Below are positions 1 through 64,000 of a DNA stretch of 64,000 nt, piece by piece. Under the pieces are notes generated by a model. It worked only from the letters and a program-made list of their open reading frames with translations, ran no database searches and had not been told where the DNA came from. A program made the position numbers and the translations under genes. This DNA comes from an uncultured Flavobacteriales bacterium (GTDB taxonomy: Bacteria; Bacteroidota; Bacteroidia; Flavobacteriales_D; Crocinitomicaceae). Location of the stretch: assembly GCA_905478665.1 (NCBI GenBank), contig CAJQJL010000075.1:1-64000 (forward strand). Direction: 5' to 3'. The first letter of the stretch is position 1. Each line of letters starts with the position of its first letter.

Positions 1-59
1 GGTTTCTTTAAAGCCTCAGAAAGTTTTTCCAGTGTCCGTTTCAAGAAGAATACTGAACT

Positions 60-425
60 TTACGGAGCAACAAACACTGTTTCTCTTGAAGTGGTTTCCT
101 CTTCAATTTTAATAACTCCATGTCCGCTTATATTTCCTGCTTTTACATCGATATTGTAGATGGCAACACCTGCTTGCCCCAATTGATATACATCATTGAA
201 ATTAAAAATAGCTTCGCCAGACGTATTGGTAGTAACTGGATCAATAGTGTTCGGTTCTTCTATGCCCGTCATTTCGTTGAACAATTCTACTTCTGCATTG
301 GCTACAAGTTGATTGGTCGAGTCGCGTACTGTGATGATAACGAGCGTATCGTCTTTAGTATGACAGCCAACTAAAACAAAAATGCTCAATATCAGGCAAA
401 GAGTGGGTCGAAAAAAAGTATTCAT
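60..425 (-). CDS. putative lipoprotein (hypothetical)
   Basis: ORF with lipobox-like N-terminus (LSIFVLVGCHTK). Confidence 0.7.
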   Translation of the reverse strand: MNTFFRPTLCLILSIFVLVGCHTKDDTLVIITVRDSTNQLVANAEVELFNEMTGIEEPNTIDPVTTNTSGEAIFNFNDVYQLGQAGVAIYNIDVKAGNISGHGVIKIEEETTSRETVFVAP

Positions 426-523
426 ATTGGTTGGGTTACATTGTTGTAAAGTAAAACAACCAAGGCTATCGAATAGTTACAATCGGTGCTGCTCGCTTTT
501 AATTACAAGGGAGCAGTCAATTT

Positions 524-1372
524 CTATTCTAATTCAACTATTCTCTCTGTTGTTCCATCCGAATAAAGATAGATAAGTACCATGTTCTTTTGAGGTGTTG
601 TTTCTCTACCCATTAGATCAACGACTTTAATCAATTCCTTTGTTTCTTTAGTTAGTTCTTCCAAGCCAACACCACATGGATTAATACCCGAATATAACTC
701 CTCGATTTCACATGCTGATAGAGCCCTGTCATAAATGCGTATATCATCGATATATCCTGTGAAAAACAACCCGTATTCTTCAGCAGGTGTTCTTCCGAAT
801 CCAATACAAAGAGTATCAATTTTGGAGGTGCTAGTCGTTAAATTAGAAACAAATCCTTCAAGGATATTGTCTTTATATAATTTCATCGTATCTCCATCAT
901 AGGTGCCAACGATAAAATGCCAATCATTGTCAACTGTATCGGAGCAGTTATATTCATGAAGAACACTATTCGTTCTATAGTGTCGAAGTGAATATTTGTT
1001 CTCAAAATTCACAAATATGCCAAAAGCAGAAATGCTACTTCCAGTAAAAAAATCTCCTAATTGATTGACAACAGTTTTATACATGTTTGTCGTTGTATTT
1101 GATTTAACCCATGCACAATAGGAGTACGCATTATAATTCACGGGGAAATTAGGAACTTCAATGTATTTGTTCAAACCAAAACCATAGGCAGATTGAGCTA
1201 CGCCATTTCTGTCATCAACTAATGTTGCTGCAAAAACATCACCGTGGTAATTATTGCCTGAAGCATCATAGGCATTTCCACTAAAATCATATTGTGCAAT
1301 CAACCCGTTGTTAATTTGGCCAAATGAAACAAAGTGGAAAAACAATAAAGAACCAAACATCAATACTTCCAT
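524..1372 (-). CDS. secreted LamG/concanavalin-like domain protein with noncanonical C-terminal tail (VVDLMGRET...YSDGTTER)
   Basis: LamG-like pattern (IAQYDFSGNAYDASGNNYHGDV ... GYIDDIRIYDRALSACEIEELY); C-terminal tail shared with 1535..2653. Confidence 0.8.
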   Translation of the reverse strand: MEVLMFGSLLFFHFVSFGQINNGLIAQYDFSGNAYDASGNNYHGDVFAATLVDDRNGVAQSAYGFGLNKYIEVPNFPVNYNAYSYCAWVKSNTTTNMYKTVVNQLGDFFTGSSISAFGIFVNFENKYSLRHYRTNSVLHEYNCSDTVDNDWHFIVGTYDGDTMKLYKDNILEGFVSNLTTSTSKIDTLCIGFGRTPAEEYGLFFTGYIDDIRIYDRALSACEIEELYSGINPCGVGLEELTKETKELIKVVDLMGRETTPQKNMVLIYLYSDGTTERIVELE

Positions 1373-1386
1373 AAGTAGAATTTTAT

Positions 1387-1394
1387 CAAAGTTA
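1387..1394 (-). promoter_or_regulatory. candidate Bacteroidota -7 box (TAACTTTG on minus strand) upstream of 524..1372
   Basis: Matches TAnnTTTG consensus, 14 nt upstream of the start codon; no clear -33 box. Confidence 0.4.
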
Positions 1395-1431
1395 AGGATG
1401 AATCAATATGGGAAAAATGACCTTTATCATT

Positions 1432-1474
1432 AATGAAAAAAGTCTCTCGTCAAATGACGAAAGACTTTCCTAGT
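1432..1474. repeat. 43-bp repeat containing terminator hairpin, identical to 2889..2931
   Basis: aatgaaaaaagtctctcgtcaaatgacgaaagactttcctagt present twice; AGTCT-c-TCGTCA-aa-TGACGA-a-AGACT stem followed by T-run on minus strand. Confidence 0.9.
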
Positions 1475-1534
1475 CGCGGGGACCGCTCAATTATCTAACT
1501 TCGTTTTTGATTTTAATGAGGTTGTAGGGTTTTA

Positions 1535-2653
1535 TCATTCCTTCATCTTAAACACTCTCTCTATCGTACCATCTGAATAATAATAGACGAGAGTAGTGTT
1601 AGGCCTGTAGGGTGTTTCTCTGCCCATAAGGTCAACTATCTTGAGTAGTTGTTTCGGAGTGTTGTTAAGTTCGTTGAGGCCAGTATAATTCATTGACAAG
1701 GTTATAGTGATGATACTATCACAACCTGCCACATTAGGAATTGTATCTGTATAAACTCCACCTGTTGTATAAACTGTACCACTTGGTGAAGTGTAAGTGT
1801 CTAGACTAGTCTCGCTGATTGAACTTGTAGTTGGAAGACAAGAACATAGATTGTTACAATCTAAACTAAATGAAGTTTGTGCGTCAACGCTTCCAGTCCA
1901 ATTTGCTATAGACCAAGTAACATCGTCAACTTCTATGCAAGTAAGGTTGGGATTGTTTATGCTATTGAAAACAAAAAAATTAGAATTGTTCCCATTTTTC
2001 AAGTTTAGGCAAGTAAGTTGGTTATTCTCACAATGCAAATCAGTCAAGGCAGTATTAGTAAATAAATCCAATGCCGTTAGCTGGTTAGAGTTACAATCCA
2101 ACAGAGCCAAAGCACTGTTTTGAGAAACATCCAGTGTTGTTAACTGGTTATTGCCACAAACCAACATATCCAAAGCACTGTTTTGAGAAACATCCAATGT
2201 TGTTAGCAGGCTAAAATTACAATCCAAATTACTCAACGCAATATTTTGAGAAACATCCAATGTTGTTAGTAGGTTACCACCACACCATAAGGCTACCAAT
2301 GCAGAATTGTTAGACACGTCCACCGATGTTAGTAGGTTAGCTACACAATTAAATTCTTGCAAAACATCGTTTTGAGATACGTCTATAGACGTTAGTTGGT
2401 TATTCTCACAATACAAAATGGTCAAAGCAGTAAACTCTTCTATTCCAGTTAAGTCAGAGATATTTAAAAAAGCACAAGTAATAGTTCCAGTAAAAGCATT
2501 TGCTTCGCTCACTTGAATTTCAGTATCAAGATTGGTGTTAATAGCTGTGTTTCCAACTAAATAGGCTTTAAAGTTAGCATCAGGAATGATTACATTTTGT
2601 GCATTTACATTTACAGCAGACAAAAGAATGATTGATAATAATAGCGTTTTCAT
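1535..2653 (-). CDS. secreted leucine-rich-repeat protein with VDLMGRET...YSDGT C-terminal tail
   Basis: Signal peptide; tandem LxxLDVSQNxALxxLxCxxNQLTTLDVS repeats; tail matches 524..1372. Confidence 0.88.
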   Translation of the reverse strand: MKTLLLSIILLSAVNVNAQNVIIPDANFKAYLVGNTAINTNLDTEIQVSEANAFTGTITCAFLNISDLTGIEEFTALTILYCENNQLTSIDVSQNDVLQEFNCVANLLTSVDVSNNSALVALWCGGNLLTTLDVSQNIALSNLDCNFSLLTTLDVSQNSALDMLVCGNNQLTTLDVSQNSALALLDCNSNQLTALDLFTNTALTDLHCENNQLTCLNLKNGNNSNFFVFNSINNPNLTCIEVDDVTWSIANWTGSVDAQTSFSLDCNNLCSCLPTTSSISETSLDTYTSPSGTVYTTGGVYTDTIPNVAGCDSIITITLSMNYTGLNELNNTPKQLLKIVDLMGRETPYRPNTTLVYYYSDGTIERVFKMKE

Positions 2654-2724
2654 AGTGGTTGGTTTTCAGCAAGGTTAGGTATAATAAGGCTATGAATAAC
2701 GTAACAGCTAGTATGGGGCAACAA

Positions 2725-2755
2725 AAAGCCCTGTATCGCAATGATAATGGGCTTT
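2725..2755 (-). terminator. terminator-like hairpin next to tRNA-fMet 3' remnant
   Basis: AAAGCCC...GGGCTTT inverted repeat with T-run on minus strand side. Confidence 0.55.
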
Positions 2756-2765
2756 CCTTCTCTTT

Positions 2766-2782
2766 GTAGCGGGGGCCAGACT
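2766..2782 (-). pseudogene. 17-bp remnant of tRNA-fMet 3' end
   Basis: gtagcgggggccagact identical to 25531..25547. Confidence 0.6.
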
Positions 2783-2897
2783 ATTTCATGGACTGGAATG
2801 TGTGAACAGCCCAAGCAAAGCCTTCCAACTCTTCGAGTTGCACTTTTTCCATTCAATACTTTACATGAGCAAGCTCCTGACAGCTTTAAATGAAAAA

Positions 2898-2923
2898 AGT
2901 CTCTCGTCAAATGACGAAAGACT
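2898..2923 (-). terminator. likely original terminator of tRNA-fMet gene
   Basis: AGTCTcTCGTCAaaTGACGAaAGACT hairpin; on minus strand followed by TTTTTTC; immediately downstream of displaced tRNA 3' end. Confidence 0.7.
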
Positions 2924-2927
2924 TTCC

Positions 2928-2974
2928 TAGTAGCGGGGGCCAGACTCGAACTGACGACCTTCGGGTTATGAGCC
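2928..2974. repeat. distal attachment site of integrative element (displaced tRNA-fMet 3' end)
   Basis: 47-bp perfect direct repeat of 25529..25575, covering the tRNA-fMet 3' part through the anticodon region. Confidence 0.9.
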
Positions 2975-3405
2975 AGAAGGTCGCGGTTGATAATCAGATA
3001 TATGGGGAGGCTAATTTACATTGGGGGACATATAAGTAACAAAAAATGACATTTCGTTACCTGATTTTGTTACCCAGCTTTCGGTTCGAAAGAAAGTGAA
3101 TGGAATAAAAAAAGGGAACTTATTTCTGAATTCCTCTAGTGAGTCGTCCGCAACAAAGTTCGAACTGGAATTCAGACTGCCCGACTTAGATGTTGGGTTT
3201 AGTTGATGGTTTTTTCACGAGTCCATAAAAAAATGGACTCAGAGCATTGTCTACTCTAGTAGGACTCCAAGGTAATATGAGTTCATTTTTGCTAGAAGCG
3301 TTAATAGTTCGTAATTTCACCATGACTTGAAATGTCTGATGCGCTGCATGGCTGTTGTCAATATGAACGTCCTTAATTTTTAACCCCAATTTTAAAACAA
3401 AAAAT

Positions 3406-4086
3406 ATGAAATCAATTTACTTTATTATTGCGCTTTGTGCATTGTCCTCATTTCAATCATTTGGCCAAACATTTGATTGGGTAACAAATGACACGATCGA
3501 AGCAAACTTAGAGCTTAATACAACAGTTCTATTGAAAATGGAACAATCGGCTATTGGGAACGATACCGTAACTCTAGGTATAGAGATTATTTACAATGAC
3601 CTCCCCGCTGCATGGGATGGAATGGTTTGCATAGAAGGAACGTGTCTCGGTATAATTCCACCAGTAGGTACTACCGGAACGATGACTCCTATCAGTGGAG
3701 CTCAAACAGGCTACGTAAGGCTTACTGTTAATCCAATGAACGGTACGGAAGTGGCAAAACTGCAGATTTATGTATACGATCTCAATTTTCCGAATGATGG
3801 AGATACTGCTACATGGTTGCTGAACAAAACCTTATCAATCGAGGAAGGAGACGCTTGGGGTGATTTGACTCTATACCCAAATCCAACATCGGAGTCGTTA
3901 GTTATTCAAACAGAGAATGAATTAGAACATGCTGAAGTGTATACACTTAGTGGAGAATTGGTTACTAAAATTACGGATGTATCATCTGGGGTTTTGGATT
4001 TGACAAATTTGGGAACAGGTATGTATTTCATAAAGTTGGTTCAACCAAATGGGTTGTTCGCAGTGCGTAAAGTTCAAAAACTGTGA
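3406..4086 (+). CDS. T9SS type A sorting domain secreted protein
   Basis: Signal peptide; C-terminus LYPNPTSESLVI...LTNLGTGMYFIKLVQ...VRKVQKL. Confidence 0.82.
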   Translation: MKSIYFIIALCALSSFQSFGQTFDWVTNDTIEANLELNTTVLLKMEQSAIGNDTVTLGIEIIYNDLPAAWDGMVCIEGTCLGIIPPVGTTGTMTPISGAQTGYVRLTVNPMNGTEVAKLQIYVYDLNFPNDGDTATWLLNKTLSIEEGDAWGDLTLYPNPTSESLVIQTENELEHAEVYTLSGELVTKITDVSSGVLDLTNLGTGMYFIKLVQPNGLFAVRKVQKL

Positions 4087-4450
4087 GATTAAGGGCTTAG
4101 TTTTTCTTGGAGATTCAGGCTTGTCATTTTCAGCTATCGCTAATGAGAATTTCTCAATTATTGCAGATTCGTTAACATTGGCGAATGGCAGTTTACCCCC
4201 CCCTTGCCCCCCTCCTTGAAGATCTAATTGGACATTATAAAGGAAAAACCATCATGCTCTTCGGCTTATTGGAAAGTGAGAAAATAGATTTGATAAATTT
4301 TTAACCCCCCTTACTGACAGTGGTTTCCTGACCAATTCGGCTTTCAATGTCGAGTGAATTGAAATGGAGTAGCAATCCAATAATTAATGCTAACAGATCA
4401 TGTTTTCTTCTGATTTAGTTCATAACTTGATACACCATACATAGGTAATA

Positions 4451-4873
4451 ATGGAAAAAATTAAGGTTAACTTCTTCTTACTTTTAATCCTTTGGGTTCA
4501 ATTTGGCTCTACTGGTTTCACGTATTACGTTAATTCTTGCGGTGCTTCTGGTATTACTTCAATTTCAGCAAATTATATAGGGTGTAGATGTAATCCCGAC
4601 ATCGTAGAATGGGATAAGCATGAGAGGAATGAGACACGCCTGACAGAAAAATGTTGCAGTTCACATGAGCATTTCGCGCAAACTGCGGACGACTATCCAA
4701 CTTCAGCATTCCAATCGCAAGATTCTCAGTTGGAAGGTTTATTTGAGGATTCGCCACTTGTAGAAATACAAGAGAATTACATAGGTGATCGAGTAGTTGA
4801 GAATTATAATTGTAACTCTCCTCCTATTCGAAATTTTGACATACGCACTTTTATTCAATCGTTCCTTATCTGA
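4451..4873 (+). CDS. HYC/CC/PP-type small secreted protein
   Basis: Signal-like N-terminus, early NSC, central CC, C-terminal PP and QSFLI end shared with 7073..7480. Confidence 0.6.
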   Translation: MEKIKVNFFLLLILWVQFGSTGFTYYVNSCGASGITSISANYIGCRCNPDIVEWDKHERNETRLTEKCCSSHEHFAQTADDYPTSAFQSQDSQLEGLFEDSPLVEIQENYIGDRVVENYNCNSPPIRNFDIRTFIQSFLI

Positions 4874-4989
4874 TCGTTTGATTTTTCTTTTTGACAACCA
4901 ATGTCAATGCACTTTGCACAGTGCAAGAGCTTACTTTGAATTTTACTTACAAGATTAACCCATGAATTGGGGCTAAAAAACATACAACT

Positions 4990-7014
4990 ATGAATAAAAT
5001 ATTATGCACTTTGACAATGACCTTATTGGGTTACATTTCATTTGGACAGGAATCCGTTACTATGCTGGTGCACAGCGATGACTACGGATATGAGGCGTAT
5101 TGGGAAATTGTACCTTCTGGCAATGCTTGTGGAACAGGAACAATTGCTTCAGGTGGAAACAATGCGGTGGGTTGCAATGGAGCCGGAGCTCAAGCACAAG
5201 CCCCAGGAGGATATGGGAACAATTTGAACGTAAATGAAGGGCCTTGGGTACTCACAACTGGTGCGCAGTACGATTTGATTTATGTTGATGATTGGGGTGA
5301 TGGTGGATTTGCATTTGATATCTTGGTAAATGGGTATCAAATTGAAACTTTTGATGGAATTGGTTTGGGTGGAACCTTCACTTTTACTGTTGAAGAGCCA
5401 CCTGCTTATGATTTAAGTGTTTTCGGTTCTAATCTGTACAGTTACGTTACGACAGGAACATTTAATATTGATGCGCACGTTTTTAATGGAGGGTTAACTA
5501 CGATTACTTCATATGACTTGAATTATACGGTAGATGGTGGAACTGTTAATACACATAATGTTTCGGGGACTTCTTTAGCAAATTATGCAAGTGAAGACGT
5601 GGCACACAGCGTTCCGTTGACAATTTCAACAAACGGTGTTTATCAAATAAAAATTTGGGCAAGTAATTTAAATGGCGGAAATGCTGATTTGAATACTCTT
5701 AATGACACATTGACTAAGTATGTTGAGGCAGGACCAGGTATTCCAAATATACTCGATGGTTATGTGAATGTGACTACCACTGTTAATCAAATTGCTGGTA
5801 CAAGCAATCAGATTTCGTCACCAACTGACTTAGATTTCCATCCCGTACTCACAAATAATGAACTATGGGTATGCAACAAAGGAATGGAAAACTCAGGCGG
5901 AAGTAGTGTAACGATTTATGATGCAGGAGGTGCTGGACAAACGAGTCTTTATAAACAAGATGGAAATGCTTGGCATTTTATGTCTCTTCCTACAGGAATT
6001 GCTTTTAGTCAAAATGGTAACTGGGCAAATTCCCCAGGTGTTTTTGATGCAAACCATAATGGTGGAGATGCTTTTACTGGACCTGCATTATGGTCAAGTG
6101 ATATGGCTATTTATGCAGAGCCTTCTGGGGGAAACGGAAGTCATTTGGACATGTTGCATGTGAGTCCATACAGTCAAGGAATTGCCTCTGAAAAGGACAA
6201 CGTCTTCTGGGTGTTTGATGGGTATACAAATGACATCGTCCGTTATGATTTTGCTGAGGATCATGGACCAGGTAATACGTTCCATGGTGATGCCATTATA
6301 CGTCGATATTCAGATGACGCAGTTGCGAAGGATCCAAATGATGAGATTGTTAGTCACCTAATTCTGGATGAAAATGCACAATGGTTATACGTTGTAGATC
6401 ACGGAAATGGACGGGTAATTCGAATTGATATAACTACAGGTTCTGATCAAGGGGGCGCCCCTAATTATCCTCAAAATGAACCGGTAGTCGAATATTCTGA
6501 GTACACAGGATATACGCAGGAAACAGTCGTTACGGGATTACTCAAGCCGGCTGGAATTGATGTTGTCGGTGACAGAATGATCGTTAGTGAATATCAAGCA
6601 GGTGAGATTATCATTTATGATATTTCAACAATGCCAGCGGTAGAATTGGAACGAATTAGTACAGGTTTATCTAGCGTGCAAGGAATTAAAGTTGGACCAA
6701 ATGGATTAATTTGGTTTGTAGATCAAAACTCAAATGGGGTTTACAAGATTGCCGCCGGAGACTTGGGTGTAGATGAGTTGGCTCTGAATTTTTCTATCTA
6801 TCCAAATCCGACGGAAGGTGAACTCAATGTTTTTGTGGATGCTTCTGTTGAGGGTTTTGTAGAGGTGAGAGATATTCAAGGTAAGTTGATTCATTCTACC
6901 TCCATTACAGGACAAGGTGCATCAATGCAATTGAATGTACTATCTGGTATGTATTTTGTTTCTCTTGTGAGTAATGGTATTCATTCTGAGACAAAACGGG
7001 TGATTATTAAATGA
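4990..7014 (+). CDS. T9SS-exported protein with C-terminal NHL/SMP-30-like beta-propeller and sorting domain
   Basis: Signal peptide; propeller-like GIDVVGDRMIVSEYQAGEIIIYD; T9SS tail YPNPTEGELNVFV...GMYFVSLVSNGIHSETKRVIIK. Confidence 0.82.
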   Translation: MNKILCTLTMTLLGYISFGQESVTMLVHSDDYGYEAYWEIVPSGNACGTGTIASGGNNAVGCNGAGAQAQAPGGYGNNLNVNEGPWVLTTGAQYDLIYVDDWGDGGFAFDILVNGYQIETFDGIGLGGTFTFTVEEPPAYDLSVFGSNLYSYVTTGTFNIDAHVFNGGLTTITSYDLNYTVDGGTVNTHNVSGTSLANYASEDVAHSVPLTISTNGVYQIKIWASNLNGGNADLNTLNDTLTKYVEAGPGIPNILDGYVNVTTTVNQIAGTSNQISSPTDLDFHPVLTNNELWVCNKGMENSGGSSVTIYDAGGAGQTSLYKQDGNAWHFMSLPTGIAFSQNGNWANSPGVFDANHNGGDAFTGPALWSSDMAIYAEPSGGNGSHLDMLHVSPYSQGIASEKDNVFWVFDGYTNDIVRYDFAEDHGPGNTFHGDAIIRRYSDDAVAKDPNDEIVSHLILDENAQWLYVVDHGNGRVIRIDITTGSDQGGAPNYPQNEPVVEYSEYTGYTQETVVTGLLKPAGIDVVGDRMIVSEYQAGEIIIYDISTMPAVELERISTGLSSVQGIKVGPNGLIWFVDQNSNGVYKIAAGDLGVDELALNFSIYPNPTEGELNVFVDASVEGFVEVRDIQGKLIHSTSITGQGASMQLNVLSGMYFVSLVSNGIHSETKRVIIK

Positions 7015-7022
7015 TGAAAAAT

Positions 7023-7054
7023 GGGGGGTAGGATCATGTTCTGCCCCCTTTATT
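7023..7054 (+). terminator. rho-independent terminator
   Basis: GGGGGTAG...CTGCCCCC stem followed by TTTATT. Confidence 0.65.
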
Positions 7055-7061
7055 AATTGAC

Positions 7062-7069
7062 TATATTTG
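7062..7069 (+). promoter_or_regulatory. candidate -7 box TATATTTG for 7073..7480
   Basis: TAnnTTTG match just after a terminator and 4 nt before ATG. Confidence 0.35.
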
Positions 7070-7072
7070 AGT

Positions 7073-7480
7073 ATGCTTAAGAGAATTATTTCTGGGTTGT
7101 TAGTTCTTATTGTACTTACTGGTACAGTTGGCGTAAACTATGATTCTCATTACTGCGGGGGCGAGTTTGTTAAATCCCAAATTTCAATTCTTCCCAGTAC
7201 GCTTTCTTGTGGGATGAAGATGGAAATTGGCAAGAAGTGTAATGATCGGGAGTCGTTTTCCCGTGTTTGTTGTTCTAATGATCACATAAGTTTTGAGTTG
7301 AATGAAGATTACAATGTTGATCAAGTTCTAGCTCCTGCGTTTATTTCCAATTTTTCCATTCCTGTTTCAGTCATTGAGGAATATAATTTTATAGACGAGA
7401 TAGGATATTCCTTTTTAGGGTATTCACCTCCTCCCATAGATCGAGATATTGTCGTTTTCTATCAATCCTTTCTTATTTGA
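7073..7480 (+). CDS. HYC/CC/PP-type small secreted protein
   Basis: HYC, VCC and PPP motifs; ATG at 7073 preferred over TTG at 7067. Confidence 0.72.
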   Translation: MLKRIISGLLVLIVLTGTVGVNYDSHYCGGEFVKSQISILPSTLSCGMKMEIGKKCNDRESFSRVCCSNDHISFELNEDYNVDQVLAPAFISNFSIPVSVIEEYNFIDEIGYSFLGYSPPPIDRDIVVFYQSFLI

Positions 7481-7677
7481 TTTAATTTCAGCCATTCCGT
7501 TGTATTCAGGAATGGTGTTTTAGTGCATCTCCAGTATGCGCTTACTTAGTATTTCGCGTACTAAGTTATGTTGAATACAATTCACATTTTTTCTTATAGC
7601 ACTCCGCTGATACAGGTTTCCACTTGAATTATGAGCTGTCTACAACAAGAACATTAGTAATCAAATAATGAAATTTC

Positions 7678-8190
7678 ATGCACCATTTAGTTAGACTTTT
7701 TATAAAAATAGTTGGAGTATTCGTTCTTATTCTTACTTCAACTAATCAGTTTTTTGCCCAATCCGAAATTCCTGAAATGCAATTGCAAAGCATTGAGGGT
7801 AGCAGAATAAGTACGCAGGAAGTGTTTGATAAAGGACAACCAATATTACTCGTTTTTTGGGCTACATGGTGCAATCATACATCTGTTGGGCTGACGGATA
7901 TTCAGGATGAATACTTAGATGATTGGCGGGATAATTTTGATCTGAAAATTGTGGCTGTTTCTGTTGATGATTCAAAAACCTCCAATCGCGCCGTAACTGT
8001 TGCGAATAGTAGTGGATGGGATTTCGATGTTTTTCTAGATGTTAATGGTGATTTTAAAAGAGCCATGGGGGTGAATACTGCGCCTCATGTCGTTTTATTA
8101 AATGCAGAAGGAAAGGTTGTTTGGCAACAACCAAAATACTTGAGTGGAGATGAAGAGATAATTCAGGAAAAATTGGAAGAGCTGAAATAG
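7678..8190 (+). CDS. TlpA/thioredoxin-like periplasmic protein (CNHT active site)
   Basis: Thioredoxin fold motif LVFWATWCNHT and VNTAPHVVLLNAEGKVVW. Confidence 0.85.
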   Translation: MHHLVRLFIKIVGVFVLILTSTNQFFAQSEIPEMQLQSIEGSRISTQEVFDKGQPILLVFWATWCNHTSVGLTDIQDEYLDDWRDNFDLKIVAVSVDDSKTSNRAVTVANSSGWDFDVFLDVNGDFKRAMGVNTAPHVVLLNAEGKVVWQQPKYLSGDEEIIQEKLEELK

Positions 8191-8244
8191 GAGAATACAC
8201 TAAATGATTCAGCGAATTAAATGTGAATTACTAAGGTTAGACAA

Positions 8245-11200
8245 ATGATAAAATTTATTGTAAAATTTTTTCTTGACAATAAGCTGGTTGCATGGATAAT
8301 GCTTGCGATGTTTGTTCTATGGGGACTGGTTACTGCGCCATTTGAATCTGGTTCAGATGTAATCCCTAGAGATCCTGTTGCCGTAGATGCGATTCCAGAC
8401 ATTGGAGAAAATCAACAAATCGTATTTACACAGTGGATGGGACGCTCTCCACAAGATGTTGAAGACCAGATAACTTCTAAACTAACCTCTGCTTTATTAG
8501 GTATTCCCGGAGTGAAGAGCGTACGAAGCAATTCCATGTTTGGCTTTTCAAGTATTTACCTCATTTTTGAAGAAGATATTGAGTTCTACTGGAGTAGAAG
8601 TAGAATCTTGGAGAAGCTGAATTCGCTTCCAGACAATACGGTTCCTCCCGGTGCACAGCCAACTCTTGGACCAGATGCAACTGCTCTCGGACAAATTTAT
8701 TGGTATACTCTTGAAGGGCAAGATCCAGATGGAAACACTACAGGAGGGTGGGATCAACAAGAATTGAGGTCTATACAGGATTTCTATGTGAAGTATGGAT
8801 TACAATCAGCAAGTGGAGTGTCTGAAGTTGCCTCTATTGGAGGTTTTGTGAAAGAATACCAAGTAGATGTAGACCCTGAAAAAATGCGAAGCTACGGTCT
8901 GTCATTGAATCAAATTATGAAATCCGTTAAGGAGAGTAATCTTGACATTGGAGCTCAGACAATCGAAATCAATCTAGTAGAGTATTTCGTTCGAGGATTG
9001 GGGTATGTGAAATCTGTTGAAGACATTGAGAATAGCGTTGTGAAAGTAGTTGACAATGTCCCAGTCCGAATAATGGATGTCGCGACAGTACATCTAGGCC
9101 CCGCTACACGTCGTGGAATATTGGATAAATCGGGAGCACCCGCTGTTGGAGGTGTGGTAGTGGCGCGCTATGGAGCAAATCCACTTGAAGTGATCAATAA
9201 TGTAAAATCGCAAATCGATGAATTGGCAGGTGGACTACCGAGTAAAACGCTTGCCGATGGGACTGTATCAAAAGTTACTATTGTTCCATTCTATGATAGG
9301 ACAGAGCTAATTAAAGAAACAATTGGTACACTTGAAGAGGCTCTGACCCTTGAAATACTCATTACCATTATTGTGGTGATTTTGATGCTGCTTCACCTGA
9401 AGTCATCCCTGCTAATAAGTGCATCATTACCTGTTGCGGTATTGATGTGTTTTATTGCAATGCGATACTTTGGTGTTGATGCAAATATTGTTGCATTATC
9501 GGGGATAGCAATTGCGGTTGGAACAATGGTAGATATGGGAATTGTATTGACCGAGAGTATGGTCTCCCAGATGAAGATTGCACCTCCTGAACAAGCACTC
9601 AAAACAACCATTTACTTAGCAACTGTAGATGTGGCGTCAGCTGTGGTTACGGCTGTTGCAACCACCATTGTAAGTTTCCTTCCAGTATTCACCATGGAAG
9701 CTGCCGAAGGCAAAATGTTTAGACCGCTCGCATTTACGAAAACATTTGCGCTATTATCTTCTATATTATTAGCCATCACGGTAATCCCTCCTTTGGCTGA
9801 ACAATTGTTCAAATTAAAAAGTAAGGGTAAAATCTCTGCATATCTCTCGAATGGATCACTGGTACTCTTATCACTGACCCTTTTGTTTACACACTATGCA
9901 TTTTTTGGAGTATTTGGTTTGGTTGTAGGGATAACGGGTGGGATATCTACCTATGCAAAAGGTGTTAAATCAGAAACATGGGTAAAACGCTTTGATTACG
10001 GAAAGAACATCTCCTATGCACTTGTTGTTTGTTGGTTGCTGGCAAGAATATGGATGCCGCTTGGGGTGGTGAAGAGTACTTTTTCGAATTTTCTATTTAT
10101 CGCTATAATCATTGGTTGTTTAATTGGATTTTTCTACGTCATCATACATTTCTATGAGCGCATTTTACGGTTCTTTCTAAGATGGAAAATTATCTTTCTT
10201 TCATGTACGGTGTTTATAATTATCGGTGGATGCAGTGTGTTTATGGACACGAAACGTGAATTTATGCCTGCCTTGAATGAGGGGTCATTCTTACTTATGC
10301 CAACATCAATGCCTCATTCTGGGAATGAAATAAATGAGGCTAATTTAAGAATGTTGGATATGGCCGTTTCCGCAATTCCAGAAGTTGAGTTAGTGGTTGG
10401 AAAAGCTGGAAGAATAGAAAGCTCCCTAGATCCCGCCCCAATGTCCATGTATGAAAATATCATCAGCTATAAGTCAGAATACAAAACTAATGAAGATGGC
10501 CGTCGTGTGCGATTCAAAGTAGACGAAAATAATGAATATCTGTATGATGATTTAGGGGAACTAATTCCTGATGAGAACGGCAAGTACTTTCGGCAATGGC
10601 GAGATCATATAAAATCTCCTGATGACATATGGACTGAAATAGTCGCTGCAACTAAGATTCCCGGCTTGACTTCTGCACCTAAATTGCAACCAATTGAAAC
10701 ACGTTTGGTAATGCTCCAAACTGGAATGCGAGCACCGATGGGAATAAAGGTAAAAGGAACTAGCCTTAAAGAAATAGAAGAGTTTGGCTTACAATTAGAA
10801 ATGTTCTTAAAAGACGTCCCTGGTGTTAAGAACTCAGCGGTCTTTGCAGATAGAATAGTTGGGAAGCCATATATGATGCTTAACATTGATCGCCATGAAA
10901 TTTCACGTCATGGACTGACGATTGTCCAAGTACAGAATCAATTGCAAACTGCTATTGGGGGCATGATAATGACTACTACGGTTGAAGGTAGGGAACGCTA
11001 TGGAATTCGTTTAAGGTATCCTTTGGAATTAAGAAATGAACCTGAAAAGATCAAATCAATTTACATTACTGACGCTTTTGGGGCTCAAATTCCTCTTGGA
11101 GATTTAGTTAACATTACCTATGAACAAGGCCCAATGTCAATTAAAAGTGAAGATGGATTTCTGGTAGGATTTGTCCTTTTTGATAAAGTAGATGACGATG

Positions 11201-12018
11201 ATGTCAAAGAAAATGAGGATCCAAAAGATTTTAAGGAGGACGGTACTGCTTACTCAGAGATAGAGATAGTGGAAAATGCCCAAAAATTATTTGACCAGAA
11301 AACGAAGGGTGGTCAATTAGTGGCGCCAGAAGGAGTTACATACCGATTTGCAGGGAACTATGAACAGCACGAACGCTTTATTAAAAGACTGATTATCGTT
11401 ATTCCGATCTCTCTTATTTTAATTTTCCTCATTCTATATTTTCATTTTAAATCGGCGATCACATCCTTATTTGTTTTTTCTGGAGTATTGCTGGCATTTT
11501 CAGGTGGATTCATTATGATCGGGTTGTATGGACAGGATTGGTTCATGAATTTTGAGATGTTCGGCACAAACATGAGAGAGTTGTTTCAAATGCATCCGAT
11601 CAAATTAAGTGTGGCTGTTTGGGTGGGGTTTTTAGCGTTGTTTGGTATTGCTACCGATGATGGGGTTCTTGTGGCGACTTTTTTAAAAGATAGTTTTAAA
11701 AAGAATCACCCTACGAGTGTCAACGGAATTCATGATGCTGTTGTGGAAGGCGGTTTGCGTAGAGTAAAGCCAGCAATGATGACTACTGCAACAACAATTT
11801 TAGCTCTTCTACCTGTGCTCACTTCTACTGGAAAAGGGGCGGATATCATGCTTCCAATGGCTATTCCTTCATTTGGTGGGATGGTATTAAATACAATAAC
11901 CATGTTTACTGTTCCTGTGCTCTATTGTACATGGAAGGAAGCACAGCTCAAATTCGGTAAGAATCGATCAATTAAAGAATCTGGAACTGAAGGTTCTCCT
12001 AATACGGAAATATCATGA
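8245..12018 (+). CDS. cusA: CusA/CzcA-family heavy-metal efflux RND transporter
   Basis: 1257 aa; FTQWMGRSPQDVEDQITSKLTSALLGIPGVKSVRS and other RND/CusA motifs. Confidence 0.93.
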   Translation: MIKFIVKFFLDNKLVAWIMLAMFVLWGLVTAPFESGSDVIPRDPVAVDAIPDIGENQQIVFTQWMGRSPQDVEDQITSKLTSALLGIPGVKSVRSNSMFGFSSIYLIFEEDIEFYWSRSRILEKLNSLPDNTVPPGAQPTLGPDATALGQIYWYTLEGQDPDGNTTGGWDQQELRSIQDFYVKYGLQSASGVSEVASIGGFVKEYQVDVDPEKMRSYGLSLNQIMKSVKESNLDIGAQTIEINLVEYFVRGLGYVKSVEDIENSVVKVVDNVPVRIMDVATVHLGPATRRGILDKSGAPAVGGVVVARYGANPLEVINNVKSQIDELAGGLPSKTLADGTVSKVTIVPFYDRTELIKETIGTLEEALTLEILITIIVVILMLLHLKSSLLISASLPVAVLMCFIAMRYFGVDANIVALSGIAIAVGTMVDMGIVLTESMVSQMKIAPPEQALKTTIYLATVDVASAVVTAVATTIVSFLPVFTMEAAEGKMFRPLAFTKTFALLSSILLAITVIPPLAEQLFKLKSKGKISAYLSNGSLVLLSLTLLFTHYAFFGVFGLVVGITGGISTYAKGVKSETWVKRFDYGKNISYALVVCWLLARIWMPLGVVKSTFSNFLFIAIIIGCLIGFFYVIIHFYERILRFFLRWKIIFLSCTVFIIIGGCSVFMDTKREFMPALNEGSFLLMPTSMPHSGNEINEANLRMLDMAVSAIPEVELVVGKAGRIESSLDPAPMSMYENIISYKSEYKTNEDGRRVRFKVDENNEYLYDDLGELIPDENGKYFRQWRDHIKSPDDIWTEIVAATKIPGLTSAPKLQPIETRLVMLQTGMRAPMGIKVKGTSLKEIEEFGLQLEMFLKDVPGVKNSAVFADRIVGKPYMMLNIDRHEISRHGLTIVQVQNQLQTAIGGMIMTTTVEGRERYGIRLRYPLELRNEPEKIKSIYITDAFGAQIPLGDLVNITYEQGPMSIKSEDGFLVGFVLFDKVDDDDVKENEDPKDFKEDGTAYSEIEIVENAQKLFDQKTKGGQLVAPEGVTYRFAGNYEQHERFIKRLIIVIPISLILIFLILYFHFKSAITSLFVFSGVLLAFSGGFIMIGLYGQDWFMNFEMFGTNMRELFQMHPIKLSVAVWVGFLALFGIATDDGVLVATFLKDSFKKNHPTSVNGIHDAVVEGGLRRVKPAMMTTATTILALLPVLTSTGKGADIMLPMAIPSFGGMVLNTITMFTVPVLYCTWKEAQLKFGKNRSIKESGTEGSPNTEIS

Positions 12019-13247
12019 TAGGAAAGTTTATTACATGCTTTGTTCTCTGCTGGTTGTGTATTGCAAATGCTCAAGGACAACTCTTGGACTCATTGTTGAA
12101 AATGGTGGTTGAAAACAGTCCAGAATTGAAAGCCCTTCAGTTGGAATACGAAGCAGAATTAATGAAGGTGGATCAGGTACGGACTATCCCGAATACGCAG
12201 TTTGGCATAGGTATTCCGGCTCTAAGGCCAGAAACACGACTGGGACCGCAATTAATAATGGTGAGTGCAAGCCAAATGTTTCCATGGTTTGGTGCTCGAA
12301 AGGTGAAAGGTGATGTAGTTGTAAGCATGTCAAAAGCCAAATACGAACGTATATCAGTGATTCGTTTAGAGTTGTTTAACAAAGTGGAACTTGCGTACTA
12401 CGCGTTGGTTGACCTCAAACAAAAAGCAGGAATTATTAGTGAAATTCTAAAACAATTTGAAGTGCTTAAACAATTGGCATTGACAAAAATGGAAGGTGGA
12501 AGTGGCAGAATGACCAACGTACTTCGAGTAGAATTGAAACAGGACGAACTGAAGCAGCAATTGAAAAGGATTGAAGCTTCTAAGCAAAAATATTTTGCGA
12601 TTATTAATTCGCTCACTCTGGCTCCTTGGGCAACGACAATAGATGTGGATGATGTTGGTGTAGAATTGTTCGAATTTAACCTAAAGGAATCGCGAAAAAA
12701 AATTAGCGAACACTATCCATTGATCACAATGATTGATCGGCAAATCGCTGCTTCAAGAAACAAACAATTGGTTAATAGGAAAATGGGCGCGCCTATGATT
12801 GGCGTTGGGTTGGATTATTCAATAGTTGGGGAAAGAACAGATATGATCCCTGAATACAATGGGCGCGATATTCTGATTCCCAAATTGATGATCAGTATTC
12901 CTCTTTATCGTAAAGGATTCAAGGCTAAGAATATTGAGGAGGGGCTTATACAGTCTGCGCTAGAGTTTAATCAAGAGAGCATTGAACAGCGCGTTATTGG
13001 ACAGTTGCTTCATTACCATACGGATTATAAGCTAGCTCTTTTGGAGATCGAACTGAATGAAGAGCAGATTGGAACAACAAAAAAAATTATGGATTTACTA
13101 CTCACTGAATACAGTACTGAGGGAGGCTCTTTCGATGAGTTGCTTCAGGTTCAGAATCAATTGTTGGGTTATGAGTTGGAACTGAGTACAGCAAAAAAAA
13201 TGGTAAACATGGCGGTTTCAAATATGGAACGATTAATAAACTACTAA
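12015..13247 (+). CDS. TolC-family outer-membrane efflux protein
   Basis: ATGA overlap with cusA; coiled-coil OEP features. Confidence 0.85.
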   Translation: MIGKFITCFVLCWLCIANAQGQLLDSLLKMVVENSPELKALQLEYEAELMKVDQVRTIPNTQFGIGIPALRPETRLGPQLIMVSASQMFPWFGARKVKGDVVVSMSKAKYERISVIRLELFNKVELAYYALVDLKQKAGIISEILKQFEVLKQLALTKMEGGSGRMTNVLRVELKQDELKQQLKRIEASKQKYFAIINSLTLAPWATTIDVDDVGVELFEFNLKESRKKISEHYPLITMIDRQIAASRNKQLVNRKMGAPMIGVGLDYSIVGERTDMIPEYNGRDILIPKLMISIPLYRKGFKAKNIEEGLIQSALEFNQESIEQRVIGQLLHYHTDYKLALLEIELNEEQIGTTKKIMDLLLTEYSTEGGSFDELLQVQNQLLGYELELSTAKKMVNMAVSNMERLINY

Positions 13248-13250
13248 CAT

Positions 13251-13808
13251 ATGGAATTGACAATTAAAAATATGGTTTGTGATCGATGTATCAAGGTAGT
13301 TAGAGATCATTTGAATGAGTCAAATCTACCATTTATGAAAGTGGAACTGGGCAAAATTTATTTCAAACGTGATTTGAAGACGGCTGAATTACGACGGCTA
13401 AATAAACAACTGGTTGATGAAGGCTTTGAAATTCTTAAAGAAGAAGAATTGAAAATTGTTGAAGGAGTAAAGTTTGTGGTAATAAGCGAGGTGCGTGGCT
13501 ATTCGAGTAGAACTGTTACTGAAAGTTATTCAAATATATTGAGCAAGGATTTGGGAATAAGCTATTCTAAGATTAGTAGGTTATTCTCCCAAGTGGAGGG
13601 AAAAAGTATTGAGCGCTTCATCATTCTTCAGAAAATTGAAATGGTTAAAGAGTTAATGACATATGGTGAGTTAACGATGAGCGAAATAGCTTATGAAATG
13701 AACTATAGCAGCCCTCAACATTTATCAAAACAATTCAAACAGGTTACAGGTCTGTCACCAACTGAATTTAAGGGAATTGCCTCCAGAGAAAAATTAGATA
13801 ACATATAA
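13251..13808 (+). CDS. HMA-like N-terminal domain fused to AraC-type HTH regulator
   Basis: N-terminal MxxxIKNMVCDRCIKVV; C-terminal MSEIAYEMNYSSPQHLSKQFKQVTGLSPTEFKG. Confidence 0.88.
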   Translation: MELTIKNMVCDRCIKVVRDHLNESNLPFMKVELGKIYFKRDLKTAELRRLNKQLVDEGFEILKEEELKIVEGVKFVVISEVRGYSSRTVTESYSNILSKDLGISYSKISRLFSQVEGKSIERFIILQKIEMVKELMTYGELTMSEIAYEMNYSSPQHLSKQFKQVTGLSPTEFKGIASREKLDNI

Positions 13809-13860
13809 GTCAAATTGTACACGTACTACCAATTGAAATACCAGAACTTGGTCTAAAAAG

Positions 13861-16242
13861 ATGAAACATACATACAAAATATCGGGAATGTCTTGTGATG
13901 GCTGTGTAAAACATGTCAAGGAATCACTACTAAGTGTTTCTGAAATTGAACATGTACAAATTGACCTAAAGGATGGATTAGCTGAAATTACAATGGATAC
14001 GCATGTGACCATTGAACGAATGAATGAAACACTGGAAGGATCTCAATACACCATCCATTCGCTTACAGATGAACTTCCACCTCAAGAAAAAGCAATTGTC
14101 AACAATAATGCAGCACGTTTTTATTGCCCAATGCATTGCGAAGGAGATAAAACATATGATAAGGCTGGAGACTGTCCAGTATGCGGTATGGATTTAGTTC
14201 CGAGTCAAAAGCTTATGAGCGAAGAGGAATCTACATATAACAAGTTGATGAAGAAATTGCGCGTTGCAGTTGTCTTTACATCGCCAATTTTTCTCATTGC
14301 GATGCTAGACATGTTTGATCCCAATCCTTTGGAACAGATTCTTCCAAAAACGTCTTGGAATTGGTTGCAATTTGGGCTGTCTATCCCCGTTGTGTTTTAT
14401 GCGACATGGATGTTCTTTACTAGGGCATGGTCTTCCATTGTAAGAAGAAGCTTTAATATGTTCACGCTGATAGGTATTGGAGCTGGAGCTGCATGGATCT
14501 TTAGTTTGATAGCACTTCTCTTTCCCGAAATTTTCCCTGATCAATTTAAAGGAAATCAAGGGGCTGTGCATCTATACTTTGAAGCAGCAACTGTTATTCT
14601 CACGCTTGTATTGGTTGGTCAGGTGCTCGAAGCAAGGGCTCATAATAGAACCAATTCAGCAGTAAAAGAGCTGTTGAAGTTGGCGCCCAATGCGGCAACG
14701 TTGGTGGTTAATGGTGAAGAACGTGAAATTTCCATCGATCAAATTAAGGTTGGAGACCATTTAAGGGTGAAGCCCGGAGACAAAATCCCTGTAGACGGGA
14801 CTATTTTTTTAGGAACCAGTTCTATTGATGAATCGATGATATCAGGTGAACCAATTCCTGTTGATAAATCGGTTGGGGATACTGTTAGTTCTGGAACTAT
14901 CAATGGCACGCAAAGTTTTGTCATGGTTGCTGAAAAGATTGGAAGTGACACACTCCTTTCTCAGATTATTCATATGGTAAATAATGCGAGTAGAAGTCAA
15001 GCCCCTATTCAAAAGTTAGCTGATAGAATTTCAGCCTATTTCGTTCCTATTGTGATCGGTGTTTCCCTGCTTACATTTTTTATCTGGTTGTTCCTTGGAC
15101 CAGAGCCAAGATTTACCTTCGCATTTGTAAATGCCGTGGCTGTATTAGTAATAGCATGCCCATGTGCACTTGGATTAGCAACTCCAATGTCGGTGATGGT
15201 AGGTGTTGGAAAAGGGGCTCAATCAGGAATTTTAATAAAAAATGCTGAATCCCTTGAACAGATGAACAAGGTGACAACACTAATAATTGACAAAACAGGA
15301 ACGGTAACCGAAGGTAAGCCTTCTGTAGAAAAGCTGATTTCTTCAGAATCTTGGTCAGTTGAAAAACTAACTTCTATCGTGGCTTCGATCAATCAGCAAA
15401 GTGAGCATCCTCTAGCAGCAGCTACAGTTGATTTTGCTAAAAAGGCTGGCGTTGACATGATTTCTGTTAAAGATTTTCAATCGGTCACAGGAAAGGGGGT
15501 TATGGGGACTTATGACACACGCAAAGTACTTATCGGAAACGCAAAATTATTGGAGGATAACGCTGTTCATATCGATACTGAATTAATGCGAAAGGCTGAA
15601 CTAGAACAAGCAAAAGGAAAAACTGTTCCTTACGTTGTCGTCGACAATAAACTGGTTGGGTTTGTTGTCATATTTGATGCAATTAAGGCAACGAGTAAAT
15701 CTGCATTACAGGCTCTACAGAAAAAAGGAATCCACATTATAATGATGACTGGGGATAACGCCTTTACAGCGAAAGCTGTAGCCGATGAGATAGGAATTAC
15801 CGATTATCATTCTGATTGTTTGCCAAAAGACAAATTGGATCATGTAGAGCGGTTGAAAAATCAAGGTGAAACTGTAGCCATGGTTGGGGATGGGATTAAT
15901 GATGCTCCAGCTTTGGCCCTTTCAGATGTGGGTATTGCAATGGGCACGGGTACAGATGTAGCCATTGAAAGTTCAGAGATCACATTGATTCGGGGTGATC
16001 TAAATGGAATTGTGAAAGCCAGAAATTTAAGTGAGAAAGTATTAAAAAACATCAAACAGAACTTAGTGTTTGCGTTGGGGTACAATATACTAGGAGTGCC
16101 CATTGCTGCGGGTATACTTTATCCCTTTTTCGGGATATTGCTCTCACCTATGATCGCGGCATTGGCAATGAGTTTTAGTTCTGTTTCCGTTATTTCCAAT
16201 GCATTAAGATTGAAGTCAATAAAATTAAATAGTTCGACATGA
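13861..16242 (+). CDS. copA: copper-translocating P1B-type ATPase with HMA and YCPMHC...CGMDL heavy-metal-binding domains
   Basis: [38 protein letters not shown] motif; [15 protein letters not shown]. Confidence 0.93.
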
Positions 16243-17972
16243 AAAATAGGATATTAACAATTGTGATAACAGCAGTTTTGAGTATAGCACTTGGGTACTT
16301 TCTCTTTAGTAGTGCATCAGTTGATGAAACTGAAACGCATGCGGGCCATAGCTCGGCAGAGGAAATTTGGACGTGTTCCATGCATCCGCAAATACGTAAA
16401 CCTGAACCTGGTGATTGTCCGATTTGTGGAATGGATTTGATTTTGGCAGATAATTCTGGCAGCGGTAACCCTCTCGTATTTGAAATGACAGAGGATGCTA
16501 TGCGAATCGCAAATATCCAGACGACAATAGTGGGTTTAAACTTAGGTTCGGGACAGGGGTTAAGATTATCCGGCAAAATTAAAACTGATGAAACTGTGGC
16601 TTCAAGTATTGTCACGCATATTCCGGGAAGAATAGAGAAGTTGTATGTCAGTTTTACTGGAGATCACGTGAGTAAAGGTCAAAAAATTGCAGCTATTTAC
16701 TCTCCTGATTTGATTACTGCGCAGCGAGAATTATTAGAGGCCTATAAGTTTAAAGAAGATAATCCACAATTGCTGGAGGCAAGCAAAAACAAATTGCGTT
16801 ACTGGAAAATTTCCAATCAGGAGATCAATAAAATAATTAAATCAGGACATGTTAAAGAGTATTTTGATATTCGTGCGGATCATTCTGGTGTAATTCAGAA
16901 AAAAAAGATTGCTGTTGGTGATTATTTGGGAAAGGGTGGAGTACTTTTTGAATTACAGAATTTAAATAAGCTGTGGGCTGTATTTGATGCTTATGAGGCT
17001 GACCTGAATAGCATTGAGCTTGGAAAAAACATAACGTTTACAACACCTTCGATACCGGGAGAAAAATTCAATGGAGCGATTTTCTTCATTGATCCTTTTA
17101 TCAATCCTACTACAAGAACAGCGTCTGTTCGCTTAAAAATTAATAATTCCAGCAAGCGTTTAAAGCCTGAAATGTTCATTAACGGTAGGTTAGAACAGTC
17201 TTCAAGTGAAAACGTAAATTCGCGTTTGACTGTGCCAAAAACCGCTGTCCTTTGGACGGGTGAGCGATCTGTAGTTTACGTGAAAGTCCCCGACGCTAAG
17301 GCTCCTTCCTTCGAGTATAGAGAGGTTCAATTGGGAGCAACTATTGGATCTGAACATGAAATATTGGAAGGATTATCTGTTGGTGACGAAGTTGTTACCA
17401 ATGGGGCTTTTGTTATTGATGCTTCAGCTCAGCTTAATAATCAGGTGAGTATGATGAATCGGAATTTGCTAACAACTCAAGGGGCAGAGTTGTCTTCTGT
17501 GCCCGATTATTCATTGAAGACACCTAAAATGTTCAAAAAACAGCTAGATAATTTGCTTGATAATTATTTTGAAATCAAGGACAGGTTGGTTGGAGATGAC
17601 TTAAAATCAGCAATAGATGGAAGTACGGTTTTTTTAAAGTCACTTCAGCAAATCGATATGTCGCTTCTAAAAGGAGATGCCCACATGTATTGGATGAATG
17701 AGGCGTCTTTGCTAAAGGACGCAATAACTGGTATGACCGAGGCAAATAACATTGCTGAAGTGCGTGTTTTATTTAAACAATTATCTGCATCACTTATTAA
17801 AGCTATGAGGGCTTTTGGCGCGAACGATAATGATGATAATTACGTTCAATTTTGTTCTATGGCCTCTGATAATTCAGGAGCTTACTGGATGAGTACTACG
17901 GCTGAAATCCGTAACCCATATTATGGCGCTCAGATGCTGAAATGTGGAGAAATTAAGGATACAATTAACTAA
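16239..17972 (+). CDS. cusB: CusB-type RND periplasmic adaptor with N-terminal heavy-metal-binding domain and C-terminal DUF3347-like domain
   Basis: [24 protein letters not shown]; adaptor core; C-terminal helical region ending [14 protein letters not shown]. Confidence 0.9.
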
Positions 17973-17993
17973 ATAACATAAAAACAAACTACA

Positions 17994-18332
17994 ATGAAAA
18001 AATCAATTTTTGCGATACTAGCGCTAACACTGATGGCATTTACAACAAGTGCGCAATCAAAGCAGGAGAAAACCACATTTAAGGTTTACGGGAACTGTGG
18101 AATGTGTGAAAGAACAATTGAAGGTGCCGTGAATGAACAAGTAGGAGTCCATTCAGCGAATTGGAATGTTGACTCAAAGAAAATGACCATCAAGTTTGAT
18201 CCATCGAAGGTGTCACTTGATGAGATTAAGCAGTTAATCGCTGATGCAGGTTACGATTCTGAATCACATCGATCAACAGAAAAAAAATACAATTCGCTTC
18301 ACGGTTGTTGCCAATATGAACGACCTGAATAA
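17994..18332 (+). CDS. secreted heavy-metal-associated (HMA) domain protein
   Basis: Signal peptide; YGNCGMCERTIEGAVN. Confidence 0.85.
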   Translation: MKKSIFAILALTLMAFTTSAQSKQEKTTFKVYGNCGMCERTIEGAVNEQVGVHSANWNVDSKKMTIKFDPSKVSLDEIKQLIADAGYDSESHRSTEKKYNSLHGCCQYERPE

Positions 18333-18355
18333 TATTAACAAATAAATATATAACA

Positions 18356-18559
18356 ATGAAAAAGTCAATTTTAGTACTAGCGGTTGCGGCTATTGGAATG
18401 GTATCATTCACAAGCTGCTCAAATGATAGCGGTAATGAACCAACCGCTGAAGGTCAAGTAGAAAAAGAATATTATTGCCCTATGAAATGTGAGGGAGAAA
18501 AAATGTACGCGGAGGAAGGAAGTTGTCCTGTTTGTGAAATGAATTTGGTGAAGGATTAG
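18356..18559 (+). CDS. small lipoprotein with stand-alone heavy-metal-binding domain
   Basis: Lipobox TSCS; YYCPMKCEGEKMYAEEGSCPVCEMNLV. Confidence 0.8.
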   Translation: MKKSILVLAVAAIGMVSFTSCSNDSGNEPTAEGQVEKEYYCPMKCEGEKMYAEEGSCPVCEMNLVKD

Positions 18560-18624
18560 AATAGTTATTCTAAGAGTTTCGACTTTATGGTTTTGATAGA
18601 TCAAATTCAAAGCAGGAAAACGAC

Positions 18625-18653
18625 AAAGCCGCAGTAATGCGGCTTTGTTTTTT
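18625..18653 (+). terminator. rho-independent terminator
   Basis: aaagccgcagtaatgcggctttgtttttt. Confidence 0.75.
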
Positions 18654-18742
18654 GCTGACGATCACTTGTCTTATCGCTTGATTCCGCATCTTACACATCT
18701 ACTGGTGCAGCCCGCCTAGTCTCTTCCGAAAAAAAAATATAG

Positions 18743-19729
18743 TTAATGAACTACGTTTATAGAGTGTATTAATTTGCCTTGAACAGTATAGCAATTAAAA
18801 ATATAGTATCCGGATTTTATCCCACCTATCGTAACTGAGCCGCTTGGACCTTTTACTTGACTTTTTTCTACAACCCTGCCATTCATGTCTATCAAAGAAA
18901 AAGACTTCATCGCCTTCATTTCTTTCCACTCTATCTTGACTGCGTTCTCAGTATTTGTGAAAAACACATCGCCAACTTCTTGTACTTCATTTAAACCTAA
19001 AGTTGATGTAGCGGTGAATACCGGCCTGTTGTCTACATTATTCATAACTGCCGGGATTGGAGCTTGATCTGTGTGCTGAACGCCAAAGACACCTGGATCA
19101 GTATTGTAGATCCACTCATCCAAGTTACACGTGACGTTTATATGATAGATATTCGTAGGAACATCCAAAACTCCTGTCATAGTTAAAGAAACATTTTTAT
19201 AACTAGCATCGCCTAAACAATGTGGTTGAAACAATTGATCACAAATATCATCAGCATTATTGTCTCCCATAGCATCCAAAGCCATGATGAAATACCCACC
19301 AGTCCAACCCCATTGCATTACAGGGTTTTGTTGATTGCCAAGAGGATGACCAGTTGGATATAAATTAGGGTCTAGGTGGTTGAAATCTACATGAACACCA
19401 ACTCCAAAATCAACCTGTTCAAGTGTCGTAATATTATGAAATCCAAGATTGAAAACATGACTTTGAACTTTCACTAATTTAACATCATCTGCTGTCGGAA
19501 AATCAATTATTTGACCTCCATCATGTGTTAATTTCAATTTCGAGATGTAATAATTGAAAGCCTCAACTTGAAAGGCGGTTCCACTCAAATCATGAAATAC
19601 TGTCGAACCCAAATCTAGAGAAGAAAACTCATTCCCTTCCACAGTTGGATTAAAATGTATGTAAACCTCCGGTTGTGAAAAGCCTATAGTTGAAAAAAGT
19701 AGTGCACTAATAATTAGTAATCTCTTCAT
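18743..19729 (-). CDS. MbnP-like copper-associated protein with T9SS-like C-terminal domain
   Basis: VYIHFNPTVEGNEF...FNYYISKLKLT...WGWTGGYFIMALDAMG pattern of MbnP family; C-terminal FSLIDMNGRVVEKSQV...GYYIFN. Confidence 0.8.
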   Translation of the reverse strand: MKRLLIISALLFSTIGFSQPEVYIHFNPTVEGNEFSSLDLGSTVFHDLSGTAFQVEAFNYYISKLKLTHDGGQIIDFPTADDVKLVKVQSHVFNLGFHNITTLEQVDFGVGVHVDFNHLDPNLYPTGHPLGNQQNPVMQWGWTGGYFIMALDAMGDNNADDICDQLFQPHCLGDASYKNVSLTMTGVLDVPTNIYHINVTCNLDEWIYNTDPGVFGVQHTDQAPIPAVMNNVDNRPVFTATSTLGLNEVQEVGDVFFTNTENAVKIEWKEMKAMKSFSLIDMNGRVVEKSQVKGPSGSVTIGGIKSGYYIFNCYTVQGKLIHSINVVH

Positions 19730-20083
19730 AGTTTATTATTTAGCCTAATAGTATAAACTATATATTACTTTTTACGGCTTGTAGATGTTATTCACCTCAT
19801 GAAATTGGAATCTCAAAATAGTGTTTGCTGCATCTTTTCATCGACTTTTTATGATTGTAACTGATTGAAATACTGATTTTTACGCTTGGTTTTGATCTAA
19901 TTTTGTTCTGTTAAACGGTATGATCTAATTTCCATTAGCATATGATGTTTTTAATGCTCACAATCCCTTATAATTCGCTCACCGCATGATCAACATGGTT
20001 CTGATAAGCATCAAGTCATTCCATTAATCGTTACTTCAATGCTTTCTAGATTTTCCTTATTCTCAATTTTAGAACATTACTTA

Positions 20084-20105
20084 AATCACATGGGCACATG
20101 TGATT
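20084..20105. promoter_or_regulatory. perfect 9-bp inverted repeat (operator-like)
   Basis: AATCACATG-ggca-CATGTGATT. Confidence 0.5.
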
Positions 20106-20403
20106 CTCTGTTTTTAGTAAGTACAATATTTTCATAGGAACTTCATTCCTTGCCAATTTCAATATTCTTGATTTCTGTTCGAGGTCTAATTGAACAACTT
20201 CGAAAATTTTAATGCACTGACTAAGCTGATCAATGTCGGCTTACTCTCTTATACAACTATCCATAATAACTTATTTGAGTAAACTATTTAAATACAGGGT
20301 AAACCCATAATAATCTCTCTATTTAAGCAAATACTTAAATACGGGTGATCGAAGAAATGACTAAATGAGATAATTAATGCTGTGAAAACGTTAAGTTTGA
20401 TAT

Positions 20404-21048
20404 ATGAATGTTAAGCTAAGAAACGACGAAAAGATTCGAATCCTGAATGGAGTAGATTTATTTGAGATCATGGCGAGGGTGTTACGGAGGTCACATAAAA
20501 TTGATCGCAAGAAGGAACATTTTTGGGTTGTTGGACTGGATGTTACACAAGAAATATTATTCATTGAATTGATAAGCCTTGGAACTTCAAAAACGACGCA
20601 TTCTGATCCAATGGAGATTTTTAGTCTTGCGTTGAGTAAAAAGGCATATCAAATTGTGTTAGTTCATAACCATCCGTCTGGAGCTTTGAGGCCGTCAGAG
20701 AGTGATCGTACAACTACTCACCGTATGGTGCATATTGGAAGATTTTTGAACCTTCCTGTTTGGGATCATCTAATAATAACAGAGGTGAGTTATTATAGCT
20801 TCTTAGATTCTGGTTTACTTGACCAATTGGAAGCTGACTTGAGTAATATTCCAGATGCCCTAACGGCTGAAACCATGAAGCGAGAAACAGCGGAAAGGAA
20901 TTATGTAATTACAACGACTAACATTGTCATTAAACTTCATCTTCGTAAAACGGAAAAAGATCATATTTCGGAAATAACAGGGGTTGAATTGGAGGAGATA
21001 GACAAAATTATAGCTGATTTTGAGAATGGAGATATAGACGAGCCCTAA
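20404..21048 (+). CDS. RadC-like JAB/MPN domain protein (mobile-element type)
   Basis: LVHNHPSGALRPSESD motif. Confidence 0.85.
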   Translation: MNVKLRNDEKIRILNGVDLFEIMARVLRRSHKIDRKKEHFWVVGLDVTQEILFIELISLGTSKTTHSDPMEIFSLALSKKAYQIVLVHNHPSGALRPSESDRTTTHRMVHIGRFLNLPVWDHLIITEVSYYSFLDSGLLDQLEADLSNIPDALTAETMKRETAERNYVITTTNIVIKLHLRKTEKDHISEITGVELEEIDKIIADFENGDIDEP

Positions 21049-21084
21049 GATTAGGAAAGGATTTTCTCCCTTCATTTCAGCTTA

Positions 21085-21273
21085 TGTGAAATCCAAATCC
21101 TAGAATTGATCTGTGACGGAAAAACTAACAAGGAGATTTCAGGTTTAATATCCCTAAGTAAAAGAACAATTGAGTCGCATCGTCGCACTATTTCCATTAA
21201 AACAGGGTGCAGTAATGTTGCGCGTTTGGTGGTTCATGCTATTAAGCATGGACACTATTTGATTGATGAATGA
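21085..21273 (+). pseudogene. truncated LuxR/NarL-type HTH
   Basis: Hand translation: LCEIQILELICDGKTNKEISGLISLSKRTIESHRRTISIKTGCSNVARLVVHAIKHGHYLIDE*; no start or receiver domain, not in ORF track. Confidence 0.7.
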
Positions 21274-21339
21274 AATAGGCTCGGGAAAGTCTAATATATT
21301 CTCTCACTTAAATAATTTGTTAGGTAAGGAAATCATTAT

Positions 21340-21419
21340 GTATGATTGGGTATCATTGAAAATGATTGTAAACCATTGCGTATGATTGTAAACCATTGCG
21401 TATGATTGTAAATCATTAA
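21340..21419. repeat. 4 x 20-bp tandem iteron-like repeats
   Basis: gtatgattgggtatcattga / aaatgattgtaaaccattgc / gtatgattgtaaaccattgc / gtatgattgtaaatcattaa. Confidence 0.88.
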
Positions 21420-21451
21420 AATAACTCGAATTGATTACTCGTTCTATTTAG

Positions 21452-22312
21452 ATGGACATAGATAAATCAAAATTAGAGTTTGATGAGTTATCAGAATACT
21501 ATCTCAATCAACTTGAAAGAAACTACTTAGAAAAAATTGAAACTTCTGGAAATAAGCAATATGCTAGGGAGTACTATAGAGCTGTTCTTTTTGAGCGAAA
21601 CCCCAAAATACCTAAAGACTCTTTCTTTTTTGAAATATTAACCAAAACCTTTCTTCATTTCTTTCGCTTAAACACGAATTCTGAAGATGCAGTCTTGGCA
21701 ACGTTCGATAACCTTTATGAGATCAAAGAACGAGCGAAAAAAGAACTGCTGCTTGCACTTGAATTGTATGAAGCTGAATCCATTAGTGACGAGGAAATAT
21801 ATTCCATTCAATCCATGGTTGAAAAGGAAAATCATCTACTATCGCTTGAATATTATGAGCTTAGTGATTTACTTGCCTTTTTCTTAGCTATTAGAAAATT
21901 ACTCGAAAAGTATCCTAAGGATGAGAAGATCGAGCTTTTCAGTATTGACGCACCACTAGAAGACAAGCCTAGGAGCGGAACCCAGAGAATACATGATTAT
22001 ACACTTGTCTTCACTGAACGTCAACAGATGTTTGCTCTGTATTTTCTAATGGAACAATTGGGACTCAGCGCAGCACGAGATTATAATAAGTCCGATCTAG
22101 CTCGTTTTGCTCATTTGCTCTCCAAACAGCCTTGGACTAAGTTAGACAACTCTGGGAAGTACAAAACATTAAAGAATCTGATCAGTAAAAAGTCAAGTAC
22201 GCAAAACATAAACGATCTTGATTCTATTCTCGGTTTCTTTGAAGCTCTTGACCTTCAGAAAGCTGTGAAAATGATTAATGCTGAGATCGAATATCAACAG
22301 AAAAAACAATAA
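21452..22312 (+). CDS. hypothetical mobile-element protein
   Basis: 286-aa ORF directly downstream of repeat array; no family confidently recognised. Confidence 0.7.
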   Translation: MDIDKSKLEFDELSEYYLNQLERNYLEKIETSGNKQYAREYYRAVLFERNPKIPKDSFFFEILTKTFLHFFRLNTNSEDAVLATFDNLYEIKERAKKELLLALELYEAESISDEEIYSIQSMVEKENHLLSLEYYELSDLLAFFLAIRKLLEKYPKDEKIELFSIDAPLEDKPRSGTQRIHDYTLVFTERQQMFALYFLMEQLGLSAARDYNKSDLARFAHLLSKQPWTKLDNSGKYKTLKNLISKKSSTQNINDLDSILGFFEALDLQKAVKMINAEIEYQQKKQ

Positions 22313-22391
22313 TTTCTGAAATTCGGGGTACTCAAACCCGACCCCGACCCTTTGTTTGTTTCCGATCTTCATGTTAGGAAAAAACAATTTT

Positions 22392-23207
22392 ATGGAACAT
22401 GGGAATAACGAGCGGAGGAATAAGGGTAAGAGTGTTCCTTCCAGAAAGAGTCAACAGATTTTCACTAAGAGTTACAGTGACGAACAAGTCGGTCGCTTAA
22501 AGCGATTATTACAAAATCAACATCAGAGAGAAGCGGAACGTTTTTATGCTATCAAAGTTGATGGGGAGTTCTGCGTATACAAAACATCAAATGTTCGCAT
22601 TTTCGATGAATACAAAGAATTCGTTGATGGAAAGACAGAAACCGTCGAAATAATACTCTATTTCGGTAGGTCGAACAACTGTAATCGACACATTTTCTAT
22701 TTAAAGGATCAACCGCAAAATGGTCTAAGTGGTGTTGATGTGGAAGCTCAAATTCAAGAAGCTCTGGAGAGACAAGAACAAAAGCATCATATAGAATCAC
22801 TGGAAGGAATTGTAGAAGAGCAAGAACAAATCATTGATGGGCAAGAAAAGGAACTCGAAGAACTGAGAGGGAAACACGACGTGAGGGGCATGATACAAGA
22901 TGGACTTTCTTTGTTGAATGCTTACAATAAGTCCAAGACTCCTGATTCTGGACTAGCAGGAACGAAACCCGCAAGTAGCGAAGTTGAATTTGAGGCTTGT
23001 AACGAGTCAGAAAAAGAAACTCAGAAAGAAGAGACCGAAGAACAGAAAAAATGCAGAGAACTGTACGAAGAGCTATACGCGTATTATGGAGAAAAGGAAC
23101 TTTACAAATTTTGTGGGTTGATGGATGCAATTAAAAATTCAGATGTTCTAAGGGACGGGGTTAATCAACTAATAAAAGAAGAAAAAGAACGACGAAAAGA
23201 ACAATAA
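22392..23207 (+). CDS. hypothetical protein with predicted coiled coil
   Basis: ATG at 22392; Glu/Gln-rich heptad region LEGIVEEQEQIIDGQEKELEELRGK. Confidence 0.68.
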   Translation: MEHGNNERRNKGKSVPSRKSQQIFTKSYSDEQVGRLKRLLQNQHQREAERFYAIKVDGEFCVYKTSNVRIFDEYKEFVDGKTETVEIILYFGRSNNCNRHIFYLKDQPQNGLSGVDVEAQIQEALERQEQKHHIESLEGIVEEQEQIIDGQEKELEELRGKHDVRGMIQDGLSLLNAYNKSKTPDSGLAGTKPASSEVEFEACNESEKETQKEETEEQKKCRELYEELYAYYGEKELYKFCGLMDAIKNSDVLRDGVNQLIKEEKERRKEQ

Positions 23208-23219
23208 AAATATGAAATT

Positions 23220-23498
23220 ATGAAAAGTAAAGACTTAATAGATGAATTAATGGCACTCCAATTTTTAAAGCAACAGGAAGTTTATGAACTTAAATTACAA
23301 CTGTTAGGATTGTCTCGCTCCAATGCCCAAAAAGTAGTTGGGCTGTTGTGTAGATCAAAATGTGAGGTGATTTCCATCTTTGCTCAAGAGATTGAAAGAA
23401 AAGACTTTCGTGAGGCTTTGGAAGTCGCCTCAGAAATTGGTGAACTCAATGAATTGATGAAATCTTATGAGCAAATATTATGTAGGACAGTTGATTGA
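23220..23498 (+). CDS. hypothetical small protein
   Basis: ORF within tightly packed cluster; overlaps next ORF by 4 nt. Confidence 0.62.
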   Translation: MKSKDLIDELMALQFLKQQEVYELKLQLLGLSRSNAQKVVGLLCRSKCEVISIFAQEIERKDFREALEVASEIGELNELMKSYEQILCRTVD

Positions 23499-24112
23499 AA
23501 TTAGCATTAGCAATAATGCAGGAGAAGAAAGAACTACTGCAAGAGAAAATTTTAGGTAACAAATTCAAACAGCTAATAGAGATGAAAGAAAGAGATGGAG
23601 ATAAGAAGGGGAGGAGCTATTTAAAAATGGAACAAGTGCTAACATTTGAGGTTTTAAAAAAGATATTCAGTGATTGTAATTTCAACATGGCACATTATTT
23701 GCGAATCATCAGTAAATTAAGGATTTTATTTGATTTATTATTTGAATCCTATTATTTTAAAGATAAAGAGGACGAAGGTTCAGAGATAGAGTTGAAAGGG
23801 CTGAAAAAAATATTGAACTATAAAGATCTAAGGTCAGTGATTAATTGGTGCAAAATGAAGGGTGTATTTGTGCTTGGGCAAGGAAATAATCAATTCGTGA
23901 ACAAGTACGAGTTCTTATTGGCATTCCATAAACCATTTATCAAAGACTTGAAGAGTAAACATAAGAACTGGAAAGAAATGTTTGTAGGATACTTGAAAGG
24001 GGATATGGTCAGTTTACTGGCTGGAGATACAGAAAATAGTGCAATTTCAAAACCCTATCGCCCCAATAGTAAAACGGAAGTTTCTTTTTTAGATAAAATC
24101 AGAAAATTATGA
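23495..24112 (+). CDS. hypothetical protein, cotranscribed with integrase
   Basis: 4-nt overlaps with both neighbours; start codon uncertain. Confidence 0.65.
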   Translation: MKLALAIMQEKKELLQEKILGNKFKQLIEMKERDGDKKGRSYLKMEQVLTFEVLKKIFSDCNFNMAHYLRIISKLRILFDLLFESYYFKDKEDEGSEIELKGLKKILNYKDLRSVINWCKMKGVFVLGQGNNQFVNKYEFLLAFHKPFIKDLKSKHKNWKEMFVGYLKGDMVSLLAGDTENSAISKPYRPNSKTEVSFLDKIRKL

Positions 24113-25443
24113 ATTCAAAAAAACCACTAATTGTAGATAAAAGAGATAAAGTAAACGGTCTATATACGTATTGCCAGAAATGTCAAAGACTAATTGAAAA
24201 CCGAGTATGTAGCAAAACAGGAAAACGCCTTAGTACGTGTAAAAATACTGATCAACACATGTTCAAAGCTATTATAGCAGTTCCAGGCACTAACGGAAAA
24301 AAGCGTAAGACTCGATTGTTTAAAACAAGAGATTTGTCAAAGGCAATCGAATTGAAATTGGAGTTTGAGCGAGGGTTAAAGTCAACAGATTATCAATCAA
24401 CCGATGTACATATTATTCAAAAGGAAGCAAAGCCAGAATTGTTGATCGAATGCATGGCTATGTATATTGGGTATCTCAATAATGTAGGGGTTGAGGCACA
24501 CAAGGTCAAAGTTAGAACTCAGAAACATATCAATGAGACGGAATATTACTTTGAGAAATTGTGCAAGTGTCTATTAAAAAATCGGATCGACCATACTTTT
24601 TTCAAAGTGGATCAATTGAATGATCGAATAGTCGCTTTGTTTCATTCCTATCTCATAGAGAATTTGAACTATGCCAACAAGACTTATAATAAGATAATTG
24701 GTTTGTTTCGACAATTTCTTAATTGGCTAATACTGAAGAAAGGTTATAACATTGAAAATCCATTTGTTGATGTGGCTCGTAGAAGGGAGAATGTCAACAA
24801 AACTATATTGACTTCGGACGAATTCGACGTGCTTTTAAAAACCATAAAACCTGAACACGGATACAAAAAACTTCCTTCAGGGGAAAGAAAAAATCAATAT
24901 CGAGACTGGCTTTCCGATTGCTTCAAGTTAGCCTTAGAGACGGGGTTGAGACGAGAGGAATTCATGACTTTAAAGTATTCAGACATTTTATGTGATGAAG
25001 AAGGGCTTCCTCAGTTTTTTGTAGTGGAGAACTTTAAAGTGAATAGAATAAAGGGGTTGGATTCTGAAACGGGAGAGAAAAAATTTGTACCGATTACACA
25101 AGGATTAATGAATTTACTTACTTCTATTGGATATGAAAAATACAAGGATACGGATCACTATATTATTGGGGCAGAAGAGAGGTCTTCAAGAAATACACTA
25201 ATCGGATTTGTGTCAAAAGCATTTACGCATTACTGGAAGCTAACAGGAATTGAAAAGAATGTACAATTGAAGCATTTACGAAAAACCTATCTTACTTCTT
25301 TGGTGGAGCATTTTGGCGACAAAGCTCCTGTGATTAGTAATCATTCAGGGATTGATGTTTTAAAGAAACACTATGTAAATGATAAGCAGTTAGCTAGTGC
25401 AGCAAAGAACTTTTCTGTATTCAAAACGAAGGAGGAAAAATGA
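24109..25443 (+). CDS. int: tyrosine recombinase/integrase with N-terminal Cys-rich segment
   Basis: ALETGLRREEF, LKHLRKTYLTSL, HSGIDVLKKHYV catalytic motifs; adjacent to tRNA. Confidence 0.9.
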   Translation: MNSKKPLIVDKRDKVNGLYTYCQKCQRLIENRVCSKTGKRLSTCKNTDQHMFKAIIAVPGTNGKKRKTRLFKTRDLSKAIELKLEFERGLKSTDYQSTDVHIIQKEAKPELLIECMAMYIGYLNNVGVEAHKVKVRTQKHINETEYYFEKLCKCLLKNRIDHTFFKVDQLNDRIVALFHSYLIENLNYANKTYNKIIGLFRQFLNWLILKKGYNIENPFVDVARRRENVNKTILTSDEFDVLLKTIKPEHGYKKLPSGERKNQYRDWLSDCFKLALETGLRREEFMTLKYSDILCDEEGLPQFFVVENFKVNRIKGLDSETGEKKFVPITQGLMNLLTSIGYEKYKDTDHYIIGAEERSSRNTLIGFVSKAFTHYWKLTGIEKNVQLKHLRKTYLTSLVEHFGDKAPVISNHSGIDVLKKHYVNDKQLASAAKNFSVFKTKEEK

Positions 25444-25476
25444 AGTTTTGTTACCCGTTATTGTTACCCAAAGCAT

Positions 25477-25506
25477 AAAAAAGGCTTCCATTTGGAAGCC
25501 TTTTTT
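25477..25506. terminator. bidirectional terminator between integrase and tRNA-fMet
   Basis: aaaaaaggcttccatttggaagcctttttt. Confidence 0.85.
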
Positions 25507-25531
25507 ATTGAAAACTCAGTGTTTTCAGTAG

Positions 25532-25604
<73 letters not shown>

Positions 25605-25703
25605 ATATATTCTAATTCGCTCAATTGCGATTAGCGGGTACAAATATACGCAGTCTTCTTGGATTAACAATAGTTTAATTCAACTTTCAGGAGCAAAACT
25701 TGT

Positions 25704-25711
25704 TACTTTTG
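25704..25711 (+). promoter_or_regulatory. candidate -7 box TACTTTTG
   Basis: TAnnTTTG match 33 nt upstream of 25744. Confidence 0.4.
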
Positions 25712-25743
25712 TGGAAATCAATGATTCCAGAATAAAGTAGTTT

Positions 25744-26553
25744 ATGAGAAGAGCGAGCATTTTTCCAATTGTATTTTTTATAACCCTCATCGGTGCAGTT
25801 AGTTGTAATTCAGAAAGTGAATTGCCAGAGGATATTGTTACAACGGGGACAGATGAATATGTACCCAATAAAAATGAAGTGGCCTACGAAGAATACGTCG
25901 CGGCATTGGATGGTAATGAATCAATGGCTTCTGGTAATAGCTTGTTCTATTCTAAAGGAGAAGGGGAGTTTGCTGAAGTAGAATTCTTTGTCAATGAAAA
26001 GAATGAAATGGTCAAAATGATCGAGTACTACACGCAGGTAGGACAGAATACAATGACTGTTGCCAAGAAGATTTTTTACTTCAAAGACGGGAAGAAGTTT
26101 GCAACGAAGGAGCTTTTTGAGGAAGGACAAGGTGATGATTTGGGTTTTGTTGAACGTGTGTCATACTACGGCGATGACAAAAAGCCGATTGTCACAAAAA
26201 GCAGAAAAGCACCCTTTGAGCAAGATTTGGATTATGAAACCTTTGAAGTTTCTGACAATTATGATTGCAGTATGGAAAGAGCTTTGGCGATTCTCAACCA
26301 GGAAGGAGATTTCAATACAACCTTTCAAGGCTTCGTTGATCAGCAAGGTGCCCTCTACATTATCGTTGGAGGAAAAGGCCCAGATGCATTTACATCATCT
26401 TTGGTTGTTCAGAATTTAGACGAAACGATTGCTGAGTTAAGAGGTGACGAACTTGGCATGATAGGAACACAGCTCGTCGTTGATTTTGAAACGCGTGAGA
26501 ATCAAGGAGAGGGTTTTGAATATCAAATTCTTAATTCAGTGAGCATCCGTTAA
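25744..26553 (+). CDS. hypothetical lipoprotein
   Basis: Lipobox AVSCNSE. Confidence 0.75.
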   Translation: MRRASIFPIVFFITLIGAVSCNSESELPEDIVTTGTDEYVPNKNEVAYEEYVAALDGNESMASGNSLFYSKGEGEFAEVEFFVNEKNEMVKMIEYYTQVGQNTMTVAKKIFYFKDGKKFATKELFEEGQGDDLGFVERVSYYGDDKKPIVTKSRKAPFEQDLDYETFEVSDNYDCSMERALAILNQEGDFNTTFQGFVDQQGALYIIVGGKGPDAFTSSLVVQNLDETIAELRGDELGMIGTQLVVDFETRENQGEGFEYQILNSVSIR

Positions 26554-26673
26554 GAAGGTCGCTCTAAAAAGTAACTGTACCCTTCATCATTAAAAAATAA
26601 CCTTTAAACCTTTTCATTCGGAGGAGTCTAAGCCGTCTCTTATCTTTACAATGATCTAAAATGTTTGCACGAC

Positions 26674-29460
26674 ATGAACAAATTATTAAAGTTTTCACTT
26701 TTTATTTTCACCCTATGTATCGGAACCATGGTTTATGGTCAGGAAATGAAAGTCACAGGTACGGTGTATGATTCAACCGGTGTGAAGCCTATTAAGAACG
26801 CAATGGTAATGGGAGTGCGAATGAAGGACTCCTTATTACTTGGGTTTACCAGAACAGATGCCAAAGGAGCTTTTGAGTTGAGCGGTTTTGAGGTGGATAC
26901 CTTCTCATTGATCATTGATCATCCTAGTGTAGATGACAAGACCTATTACATGTTTGGGCACAAAGACAACTACGATATCAACATTCCGAGCGTTCGATTA
27001 ATGAGCAAGTCACAAGAAATTGAAGAAGTCGTAATCTATGCAAATAGAGAACCGATTTTCTACCGTGGAGACACCTTAGTATATGTGGCCGATTCATTTA
27101 ATGTAGCAGAAGGAGCAGTTGTTGAAGATTTGCTAAAGAAACTTCCAGGGATAAAGGTAGATAAGGACGGAAAGATCACATCGCAAGGCCAGGAGATTGG
27201 TCAAGTATTGGTAGATGGAGATGAATTCTTCGGTACGGACCCTACGATTGCGACAAAGAACCTCGGTGCTGATGGTATAGAGCAGGTGCAGGTTTACGAG
27301 AAAGAAAATGAAGACGGCATTGGCGGGGATGATGAAAAGATTCAGGTTCTCGACCTCAAGTTAAAGGACAGCGCTAAGAAAGGTTACTTTGGCAGGGTTG
27401 CCATGGGAAGTGATTTCGCCTTGACACCCATTGATGGTGAAATTGGAACGAATGCATTCTATGAAGGGGAACTTCTATTGAACAGATTTAATGGAGCGCA
27501 GAAAATTTCAGTGTTCGCACTCGGTTCCAACACGCCACGTTCAAGTTTTGGATGGGGAGATATGAATAAATTTGGATTGGAGAATGAATCGACAGGTGGT
27601 AACCGATGGGATCAATCAGCACAAAGTAACACTAGTGGAGTTCCACAAACCATGAAGGCTGGTGTTTATTTCAGTGATAAGTGGGGAAAGAAGAACAACA
27701 CCAAGGTTGGATTCAACTATTCGTATTATAACGACCGTTTGGATGCTACGTCTGCAAGTGAATCACAATACGCATTGCCAGACACAACATACATTACGGA
27801 CGATTCAACACGCAATTTTACAACAAATGAATCTCACCGAATCAATTTAAACTTTGAGACGAAGCTAGATTCCTTAACAACATTGCAGATCAAACCTTCT
27901 GCAACCATTGATAAAGGAAAGACTGACAACTCTCAGATTTCTAATTTCTTTGATGCCGACCGTGTTCAAACCTTAGGAACGGTGATTGAAAATAACGATG
28001 ATTCCAAAGGATATACAATCGGGGGATTTGCACGAATCAATAGAAAATTCATGAAGAAGAAGCGTGAATTGGAATTGAGATACGATATTGATATGAACGA
28101 CAATGCGACAGATGGTCAACTGTATACAGGGACATCGTACTATTCAACCCTTTTACAAGATACATCCTTCACTCAATCAAAATTGAATAACAACTCGAAC
28201 ACAAATCACTATGGAACGCTTACTTATGTTGAGCCGATCGCCAAGCGGTTTAAAGTAGAATTGGAGTATTTGTTCCAATACGGTTTCAGTAATCAGGACA
28301 AAAGCACATTCGACTATGATGCAGTAACAGATGATTACTCAACCTTGAATGAAGGATTGTCGAACATTTTTGACAATACACGAATTCAACATAGAGGTGG
28401 GGTGAAGTTTGTCTACGAATCAAGTAAGCACACGGTTGACCTTGGCGTAAAAGTTAGAAACATAGATATCTTAAACGTGAATCAGATAACAGATTCAACG
28501 ATTGATCAAAATTTCACAAATGTGTTACCACAGTTCAGGTATCAGTTTAAGCCGAGTATGAGTAAGCGCCTTTCGGTGAACTACCGTACGAGCTCTCAAC
28601 AGCCTTCCATCAATGATTATGCGCCAGTTCCAGATAACTCTAATCCAAATAGAATCCAGATTGGAAATCCAGATTTGAGGCCAAACTATATGCACAGTTT
28701 GAATGTGATGTTCAATACATGGAAAGCATTAACGGGAAGATATGTTTGGGCAGGAGCGAGCGTTACCTATACAGATGACGCTTTCGCTACAGCTACAGAG
28801 TATGACACCTATGGAAGAACACAGATGAAAACGGTGAACGTAGATGGAAACGTTATGGCCTTTGTATACAGTGGAGCAGGTTTCCCATTCTTCGGACGAA
28901 AAATTGAATTATCACCAGGGTTTAATAGCTCGTACTTCAGAAACACAAACTTTATCAGCGGAAGTGAAAACGTAACAGATAACTACGCATTAACGCCGTC
29001 GTTAGAGGTAGATTTCAATTTATTGGGAGATTCATTGGAACTTTGGGTCGATGGTAGCTATTCATTCAACAATGCAATCAGCTCGCTAACAAAGGTTGCA
29101 ACGCCTTATTCTATTGAGAATTACGGAGCTGGATTTGAATGGAGACTGCCTATGGGCTTCAAGATTGGTGCAGATGCGGAATACACAAAAAATTCTCAGC
29201 CAGGAGATGGCTTCTATGACACGGAGTTCTTTGTTTTGAATGCTGAGATCAGCAAGCGTTTCCTTAAAACGGAAAATCTTGAAGTAGCTATTAAAGGAAA
29301 CGATATTCTGAATCAGAATATCAACGCCCGAAGAGAAGTGAATGGCAACATCATTACCGATTACAGAACAACAATTATTTCAAGATATTTCCTTTTAAAA
29401 TTGACATTTAGATTCAACAATAGAGGAGCAAAAGAAGAAGATGGAAATGGCTGGCATTAG
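26674..29460 (+). CDS. outer-membrane beta-barrel protein with N-terminal carboxypeptidase-regulatory-like domain (TonB-receptor-like)
   Basis: VTGTVYDSTGVKPIKNAMV; VEDLLKKLPGIKVDKDGKI; ATG at 26674. Confidence 0.85.
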   Translation: MNKLLKFSLFIFTLCIGTMVYGQEMKVTGTVYDSTGVKPIKNAMVMGVRMKDSLLLGFTRTDAKGAFELSGFEVDTFSLIIDHPSVDDKTYYMFGHKDNYDINIPSVRLMSKSQEIEEVVIYANREPIFYRGDTLVYVADSFNVAEGAVVEDLLKKLPGIKVDKDGKITSQGQEIGQVLVDGDEFFGTDPTIATKNLGADGIEQVQVYEKENEDGIGGDDEKIQVLDLKLKDSAKKGYFGRVAMGSDFALTPIDGEIGTNAFYEGELLLNRFNGAQKISVFALGSNTPRSSFGWGDMNKFGLENESTGGNRWDQSAQSNTSGVPQTMKAGVYFSDKWGKKNNTKVGFNYSYYNDRLDATSASESQYALPDTTYITDDSTRNFTTNESHRINLNFETKLDSLTTLQIKPSATIDKGKTDNSQISNFFDADRVQTLGTVIENNDDSKGYTIGGFARINRKFMKKKRELELRYDIDMNDNATDGQLYTGTSYYSTLLQDTSFTQSKLNNNSNTNHYGTLTYVEPIAKRFKVELEYLFQYGFSNQDKSTFDYDAVTDDYSTLNEGLSNIFDNTRIQHRGGVKFVYESSKHTVDLGVKVRNIDILNVNQITDSTIDQNFTNVLPQFRYQFKPSMSKRLSVNYRTSSQQPSINDYAPVPDNSNPNRIQIGNPDLRPNYMHSLNVMFNTWKALTGRYVWAGASVTYTDDAFATATEYDTYGRTQMKTVNVDGNVMAFVYSGAGFPFFGRKIELSPGFNSSYFRNTNFISGSENVTDNYALTPSLEVDFNLLGDSLELWVDGSYSFNNAISSLTKVATPYSIENYGAGFEWRLPMGFKIGADAEYTKNSQPGDGFYDTEFFVLNAEISKRFLKTENLEVAIKGNDILNQNINARREVNGNIITDYRTTIISRYFLLKLTFRFNNRGAKEEDGNGWH

Positions 29461-30178
29461 AAAATTTAGTGTAGTAGTATTACTAACCATAGTATGCGCT
29501 ACGTCGTATGGACAGATAACGACTGGAACAATCTTGTTTGAACGCAAAACGAATCTGAAGAAGCAAATGGGTGACAATCCACGTGCGAAGCAGTTCATTA
29601 CGGAAGAAAACAAGATTAGAATTGAGCAATTTGAGTTGCACTTCAACGATTCAATGGCAGCTTTTCTACCAGTAGAAAGTGATGAAGAAGAACAAGGGAT
29701 GTTGAAGTATTTTACAACGCGAAATTCGGTTTATCAAGATCTTAGTAAGGATGAAAAGATGACTGTAATGGATCTTTGGGGAAATCAAACATTCTTGAAA
29801 GGAGAGATGTCTGGGAGAAGTTGGAAAGTAACTGAGAATAAGCGTACCATCGGAGGATATCAGTGTCGCAAGGCGATCTGGGAAATGAACGATTCAACAC
29901 GAATCTATGCGTGGTTCTCAGTGGATATAGTCCCTTCAATCGGTCCTGAAGGATTTAGTGGACTTCCTGGCGCTATCCTAGGACTGGCAACAGAAAACGG
30001 AGGTGTGATTTACTTTGCGAAATCGGTATCATTGATTGCTCCCAAACAAGAACTTCTAACAACGGATCCAGGAAAGAACGATGTCTACACGAAACCTGAA
30101 CTGAGAGAGTTACTAGAAGAAAAAATGGGTAAGTGGATGAAGAAAAGTGACTTCGACGGAATGTTTAGTTGGCTCTAG
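29441..30178 (+). CDS. GLPGLI family protein
   Basis: GPEGFSGLPGAILGLATENGG; overlaps upstream beta-barrel gene. Confidence 0.88.
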   Translation: MEMAGIRKFSVVVLLTIVCATSYGQITTGTILFERKTNLKKQMGDNPRAKQFITEENKIRIEQFELHFNDSMAAFLPVESDEEEQGMLKYFTTRNSVYQDLSKDEKMTVMDLWGNQTFLKGEMSGRSWKVTENKRTIGGYQCRKAIWEMNDSTRIYAWFSVDIVPSIGPEGFSGLPGAILGLATENGGVIYFAKSVSLIAPKQELLTTDPGKNDVYTKPELRELLEEKMGKWMKKSDFDGMFSWL

Positions 30179-30180
30179 GG

Positions 30181-30474
30181 CTAATGAATTTTCGTAACCT
30201 CAATCACTCCAGAAATCAAATGCGTTGACTCGCAGGTTTCATTTTCGATAAGTCCGAAACACTGTTCAAGGTTGTCGTAACTCACCTTTATTTTTGTTCC
30301 CGCAGCATATGAATCAAGTAGCTCGTCGTTACATACCTTATAATCTTGCCCACTTTTGTCGCGCAAATAGATGGTAGAACAATCCTTAACGACCTCCATT
30401 TTGTGAACGTCCTTATTGCAACTTGTGAAAACAAATAACAGGGACAAAGCAAAAAGGATTGTATTAATTTTCAT
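30181..30474 (-). CDS. small lipoprotein
   Basis: Lipobox FVFTSCNKD. Confidence 0.65.
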   Translation of the reverse strand: MKINTILFALSLLFVFTSCNKDVHKMEVVKDCSTIYLRDKSGQDYKVCNDELLDSYAAGTKIKVSYDNLEQCFGLIENETCESTHLISGVIEVTKIH

Positions 30475-30553
30475 CTTGTTTTGGCTTTATGGTGATCACT
30501 TTTAAATTGTAGCCGAACGCAGTCGATATATTGTTAGTCTAGCGTAGTCGAGA

Positions 30554-31186
30554 CTACTCATTTTCAGCAATTACTTCTTGAACTTCAGGCAAGTGTTGCT
30601 TCAATAAGCTTTCAATCCCACCTTTTAAGGTTGCCGTACTAGATGGACATCCTGCACAAGAACCTTTCAATACAACCGTTACAGTACCTTCTTCATAACC
30701 TCTAAAATCAATAGCTCCACCATCATTTTCAACAGCTGGGCGAACGTATTCATCAAGTAAGTCGCGAATAGCATCATCGTATTCAGATGGTTCAAATGTT
30801 TTCAATGGGGTTTTGCTTTCCTCAGAAGCGACAGGTGTTTTTGAGGGCATTTGAATGAGAACCTCTTTTCCTTCTGACAGCCATGTGCGAATAAACTCAC
30901 GAAGCTCCATGGAAATGAAATCCCAAGAAATGTTGTCCGTTTTTGTTACTGTCACAAAATTGGAAGTAATAAATACTCCGTTTACAAAAGGTAAATTAAA
31001 AAGTTCTTCTGCCAAAGGAGAAAAACCACGGGCTTCAGGCATTGAGTTGAACTCAGCCGAATCACCAGTTCCAAGGAGGTGCTTATTCGCTACAAACTTC
31101 ATGGTTGAAGGATTTGGCGTCATCTCTGCGTAAACAGTTACAGGTACATTCATGGAATCTATTTTTGACAAAATTAAACGAAACAT
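30554..31186 (-). CDS. NifU/Nfu-type iron-sulfur scaffold protein
   Basis: Nfu N-domain (EMTPNPSTMKFVANK) and CAGCPSS motif. Confidence 0.9.
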   Translation of the reverse strand: MFRLILSKIDSMNVPVTVYAEMTPNPSTMKFVANKHLLGTGDSAEFNSMPEARGFSPLAEELFNLPFVNGVFITSNFVTVTKTDNISWDFISMELREFIRTWLSEGKEVLIQMPSKTPVASEESKTPLKTFEPSEYDDAIRDLLDEYVRPAVENDGGAIDFRGYEEGTVTVVLKGSCAGCPSSTATLKGGIESLLKQHLPEVQEVIAENE

Positions 31187-31233
31187 TCCAAGAATGAAGC
31201 ATAAGTGGTCTTTATCTTTTAAATGAAATGATG

Positions 31234-31241
31234 TACCTTTG
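31234..31241 (+). promoter_or_regulatory. candidate -7 box TACCTTTG
   Basis: TAnnTTTG immediately upstream of HYC/CC/PP gene. Confidence 0.45.
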
Positions 31242-31254
31242 GTAGGTGAAGTTC

Positions 31255-31683
31255 ATGAAACATACGGTGGCATTACTCCTGCTCGTTCTACTTTTTGTAG
31301 GAAATGTAGGTGTCAACATCTTTACACATACGTGTCAGGAAGATGGTGTAATCGTATCCTATGTATTTAACGAAGGAGAGGAACATTGTGGAGATAAACA
31401 CGCATTGACTCAGAATTTGCCAGTATGCTGCCATCCAGAGGAATCAAGCAATGAAGATGACAATGGGTGTTGTAGTGATGAGGTAGAGTACATTAAGCTA
31501 AAGGTTGATTTGGATCAGCAGAACATTAATGAGTTCTCATTTCCCACTGTTGCTATTGTAACTTCACCAGTCTCTGTTGAGCACCCATTGGGCATTTATG
31601 ATTATTATACAGCAAACTATGTAAACCCGCCCCCTCCCGATTCCAGGGAAATATTACTCGAAAAACAAGTGTGGATCATTTGA
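31255..31683 (+). CDS. HYC/CC/PP-type small secreted protein
   Basis: HTC, CCHPEE, GCC and PPPP motifs; ATG at 31255 favoured over GTG at 31246 because of promoter position. Confidence 0.75.
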   Translation: MKHTVALLLLVLLFVGNVGVNIFTHTCQEDGVIVSYVFNEGEEHCGDKHALTQNLPVCCHPEESSNEDDNGCCSDEVEYIKLKVDLDQQNINEFSFPTVAIVTSPVSVEHPLGIYDYYTANYVNPPPPDSREILLEKQVWII

Positions 31684-31728
31684 TGTTGGTGATTGTTCGA
31701 ATTGAATAATTAACCAAATAATCCATCA

Positions 31729-33957
31729 ATGAAAAATATAGCAATTAGTGCACTTTGTGTTCTCTTTATGGGCACACTAAATGCACAAGTAAAAGGAGTC
31801 GTTTACGGCACCAACAAAAAAGAAAAAGAAGCGCTTTACGGAGCGAAAGTTAAAATACTCCATGCTAACCGTGGAGTGTATACGGATGAGGACGGCACCT
31901 TCGAAATCATCTTGCCCAAGGAATTGCCAGATACAATGGTCTTTTCCGCAATTGGATACTACCCCGACACAATCATCGTAGACAAAAAGGATCGTTTTAT
32001 TTCCTTCAACGTTACACTGTATTCAGATCAGTTATTGCCAGAAATGGTCGCTTCAGCAAAGAAAGGAACACATTCCATTTCACGATTGAAGACCTTGCAC
32101 GTTGAGGAAATAGGTTCGGGCGAATTGAGAAAGGCGGCGTGTTGCAACCTCTCAGAATCCTTTGAAACAAACGCCTCGGTAGATGTCAATATTACCGACG
32201 CCGTTTCGGGCGCAAAGAAAATCCAGATGATGGGATTGGACGGTGTCTATACACAAATTCAATTTGAAAACATCCCATACTTGCGTGGATTGGAAAGCTC
32301 CTTTGGACTGAATTCCATGTCAGGTACGTGGATCGAATCAATTCAAATAACAAAAGGAACAGGAAACGTTGTCAATGGTTATGAATCCATGGCTGGTTTG
32401 GTAAATCTTGAAGTGAAAAAGCCACATGAAATGGAGGCCTTGTACTTAAATGCCTACGTGAATGGAATGGGACGTACAGAGCTTAATTTCAATTCGGGAT
32501 TCAAGCTTGGAAAGAAATGGAGTTCTGGTTGGTTGGCGCATGGATCAGTCCACCCAATCGAAATGGACTACAACAAGGATGGTTTCCGTGATATGCCCAA
32601 TGGACAAAATTACGCGGTAATGAATCGTTATCATTACCAAGGTCAAAAGATGGAAGGGCAGATTGGTTTCAATGCTTATTGGGACGATAAGCAGGGAGGA
32701 CAGGTTTCATCATTGCGCAATAATCCTGGAGGTTTTTATGATGTTCTGCTTAAATCGAGACACATTGATGTCTTCGCGAAAACAGGATTTTTTATGAAAA
32801 AGCCTGGACACTCCATTGGCGTAGTGTACAATGTGAAATACCAAACGGTTGATGCAACATTCGGCAAACGTGCATTTCAAGGAGAAGAGAAGCGCGGGTA
32901 TATAAACGCAATCTATGATGGAATCTTTGGTACGACAGATCATAAATTTAAAGTTGGGCTGAGTGGCGTTTATAGTGATCTCAGGCAACACATGGATAGT
33001 TTAACATCCGATCGCATTGAAATCGTTCCAGGGGTATTTGGTGAATACACTTTTACAGGAAGTCGATTGTCTGCAGTAGTTGGAGCCAGAGGCGATTACC
33101 ACAATTTGTTTGGTGTCCAGTTCTCACCTCGTTTGCACTTGAAGTACATTTTGACAGAATGGACGGATTTACGTTTCACAGTGGGGAAAGGATGGCGAGT
33201 TCCAAACTACATGATCGATAACATCTCTCTTTTGGCGAGTTCTAGAACATGGATTGCACCTGACACAATTGTTCCCGAAGTTTCATGGAATATCGGAGGA
33301 AGTGTGGTTCAAAGTTTCAAGCTTTTCGGACAAACAGGTTCACTTGCACTAGACTTCTACCATACACAATTCGAAAATCAAATGATCGTCGATCGGGATG
33401 TGGATTATGATCAAGTTGTATTCAAAAACTTAAACGGTAAGTCATTTTCCAATAGTTTTCAGGCAGAGTTGTCTGTATCCCCAAGCAAAACAGTTGACCT
33501 ACGGTTTGCATACAAGTATTTAGATGTTCGTGCGTCTTATGGAGAATCCATTCAGCAACAAGTAATGCTTCCAGTTCACCGCGGATTTTTCAATTTTGGA
33601 TACAAGACGCGAAACAAGCGTTGGGAATTTGATATGACATTTTCAGTGTTCGGTGAATCGCGTTTACCGCAGACACTTCTTCCTGACAGTACGCTCACAA
33701 CAAAAAATAAAAGCGATGTTTATCCATTGTTGAATGCGCAGATCACACATGTTTACAAAAGATGGGACTTCTACCTTGGAGGAGAGAACCTGACCAATTA
33801 CACACAGAAGAATCCAATTATTGACGCAGAAAATCCGTTTAGTTCGAGGTTTGATGCGACCCGTATTTGGGCACCCGTATTTGGTGTGAATGTGTACCTA
33901 GGAGTGCGTTTCTCCATCGACCAAAAAGAAGAGAAAGAGCCAGGGCTCACAGAGTAA
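31729..33957 (+). CDS. TonB-dependent receptor
   Basis: Carboxypeptidase-like domain, plug region and beta-barrel; candidate metal uptake receptor. Confidence 0.9.
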   Translation: MKNIAISALCVLFMGTLNAQVKGVVYGTNKKEKEALYGAKVKILHANRGVYTDEDGTFEIILPKELPDTMVFSAIGYYPDTIIVDKKDRFISFNVTLYSDQLLPEMVASAKKGTHSISRLKTLHVEEIGSGELRKAACCNLSESFETNASVDVNITDAVSGAKKIQMMGLDGVYTQIQFENIPYLRGLESSFGLNSMSGTWIESIQITKGTGNVVNGYESMAGLVNLEVKKPHEMEALYLNAYVNGMGRTELNFNSGFKLGKKWSSGWLAHGSVHPIEMDYNKDGFRDMPNGQNYAVMNRYHYQGQKMEGQIGFNAYWDDKQGGQVSSLRNNPGGFYDVLLKSRHIDVFAKTGFFMKKPGHSIGVVYNVKYQTVDATFGKRAFQGEEKRGYINAIYDGIFGTTDHKFKVGLSGVYSDLRQHMDSLTSDRIEIVPGVFGEYTFTGSRLSAVVGARGDYHNLFGVQFSPRLHLKYILTEWTDLRFTVGKGWRVPNYMIDNISLLASSRTWIAPDTIVPEVSWNIGGSVVQSFKLFGQTGSLALDFYHTQFENQMIVDRDVDYDQVVFKNLNGKSFSNSFQAELSVSPSKTVDLRFAYKYLDVRASYGESIQQQVMLPVHRGFFNFGYKTRNKRWEFDMTFSVFGESRLPQTLLPDSTLTTKNKSDVYPLLNAQITHVYKRWDFYLGGENLTNYTQKNPIIDAENPFSSRFDATRIWAPVFGVNVYLGVRFSIDQKEEKEPGLTE

Positions 33958-34115
33958 AAGCATTAGGCATAAGTTTATCCCATGTTACGGCAATGTTAAG
34001 GGTGAGATGGATACCTGTCTTTTGGAATCCAATAGTATTCAAAGAGATACTGCGTCTTAGGCAACCCTCTTGGGAATTGTTTGTAACTTATGCCGACTAA
34101 AAACTACTTAAAGTT

Positions 34116-37100
34116 ATGAAAAGGCTGTGCTATCGCTTACTCGCTACGGGTGCGTTTCTTCTTCTTGGAACGTCACTAAATGCGCAAATTAATTTAACAG
34201 GTGGACAAACTGCTCAGCAGTTGGCCGAATACTTGGCTGGTCCAAATATTACTGTTACTAACGCTGTTTTGTCGGAAGGGAATACAGCACTTCCCGCTGG
34301 TGGAACTTCTAATGCAGCAGGACAATTTACAGGAACCAATTCTGATATTGGGTTTGATTCTGGAGTAATACTCTCCTCTGGAAACAGTGTGAATGAAGCG
34401 GCAGGACCAAACAGTTCTAACAGTACTGGAGCAAACTTGGGTAACTCAGGTACTGCGCAGATGACTGCTTTGGCGGGAGCAAATACATTTGATGCAATTA
34501 CGTTGGAATTTGATTTCGAAGTGCAATCATCATTCATTCAGTTCAATTATGTCTTCGCCTCAGAAGAATACCCTGAATTTGCACCACCAAATAACTCTGG
34601 ATTTAATGATGTTTTTGCCTTTTTCATCAGTGGTCTTGGAATTACTGGTGAAGAAAATATAGCCTTAGTACCAAGTACAACAAACCCAGTATCAATTAAC
34701 AACATTAATGGTGATCCTGCGAATCCATTTAACATCTACTACAATGACAATGCAGGTGGATTGGATATCGAATACGATGGATACACAACGATTCTTGAAG
34801 CAACAAGAGGTAACCTTACGCCTTGTGAAGTGTATCACTTGAAATTGGTTATTTCAGATGCAGGTGATGGCGTTTATAGTTCAGCCGTATTCTTACAAGA
34901 GAATTCACTTGTTCAGGGAATTGTTGAAGTGGAAACACAGACAATCAACTCTGATGATATCGCATTGGAAGGATGTATACCTGCAAGCTTTACTTTTTCT
35001 TTCGATGATGTAAGTAACCAAGATAGAATCATCAATTTCATCGTTGGTGGTTCTGCCGTAAACGGTGTTGATTACCAATACGTAGATAGCTCGATGACAA
35101 TCGTTGCGGGAGATACTTCAGCAACAATTTACATTGATGCATTTTCAGACGGAATTACGGAAGGTCAGGAATCGGTATGGATTATTTACCAACCTGCTGC
35201 CTGTGCCGACTATGATACTGCATTCCTATTTATAAATGATGCCCAACCCATTGATTTCTCGCTGGACGGCTTCAATCTCGATTGTTATGATGACAACTCG
35301 GGTGAAATACTGGTCACCGCCACGGGAGGATTCCCACCTTATACCTATGATATTACCTACCCCAACGGAAGTGAGGGCAGTACGCAATCCAATCCCATTA
35401 CAGGGTTAGGAGCTGGAACCTACACAATTCAGGTCTTTGATTCATACGGATGTGAAGCGGATGCGCTTGTTATTGGTGGGGTTTACGATGCAGATACTAC
35501 TTTCTTACCAGACGTTCCAAACGGACAGGTAATTACATACGATGCACCGTTGGCAATCGCTGGATTCAATCCAGGACAAACGATTGTTGATGTTAACCAG
35601 ATCCAACAGATTTGTGCAACAATGGAGCACTCGTACCTCGGAGATTTACAAATTACGGTCGAAGCTCCAACAGGTGAGATCGTTATTTTGAAACAACAGA
35701 ATGGTGGTGGATCATGTGACCTTGGTGAGCCAATTGCAACTGGCCCTGTTGATGGTCAAGCGGGTTCTCAATTGACAGACCCAGGTTCGGGATATGAGTA
35801 CTGCTTCAACGCCTCTCCGATTTTCGGAACAATGGTTCAGGAGTCAAATAACTTTACACGTAACTATACGGATGGAATGGGTAACTCGTACACAGATGAG
35901 TACCTTCCAGCAGGATCGTATACGCCGTTTGAAAGCATGACGAATCTTGTTGGTGCTGATATGAATGGTACGTGGACTATGCACGTAACTGATCAGTTTG
36001 CATTGGATAATGGATACATCTTTAATTGGTACATCAGTCTTATTGGTGATCAACCAGATACTCTTGTAACCTTAACACAACCAGTGGAAATTGTAACGAC
36101 AGGATTCGTAACGAATTCTACCTGCGGTGGAAATGATGGTTCTATTAATACAAACATTACAGACGCCGTTGCACCTTATACAGTGTTATGGAGTAGTGGT
36201 CAAACCACAGAGGATATATCTGGTATCCCAGCAGGGACATATACAATTACAGTAACGGATGCGAACGGATGTCAATCACAAGAAACATTCTTGGTAAACA
36301 ACATTGGTTCTTTAAGTATTACTTCTTCTGCAACTGGAGCTTCATGCTACGGTGGCAACGATGGAGCAATCGATATTACAGCAGCAGGTGGTCAAACACC
36401 TTATACCTTTACATGGGATTCGGGTCCAACATCAGAAGATATTTCTGGATTGACAGCTGGAGATTATACAGTAACAATGCAAGATCAGCAGGGATGTATT
36501 ATCTCTGAAGTGATTACAGTTACGGAAGCTACTCAAATAGTAGTTACGCCAGTTGCGGTTCTGGATGAAGAATGTAATACAGACAATGGGTCAATTGATA
36601 TCAATGTGTCAGGTGGTACAGGTTCTTATGGCTACCAATGGTCAAATGGACCAGGCACACAAGATATTTCTGGATTAACGGCTGGAACGTATACGGTAGA
36701 TATTATTGACGGAAACGGATGTACTGCGAATGCGAGTTACACATTGGTAAATGATGTTTCAAATTGTTCTGCTTTCTGTTTTATCGAAGTTGAGGCGAAT
36801 GTGATCAACGACGAAATGTGTGGATCAGGGAATGGTAGTATTGATATCAATATCTTGAATGCGGTTGCGCCTGTATCATACTCGTGGAGTAACGGAGCTA
36901 CAACAGAAGATATTTCAAACTTAGCTGCTGGATCATATACCGTTGTTGCAACGGATGCGAATAACTGTTCGGAAGTAATGACTTTCACAGTAAACAACAA
37001 CACGGGTAATCTTGCAATTTCAGGAGCTTCTGTTGGAGAGGAGAATTGTGGAAATGGAAATGGATCAATCGATATTACGGTTGTTGGTGGAGCAATGCCT

Positions 37101-40100
37101 TACTCATTTGCTTGGTCAAACGGTCCAACAACTGAAGATCAAACAGGACTTTCAGCTGGAACTTACGACGTTACAATTACAGATGGTAATGGATGTATTG
37201 CATCTGCTTCTTACACTGTTGCAAATAACGCAGGTACACTTGCAGCAACTGCGAGTATCGTTCCTGAATTATGTACTTCATCAAACGGATCTATTAACCA
37301 AACGGTGACAGGTGGAAACGGAACATTGACATACTCTTGGGATTCTGGTCAAACAACACAGGACATCTCAGTATTGTCAACTGGAACATATGTATGTACA
37401 ATTACGGACCAAACGGGATGTTACATTGTAGAGACGTATACAGTAGGTCAGACAAGTGGTGATATTTCATTGATCGGTTCAAACATCACGAACGAGGTTT
37501 GTGGAAATGGGCAGGGAGCTGTAAATATTACATTGACAGGTCAGAACCAAACATTCTTATGGTCAAATGGAGCAACAACGGAAGACATTACAGGTGTTCC
37601 AGCAGGAGATTACTACTGTGTAGTTTCAAATGGACAGGGATGTACATTTACAACACCAATCTTCTCAGTCATTAACGCTTCAGGTACTTTGAGTGTAACA
37701 ACACAATTGGTAACGGATGAAGTATGTGGAAACGCAAACGGTACCATTAACATGAACATTTCTGGAGGAACGGCACCATTTACGATCATCTGGTCGAATG
37801 GCGCTACCAACGAAGACATAATCGGTCTTACCGCTGGAACGTATGACATTACGGTAACGGATGCAAACGGTTGTACAGAGAGTCACTCAGTTACTGTTGG
37901 GGCTAACTCAGGAACATTGGCAATTCAAAATGCGGTGGTTACAGATGAAACATGTGGTGATGGATCAGGAGCAATTGATGTTATCACAATTGGTGGTGCA
38001 GGACCATTGAACTATGCATGGTCAAACGGACCAACGTCAGAAGATCAAACAGGATTGTCGGCAGGAACGTACACGATTACAATCACTGATCAGAATGGTT
38101 GTACCGCAAACGATACATATACAGTAAATAACCAAGCAACAGGATTAGCATTTACGCCAGTTGTTACAAATGAAGTTTGTTCAAACGGACAAGGTGAGAT
38201 TACATTGAATGTAACAGGAGGAAATGCTCCATATTCATTTGTATGGTCAAATGCTGGAACAACAGCAACAATAAGTGGACTCTCTGCTGGACTTTACTCA
38301 TGTACAATTACGGATAATTCAGGTTGTTCAATTGTTACTGGAGATATCTCCGTCGGAAATACGGCAAGTGGAATGTCTGCTTCGACAGTCGTAACAAATG
38401 CATCATGTGGAAACAATGGTTCAGTTGATTTGACGATTGTTGGAGGAACTGCACCGATTGCATTTAGCTGGTCGAATGGTCCAACTTCGGAAGACATCAC
38501 GAACCTTACGCAGGGTACATACACATACACTGCAACAGATGCGAACGGATGTCAGGTGACTGGTTCAGCAGATGTCATTGAAACAAATGGAAACATTACT
38601 TATAACTATACAACAACAAGTGAGATTTGTGGAAACGGAATTGGTGCAATTGATTTAACACCAGCTGGTGGTCAGGGTCCATATACTTTTGCATGGTCAA
38701 ACGGTCCAACGTCGGAAGATCAAACTGGATTATCGGCAGGAACATATACGTGTGATATTACTGATCAGAATGGATGCTCGGTTACTACGTCAGCAATTGC
38801 AATAACTAACTTGCCCGGAAACTTGAGTATCACAAACATTATCGTGTTTGATGAAACATGTTCGAATGGATTAGGAAGTATTGATATAACACAAACAGGT
38901 GGTCAGGCACCAGTTACATATAGCTGGTCGAATGGCCCAACGACTGAAGATATCTCGAATCTTTCATCAGGAACATATACTGTGACTGTGACAGATGGAA
39001 ACGGATGTCAGGCAACAACACAAGCGGTTGTTAACTCAGCACCTGGAGCAATGGCCATTACGCAGCCAATCGTTACAGATGAAAACTGTTCGAATGGTCA
39101 AGGAGCGGTTGATATCACAATAACTGGAGCTGCGAACCCTGTGAATTACACATGGTCAAACGGAGGGACTTCACAAGACCTTACGGGACTTTCAGCTGGA
39201 ACTTATACAATAACAGCAATTGACAATAACGGATGTTCTGTAAATGGAACATATACAGTTGCCAATACAGGAGCTTCACTAGCAATTACAGGAGCTTCAA
39301 TTAGTGATGAGTATTGTGGTTCTGGTTCAGGATCTGTATCAATCACAGTGGCAGGAGGAAGTGCTCCTTACAACTACTCATGGTCGAATGGTGGAACAAC
39401 AGCAATGATTGATAACCTTTCAGCTGGAACGTATACAGTAACAGTTACGGACGGAAGCGGTTGTCAAGTTCAGGGATCATATACTGTGGCGAACAACCCA
39501 GGAAACCTTGTAGTGACAGGAACTGTTACCGATGAAAATTGCGGTGACGGCGCAGGTATGATTGACGTGACGACTGTGGGTGGAAACATGCCATTGTCGT
39601 TCATGTGGGATTCTGGTCAAACGACAGAAGACCTTTCAAACTTATCGGCTGGAAATTATAACCTTACAGTAACAGATGATTACGGATGCGCTGCAAACTT
39701 CAGTGGTACAGTAAACAACATCTCTGGTGGACTTTCGGTTACCATTGCTTCAGTTACAGATGAAGGTTGTGGAAATGGAAATGGTGCGATTGACGCGACA
39801 ATCACTGGTACTGGAATAGTATCTACTGTTTGGGACTCAGGTCAAACAACAGAAGATATCTCAGGGCTTAACGCTGGGACATATACATTGACGGTAACAA
39901 ACAACGTTGGTTGTTCAGCATCGGCGACTGCTACGGTTGTTAACCAAACAGGTTCATTGGCAATTAGCTTCACGAATGTTGGAGACGAAAATTGTTTGAA
40001 CGGACAAGGTTTCGTTGATATTGAAGTTACAGGAACCCCAGCGTATACATACGCATGGGATAACGCACAAACAACACAAGATGCGATTGGCTTATCAGCT

Positions 40101-42023
40101 GGAACATACACTGTAACAATTACAGATGGTGTAGGCTGTCAACTGGTGCAGTCATTTACAGTTAACAATGTGAACTCCACAAACATCACTGCTTCAGGAA
40201 TCGTTGTTGATGCGACATGTACACAGCCTGATGGAGAAATTGATTTAACTGTGAACGGAGGAATCGGACCATTCAACTTCTCTTGGGACAATGGTGATAA
40301 TACAGAAGACATCACTAACTTACCTCCTGGAGATTACGTGGTAACAATTACGGATGCTGCAAATTGTCAAGTATCACAAACAATTACAGTTGAATCACAA
40401 AGTTCAGGATTAGGATTTACAAACTTGAACATTTCACCTGAAACGTGTACTGCACAGGATGGACAGATTGTATTCTTTACAGGTGGAACAGCTGACGACT
40501 ACTACTTAGATGGTGTGAACCTTGGAGGATGGCAAGCAAATAACTTGAGTGCAGGAACATACTTAGTTGCCATTACGGATAACCTTGGTTGTTATGCAGA
40601 CTCTATAGTTACTGTTGACAATGTTCAATCGAATCTTGGATTTACTAACCTTGCAATCACGGATGAGTTCTGTGGACAAGGAGATGGTGAGATTGTCTTC
40701 TCTACGGGTGGAACTGCTGATGACTATTATCTCGATGGTGTCAACCTTGGTGGTTGGACAGCGAGTGGTTTGAGTGCAGGAACATACTTGGTAGCTATTA
40801 CAGATAATGATGGATGCTACGCTGATTCTGTTGTGACGGTTGGTGCTGCTGGCTTGTTCACCGTAACTGAAACTTCAGTAGGAGAAAACTGTAGTCAGGC
40901 AGATGGATCAATTGACATTACGGTGAGTCCAGCTGGAACATATACTTATGTTTGGGATTCTGGTCAAACAACGGAAGACCTCACAGGAATTGGAGCAGGA
41001 ACATACACTGTTACTGTAACGAACACCACTGGTCAGAATTGTAGCGTTGACCTTACTGTGACTATTGACAATACGAATACCTTTGATATTACAGGTGTTG
41101 CAACGGATGAATATTGTGGTGGTGCTGACGGAACAATTGATCAAACGATCGTTTCAGGAACAGGAATCACATTTAGCTGGTCGAATGGACCAACAACGGA
41201 AGACATCTCTGGATTGACTGCTGGTACATACACATGTACAGTTACAGACGGTAGTGGTTGCTCATCAACATTTGATTATGTTGTTGGTGGTACAGCTAAC
41301 GGAATGGCAACTGCAGGTGCGATTACAGATGACGCTTGTAACAGTGGAGTTGGTGCAATCGACATGACACTGTCTGGTGGTACTGGTTCATTCTCCTATG
41401 CTTGGGACAATGCAGCGACAACAGAAGATCTTACTGGACTTTCTGCTGGAACGTACATCGTAACAATCACAGACTTGGGTGACAACTGTGTAATGCTTGA
41501 CACATTTGTTGTGAATAACGTAAACACAGTATTTAACGGAAGTGGAGTTGTAACAGACGCAACATCTGCATCATCACTTGACGGAGCGATTAACGTAACT
41601 TTAAGTGGTGCTACGACATACACGTACAACTGGGATTCTGGTCAAACAACAGAAGACATCACAGGTATAAATCCTGGAACGTATACCTTGATTGCAACTT
41701 CAGCGGAAGGATGTGATACGACGATGGTGTTTACCGTGTTGAATACAGCTTCGCTTGATGAAGAGGCCTTGTTGAATATCTCAGTAAGCATTCACCCGAA
41801 TCCTGTACAAGGCGTGTTTTTTGTGAACTATGCGCTTCCAGCAGGTCAGCATGGAGAAGTGGTAATTACGGATGCACTTGGGAAGCTTGTTCGTAAGATC
41901 GACGTTTCAGGAACTGATGAGTTGACGCTCGATTCGCGGACTTTCGCAAACGGTATGTATTTTGTAACACTCCGTTCAATGAAGGTTGCGAAGATGGAAC
42001 GTCTCATCATTTCAAATAACTAG
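34116..42023 (+). CDS. giant SprB-repeat adhesin-like protein with choice-of-anchor L-type N-terminus and T9SS sorting domain
   Basis: 2635 aa; about 26 SprB-type repeats (…GSIDITVTGG…[30 protein letters not shown]); P-domain-like region; C-terminal [13 protein letters not shown]…[10 protein letters not shown]. Confidence 0.93.
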   Translation: [2635 protein letters not shown]

Positions 42024-42027
42024 AAGA

Positions 42028-42366
42028 ATGAAAGGAATATTAGCATTAATAGTAGTTGTTTTGTCCGTGAGTTTTGCTCACGGACAAAACGTTGCTGAAG
42101 TACAAATTAAAACATCAGCAGAGTGCGGTTCATGTAAGGAGCGCATCGAAGAAAAACTCAACTATACAGCAGGAATCAAATTTGCTGAGTTGGATGTTAG
42201 GAGTAAAGTACTGACAGTAAAGTACAGTAAGAAGAAATTATCCCTTGATGATATAAAAAAGATAGTTTCAGAAATTGGATACGACGCCGATGAGGTGAAA
42301 GCGATCCCTGCTTCAGTGGAAGCCTTGCCAACGTGTTGCAAACCCGGCGGCATGAAGAAAAAATAA
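42028..42366 (+). CDS. secreted heavy-metal-associated (HMA) domain protein
   Basis: ATG at 42028; TSAECGSCKERIEEKLNY. Confidence 0.85.
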   Translation: MKGILALIVVVLSVSFAHGQNVAEVQIKTSAECGSCKERIEEKLNYTAGIKFAELDVRSKVLTVKYSKKKLSLDDIKKIVSEIGYDADEVKAIPASVEALPTCCKPGGMKKK

Positions 42367-42370
42367 GAGG

Positions 42371-42396
42371 AAGCGACCATTTGGTCGCTTTTTTTA
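42371..42396 (+). terminator. rho-independent terminator
   Basis: aagcgaccatttggtcgcttttttt. Confidence 0.85.
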
Positions 42397-42456
42397 TGCA
42401 GTCCTTCAATACGAGATTCTATTTTTGTAACGTTAGAAGAGTATACTGAACCCGAT

Positions 42457-45096
42457 TTGTACATGTCTCACATTCGCCTGCTTTTATTTTTATTCATCTT
42501 TGGAGGTGCATTTCAAATGCATGCTCAGGAGTTGGATTCTGTCCGTGCGGAGTTTTTCCCAGCAAAGAATCAGCTGTTCGGATTCGATAACTACTCCATT
42601 AGCCAATGGAAGGAAGATTATAAGTGGATAGAAATTCAGGGTGCTCCTTACGCAGTTCCGCACAAATCAGTTGCTATAAACAGTTCGGATACGGTCAAGA
42701 TGACACTGTCGAATAGGGCATTATTCAATTCTGAAAACTTAACATTTAAAATCGCAGACTCTCTATTTGCAATCGACTTGAGTGATCGAAACGGGGATAC
42801 CGTCAAGATTGTTCTCCCGCAAATAGAAGCGAACTATTCACTTGAAGTGTACCATCTGGAAACACTAATTGGTCAATTGGATGTTAGCGTCTATCCTTTC
42901 CAGACACAATCATTGATCGTTGTTCCACTCGTCAGAACAGACATTAACAGGGATAGCCTCCAGCATTCGCTCAATTCGATTTACAAACAGGCAAACCTGA
43001 AATTCTCGGTGCATGTAGCCCCCTTTTTCCAGCCAGAAGAATACGATGGAGGTTTGTTGAGTAACCCAAATCTGGAGCAGGTTCGTTTTACTAAACAAAT
43101 GAGGGAAATTAGAGATGCGTATTTCGAAAGTCATAAGAGTTCCAATGCCTATTATGTGTTTGTTGTGGATGGATTCGTTGATTCGGAAATCTCAGGATTC
43201 ATGGTGCGCAACAAGGCCGTAGCATTCGTGAAAAATTCAGAGGAGAAGCTGCATCAAACCATTGCTCGGCAATTGGGATTTGGTGTAGGCGTCTTGAACA
43301 AAACATGGATCGAAGAAGGCCCATTGAAAGGAAGTACCAAGAACTTAATGGATTTGGGAGGTGGATCTGAATTGATCCACTCACAATGGGAGTCGATTCA
43401 ACGAAGCTGTCGTAGTATTTCACATTATGACGACTACGAAGATGTGCGCACAAACAACGGAATCATTGGCTATTATTTTTGGGAGGAGGATGAAAAAGGA
43501 TATATTGTGCTCAAAACGGGGAATCTTTTAAAATCAATTAAGCGTCCATTCAAGCGAAATCAGTTTTCTCTGCACCTCAATATTGATAACTGGTTTTTCA
43601 TACCCTTGTTTACAGTCTTATCCTTTCCAATATGTGCGCTACATCTTTTGATTCTGCTTTTGTTTGCAGTTGGTTCGGTGTTCATTCGTAGGAAATTATT
43701 CAAGTGGTTGCATAAAGTGATCAAGTTCAGATGGATCTTTAGAATAACTGTCCGTATGATTGTGTTTTCAGTGTTTGTTGCCGTGTACGTAGGGTCTTTT
43801 TTACTCATCAATCAGGGCTACGGAATGTTCGAAGTTAAGTCTGGAAAGCTAGATTATCTGTACGGAATGGATACCCGTAGTGCAATTTCCACGATTGGGG
43901 ATAACATGAATACCCAATTACTTGAGGAAGATAAAATGGGATCTGAAATCCTTATCAAGAGGGGAGAAGATTGGTTCCTTGAGAAACGCAAAAGAGTACT
44001 CTATTTTAATGTTGAAAAGGAAGGCGACAAATGGTCGAAGTGTACCTTCAAAACAGATTCGGATACCTTAACCATTCGAACTAAGAATTACAATGAATAC
44101 GCGGAGAGCCATTATTTTGTGTTCAATTACCTAGCTGATGATGGCACATATACCTATCAAAAGGTGTACAATCATTTGGGGAAGGAGGTTACCGACAAAT
44201 TGGAATTGAAAGATCCAGCAAAGCGAATACTGTTATTTGTGAATGGTTATCGACCTACATCATTAGGAGAAACTTTTGAAGAGAATTTCGATGACATCCG
44301 AAAAAATGGTTTGGAATTCGCAAATTCAAAGAACCTCATCTATAACTTTGATCGTTACGACTATTGGCGACCGTGGAAGGAAATCGATGTTTTATTTCAA
44401 GATCGTTTAAATCCGAGTGAAACACTTTATGCAGATGGTCATTTTTCTGTTGAAACTTCCAATCACAGAAGTTTACTAACGTTTACATCGCTCACCACAT
44501 CTCACCCAGAGCGATGCAAGGAGGAAGGGAACCATGTCTGTCGTCAAACTTCAGTTAGTAGCTGGATTCCTTTAATTTCGGAGGAAATAAAGACGGTTGA
44601 TCTATACAATTTGGAACCAAACATTGAAGGTTTCAATAGTCGGAGAACGAATGGTAAAATAGCAGGAAGGAACTTGCAGCAGATGCTCAATGAACTACCT
44701 AATAAATCAACCAACGACACCTTGTACATCGTTGCACACAGTATGGGGTATGCATATACATTGGGGTTGATTGAGCAACTTAGAGGTAAGATCAACTTTG
44801 GTGGTCTCTACATAATAGCACCAGAAAATGCCTCTGCGGGGAAGGTGAACATTGATGAATGGAAAGAAGTATGGCAGTATGGTAGCGACTTCGAAAGGAA
44901 CAAATTATCGGCCCCGTGTTTGCTAGATGGGATCGCGCCACAAGCAAAAGTGGGTGGACTGGAGATGTATCATCGCGCCTATATTCCTGAGAAGTTCTAT
45001 AACAAAATGGGCTTCTACGATTCTCACTTCGTTGGTCATTACACTTGGATTTTCGACCTTCCTAAGGATGCTACAGGCTATATAAGACAGCGCTAA
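42457..45096 (+). CDS. membrane protein with C-terminal alpha/beta-hydrolase-like domain
   Basis: Multiple hydrophobic segments mid-protein; IVAHSMGYAYTLGLIEQ nucleophile elbow. Confidence 0.7.
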   Translation: MYMSHIRLLLFLFIFGGAFQMHAQELDSVRAEFFPAKNQLFGFDNYSISQWKEDYKWIEIQGAPYAVPHKSVAINSSDTVKMTLSNRALFNSENLTFKIADSLFAIDLSDRNGDTVKIVLPQIEANYSLEVYHLETLIGQLDVSVYPFQTQSLIVVPLVRTDINRDSLQHSLNSIYKQANLKFSVHVAPFFQPEEYDGGLLSNPNLEQVRFTKQMREIRDAYFESHKSSNAYYVFVVDGFVDSEISGFMVRNKAVAFVKNSEEKLHQTIARQLGFGVGVLNKTWIEEGPLKGSTKNLMDLGGGSELIHSQWESIQRSCRSISHYDDYEDVRTNNGIIGYYFWEEDEKGYIVLKTGNLLKSIKRPFKRNQFSLHLNIDNWFFIPLFTVLSFPICALHLLILLLFAVGSVFIRRKLFKWLHKVIKFRWIFRITVRMIVFSVFVAVYVGSFLLINQGYGMFEVKSGKLDYLYGMDTRSAISTIGDNMNTQLLEEDKMGSEILIKRGEDWFLEKRKRVLYFNVEKEGDKWSKCTFKTDSDTLTIRTKNYNEYAESHYFVFNYLADDGTYTYQKVYNHLGKEVTDKLELKDPAKRILLFVNGYRPTSLGETFEENFDDIRKNGLEFANSKNLIYNFDRYDYWRPWKEIDVLFQDRLNPSETLYADGHFSVETSNHRSLLTFTSLTTSHPERCKEEGNHVCRQTSVSSWIPLISEEIKTVDLYNLEPNIEGFNSRRTNGKIAGRNLQQMLNELPNKSTNDTLYIVAHSMGYAYTLGLIEQLRGKINFGGLYIIAPENASAGKVNIDEWKEVWQYGSDFERNKLSAPCLLDGIAPQAKVGGLEMYHRAYIPEKFYNKMGFYDSHFVGHYTWIFDLPKDATGYIRQR

Positions 45097-45160
45097 GGCC
45101 ATGTTCTTGAGTGAATATTAGATGGTGTAAAAACCATTTATTCGTGCAGATCGAATCCTT

Positions 45161-45188
45161 TTTGAATTGAATTAATTTGCTAATTTCG
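45161..45188 (+). promoter_or_regulatory. candidate metK promoter
   Basis: TTTG-N16-TAATTTCG, near Bacteroidota consensus. Confidence 0.35.
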
Positions 45189-45215
45189 CGGTTCGAATAA
45201 TTTAAAGCAGAATCA

Positions 45216-46472
45216 ATGTCATACTTGTTTACATCAGAGTCCGTTTCAGAAGGACATCCAGATAAAGTTTCCGATCAAATCTCAGATGCTTTGATTGATA
45301 ATTTCATGGCCTTTGACCCAGAGTCTAAAGTCGCTTGTGAAACCTTGGTAACTACTGGTCAGGTTGTTTTGGCCGGAGAGGTTAAAACAGATACTTATTT
45401 AGACGTTCAAAAAATCGCTAGAGAAACAATCGCGCGTATTGGATACACGAAGTCTGAATACATGTTTGACGCAAATTCTTGCGGAATTCTTTCAGCAATT
45501 CATGATCAGTCGGCAGATATCAACCAGGGAGTTGAGCGTGCAAACCCAGAAGATCAAGGAGCGGGTGACCAAGGGATGATGTTTGGTTACGCTACAAATG
45601 AAACGGACAATTACATGCCGTTAGCTTTGGACCTAGCACACATGATTTTAGTTGAGATGTCAGAGATTCGTAACAACGAATTGGATTTGATTCCTTACTT
45701 GCGTCCTGATGCGAAGTCACAAGTTACGATTGAGTACTCTGATGATAACGTGCCACAAAGAATTGACACAATTGTTGTTTCAACACAACACGATGATTTT
45801 GATACAGAGGCTACAATGTTGGCGAAGATCAAAGCGGATATCGTAGAGATCGTTATTGGACGTGTTAAAGCGAAATGTTCTCCAGAGATTCAAAAATTGT
45901 TTACGGATGATATTCAATACCACATTAACCCAACAGGAATCTTCGTTATCGGAGGTCCTCATGGAGATACTGGATTGACAGGTCGTAAGATCATTGTTGA
46001 TACATACGGTGGTAAGGGAGCACACGGTGGTGGAGCATTCTCAGGAAAAGATCCTTCAAAAGTTGACCGTTCAGCTGCATATGCAACGCGTCACATCGCG
46101 AAGAATTTAGTCGCTGCAGGATTGTGTAGCGAAGTATTGGTGCAAGTTTCATACGCCATTGGTGTAGCTGAACCATGTGGATTGTTCGTTGATACATATG
46201 GAACGTCAAAAGTTGATATGACAGATGGAGAAATTGCGAAGAAGATTTCTGAAATTTTTGACATGCGTCCTTACTTCATAGAGCAACGTTTGAAATTGAG
46301 AAATCCAATGTATTCAGAAACAGCAGCGTTTGGTCACATGGGTAGAAAGAATGAAGTAGTAACAAAAACATTTACTGCTCCAGGAAGAGAACCTAAGACA
46401 ATGGAAGTTGAATTGTTTACTTGGGAGAAATTGGATTACGTTGATAAAGTAAAAGCAGCCTTCGGATTGTAA
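45216..46472 (+). CDS. metK: S-adenosylmethionine synthetase
   Basis: [43 protein letters not shown]. Confidence 0.98.
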
Positions 46473-46493
46473 CAATAACCGAACAAAAATATC

Positions 46494-46527
46494 GAAGCCT
46501 GTTCCATTTGGAGCAGGCTTTTTTTGT
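46494..46527 (+). terminator. rho-independent terminator
   Basis: gaagcctgttccatttggagcaggcttttttt. Confidence 0.8.
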
Positions 46528-46604
46528 GCACGGATCATTTGATTATTGAATGAATCAATTTCCAGTAACACTTCTCTTAGCATTTGAAGACAAGGTTGTA
46601 CAAT

Positions 46605-47711
46605 TCACTTTGAATGATGAAAAAATATTTCGATGCGTCTGTTTTTCTGCCTTCCCTCTTCAGTTGAGTTATCGGTAACAGGGTTAGTTTTTCCCATTCC
46701 AAAAGTCTTCATAGACAGTTCTGGTAATCCTTTTTTCGACAGCAATTTTTTAACAGACTCCGCCCGTTCTTGCGATAGTTTTTCGTTGTATGCGTCAGTT
46801 CCAATATTGTCCGTATAGCCGTAAATTTCAATTAGAGAAATGGACTCTTTGTTGATAGTTTTCATCAACTCGAGTAAATACGATTCCGCTTCGGGTTTTA
46901 GATCACTTGAATTAAAATCAAAGAGAACATCACCTAAGATTAGACTATCAATATGCGCTTCCGGCAGAATGGCAGGCACTGTATCTAATTCTATAGGTTT
47001 TTCGTAAGCTCTATACAAACAGAAAGAGTGTCTATAATCAAAGTTATACAAGTGTTTCTTTACTTCCATACATTCGGGAGGAAGTGAGTCCAAATGCGGA
47101 GCGTTTAACTCTACATTGTCAAGAAAGTACAGGTAATTTGTATACTGCTTGGGCTGATCTTTAAATTTTCTTGTCTGTTCCGAATCCGATGCAAAAGAAC
47201 CAATTAGGATAAATCGCTCTCCACCTTTAGCTTTGTATGAAGCAGATAATTCTATCCATTTGCGCTGTTTCCCCTTGCTAAATTGCAGGAATTGGGAAGA
47301 AAAGTCTACGTCGGGTGATTCAATAAGTTCATCTTTTTCAAGACACGTAAATTCATCCTCAAACTTAACTCCAAGTGAGTTAACGACACATTCTCCAGCC
47401 AATGCCATGATTTTAATTTCATAGACTCGTCCTGCTTCCAATTCCATCATCAGTTCGGACTGCATGTATTGTCTAACATTCCGAACATTAGAATTAAAGA
47501 CAACGATACCAGCAGTACCTTTTCGGTTCACAGGAATATTAGGTGAAGTCAAAAGCCATCCTTCTGGAGAACATTCAGCTGCATGTTCTACACACACGTT
47601 TATTTCTTCAAATTCAGGGTTCACCAAAAGGTTTTGGGTATACCCTGAAAAAGTGCTCCAAAATAACACCGTCAAGCTAACAAGAAATCGATATCTACGT
47701 TTTGGATTCAT
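46605..47711 (-). CDS. OmpA family protein
   Basis: C-terminal LIEIYGYTDNIGTDAYNEKLSQERAESVKKLL. Confidence 0.88.
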   Translation of the reverse strand: MNPKRRYRFLVSLTVLFWSTFSGYTQNLLVNPEFEEINVCVEHAAECSPEGWLLTSPNIPVNRKGTAGIVVFNSNVRNVRQYMQSELMMELEAGRVYEIKIMALAGECVVNSLGVKFEDEFTCLEKDELIESPDVDFSSQFLQFSKGKQRKWIELSASYKAKGGERFILIGSFASDSEQTRKFKDQPKQYTNYLYFLDNVELNAPHLDSLPPECMEVKKHLYNFDYRHSFCLYRAYEKPIELDTVPAILPEAHIDSLILGDVLFDFNSSDLKPEAESYLLELMKTINKESISLIEIYGYTDNIGTDAYNEKLSQERAESVKKLLSKKGLPELSMKTFGMGKTNPVTDNSTEEGRQKNRRIEIFFHHSK

Positions 47712-47817
47712 TTAAACTAATCAAGATAGGGTTTTTCGCCGTTGTTAAAGGTAATCAGGTTAACATTCCCAAAGATTTGAACCCAGAAATGATCCTTTTG
47801 GATTCCAACTATCGTTC

Positions 47818-48405
47818 CTAACGATAAGGAGGTCCAGCCACCCATCCAACAATTGATTCCCGAGTACCTTTGGTTATTGGCGTTACCCGATGGATGATAA
47901 AGGATGGAAAAATGACGATTGTTCCCTTTTCTCGCGGAGCAGTTACGATATTTTGATTTATCATGAACTGCAAATCTCCTCCCTCGTATGCATCTGGTTC
48001 AGACAACTGAATTGTCATGCTCAGTTTTCTGGAGGAAGTTCCGCCAACACCAAAGTCCAAATGCCAATCAAAAAAATCGCCTTCAGAATAACGTGTGAGT
48101 TGCAACTCCTGATGGAATCCCAATAAATCAAAGTGATACCGCTCGTTATTGGATTTAATCGCAAGTCCCGCTAATCTGTTATAAATCCAATCATTTTCAG
48201 GTGTATTATCAACAAACATTACAGAGCTTTTCCGTAATTCGTCTTTGTACACGCTTTCTCCGTCAACCTCTGCTTTAATCGTTTTTTCATCATCCCAAAA
48301 ACCAAGAATTCGATCAATCTCATGTGGAAGGAAGAGCCCCTGATAGTAGATGAATTCAACAAAATTATTTTTTAAGGGAAGGCCAAAGGAATAGTTTATA
48401 GACAT
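47818..48405 (-). CDS. 2OG-Fe(II) oxygenase (prolyl 4-hydroxylase-like)
   Basis: QLTRYSEGDFFDWHLDFG ... KGTIVIFPSFIIHRVTPITKGTRESIVGWV. Confidence 0.9.
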   Translation of the reverse strand: MSINYSFGLPLKNNFVEFIYYQGLFLPHEIDRILGFWDDEKTIKAEVDGESVYKDELRKSSVMFVDNTPENDWIYNRLAGLAIKSNNERYHFDLLGFHQELQLTRYSEGDFFDWHLDFGVGGTSSRKLSMTIQLSEPDAYEGGDLQFMINQNIVTAPREKGTIVIFPSFIIHRVTPITKGTRESIVGWVAGPPYR

Positions 48406-48614
48406 ATTGAAAGGTTAGAATTCCAAATAAAGCCATTTTCTTTTAACTGTGCAATTTTGCATTGGGTTACGAGAAACACATATTTCAGTGATCTACAGGA
48501 TTTCCAGCCTGATCATTTCCAAGGAACCTTTGTTCAGCAGTGATAAAAGCAGCTCAACCTAACATTCATTCCGTTCATCCAATTGTACAAAGTTTGTAAC
48601 CTTTCCTTAGTATA

Positions 48615-49418
48615 TTGGTCTTATCTAAAAAAAAAATAAACATGAAAAAAATAGCTTTAGCCGCATTATTCATAATAGGCGTAATTAGTGTAAAGGCACA
48701 AGATGTCACAGTTGATCAAATTCTTGACACATATTTTGAGAATGTCGGAGGGCGTGAGGCATGGAGTAAAGTAGAGGGATACTCTATGAAAGCAAATGTT
48801 GATGCGCAAGGAATGACGATTCCAATTGACATGGTTAACCTGAAAGATGGAAGAATGGTAACAAAGTTTACTTTTCAAGGAAAGGAGTTTGTGCAGCAAG
48901 CTTTCGATGGAGAAACGACATGGAGCGTGAGTTTTATGACGATGAAAGCCGAAAAGGGTGAGTCTGAAGACACAGAGAATTACAAGCGTACGATTTCAGA
49001 ATTTCCAGATGCTTTATTGAAGCATAAAGAAAATGGTTACACAATAGAATTGGACGGAGAAGACACGAAAGATGGTGTTGATTGCTATAAGTTGAAGGTA
49101 ACAAAGAAGACACAGCTGGTTGAAGGAGAAGAAAAAGAGAACATCGTGTATTACTACATGGACAAAGAGAATTTCGTTCCAATCATGCAAGAGCAGGAGA
49201 TGATGTCAGGACAAATGAAAGGGCAGATCGCTCAGACATTGTTCAGTGATTATCAAGAAGTGGAAGGCTTGTATTTCCCATTTTCGATGACTTATCAAAC
49301 TGAAGGTGGCGGAGGTCAGACAATTCAGGTAGAATCAATGAAATTGAACCCTGAAGTAGACGATTCTATTTTCATGTTCCCAGCGGAAGAGGTTACCGAA
49401 GAGGGAGAAGAAAAGTGA
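48615..49418 (+). CDS. outer-membrane lipoprotein-sorting-like protein (LolA fold)
   Basis: Signal peptide; likely initiates at internal ATG 48642; LolA-like composition. Confidence 0.65.
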   Translation: MVLSKKKINMKKIALAALFIIGVISVKAQDVTVDQILDTYFENVGGREAWSKVEGYSMKANVDAQGMTIPIDMVNLKDGRMVTKFTFQGKEFVQQAFDGETTWSVSFMTMKAEKGESEDTENYKRTISEFPDALLKHKENGYTIELDGEDTKDGVDCYKLKVTKKTQLVEGEEKENIVYYYMDKENFVPIMQEQEMMSGQMKGQIAQTLFSDYQEVEGLYFPFSMTYQTEGGGGQTIQVESMKLNPEVDDSIFMFPAEEVTEEGEEK

Positions 49419-49492
49419 TTGTTTTTTGATGGGGAGGTTTTATTCTCCTCATCACATTTCAATGTATCTATAATCACGAATAACGTAATATT

Positions 49493-52400
49493 ATGAAGTT
49501 ATTGAGCACCCTTTTCATAGTGGGGTGTGGGTTGAGCCTACACGCACAAGGGATTGAGAAATTAAACGGCGACGCACTTTTCGGAGATATGCAAGCGCGA
49601 CACATTGGTCCAGCACTGATGAGTGGACGAGTAAGTGACATTGAAGGTCACCCAACTGATTCAAAAACAGTATACATTGGCACAGCTGGTGGAGGAGTCT
49701 GGAAGTCGAATGATGGAGGTGTGATGTTTAATCCCATTTTTGATGATCATTGCCAATCCATCGGATGCGTTGCAATTGATCCAGCAAGTCCAGATAAGAC
49801 CTTGTGGGTAGGAACTGGAGAAGTGTGGACACGGAACAGTACTTCTATCGGTGATGGAATTTACAAGACGACCAACGGCGGTAAGACTTGGGACAAGATG
49901 GGCTTGGAGAAGTCAGATCGCATCAGTGCAATTCGAATTCATCCTGAAAATTCAGACGTTCTTTTTGTAGGTGTTCAAGGAGCATTGTGGGGCCCAAATG
50001 AAGAACGCGGGGTCTACAAAACAACAGACGGAGGAGTGACATGGGAGAAGATTTTTTACATCGATGAGAATACAGGTTGTTCAGAGTTGATAATGGATCC
50101 CGTGAATCCAGATATTTTGTACGCATCATTCTGGGAACATAGAAGAACGGCATGGTCGTTTAGTTCTGGTGGAGACAATAGCGCTTTGTACAAGAGTACG
50201 GATGCTGGAAAGACGTGGAACAAGATTCATAAAGGATTCCCTGAAGGGAAGTTCGGGAGAATTGCCGTGGCCATTGCTCCATCAAACACTTCAATTTTGT
50301 ACTCAGTAATAGAGTCTGAAGACAAAAACCTTAGCGGGATGTATCGATCTGAAGACGCAGGTGCTACATGGAAACATTTGAATGCTGACTTTGGTCTGGT
50401 CGTTCGTCCATTCTATTTCTCACGGATCGTTATTCATCCTACAAATCCTGACATCGTTGTAAAAGCTGGGTTATTTGGTTCAATCAGTCGTGATGGTGGA
50501 AATACATTTAGATCACTCGGGTCTATGCACCCTGACATTCATGACATCTGGTTTGATGTTAAAGATCCTGACAAACTATTTGTTGGAACGGATGGTGGTT
50601 TGTACCGATCATTGAATTTGGGGAATACAATGGAGATTATTGAGAATTTACCAATATGTCAGTTCTACCACATCAGTGTTGACGATCAGGAACCTTACAA
50701 TATTTACGGTGGACTACAAGATAATGGTAGTTGGTTCGGACCTTCTTCAAGTCCTGGTGGAGTGGAAGCACGCGATTGGGAAGTGATTGGAGTTGGAGAT
50801 GGATTTAGAGTATATCCTCACCCTACAAAGCCGCATATTATGTATTCTGAAATGCAGGGTGCAAATGCAATTTGGCGTTACGATGACAAAGTTCGACAAA
50901 CAAGAATTGTAAAGCCATTTCCTGTTGAAGGTGATCCAAAATTGCGCTTCAATTGGAATGCAGCGATTACTACAAGTTTGAACGAGCCAGATCGATTGTA
51001 TGTTGGAAGTCAATTTCTGCATAAGTCAGACGACATGGGGAATACATGGACGAAGATCTCTCCAGACTTAACAACAAACGATAAGGCAAAGCAGCAGCAA
51101 GAAGAATCGGGCGGACTTTCACGCGACAATTCTGGAGCAGAGAATCACTGTACGATTTTCACCATCGCGGAGTCAGGTTTGGATCAAAATGTCATTTGGG
51201 TTGGAACAGATGATGGAAACGTGCAAGTAACTAAAGACGGCGGTAAAACATGGGTAAATACAACACAAAACATTGCTGGACTTCCAGCAAACACATGGTG
51301 CTATCACATTGAGGCGAGTAGCTTTAATAAAGGAACGGCATATGCTGTATTCGATGGTCACACAAGCAACGACAAGAACACCTATTGCTACAAAACAACG
51401 GATTATGGTCAAACGTGGACATCAATTATCACAAACGACGTATATGGCTTTGCACGTAGCTTCCAAGAAGATTATGTGAATCCAGACTTGTTGTTTTTAG
51501 GTACAGAGTTCGGATTGTATGTAACACTTAACGGAGGTAAGAATTGGGTGAAGTTTGAAAACAACATGCCAGCGACAGCCATTCACTATTTGGAAATGCA
51601 CAAGCGCACAAACGATTTGATTATGGGAACACACGGTCGTGGAATTATTATCCTCGACGACGTTTCTCCTTTGCGTCAAGTGACCAACGAAGTAGTTGCA
51701 AAGAATCTGCACTTCATGGAGACAAAAGCATTTGAGATGAGTGAAGAAAGCACCTTCGGAGGTACGAGTTCTGAAACACAGTTTGTCGGACGAAACCCAT
51801 ACGATGGCGCAAAAGTGATCTACTACCTCTCAAAACGTCATACGTTTGGTAAAATGACAATGAAGGTCTTGGATTCAGAAGGTAATTTTGTGACTTCACT
51901 GACGCCAGGAAAGAAGAAAGGAATCAACATCGTTGGTTGGAATTTCACTTCAAATGTTCCTGTTGTAGCCAAAGGAAAAACCATCACTTTTGGAGGAATG
52001 GTTGCACCGCGAGTGCCTGCAGGAACGTATAAGATCGTTATTGAGAAGGGGAAAGAGACTTACGAGTCGACAGTTGAAGTTAAATACGATAAGAACTCCA
52101 TATTTACACTTGCTGAACGAAAGAAGCAGCAAGACGTTGTGCGAAAATTGTACAACATGACAGAAGAATTGGCTTATATGGTATATCAACTCGACACCTA
52201 TATGGAGAACGGAGAGGCCACGGCAAAAGACAACGCTAAATTGAGTAAGACTGTTGCGGGAATGAAGACTGAAATGAATACTCTCAAGGAGACATTGGTG
52301 ATTACCACAGGTGATAACTATGTTGGTTCAGCTGAAAATCAACTGCGCGAGAACATGGGTGATCTTTATAGCACCGTTGCAGATTACGATGGAGAGCCCT

Positions 52401-52573
52401 CCTCAACGCAAATGGAAAATTTGAAGAAGATTGAAGGTGAGATGGAAACGGCGAGACAAACGTTTGAGAAGATCAAAGGGAAGTCATTGAAGAAGTACCT
52501 CGACTCACTAGAGAAAATGGAATTAAAGAAACCAATATTGAAGTCTTACGAGGAGTTCGTTAAGAAGGATTAA
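49493..52573 (+). CDS. sortilin/VPS10-like BNR-repeat beta-propeller protein
   Basis: Multiple Asp-box motifs (SxDGGxTW) such as KTTDGGVTWEKI, STDAGKTWNKI. Confidence 0.88.
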   Translation: MKLLSTLFIVGCGLSLHAQGIEKLNGDALFGDMQARHIGPALMSGRVSDIEGHPTDSKTVYIGTAGGGVWKSNDGGVMFNPIFDDHCQSIGCVAIDPASPDKTLWVGTGEVWTRNSTSIGDGIYKTTNGGKTWDKMGLEKSDRISAIRIHPENSDVLFVGVQGALWGPNEERGVYKTTDGGVTWEKIFYIDENTGCSELIMDPVNPDILYASFWEHRRTAWSFSSGGDNSALYKSTDAGKTWNKIHKGFPEGKFGRIAVAIAPSNTSILYSVIESEDKNLSGMYRSEDAGATWKHLNADFGLVVRPFYFSRIVIHPTNPDIVVKAGLFGSISRDGGNTFRSLGSMHPDIHDIWFDVKDPDKLFVGTDGGLYRSLNLGNTMEIIENLPICQFYHISVDDQEPYNIYGGLQDNGSWFGPSSSPGGVEARDWEVIGVGDGFRVYPHPTKPHIMYSEMQGANAIWRYDDKVRQTRIVKPFPVEGDPKLRFNWNAAITTSLNEPDRLYVGSQFLHKSDDMGNTWTKISPDLTTNDKAKQQQEESGGLSRDNSGAENHCTIFTIAESGLDQNVIWVGTDDGNVQVTKDGGKTWVNTTQNIAGLPANTWCYHIEASSFNKGTAYAVFDGHTSNDKNTYCYKTTDYGQTWTSIITNDVYGFARSFQEDYVNPDLLFLGTEFGLYVTLNGGKNWVKFENNMPATAIHYLEMHKRTNDLIMGTHGRGIIILDDVSPLRQVTNEVVAKNLHFMETKAFEMSEESTFGGTSSETQFVGRNPYDGAKVIYYLSKRHTFGKMTMKVLDSEGNFVTSLTPGKKKGINIVGWNFTSNVPVVAKGKTITFGGMVAPRVPAGTYKIVIEKGKETYESTVEVKYDKNSIFTLAERKKQQDVVRKLYNMTEELAYMVYQLDTYMENGEATAKDNAKLSKTVAGMKTEMNTLKETLVITTGDNYVGSAENQLRENMGDLYSTVADYDGEPSSTQMENLKKIEGEMETARQTFEKIKGKSLKKYLDSLEKMELKKPILKSYEEFVKKD

Positions 52574-52614
52574 TAACAGTTTGTTCACTGTCTGGGGTAG
52601 ACAGGATCAAATAT

Positions 52615-52655
52615 CTAGGAAAGCCCTGCATGGAAACATGTGGGGCTTTCGTTTA
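52615..52655 (+). terminator. rho-independent terminator
   Basis: gaaagccctgcatggaaacatgtggggctttc. Confidence 0.65.
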
Positions 52656-52782
52656 ATCAAAGGTTTACAGATTTGGAATATTGACTCCGCTTGCGAATAC
52701 CGCAAGTAGTAAAGCTATACTTGTGAACTTCGCGGATGCTATTCGGTAAATTAGGTCTACATTTGAATCAAAACTTAATCGT

Positions 52783-54315
52783 ATGAAACGCATTGCAAGC
52801 CATTTATTTATTTTCTCTTTATTGACATTCAGCACGTTTTCCCAAGACGGGACTTTGGATAACACCTTTGATTCTGACGGAAAAGTCACCTACACGTTGT
52901 TTGATAGTTCATGTGTAGCTAATGATGTGCAGGTTCAGGCGGATGGAAAAATAGTAGTTGGTGGTTATCAAAGTGATGCTACTGGATTCATCAGAGACTT
53001 CATTCTTTTGCGTTATAATGTGGATGGCAGTCTTGACAATTCATTTGATGGAGATGGAAAAGCGCTCACAGAATTTGGTGCTACCAATGCAAGTACTCAG
53101 GTGAGCTCTATCGCAATTCAAGATGACGAAAAAATTGTAGCCGTCGGAACATTCTTTAGCGGTGGGAGTCATGCAGCAATTGCACGCTATAACACCGATG
53201 GGAGTCTTGATAATACATTTGGAATAGCAGGAAAAGACACGATGAATTTATACGGTTCGATAGAGGTAGAAACTGTTAAAATTCAAGATGATGGCAAAAT
53301 AGTATTCATAGCATCTGTTTCTGGAGAAATAGTGGTACTTCGCTTGAATACTGACGGCAGTTTAGATAACTCGTTTGATTCTGACGGGAAAGTAGTATTG
53401 GATCCAACTGTGTATGATGATTATTGCTCAGACTTTGCAATTCAAGATGATGGTAAAATAGTGATTTGTGGTTTTTCTTTTTCGCCTACATATGATATTC
53501 TTTTGCTGCGTCTCAATGCGGATGGGAGCCTAGATGCATCCTTCGATTCAGATGGAATTGTTGTTATGGATGATCAAGCATTAAATTTACAAGCGAATGC
53601 GGTCGAGATTCAATCAGACGGAAAAATAGTTGCTGGTGGTTGGCAATCTGGCAATGACTTTATCATGCTGCGATACAATACTGATGGAAGTTTGGATCCT
53701 TCTTTTGACACAGATGGTATTTTAACAGCAAATTTTGGTGGAAGTTCTGATTGTCAAGATATAGTTATTCAGAACAATGGGAAAATTGTGGTTGGTGGAG
53801 ATGTTGGCATTACTGGAATTGGAAATTTGTTTGCTATTGGTCGATTTAACACAGATGGAAGTTTTGATCCAACATTTGATGGTGACGGTATACAAACTAC
53901 GACCTTCAGCATAGACGATGATTATGCATTTGGGCTCGCGAAGCAGCCAGATGGCAAGTTCCTGCTTGCGGGAAAAGCTGAAACTTTTGGTGGGCCTTAT
54001 GAGGACGGACTTGCGATTGCGAGATACAACAATAGCGATGATCTAGCTGTGATTGAAATTGGAATGAACCTACAAAACTTAAATGTATTTCCAAATCCAG
54101 CAAATAGTAGTGTTACAATACAACTGGACTCAGAAATCGCAAATGGCACGTTAGAAATTCACACAATCGACGGTGAATTGGTAAGTCGAAGAAGAGCGGT
54201 TAATGGCGACAAAATAACGGTTCAAACATCAACTTATCCTAGTGGGAAATACCTACTGAGTCTTATTCAAGAAGGTCACCTTGTTGGAGAGGAGTTGTTA
54301 ATAATCAGTCAATAG
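52783..54315 (+). CDS. delta-60 repeat protein with T9SS type A sorting domain
   Basis: Repeated YNTDGSLDNTFDSDGKV…IQDDGKIVVGG; tail FPNPANSSVTIQLD…. Confidence 0.9.
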   Translation: MKRIASHLFIFSLLTFSTFSQDGTLDNTFDSDGKVTYTLFDSSCVANDVQVQADGKIVVGGYQSDATGFIRDFILLRYNVDGSLDNSFDGDGKALTEFGATNASTQVSSIAIQDDEKIVAVGTFFSGGSHAAIARYNTDGSLDNTFGIAGKDTMNLYGSIEVETVKIQDDGKIVFIASVSGEIVVLRLNTDGSLDNSFDSDGKVVLDPTVYDDYCSDFAIQDDGKIVICGFSFSPTYDILLLRLNADGSLDASFDSDGIVVMDDQALNLQANAVEIQSDGKIVAGGWQSGNDFIMLRYNTDGSLDPSFDTDGILTANFGGSSDCQDIVIQNNGKIVVGGDVGITGIGNLFAIGRFNTDGSFDPTFDGDGIQTTTFSIDDDYAFGLAKQPDGKFLLAGKAETFGGPYEDGLAIARYNNSDDLAVIEIGMNLQNLNVFPNPANSSVTIQLDSEIANGTLEIHTIDGELVSRRRAVNGDKITVQTSTYPSGKYLLSLIQEGHLVGEELLIISQ

Positions 54316-54468
54316 ATTACAATTAAACCAAGAATACGTCCCTCTTTTTGGAGGAGAAGAAGCTCCGCAAATGAAGACCGCAGGGATCAGAGGACTACCA
54401 AATGTTTTCATTGTCTTAAATCTTTGATTGAAGTTTAGTCCATTGAGATATTCTTTAATAGCAAAATA

Positions 54469-54963
54469 AATTCCGCCTTCGGAGGGGGGTAGGGGGAGGA
54501 CTACCAACTATTTTCATTATCTTAAATAGAAATCCGACCATGAACAGCCACTACAACCCTTCACTAAAGACAAATGCCCGTGAACTTCGGATAACGAGCA
54601 CATTAAAAGCAGAGAAATTCATTTGGAAAGCTCTTTTGAGTAGAAATCAAAAAGGTGTAAAATTTAAGCGTCAACGTCCAATTGATCACTTCATCGTTGA
54701 TTTTTTTAGTCAAGAAATAGGTTTGATTGTGGAAATTGATGGAAACTCTCATTCTAATTGTGGGGACTATGATCGCTATAGACAAAATAGGCTAGAATCT
54801 CTGGGATATTCCATCATTCGGTTTTCTGAAGGAGAAGTGTTGAATGAAATTGATAAGGTGAATGAACGAATTGTTCATGCGATATATGTTTTAAGAAGAA
54901 GTTAAAACTCTGCACTTGTTTGTAGAAAACCCTCCCCCTGTGTCCCCCTCCAAAGGGGGAATT
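54469..54963. mobile_element. DUF559 gene flanked by ~32-bp imperfect terminal inverted repeats (candidate)
   Basis: Left aattccgccttcggaggggggtagggggagg; right reverse complement aattccccctttggagggggacacagggggagg. Confidence 0.5.
54540..54905 (+). CDS. DUF559 / Vsr-like endonuclease domain protein
   Basis: EKFIWKALLSRNQKGVKFKRQRPIDHFIVDFFSQEIGLIVEIDGNSH…DYDRYRQNRLESLGYSIIRF. Confidence 0.9.
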   Translation: MNSHYNPSLKTNARELRITSTLKAEKFIWKALLSRNQKGVKFKRQRPIDHFIVDFFSQEIGLIVEIDGNSHSNCGDYDRYRQNRLESLGYSIIRFSEGEVLNEIDKVNERIVHAIYVLRRS

Positions 54964-55283
54964 CTTAATTCATTGATTGGAGTCTGGTTTACTGAGATAT
55001 TATTTAATAACCAAGAATACGTTCCCTCTCCAAAGTAGGAGTTCTTAAAAACTTTGATTGGGGTTTAGTTCATTGAGCTATTATTTAATAGCAAGAATAC
55101 GTTCCCACTTCGGAGGAGAGGAAGCACTGTTTCTGAAGACCGAAGGGACACAGAGGGAAGACAATCAAAGTATTGCAAGGACTACCAAAGAGAGTCTCAC
55201 ATTCCTAAAAAATCAGCAACATGAGTCACAAAAACGCCCGCTCCAGTGTATGAAGCGGGCTTATCATTTGTTCTTTCGTATTC

Positions 55284-56363
55284 CTAATCTTGGATAATTA
55301 AACGTTTTGTAATTGTAGTATTCTTTTGTGTTACATTAACAAGATACGCACCTGCTTTCAGCGTAGAAATGTCCAATGTGTCAGTATTGGAATAAACGGC
55401 CACTAGTTCACCCGCTAGTGAGTGAATGGAAACAGTAGATTCCCCTTCAACACCTAGTAGTTGAATTTGTGAGATCGCTGGGTTTGGATAAATTAGAATT
55501 GATTCAGAATTGTAGATTTCACCCAGTCCAACAGAACACGACGCAACAACAATTGAATCTGCAGAAATACACCCATTCGAATCGGTTACCTCTACCCAAT
55601 ATGTTCCTGCAGTGTCAACAGTAAATGTTGCATTTGTTGATCCATCTTGCCATTCGTAGGTAGCATTTGGCGTGATAACATCTAATAGAAGTGAATCTCC
55701 AATGCAGATAGTCGTGTCATTTCCAAGGTTAATGGCATCAGCAACAAAAACTTCAAGGGTCAACTCCATTGAGTCGGCACAGTTACCATCATTTGCAACT
55801 AATTGAATCGTATGAATTCCAGCAACAGAAGGCGAAAAACCAGGATTTGGATCGTTCACGATAAATACTCCGTCAATGTACCAATCATAACTCGATGCCC
55901 CGGTGCTAAGGTTCGTCGTCCAAACAATATCAGGATAACAAGTAGTTGATGAAGAGAGTGAGAAATCCGCATTGACAGGACAACAGGAAATTACATCAAA
56001 TGTTCCGATATCGTTGCTACTTGATAGTCCATCAACAGTTGTGTTTGTCGATACAGTGTAAGTCCCAACAGGTAACATTCCAAGATCCATATCCTCAGAA
56101 TACGGCGTTGCGCCTGGCATAGGTGCAAATCCAGAATAATAGTCCATTTGAATGCTAATATTAAAACCTACAACGGTAATAACGGGACCCGAATAGCCGT
56201 AATTCGTGTTGGCCATAACTCCTGATACGGTGTAAAAAGTATTTGTACACGATGTAGCTGGCGGGTTGGTGATATCGGTATTGTCGATTGAAACTTGTGC
56301 ATTGAGATTGTGCGTGATTGCAAATGCAGAAAGCACGAATGTAGTAATGATTGATTTAAACAT
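55284..56363 (-). CDS. T9SS type A sorting domain secreted protein with PKD/Ig-like region
   Basis: Signal peptide; DTTICIGDSLLLDVITPNATYEWQDGSTNATFTVDTAGTYWVEVTDSNGC; IYPNPAISQIQL tail. Confidence 0.85.
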   Translation of the reverse strand: MFKSIITTFVLSAFAITHNLNAQVSIDNTDITNPPATSCTNTFYTVSGVMANTNYGYSGPVITVVGFNISIQMDYYSGFAPMPGATPYSEDMDLGMLPVGTYTVSTNTTVDGLSSSNDIGTFDVISCCPVNADFSLSSSTTCYPDIVWTTNLSTGASSYDWYIDGVFIVNDPNPGFSPSVAGIHTIQLVANDGNCADSMELTLEVFVADAINLGNDTTICIGDSLLLDVITPNATYEWQDGSTNATFTVDTAGTYWVEVTDSNGCISADSIVVASCSVGLGEIYNSESILIYPNPAISQIQLLGVEGESTVSIHSLAGELVAVYSNTDTLDISTLKAGAYLVNVTQKNTTITKRLIIQD

Positions 56364-56582
56364 AATATTTATTTATTCGTTAATTGTGTTATACAATTTT
56401 AGGGCGAAAAATTAAGTCTATTGTTACCGTTCGTACAATATCAGTGAGAATTAAGCAGGTCTACCGCCGTTTAATTAATCGGTTTAGAGACTTTTATAAA
56501 GAGGAAGTAAACCAGCACAAACAAAAGTGCCACCTCGATTTTCGCGAAGCGGCACTTTGTTAATTCATATTTTAACTCCAAC

Positions 56583-57662
56583 TTAACAACTGGGTAAGAC
56601 CTTCGCATTGTACGAAATGGTATACATTCCACCATTGTTGTTAGGCATAAAATAGACGCCCAAGATGTTGTTTTTGTACGCTGTGTTTGCACTTGTCATA
56701 GCACCATTCACAGGAAATTTTAGTGGAACCCACGTTGGTGAAGCAAAGGTGCCATCTGTGTTTCGCTTAATATTGACGAACGCACCGCTTGTTTCCAAGG
56801 GAGTTGAATCTTTCTTGTCGAAAGCTACCCAGTCACACGGTATGTTATAGCCACCTTCGCCGTCGGTGGTTATGCCTTCGAAGTGCGTAACAAGGGATTT
56901 TACATTCTCGTCCAAATATTGATACATCGACCAATTGCTAGTCTCCTGTGTTTCCGAATCCCAATCCACGATAAAGGCTTGACTTAAATTTTCTGGACCA
57001 TCGAACGAACAACCTCCCACCAACGTGTAGCTAGTGCCGCCGTTGTGCCAAATTCCATAAAGCGTAGTACTATGGGCGCCATCAACGGCAATTTCTTGAA
57101 ATTCTTCTGTCGCAATGTTATAGATAAAGGCATACGCGTTATAGACTTCAGTATCATAATTACCAACGGCGTATCCGCCCATTGTGCTGTGTACAAATAC
57201 CATTTTCGAATCACCATTATTTGGTGAAACGGTTTTCCATGTTCCAGATCCATCCACTGGACCTTCATAATAGAACCCTTTTGTGTCAGGGCTGCTAGCT
57301 ACCTTATATGATCCAACGATCTGTACATTTCCATTGTCAAGGTTATTTGGGCCATAACACGATGTGTTTACAACGTCGTCTACACCTTCTGCAGTGAATG
57401 TCAATTTGTGCCATTCTCCCTCGTTACCATTGAGGAAAAGCGGTCCTTCATAAAGTAAGCCGTACGCCAAGCTTGAACTTTCGGTGAATGTACCAGCAAT
57501 GTATACTTTTTCTGATCCATTAACGCCTCTGATTCCTTGAATTAGCGTGCTCCCATCCTCTTGACAATTGAAATTGGTGTAGTTTACGTGTTCTTGCTTT
57601 TTCATTGCTTTAGAATTAAATTTTGGTTGAGCGATCCATTGATTTGAGCCGCTGATTTGCAT
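56583..57662 (-). CDS. hypothetical protein (beta-propeller-like)
   Basis: 359-aa ORF; start may be the internal MKKQEHV. Confidence 0.6.
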   Translation of the reverse strand: MQISGSNQWIAQPKFNSKAMKKQEHVNYTNFNCQEDGSTLIQGIRGVNGSEKVYIAGTFTESSSLAYGLLYEGPLFLNGNEGEWHKLTFTAEGVDDVVNTSCYGPNNLDNGNVQIVGSYKVASSPDTKGFYYEGPVDGSGTWKTVSPNNGDSKMVFVHSTMGGYAVGNYDTEVYNAYAFIYNIATEEFQEIAVDGAHSTTLYGIWHNGGTSYTLVGGCSFDGPENLSQAFIVDWDSETQETSNWSMYQYLDENVKSLVTHFEGITTDGEGGYNIPCDWVAFDKKDSTPLETSGAFVNIKRNTDGTFASPTWVPLKFPVNGAMTSANTAYKNNILGVYFMPNNNGGMYTISYNAKVLPSC

Positions 57663-57828
57663 TCAATTTAGTTATTTCGATGCTTGTGTTGAAGTGAATA
57701 TATACTTGAATCACAGTGTTTTTGTGCGTGAATTTCCCATCGCAGTAAATTGATGTGTTTTCGTCGCTTTGGTACCTGTTAAAGAGAGCCTTTAGAGTTG
57801 TAACTATTTAAGTTATCTTAGCCTTGGT

Positions 57829-59610
57829 TTGCCAAGAAATTTATCCATAGCAGTTTTACCCTTTAAGAACATGAGTTCTGATGTAGAGAACGAGTATTTC
57901 TGTGATGGTATTACAGAGGAAATCATCAATGCATTGGCTCAAATTGGTCAGCTCAAGGTAACATCCAGAACGTCTTCCTTTCACTTTAAAAACAAAGAAA
58001 TTCCCATTTCGGAAATCGCTAAAACATTAGATGTTTCCATTGTCCTAGAAGGAAGTGTTCGGCTTTCTGGCAAAGTTATTCGGATAACTGCTCAATTAAT
58101 TCAAGCAGAAGAAGATTTTCATTTTTGGTCAGAAACTTGGGATCGGCAAATGGAAAATATCTTTGAAATACAGGATGAAATTAGCATGTTGATTGCTGAC
58201 AAGATCAGAGAAAACTTTGGACACCTTGAGTTGCAAGATCACCTCGTCAAGAAACAAACTGATAATATCAATGTATACGAGTATTCATTGATGGCTAGGT
58301 TTCATAAGAACAAGTGGAATGCGGAGGATATCAAAATTTCGGAAGAGTATTACAAAAGGGCATTAGAACTCGACGCCAATCATGTTGAATCAATCGTTGG
58401 CTTAAGTGATGTCTATAGTTTTATGGCGATGACAGGCGTAATGTCATTTATAGAAGCATGGGGAAAATCGAGTGAATTAGTTGGACGGGCTTTTAAGCTA
58501 GACCCACAAAATCCAGAGATCTATTACCAAAAGGCCAATAGCTCATTTTTTACCGATTGTAATTATAGTGAAGCATTTGCCCATACCAGAAAGGCAATTC
58601 AATTGAAACCAAATTTTGTCGAAGCACAACAGTTCATGTCTTTCTTTTATATTCTTAGTGGTAACAAAGAGAAGGCAAAAGAGCATTTGGAAATTGCATT
58701 GGGAATAGATCCTTTGTCGCAAGAAACTCAATTCTTTAGTGCTTACTTAGACTACATGACCGAGAATTACTCAGACGCATTGGTGAAATTGAATGATTGT
58801 CTACACGTGAATCCAAAAAATATACCAGCACATTCAGTAAAGTGTTTGACCTTATTGATGTTGGGAAGGTATGACGAGGTGATTCATTATTTCGATGATA
58901 TAGAAAGCGGAGGGATCGTTGAGGCAGAAAGAATAGGCGCTGTCGGATTGGCTTATGCATTAAAAGGGGATCAGAAGAACACAGAGAAATACCTGAAGAT
59001 CCTGCAAGAAAACGCTAAATCACCAGATGGATTCGCTTCAGATGCATTCGTGTTTGTGATACATGCTGTTCTAGGTGACATGGAAAAAGCCTTCGATTGG
59101 ATTCAATCTGGCATAGAAACCAAATCATCGTTGCTGTTATTGCGCTACGCAGATCCCATTATTGCCCCAATAAAAGCAGACCCACGCTATACAAAGTTTC
59201 ACAAAATCCTATTCCCTTCTTCGAATAATCTAGAGTCTAAGAAAAGGAAAAAAGCATTGTTGGATGAGGATGCCGCGCTTCTCTATAAGTCGACATTGTT
59301 AGATTACCTCGCTGAGAAGAAGCCGTATTTAGACTCAAGTCTTTCGCTGCGGTCTCTTGCAGATCAAATTCAAATTCATCCAAATCAACTATCGTGGTTG
59401 CTCAACGATAGTATAGGAAAAAGCTTTAACGAGTTCATTAATTCATATCGAATAGAGGCCTTTAAGCAACTTGCCAAAGACCCCAAGAATGCCAACCTCA
59501 CGTTGATTGGAATGGCGTATGATTGTGGATTCAATTCCAAAACAGTCTTTAATACCTATTTCAAAAAAGAAACAGGACTTACACCTAAACAGTTCGTAAA
59601 CGAACTGTAG
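57829..59610 (+). CDS. regulator with FlgO-like N-domain, TPR repeats and AraC-type HTH
   Basis: LSIAVLPFKNMSSDVENEYFCDGITEEIINALAQI; TPRs; C-terminal GMAYDCGFNSKTVFNTYFKKETGLTPKQF; TTG start in track. Confidence 0.87.
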   Translation: MPRNLSIAVLPFKNMSSDVENEYFCDGITEEIINALAQIGQLKVTSRTSSFHFKNKEIPISEIAKTLDVSIVLEGSVRLSGKVIRITAQLIQAEEDFHFWSETWDRQMENIFEIQDEISMLIADKIRENFGHLELQDHLVKKQTDNINVYEYSLMARFHKNKWNAEDIKISEEYYKRALELDANHVESIVGLSDVYSFMAMTGVMSFIEAWGKSSELVGRAFKLDPQNPEIYYQKANSSFFTDCNYSEAFAHTRKAIQLKPNFVEAQQFMSFFYILSGNKEKAKEHLEIALGIDPLSQETQFFSAYLDYMTENYSDALVKLNDCLHVNPKNIPAHSVKCLTLLMLGRYDEVIHYFDDIESGGIVEAERIGAVGLAYALKGDQKNTEKYLKILQENAKSPDGFASDAFVFVIHAVLGDMEKAFDWIQSGIETKSSLLLLRYADPIIAPIKADPRYTKFHKILFPSSNNLESKKRKKALLDEDAALLYKSTLLDYLAEKKPYLDSSLSLRSLADQIQIHPNQLSWLLNDSIGKSFNEFINSYRIEAFKQLAKDPKNANLTLIGMAYDCGFNSKTVFNTYFKKETGLTPKQFVNEL

Positions 59611-59677
59611 TCAAGGCTTTCGAGTAGATTTTTATTTTCATTTATTTTCCAGAGTTCGCACAAGTTGTTCGGATTTA

Positions 59678-59708
59678 TAATTCAGAACATCCGCGTGTAA
59701 TTCAGAAC
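59678..59708. promoter_or_regulatory. direct repeat TAATTCAGAAC x2 with 20-bp period (candidate regulator site)
   Basis: Perfect 11-bp repeats at 59678..59688 and 59698..59708. Confidence 0.5.
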
Positions 59709-59807
59709 TTTTAGGCAAGATCAAGCCCATACATTTGTTGTGTATTAGCGCTGTAGCAGTAATCTAACTAAAGAGAATAGTTACAGCCAAAACCAAAAAC
59801 AAAGCAT

Positions 59808-60122
59808 ATGAAAAAGTTAATGTTAATCGCCGGAGTCTTAATAACAAGTATCAGTTTTGGAGCAAATAATCCTCCTTTAAGAAATGAACTAAGTGAGAAG
59901 TTAATACTCGATTTGAGTGAAGTAGAATTGAATGCAGTCCATCAAGATTTTGTGGTTGTCAGTTTTTATATCTGCGATGGTAAAATCGAGATTACTGAGA
60001 TTACAGGAACGCACAAGCAATTGATCCAGAAAATAAAAACGAAAATGGCGCTCTTGAAGATCGACGAAGAATACGATGAAGAGACACTTTATCGCTACAA
60101 GTTCACATTCGAGAAAATTTAA
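59808..60122 (+). CDS. hypothetical secreted protein
   Basis: Signal peptide; 104 aa. Confidence 0.7.
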   Translation: MKKLMLIAGVLITSISFGANNPPLRNELSEKLILDLSEVELNAVHQDFVVVSFYICDGKIEITEITGTHKQLIQKIKTKMALLKIDEEYDEETLYRYKFTFEKI

Positions 60123-60148
60123 TTAATAATCCTAAAAAACGAACGATT

Positions 60149-61114
60149 ATGAAAGCAGCAATTTGTACAAAATATGGAGAAACACGCTACATCCAATTAG
60201 CAGATGTAGCGAAACCAAAACCAAAGGAAAATCAAATCTTGGTTAAGATTCACGCTTCTTCAGTAACATCAGGAGATGCACGAATTAGAAGAGCTGATCC
60301 ATTTGTTATTCGACTAATTTTCGGATTCAAACGCCCACGAAAATCAATCTTGGGTGTAGTTGTAGCAGGAGAGGTTGAATCAGTTGGTAGCAAAGTATCA
60401 AAATTTAAAGTCGGAGATAAAGTTTTCGGAACAACTGGGATGTCGTTTGGCGCGCACGCAGAGTATCAATGTGTTTCTGAAGAAGGAACCTTGGCTTTGA
60501 TTCCTGAAAATAGTTCTTTTTCTGAGGCAGCAGCAATTCCATTTGGAGGTACAGCCGCGATTCATTTTCTTAGAAAAGGAAATGTAAGGCAAGGACAAAA
60601 AGTGCTCATTTATGGAGCATCAGGAGCTCTTGGAACAATGGCTGTACAATTGGCGAAGGAATCTGGAGCTGAAGTTACTGCTGTTTGTAGCGGGAAAAAT
60701 GCGGAATTGGTAAAGTCGCTTGGAGCAGACAAGGTGATCGACTATACAAAAGAAGATTTCACGAAGAGTGGGATTAAATATGATGTCATTTTCGATACCG
60801 TTGGAAAGAGTTCGTTCTCTTCAAATTTAAAAGCATTAACAAAAAATGGAACACTATTGTTGGCTGCTGCGAGTGTGGGACAAATGCTCAGAGGTGCCTT
60901 CACGTCAATGGTTGGATCTAAGAAGGTGATTTCAGGAGTTATTAAGGAGACGGCTGAGGACATGCAGTTTTTCAAGACACTTATGGAAGCTGGAGAATTA
61001 AAAGCTGTAGTAGATAGAACCTATTCACTTGATGACATTGCTCAGGCACACGACTATGTAGATGCAGGTCACAAACGAGGAAACGTGATAATCACTATGA
61101 ATCACGCTTCGTAA
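60149..61114 (+). CDS. NAD(P)-dependent alcohol dehydrogenase / quinone oxidoreductase family
   Basis: MDR fold: GVVVAGEVESVGSKVSKFKVGDKVFG; VLIYGASGALGTMAVQLAK. Confidence 0.92.
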   Translation: MKAAICTKYGETRYIQLADVAKPKPKENQILVKIHASSVTSGDARIRRADPFVIRLIFGFKRPRKSILGVVVAGEVESVGSKVSKFKVGDKVFGTTGMSFGAHAEYQCVSEEGTLALIPENSSFSEAAAIPFGGTAAIHFLRKGNVRQGQKVLIYGASGALGTMAVQLAKESGAEVTAVCSGKNAELVKSLGADKVIDYTKEDFTKSGIKYDVIFDTVGKSSFSSNLKALTKNGTLLLAAASVGQMLRGAFTSMVGSKKVISGVIKETAEDMQFFKTLMEAGELKAVVDRTYSLDDIAQAHDYVDAGHKRGNVIITMNHAS

Positions 61115-61146
61115 AATCCAATTTAACAATCTAAAAACAATATACG

Positions 61147-61347
61147 ATGAACACGCTAAAGAAGCAATACTCGAGAAGCACGATACTCATATTACTAGCC
61201 ATTAACTGGGCAGCCATGATTATCCTCACATCCTATTTCATGGGAGAAAATGAAAGCTCAAAAGCAATACTATGGACACTCATCATTGGATTTTTCCTAC
61301 AGATGAGGTTTATATGTGATCAGTTGAAAAGAAAGAAGCAACACTAA
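61147..61347 (+). CDS. small membrane protein
   Basis: 66 aa with two hydrophobic segments. Confidence 0.55.
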   Translation: MNTLKKQYSRSTILILLAINWAAMIILTSYFMGENESSKAILWTLIIGFFLQMRFICDQLKRKKQH

Positions 61348-61385
61348 AAGGCATCGCCGATTCATGCCAAAACAAGTTTAAACGC

Positions 61386-62006
61386 TCATCCATTTAGTAA
61401 TTCTAGTTCTTTCTGCAGGTTTTGTTTCGCTTGTTGCTCAAACTTCGTGTGAAAAAAATCTGTTTTGAATATTCTGTCCATAGCCAAGAAGTGCTTTAAA
61501 ACCTTTTTTCGTCCTGGAATATACATTATGTCAGGATAAACAGCATATTCCTTTCTTACATTTTTACAATAAAGTGAATATGTTTCCCAGTCCTGGCCTA
61601 ATACAGATAGATCAGCATCCGTAAAATAGTTAGTATCGGCGTTCTCTGATTTAAGGTGTGATTTAGTGGCTAGAATTTGTTCTTTACATAGCGCTATCGT
61701 AACATTGGGAACAGAAACTTGTAGCATTCGTTTTTCAGCCAGTTCAGCACTTTTCTCTTCGTTGTCTGATTTTAGTGAATTGTAAATAATATCGTGGTAA
61801 TACAGCGTAAACAAAATGGTGCTCCAATCGTGTATTTCTCTCTTTACTTCAGTCAATTGAGCCAATAAATTGTCCAGATGCTGTAGCGTATGATAATGTC
61901 TTTTTTTACTTGAGTAGTTTTTCTCAATTTCAGACCACAGTTCACTTGTTAGACGGTCATCATCAGTGTAGTTTGCGATAAGTTTTAAGAATGTTTCTTT
62001 TATCAC
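61386..62006 (-). CDS. HD-domain-like predicted phosphohydrolase
   Basis: KKRHYHTLQHLDNLLAQL … LFTLYYHDIIYN. Confidence 0.8.
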   Translation of the reverse strand: MIKETFLKLIANYTDDDRLTSELWSEIEKNYSSKKRHYHTLQHLDNLLAQLTEVKREIHDWSTILFTLYYHDIIYNSLKSDNEEKSAELAEKRMLQVSVPNVTIALCKEQILATKSHLKSENADTNYFTDADLSVLGQDWETYSLYCKNVRKEYAVYPDIMYIPGRKKVLKHFLAMDRIFKTDFFHTKFEQQAKQNLQKELELLNG

Positions 62007-62063
62007 TGTGTTCTTTGTAACGCTATTAAGGTTTAAAATTCTTTGAAAGCATGGTCTTTCCGC

Positions 62064-62852
62064 TTAGTTATTTTTCATTCGTGTCTCACCCAGTTTTTGA
62101 ACAGATTTATACACCAGAAGTGAATTGAACCGTAATCTATCTATCTCCTGATCAAAGAACAGCGATAACTCACTATTCCATTTAGCTGGGTTTTTCTCTA
62201 AAAGAGTAAAGCTTTTGGACAAGGTATTTATGTAACTCGATTTTTCATTATCATCTCGAATGAAAATAGGAGGGTATAAGTTGTACATCAATATCCAATT
62301 CTTAGCGATTCTTGTGGTTCGTCCATTTCCATCAATGAAAGGGTGGATTCGAATCAATTCATGATGAAAGTAAATTGCTCTGATAATTGGATTTTTAATA
62401 GCATTCATGTTATAAAACAATTCAGAAACCAATGAAGGAATCTCCGCTGGATCTGGACATAAGTACGCCCCGATTTGAACCAATTTGTCTCTATACCTGT
62501 TTGGATGATTGGCATGAGATTCAGGCGATATGGATCTGAATAATTGAAAAAGTTGCAATTCTTTGTTGAAGTCAACTTGATGTTCGATTTCATTTGCCAC
62601 AAATAACAAGGTTTGATTCAGCGTAACTACATAGTCTTTTGCTTCTTGTTCGTTTTGGGCTTCCATTTGGGCATTCTTAATACTCAAGAGCTCCTGCAGA
62701 TTGGTGGTGCTTGATAAGTAAGTGTTCAAAAGATCATCCGCCAAATGTTCTCGACTAAAAGTGATTAGTCGAAATGTAGACTTCATTATTTGTTCAACCT
62801 CTTGTACTTTGGAGGGGTCAACGTTTATTTCACTTATAGGTAATAATTCCAT
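62064..62852 (-). CDS. Fic family protein
   Basis: HPFIDGNGRTTRIAKN active-site motif. Confidence 0.92.
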   Translation of the reverse strand: MELLPISEINVDPSKVQEVEQIMKSTFRLITFSREHLADDLLNTYLSSTTNLQELLSIKNAQMEAQNEQEAKDYVVTLNQTLLFVANEIEHQVDFNKELQLFQLFRSISPESHANHPNRYRDKLVQIGAYLCPDPAEIPSLVSELFYNMNAIKNPIIRAIYFHHELIRIHPFIDGNGRTTRIAKNWILMYNLYPPIFIRDDNEKSSYINTLSKSFTLLEKNPAKWNSELSLFFDQEIDRLRFNSLLVYKSVQKLGETRMKNN

Positions 62853-62978
62853 TATTAAATAATTTCTAACGCCTAGCTAAAGATACCTCTTTCTAGTTGC
62901 ATTATGAAGTCTCTCTATAGCTGCATTGAGCCCTATTCGTTATTTACTGCATTCACCCGCAGTGTTTGAAGAGGTTCT

Positions 62979-63263
62979 TTAATTCAACTCTTCACGATTT
63001 GATTTTTTCAATCGCCCATTTTTTTTGGACCGACGAGCGTTAATTTTAATGTGCTCTTTTAATTCGATCTTCTTTAATAGAAGAGGTTGGAAGGTATCTT
63101 CCATAAATTGACTAATTACCTCATTTGTACCACCACTATTTGCGGCAATAAACCTATTGAGATTTACTAGTTGATTCTCATTTTGAGAATTGGCAACTGT
63201 TAGAATCGCAATTGCCCAAAGTGTTAAAATTGTTTTTCTCATGTTATTCAATTTTTCAGTCAA
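62979..63263 (-). CDS. hypothetical secreted protein
   Basis: Signal-like N-terminus; basic C-terminus. Confidence 0.5.
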   Translation of the reverse strand: MTEKLNNMRKTILTLWAIAILTVANSQNENQLVNLNRFIAANSGGTNEVISQFMEDTFQPLLLKKIELKEHIKINARRSKKNGRLKKSNREELN

Positions 63264-63347
63264 CCCAAGGTTGCTGTAGTTATTACTTATTGTTATTTAA
63301 TGCGCATTCCAAAATGTTTGGCAGTTGTTTCTTCGTTCATCAAAATC

Positions 63348-63869
63348 CTATTTATTAGTGCCAGGTTTTCGTGTATAATGTATTTTCCAGATGGGCATCC
63401 AAATCTTACCTCCATCTTTAGAAGTCTCCCACTTATAATCGAATTCATTCTCGGTGATATTATAAAACGTTTCCCGTCTTAATCCAGGTCTCGTACTTTC
63501 TGGATCTGAATACAGCACCATTTTATCTCCTTCTTTGTTCCCATAAAAACTATACTCGCCCCATTTCGCATCATGAATAGTATGCCTCCATCTTTTTTCT
63601 CTGTGCAAATAGACCATGTAGCCTCTTTGGAAGTTAGTACCGGCTTTGTTCTTTTTTGTAAAAATCTCTTCTATCAACGTACCGTTTAGCAAATAACTCA
63701 CCTTATCTTCTCCTAAATTGGCTTTCCATTTGGGTGGGGTACTCGATTCTGTTTCCCATTCACCTATCCAAAAAGCGAAATCCACTTGTGCTGGATTTTC
63801 GGAGTCTTGGCTAAAAGAGATTGAACAAAAAGCGAGAATAAATAGAATTGAAAATGATACTTTTTTCAT
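63348..63869 (-). CDS. hypothetical secreted protein (lipocalin-like/DUF1579-like)
   Basis: Signal peptide; VDFAFWIGEWETES… pattern. Confidence 0.6.
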   Translation of the reverse strand: MKKVSFSILFILAFCSISFSQDSENPAQVDFAFWIGEWETESSTPPKWKANLGEDKVSYLLNGTLIEEIFTKKNKAGTNFQRGYMVYLHREKRWRHTIHDAKWGEYSFYGNKEGDKMVLYSDPESTRPGLRRETFYNITENEFDYKWETSKDGGKIWMPIWKIHYTRKPGTNK

Positions 63870-64000
63870 GGTTTAGATTTTTATGATTTGTTTCGTTAAA
63901 GTTTGTTGATCACGCGTCATTTTTACGGTGTAACTGCCTTCTGCATATCCCTTTAAGTCCGTGGATATTTCAGTCGCATTTTCTGTCTTTGACATGAGCA

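Follow-up and report, generated by a model that had tools for sequence, protein, structure and literature searches.

An excisionase-like protein and a tyrosine recombinase, joined to an array-associated gene, at the probable integration/excision end of a Flavobacteriales copper-resistance island

A repeat array, four open reading frames, and an integrase gene lie tightly packed in a 64-kb window (the whole stretch of DNA analysed, 64,000 nucleotides) from an uncultured Flavobacteriales bacterium. This arrangement raises the question of what the cluster does and whether it forms a single unit. A sequence-only reading had proposed a minimal replication, excision, and mobilisation module of a poorly described class of Bacteroidota integrative elements or satellites. 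All five reading frames of that proposal, here named OrfA to OrfD and Int, are present. We find that the cluster is the right end of a 22.6-kb copper-resistance island, and probably its integration/excision end, and that the island lies in a tRNA-Met gene, probably that of the initiator tRNA.

The attL core (2928–2974) repeats the tRNA-Met 3′ end perfectly over 47 bp and represents a truncated tRNA, while the 47-bp attR core (25529–25575) is located within the intact tRNA-Met gene (CAT anticodon; 25531–25604, reverse strand). Since this is the only intact tRNA in the window and its end is repeated, the element extends from 2928 to 25575, or 22.6 kb from start to start of the cores. The array and reading frames described earlier are correctly placed, but the element to which they belong is larger, and they form its right end. 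A hairpin followed by a T-run, resembling the original tRNA terminator, is observed just before the attL copy (about 2889–2927). In the congener G001 (locus L170), tRNA-Met, terminator, and a homologue of the LamG gene of the window's left flank are adjacent, showing that this site is unoccupied. The tRNA has initiator-type features, namely an unpaired position 1:72 and an anticodon stem with three G–C pairs, and for this reason its earlier naming as tRNA-fMet appears to be right. The G+C content is 37.9% in the island, 35.3% in the part from array to Int, and 40.2% in the right flank. Together with the catalytic residues of Int, the att repeats (one of which restores the tRNA) and the empty site in a relative are the features of a tyrosine-integrase genomic island. 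Serial insertion is suggested by features farther to the left in the window, namely tRNA-end fragments at 2766 and a copy of the terminator at 1432.

The cargo block (3406–18559, forward strand) was annotated by Pfam and NCBIfam scans. It encodes T9SS-sorted proteins, a thioredoxin-like protein, a CusA/CzcA RND pump, an OEP, an AraC regulator, a CusB-like adaptor, an HMA protein, and a copper P-type ATPase, the last identified from its own sequence. This cargo is a copper/heavy-metal efflux set. Between it and the cluster, on the same strand, are a short RadC consisting of the JAB domain only (20404–21048; family scan) and a remnant of a LuxR-type response regulator that retains only the C-terminal HTH (21106–21273; response-regulator profile, E 4e-14). 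RadC likewise precedes OrfA in the relative L037. Pfam and NCBIfam scans of the island's larger ORFs revealed no relaxase, coupling protein, or mating-pore genes, and no packaging or capsid-hijack genes were found among the island ORFs scanned. Since no gene of the island was recognised as a relaxase, primase, capsid, or packaging gene, the proposal of a mobilisation module or satellite is not borne out. A replication function of the cluster is possible.

Int (24109–25443, forward strand) is a tyrosine recombinase of 444 aa with a Phage_integrase match and a Cys-rich N-terminus. Residues R281, K310, R391, and Y422 are invariant in 10 relatives, and H412 is invariant in the closer ones. Immediately upstream on the same strand, OrfD (205 aa; 23495–24112) overlaps the start of int by ATGA (24109–24112). 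Of the four-nucleotide overlaps previously described, this one holds, whereas that of OrfC with OrfD requires OrfD to start at the TTG of 23495; OrfD relatives begin further in. When 240 family genomes were searched with Int alone, 30 places were recovered. A full-length Int is present at 21 of these, and an OrfD homologue lies just upstream in all 21, ending within about 60 nt of the int start or overlapping it. The nine places without OrfD are all truncated or degraded. OrfD and Int are therefore an obligate, inseparable pair. A tRNA is located immediately 3′ of int in many relatives, mostly tRNA-Met, with tRNA-Val in L191 and tRNA-Ala in L204.

A profile of 21 OrfD sequences aligns with the HTH_17/excisionase winged helix over 49 columns (probability 80.8, E 1.3e-5). 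The score of 32.4 compares with at most 17.3 for column shuffles (0/300 as good). When nine OrfD members were scanned one by one, two gave weak HTH_17 matches, and a PDB profile search with OrfD gave no significant match. By profile comparison, OrfD belongs to the excisionase-like winged-helix fold class, and it would act as the partner of Int.

Paired repeats are observed near both att cores. The left pair, TTTCGTTACCT and TTTTGTTACCC, occupies 3052–3075, and the right pair, TTTTGTTACCC and TATTGTTACCC, occupies 25446–25469, both on the forward strand and with a spacing of 13 bp. The common pattern GTTACC-N7-GTTACC occurs exactly twice in the 64 kb, at 3056 and 25450, where 0.15 matches would be expected by chance even with one mismatch allowed. 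Near the left pair, an inverted copy is present at 3034–3044. Relatives have two to three direct repeats with 12–13-bp spacing between int and the tRNA, and their sequence changes with the Int clade. This layout is that of arm-type sites, to which Int probably binds.

Arm-type sites flanking both cores and a winged-helix partner linked to int are also the features of Int–Xis systems. As in the int-xis genes of lambda and Tn916, a tyrosine integrase is paired with a small winged-helix protein encoded upstream and co-transcribed with it, and core and paired arm-type sites are present. In contrast to these systems, OrfD carries its own conserved C-terminal tail, FLxKmKxL, and as a single sequence it does not significantly match any known Xis family; moreover, OrfD–Int is so far restricted to Bacteroidota, mostly to one family. 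No relatives of Int or OrfD were found in viral contigs and none of OrfD in phages, and phage and plasmid searches with Int returned nothing but remote Thermus-phage integrases.

OrfA and OrfB belong to a different module. OrfA (286 aa; 21452–22312) is predicted to be all-alpha. OrfB (271 aa; 22392–23207) is composed of a conserved N-terminal domain, a coiled coil, and a C-terminal part, and OrfC (92 aa; 23220–23498) is an orphan; all three are on the forward strand. Scans against Pfam, PHROG, and NCBIfam gave no significant match for any of OrfA to OrfD, but comparison with relatives allows an assignment of OrfD and a partial one of OrfA. PDB profile searches gave nothing significant for OrfA and coiled coils only for OrfB. 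AlphaFold and Foldseek, which the sequence-only reading had suggested as checks, were uninformative: model quality was too low to establish a fold both for OrfA (5-sequence alignment, pLDDT 58) and for the OrfD domain (single sequence, pLDDT 44), and Foldseek found no significant match for the OrfA model.

OrfA profiles match 18 of the 240 family genomes (about 7%) and one other genome in a 297-genome sample of the phylum. The usual order in this module is array, OrfA, OrfX, OrfB, one or two small HTH_17 proteins, and a recombinase, with OrfB coming after OrfA or after OrfA–OrfX and an HTH_17 gene commonly following OrfA. OrfX is a glycine-rich, probably membrane protein that is missing from the window and was recovered at just four loci in a genome scan. 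The recombinase beside OrfA can be a SAM_5-type tyrosine, a large serine, or a XerC/D-like enzyme. In the closest relatives, L031 and L109, OrfX is also missing, the array motif is that of the window, and the OrfC slot holds a small protein of 109 and 195 aa, respectively. Both are only weakly similar to OrfC, for which no relatives were found; in the case of L031, 37 of 2,000 shuffles are as good. Because these two loci lack OrfX and have a small protein in the OrfC slot, as the window does, the window keeps the order of its clade, with OrfD in the place of the HTH gene.

Among the 240 family genomes, this one alone carries the OrfA/OrfB part together with the OrfD–Int part, indicating that the cluster combines two modules that are usually found separately. 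The idea of a recombination module of poorly described Bacteroidota islands next to tRNA-fMet stands, but the cluster as a whole is not conserved as one module. Since no other genome has both modules, only their synteny speaks for a possible cooperation between them.

Directly upstream of OrfA, and ending 32 bp before its start, we observe eight phased decamers (21340–21419, forward strand), which read head-to-tail GTATGATTGG GTATCATTGA AAATGATTGT AAACCATTGC GTATGATTGT AAACCATTGC GTATGATTGT AAATCATTAA and contain the repeating 20-bp dimer ACCATTGCGTATGATTGTAA. The iteron-like array noted earlier is real: it is detected by TRF, has a z of 8.7–9.5 against dinucleotide shuffles, and has no counterpart of comparable score in the 64 kb. 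Its motif was not found near the att sites of the window. Phased arrays (z ≥ 4) are present upstream of 11 of 20 OrfA genes as against 5 of 204 other genes from the same loci (Fisher p 4e-10), with units of 10, 20, or 21 bp. For at least a third of the OrfA genes, no upstream array is detected. Arrays persist at OrfA loci without OrfB and OrfX (L034, L098, L100, and L104), which makes OrfA the likeliest array partner. Furthermore, the array motifs track the OrfA tree: ACCATT/TATCATTA is common to the window, L031, and L109; L035, L052, and L053 share AGAACARTTAAG/GAATAA; the units of L034, L098, and L100 are ACATGRAGT-like; and L037 has a GATCA array once its OrfA start is corrected.

OrfA has no match to the RteC family (PF09357) in Pfam. 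In a colinear alignment, the profiles of OrfA (286 aa) and of RteC, which is about 280 aa long, score 26.9, above all of 150 shuffles (at most 22.1; 0/150), but the hhalign probability is just 6%; a distant likeness is no more than suggested. By the tests made, OrfA lies outside the RteC family. The source genome has two true RteC genes elsewhere (C78 and C41). As a group, true RteC genes have no upstream arrays, and an HTH_17 gene follows them in about half of cases. In L118 (G546), integrase, OrfA C-terminal domain, HTH_17, and DUF3987 follow in order, and the G546 protein with this domain matches the window's OrfA reciprocally. The sequence-only reading had named clear hits to RteC or excisionase families in a standard order as evidence against it; this is partly what we see, because one ORF is excisionase-like and another may be distantly RteC-like. 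Compared with CTnDOT-type excision control in Bacteroides (RteC, Xis2c/Xis2d, IntDOT), OrfA relatives show the order RteC-like gene, HTH_17 gene, integrase, and OrfA equals RteC in length and may be distantly similar in profile. In contrast to CTnDOT, the island has a phased direct-repeat array before OrfA, no RteC family match, and no RteA/RteB, tra, or mob genes.

We favor the reading, with a probability of roughly 0.6, that the cluster is an integration/excision module with an exchangeable recombinase slot, controlled by OrfA as an array-binding regulator. Int would recombine the 47-bp att cores through the paired arm-type sites with their 13-bp spacing, and OrfD, co-translated just upstream, may steer Int towards excision. 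OrfA, as a putative DNA-binding protein, would occupy the phased decamers before its own gene and in this way set the expression of the co-directional OrfA–OrfB–OrfC–OrfD–Int genes and thereby excision, with OrfB and OrfC as probable accessory proteins. The OrfA module is common to islands with different recombinases, and its slot would here hold the tRNA-Met-specific OrfD–Int pair. By analogy, the cluster might work like lambda/Tn916 int-xis, with a regulatory gene where CTnDOT-type elements have RteC.

Origins of theta plasmids usually have an iteron-like array placed directly upstream of its gene, and phased direct repeats beside a candidate gene are present at OrfA. The main rival explanation assigns OrfA to a new family of replication initiators and sees in the array an iteron origin for the excised circle, with Int and OrfD simply moving it. 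Several arrays have a 20–21-bp unit, there is one array per element, and distant relatives of the OrfA C-terminal domain lie beside DUF3987 or primase/AAA-like genes. However, Pfam, PHROG, and NCBIfam scans detect no known Rep initiator, no helicase or primase was found in the island, and the basic period of the arrays is mostly 10 bp. Searches of 72,556 plasmids and 50,697 phages found no OrfA relative; plasmids contain no OrfB relatives either, and viral contigs none of OrfX or OrfA. We regard an initiator role as unlikely. Also doubtful is the broader proposal of an unrecognised protein family, founded by OrfA, whose array-binding members act as initiators or in segregation; the array would then serve the excised island as its origin or for its maintenance, and this replicon core would have repeatedly exchanged its tyrosine or serine recombinase among the islands of this Flavobacteriales family.

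OrfA and OrfB could instead be the decaying leftover of an earlier element at the tRNA, the present one being OrfD–Int and its cargo. The response-regulator remnant adjoining the OrfA part, the signs of serial insertion, the missing OrfX and HTH_17 genes, and the uniqueness of the combination would fit such a history. Yet OrfA, OrfB, and the array are all intact, the two closest relatives keep the array motif while also lacking OrfX, and recombinase swapping is normal, as the recombinase beside OrfA differs among relatives; we consider this history improbable. A cargo or defence role for OrfA/OrfB is very unlikely: module relatives adjoin many defence genes (a type I methyltransferase with a Septu-like ATPase, Tmn, HerA/methyltransferase, a Cap4-like nuclease), but the neighboring systems differ from case to case, whereas HTH_17 and recombinase genes remain next to OrfA, and OrfD–Int islands without OrfA (L042, L040) also carry defence cargo.

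The favored integration/excision module also has counterparts among other known islands. GInts have several tyrosine recombinases in tandem, whereas the island here has one. In both, the recombination genes of a genomic island form a small operon (PMC5385486). The 10K genomic island of Riemerella anatipestifer, also from Flavobacteriales, has a tyrosine integrase by a tRNA and a perfect direct repeat, but is found at tRNA-Arg instead of tRNA-Met (PMC6764341). The Bacteroides IMEs NBU1, NBU2, and Tn4555 likewise combine a tyrosine integrase with a tRNA 3′-end target, which is tRNA-Leu for NBU1 and tRNA-Ser for NBU2, and excision of NBU1 and Tn4555 needs an RDF plus extra proteins (PMC5704250). 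In contrast to the island, in which no relaxase was found, these IMEs carry a MobP relaxase.

Our analysis provides a testable parts list for little-described Flavobacteriales islands: att cores, arm sites, an Int partner, and a co-varying array. In this group, the present island carries copper resistance, and its relatives carry phage defence, with genes of CBASS, type I restriction, Septu-like, Tmn, and other defence systems. If OrfA reads the array, this would explain excision control in Bacteroidota islands without classical Rte genes, and the differing arrays of the relatives would constitute a natural series for following the co-change of protein and site.

A remnant of a LuxR-type response regulator, reduced to the C-terminal HTH, is located at 21106–21273, between RadC and the decamer array upstream of OrfA. 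At two loci of relatives (L037 and L038), the OrfA module is flanked by intact response-regulator genes. The OrfA locus appears identical in L031 and L032, with many flanking genes common to both, and the respective genomes (G085 and G099) are assigned to two different families. This apparent identity across families reflects either a recent transfer or a binning error.

Adjoining the copper genes of the island, positions 18743–19729 encode an MbnP-like protein with a T9SS tail. An ORF of 2635 aa with internal repeats of ~225 bp (34116–42023) resembles a large repetitive surface protein.

Elsewhere in the genome, two true RteC genes are found (C78, 8854–9480; C41, 9407–10036), both with HTH_17 genes nearby; these loci probably belong to separate CTnDOT-like elements.

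Among relatives, the islands carrying OrfD-Int at L040 and L042 contain defence cargo (a SMODS cyclase and a phospholipase effector), and the L042 island is inserted at the same tRNA-Met site as that of the window. To the left of attL, we observe a 17-bp piece of the tRNA 3′ end (2766–2782), and the tRNA terminator-like hairpin occurs there a second time (1432–1484). Both sequences suggest that this tRNA was already a target of previous insertions, of which they would be the remains.
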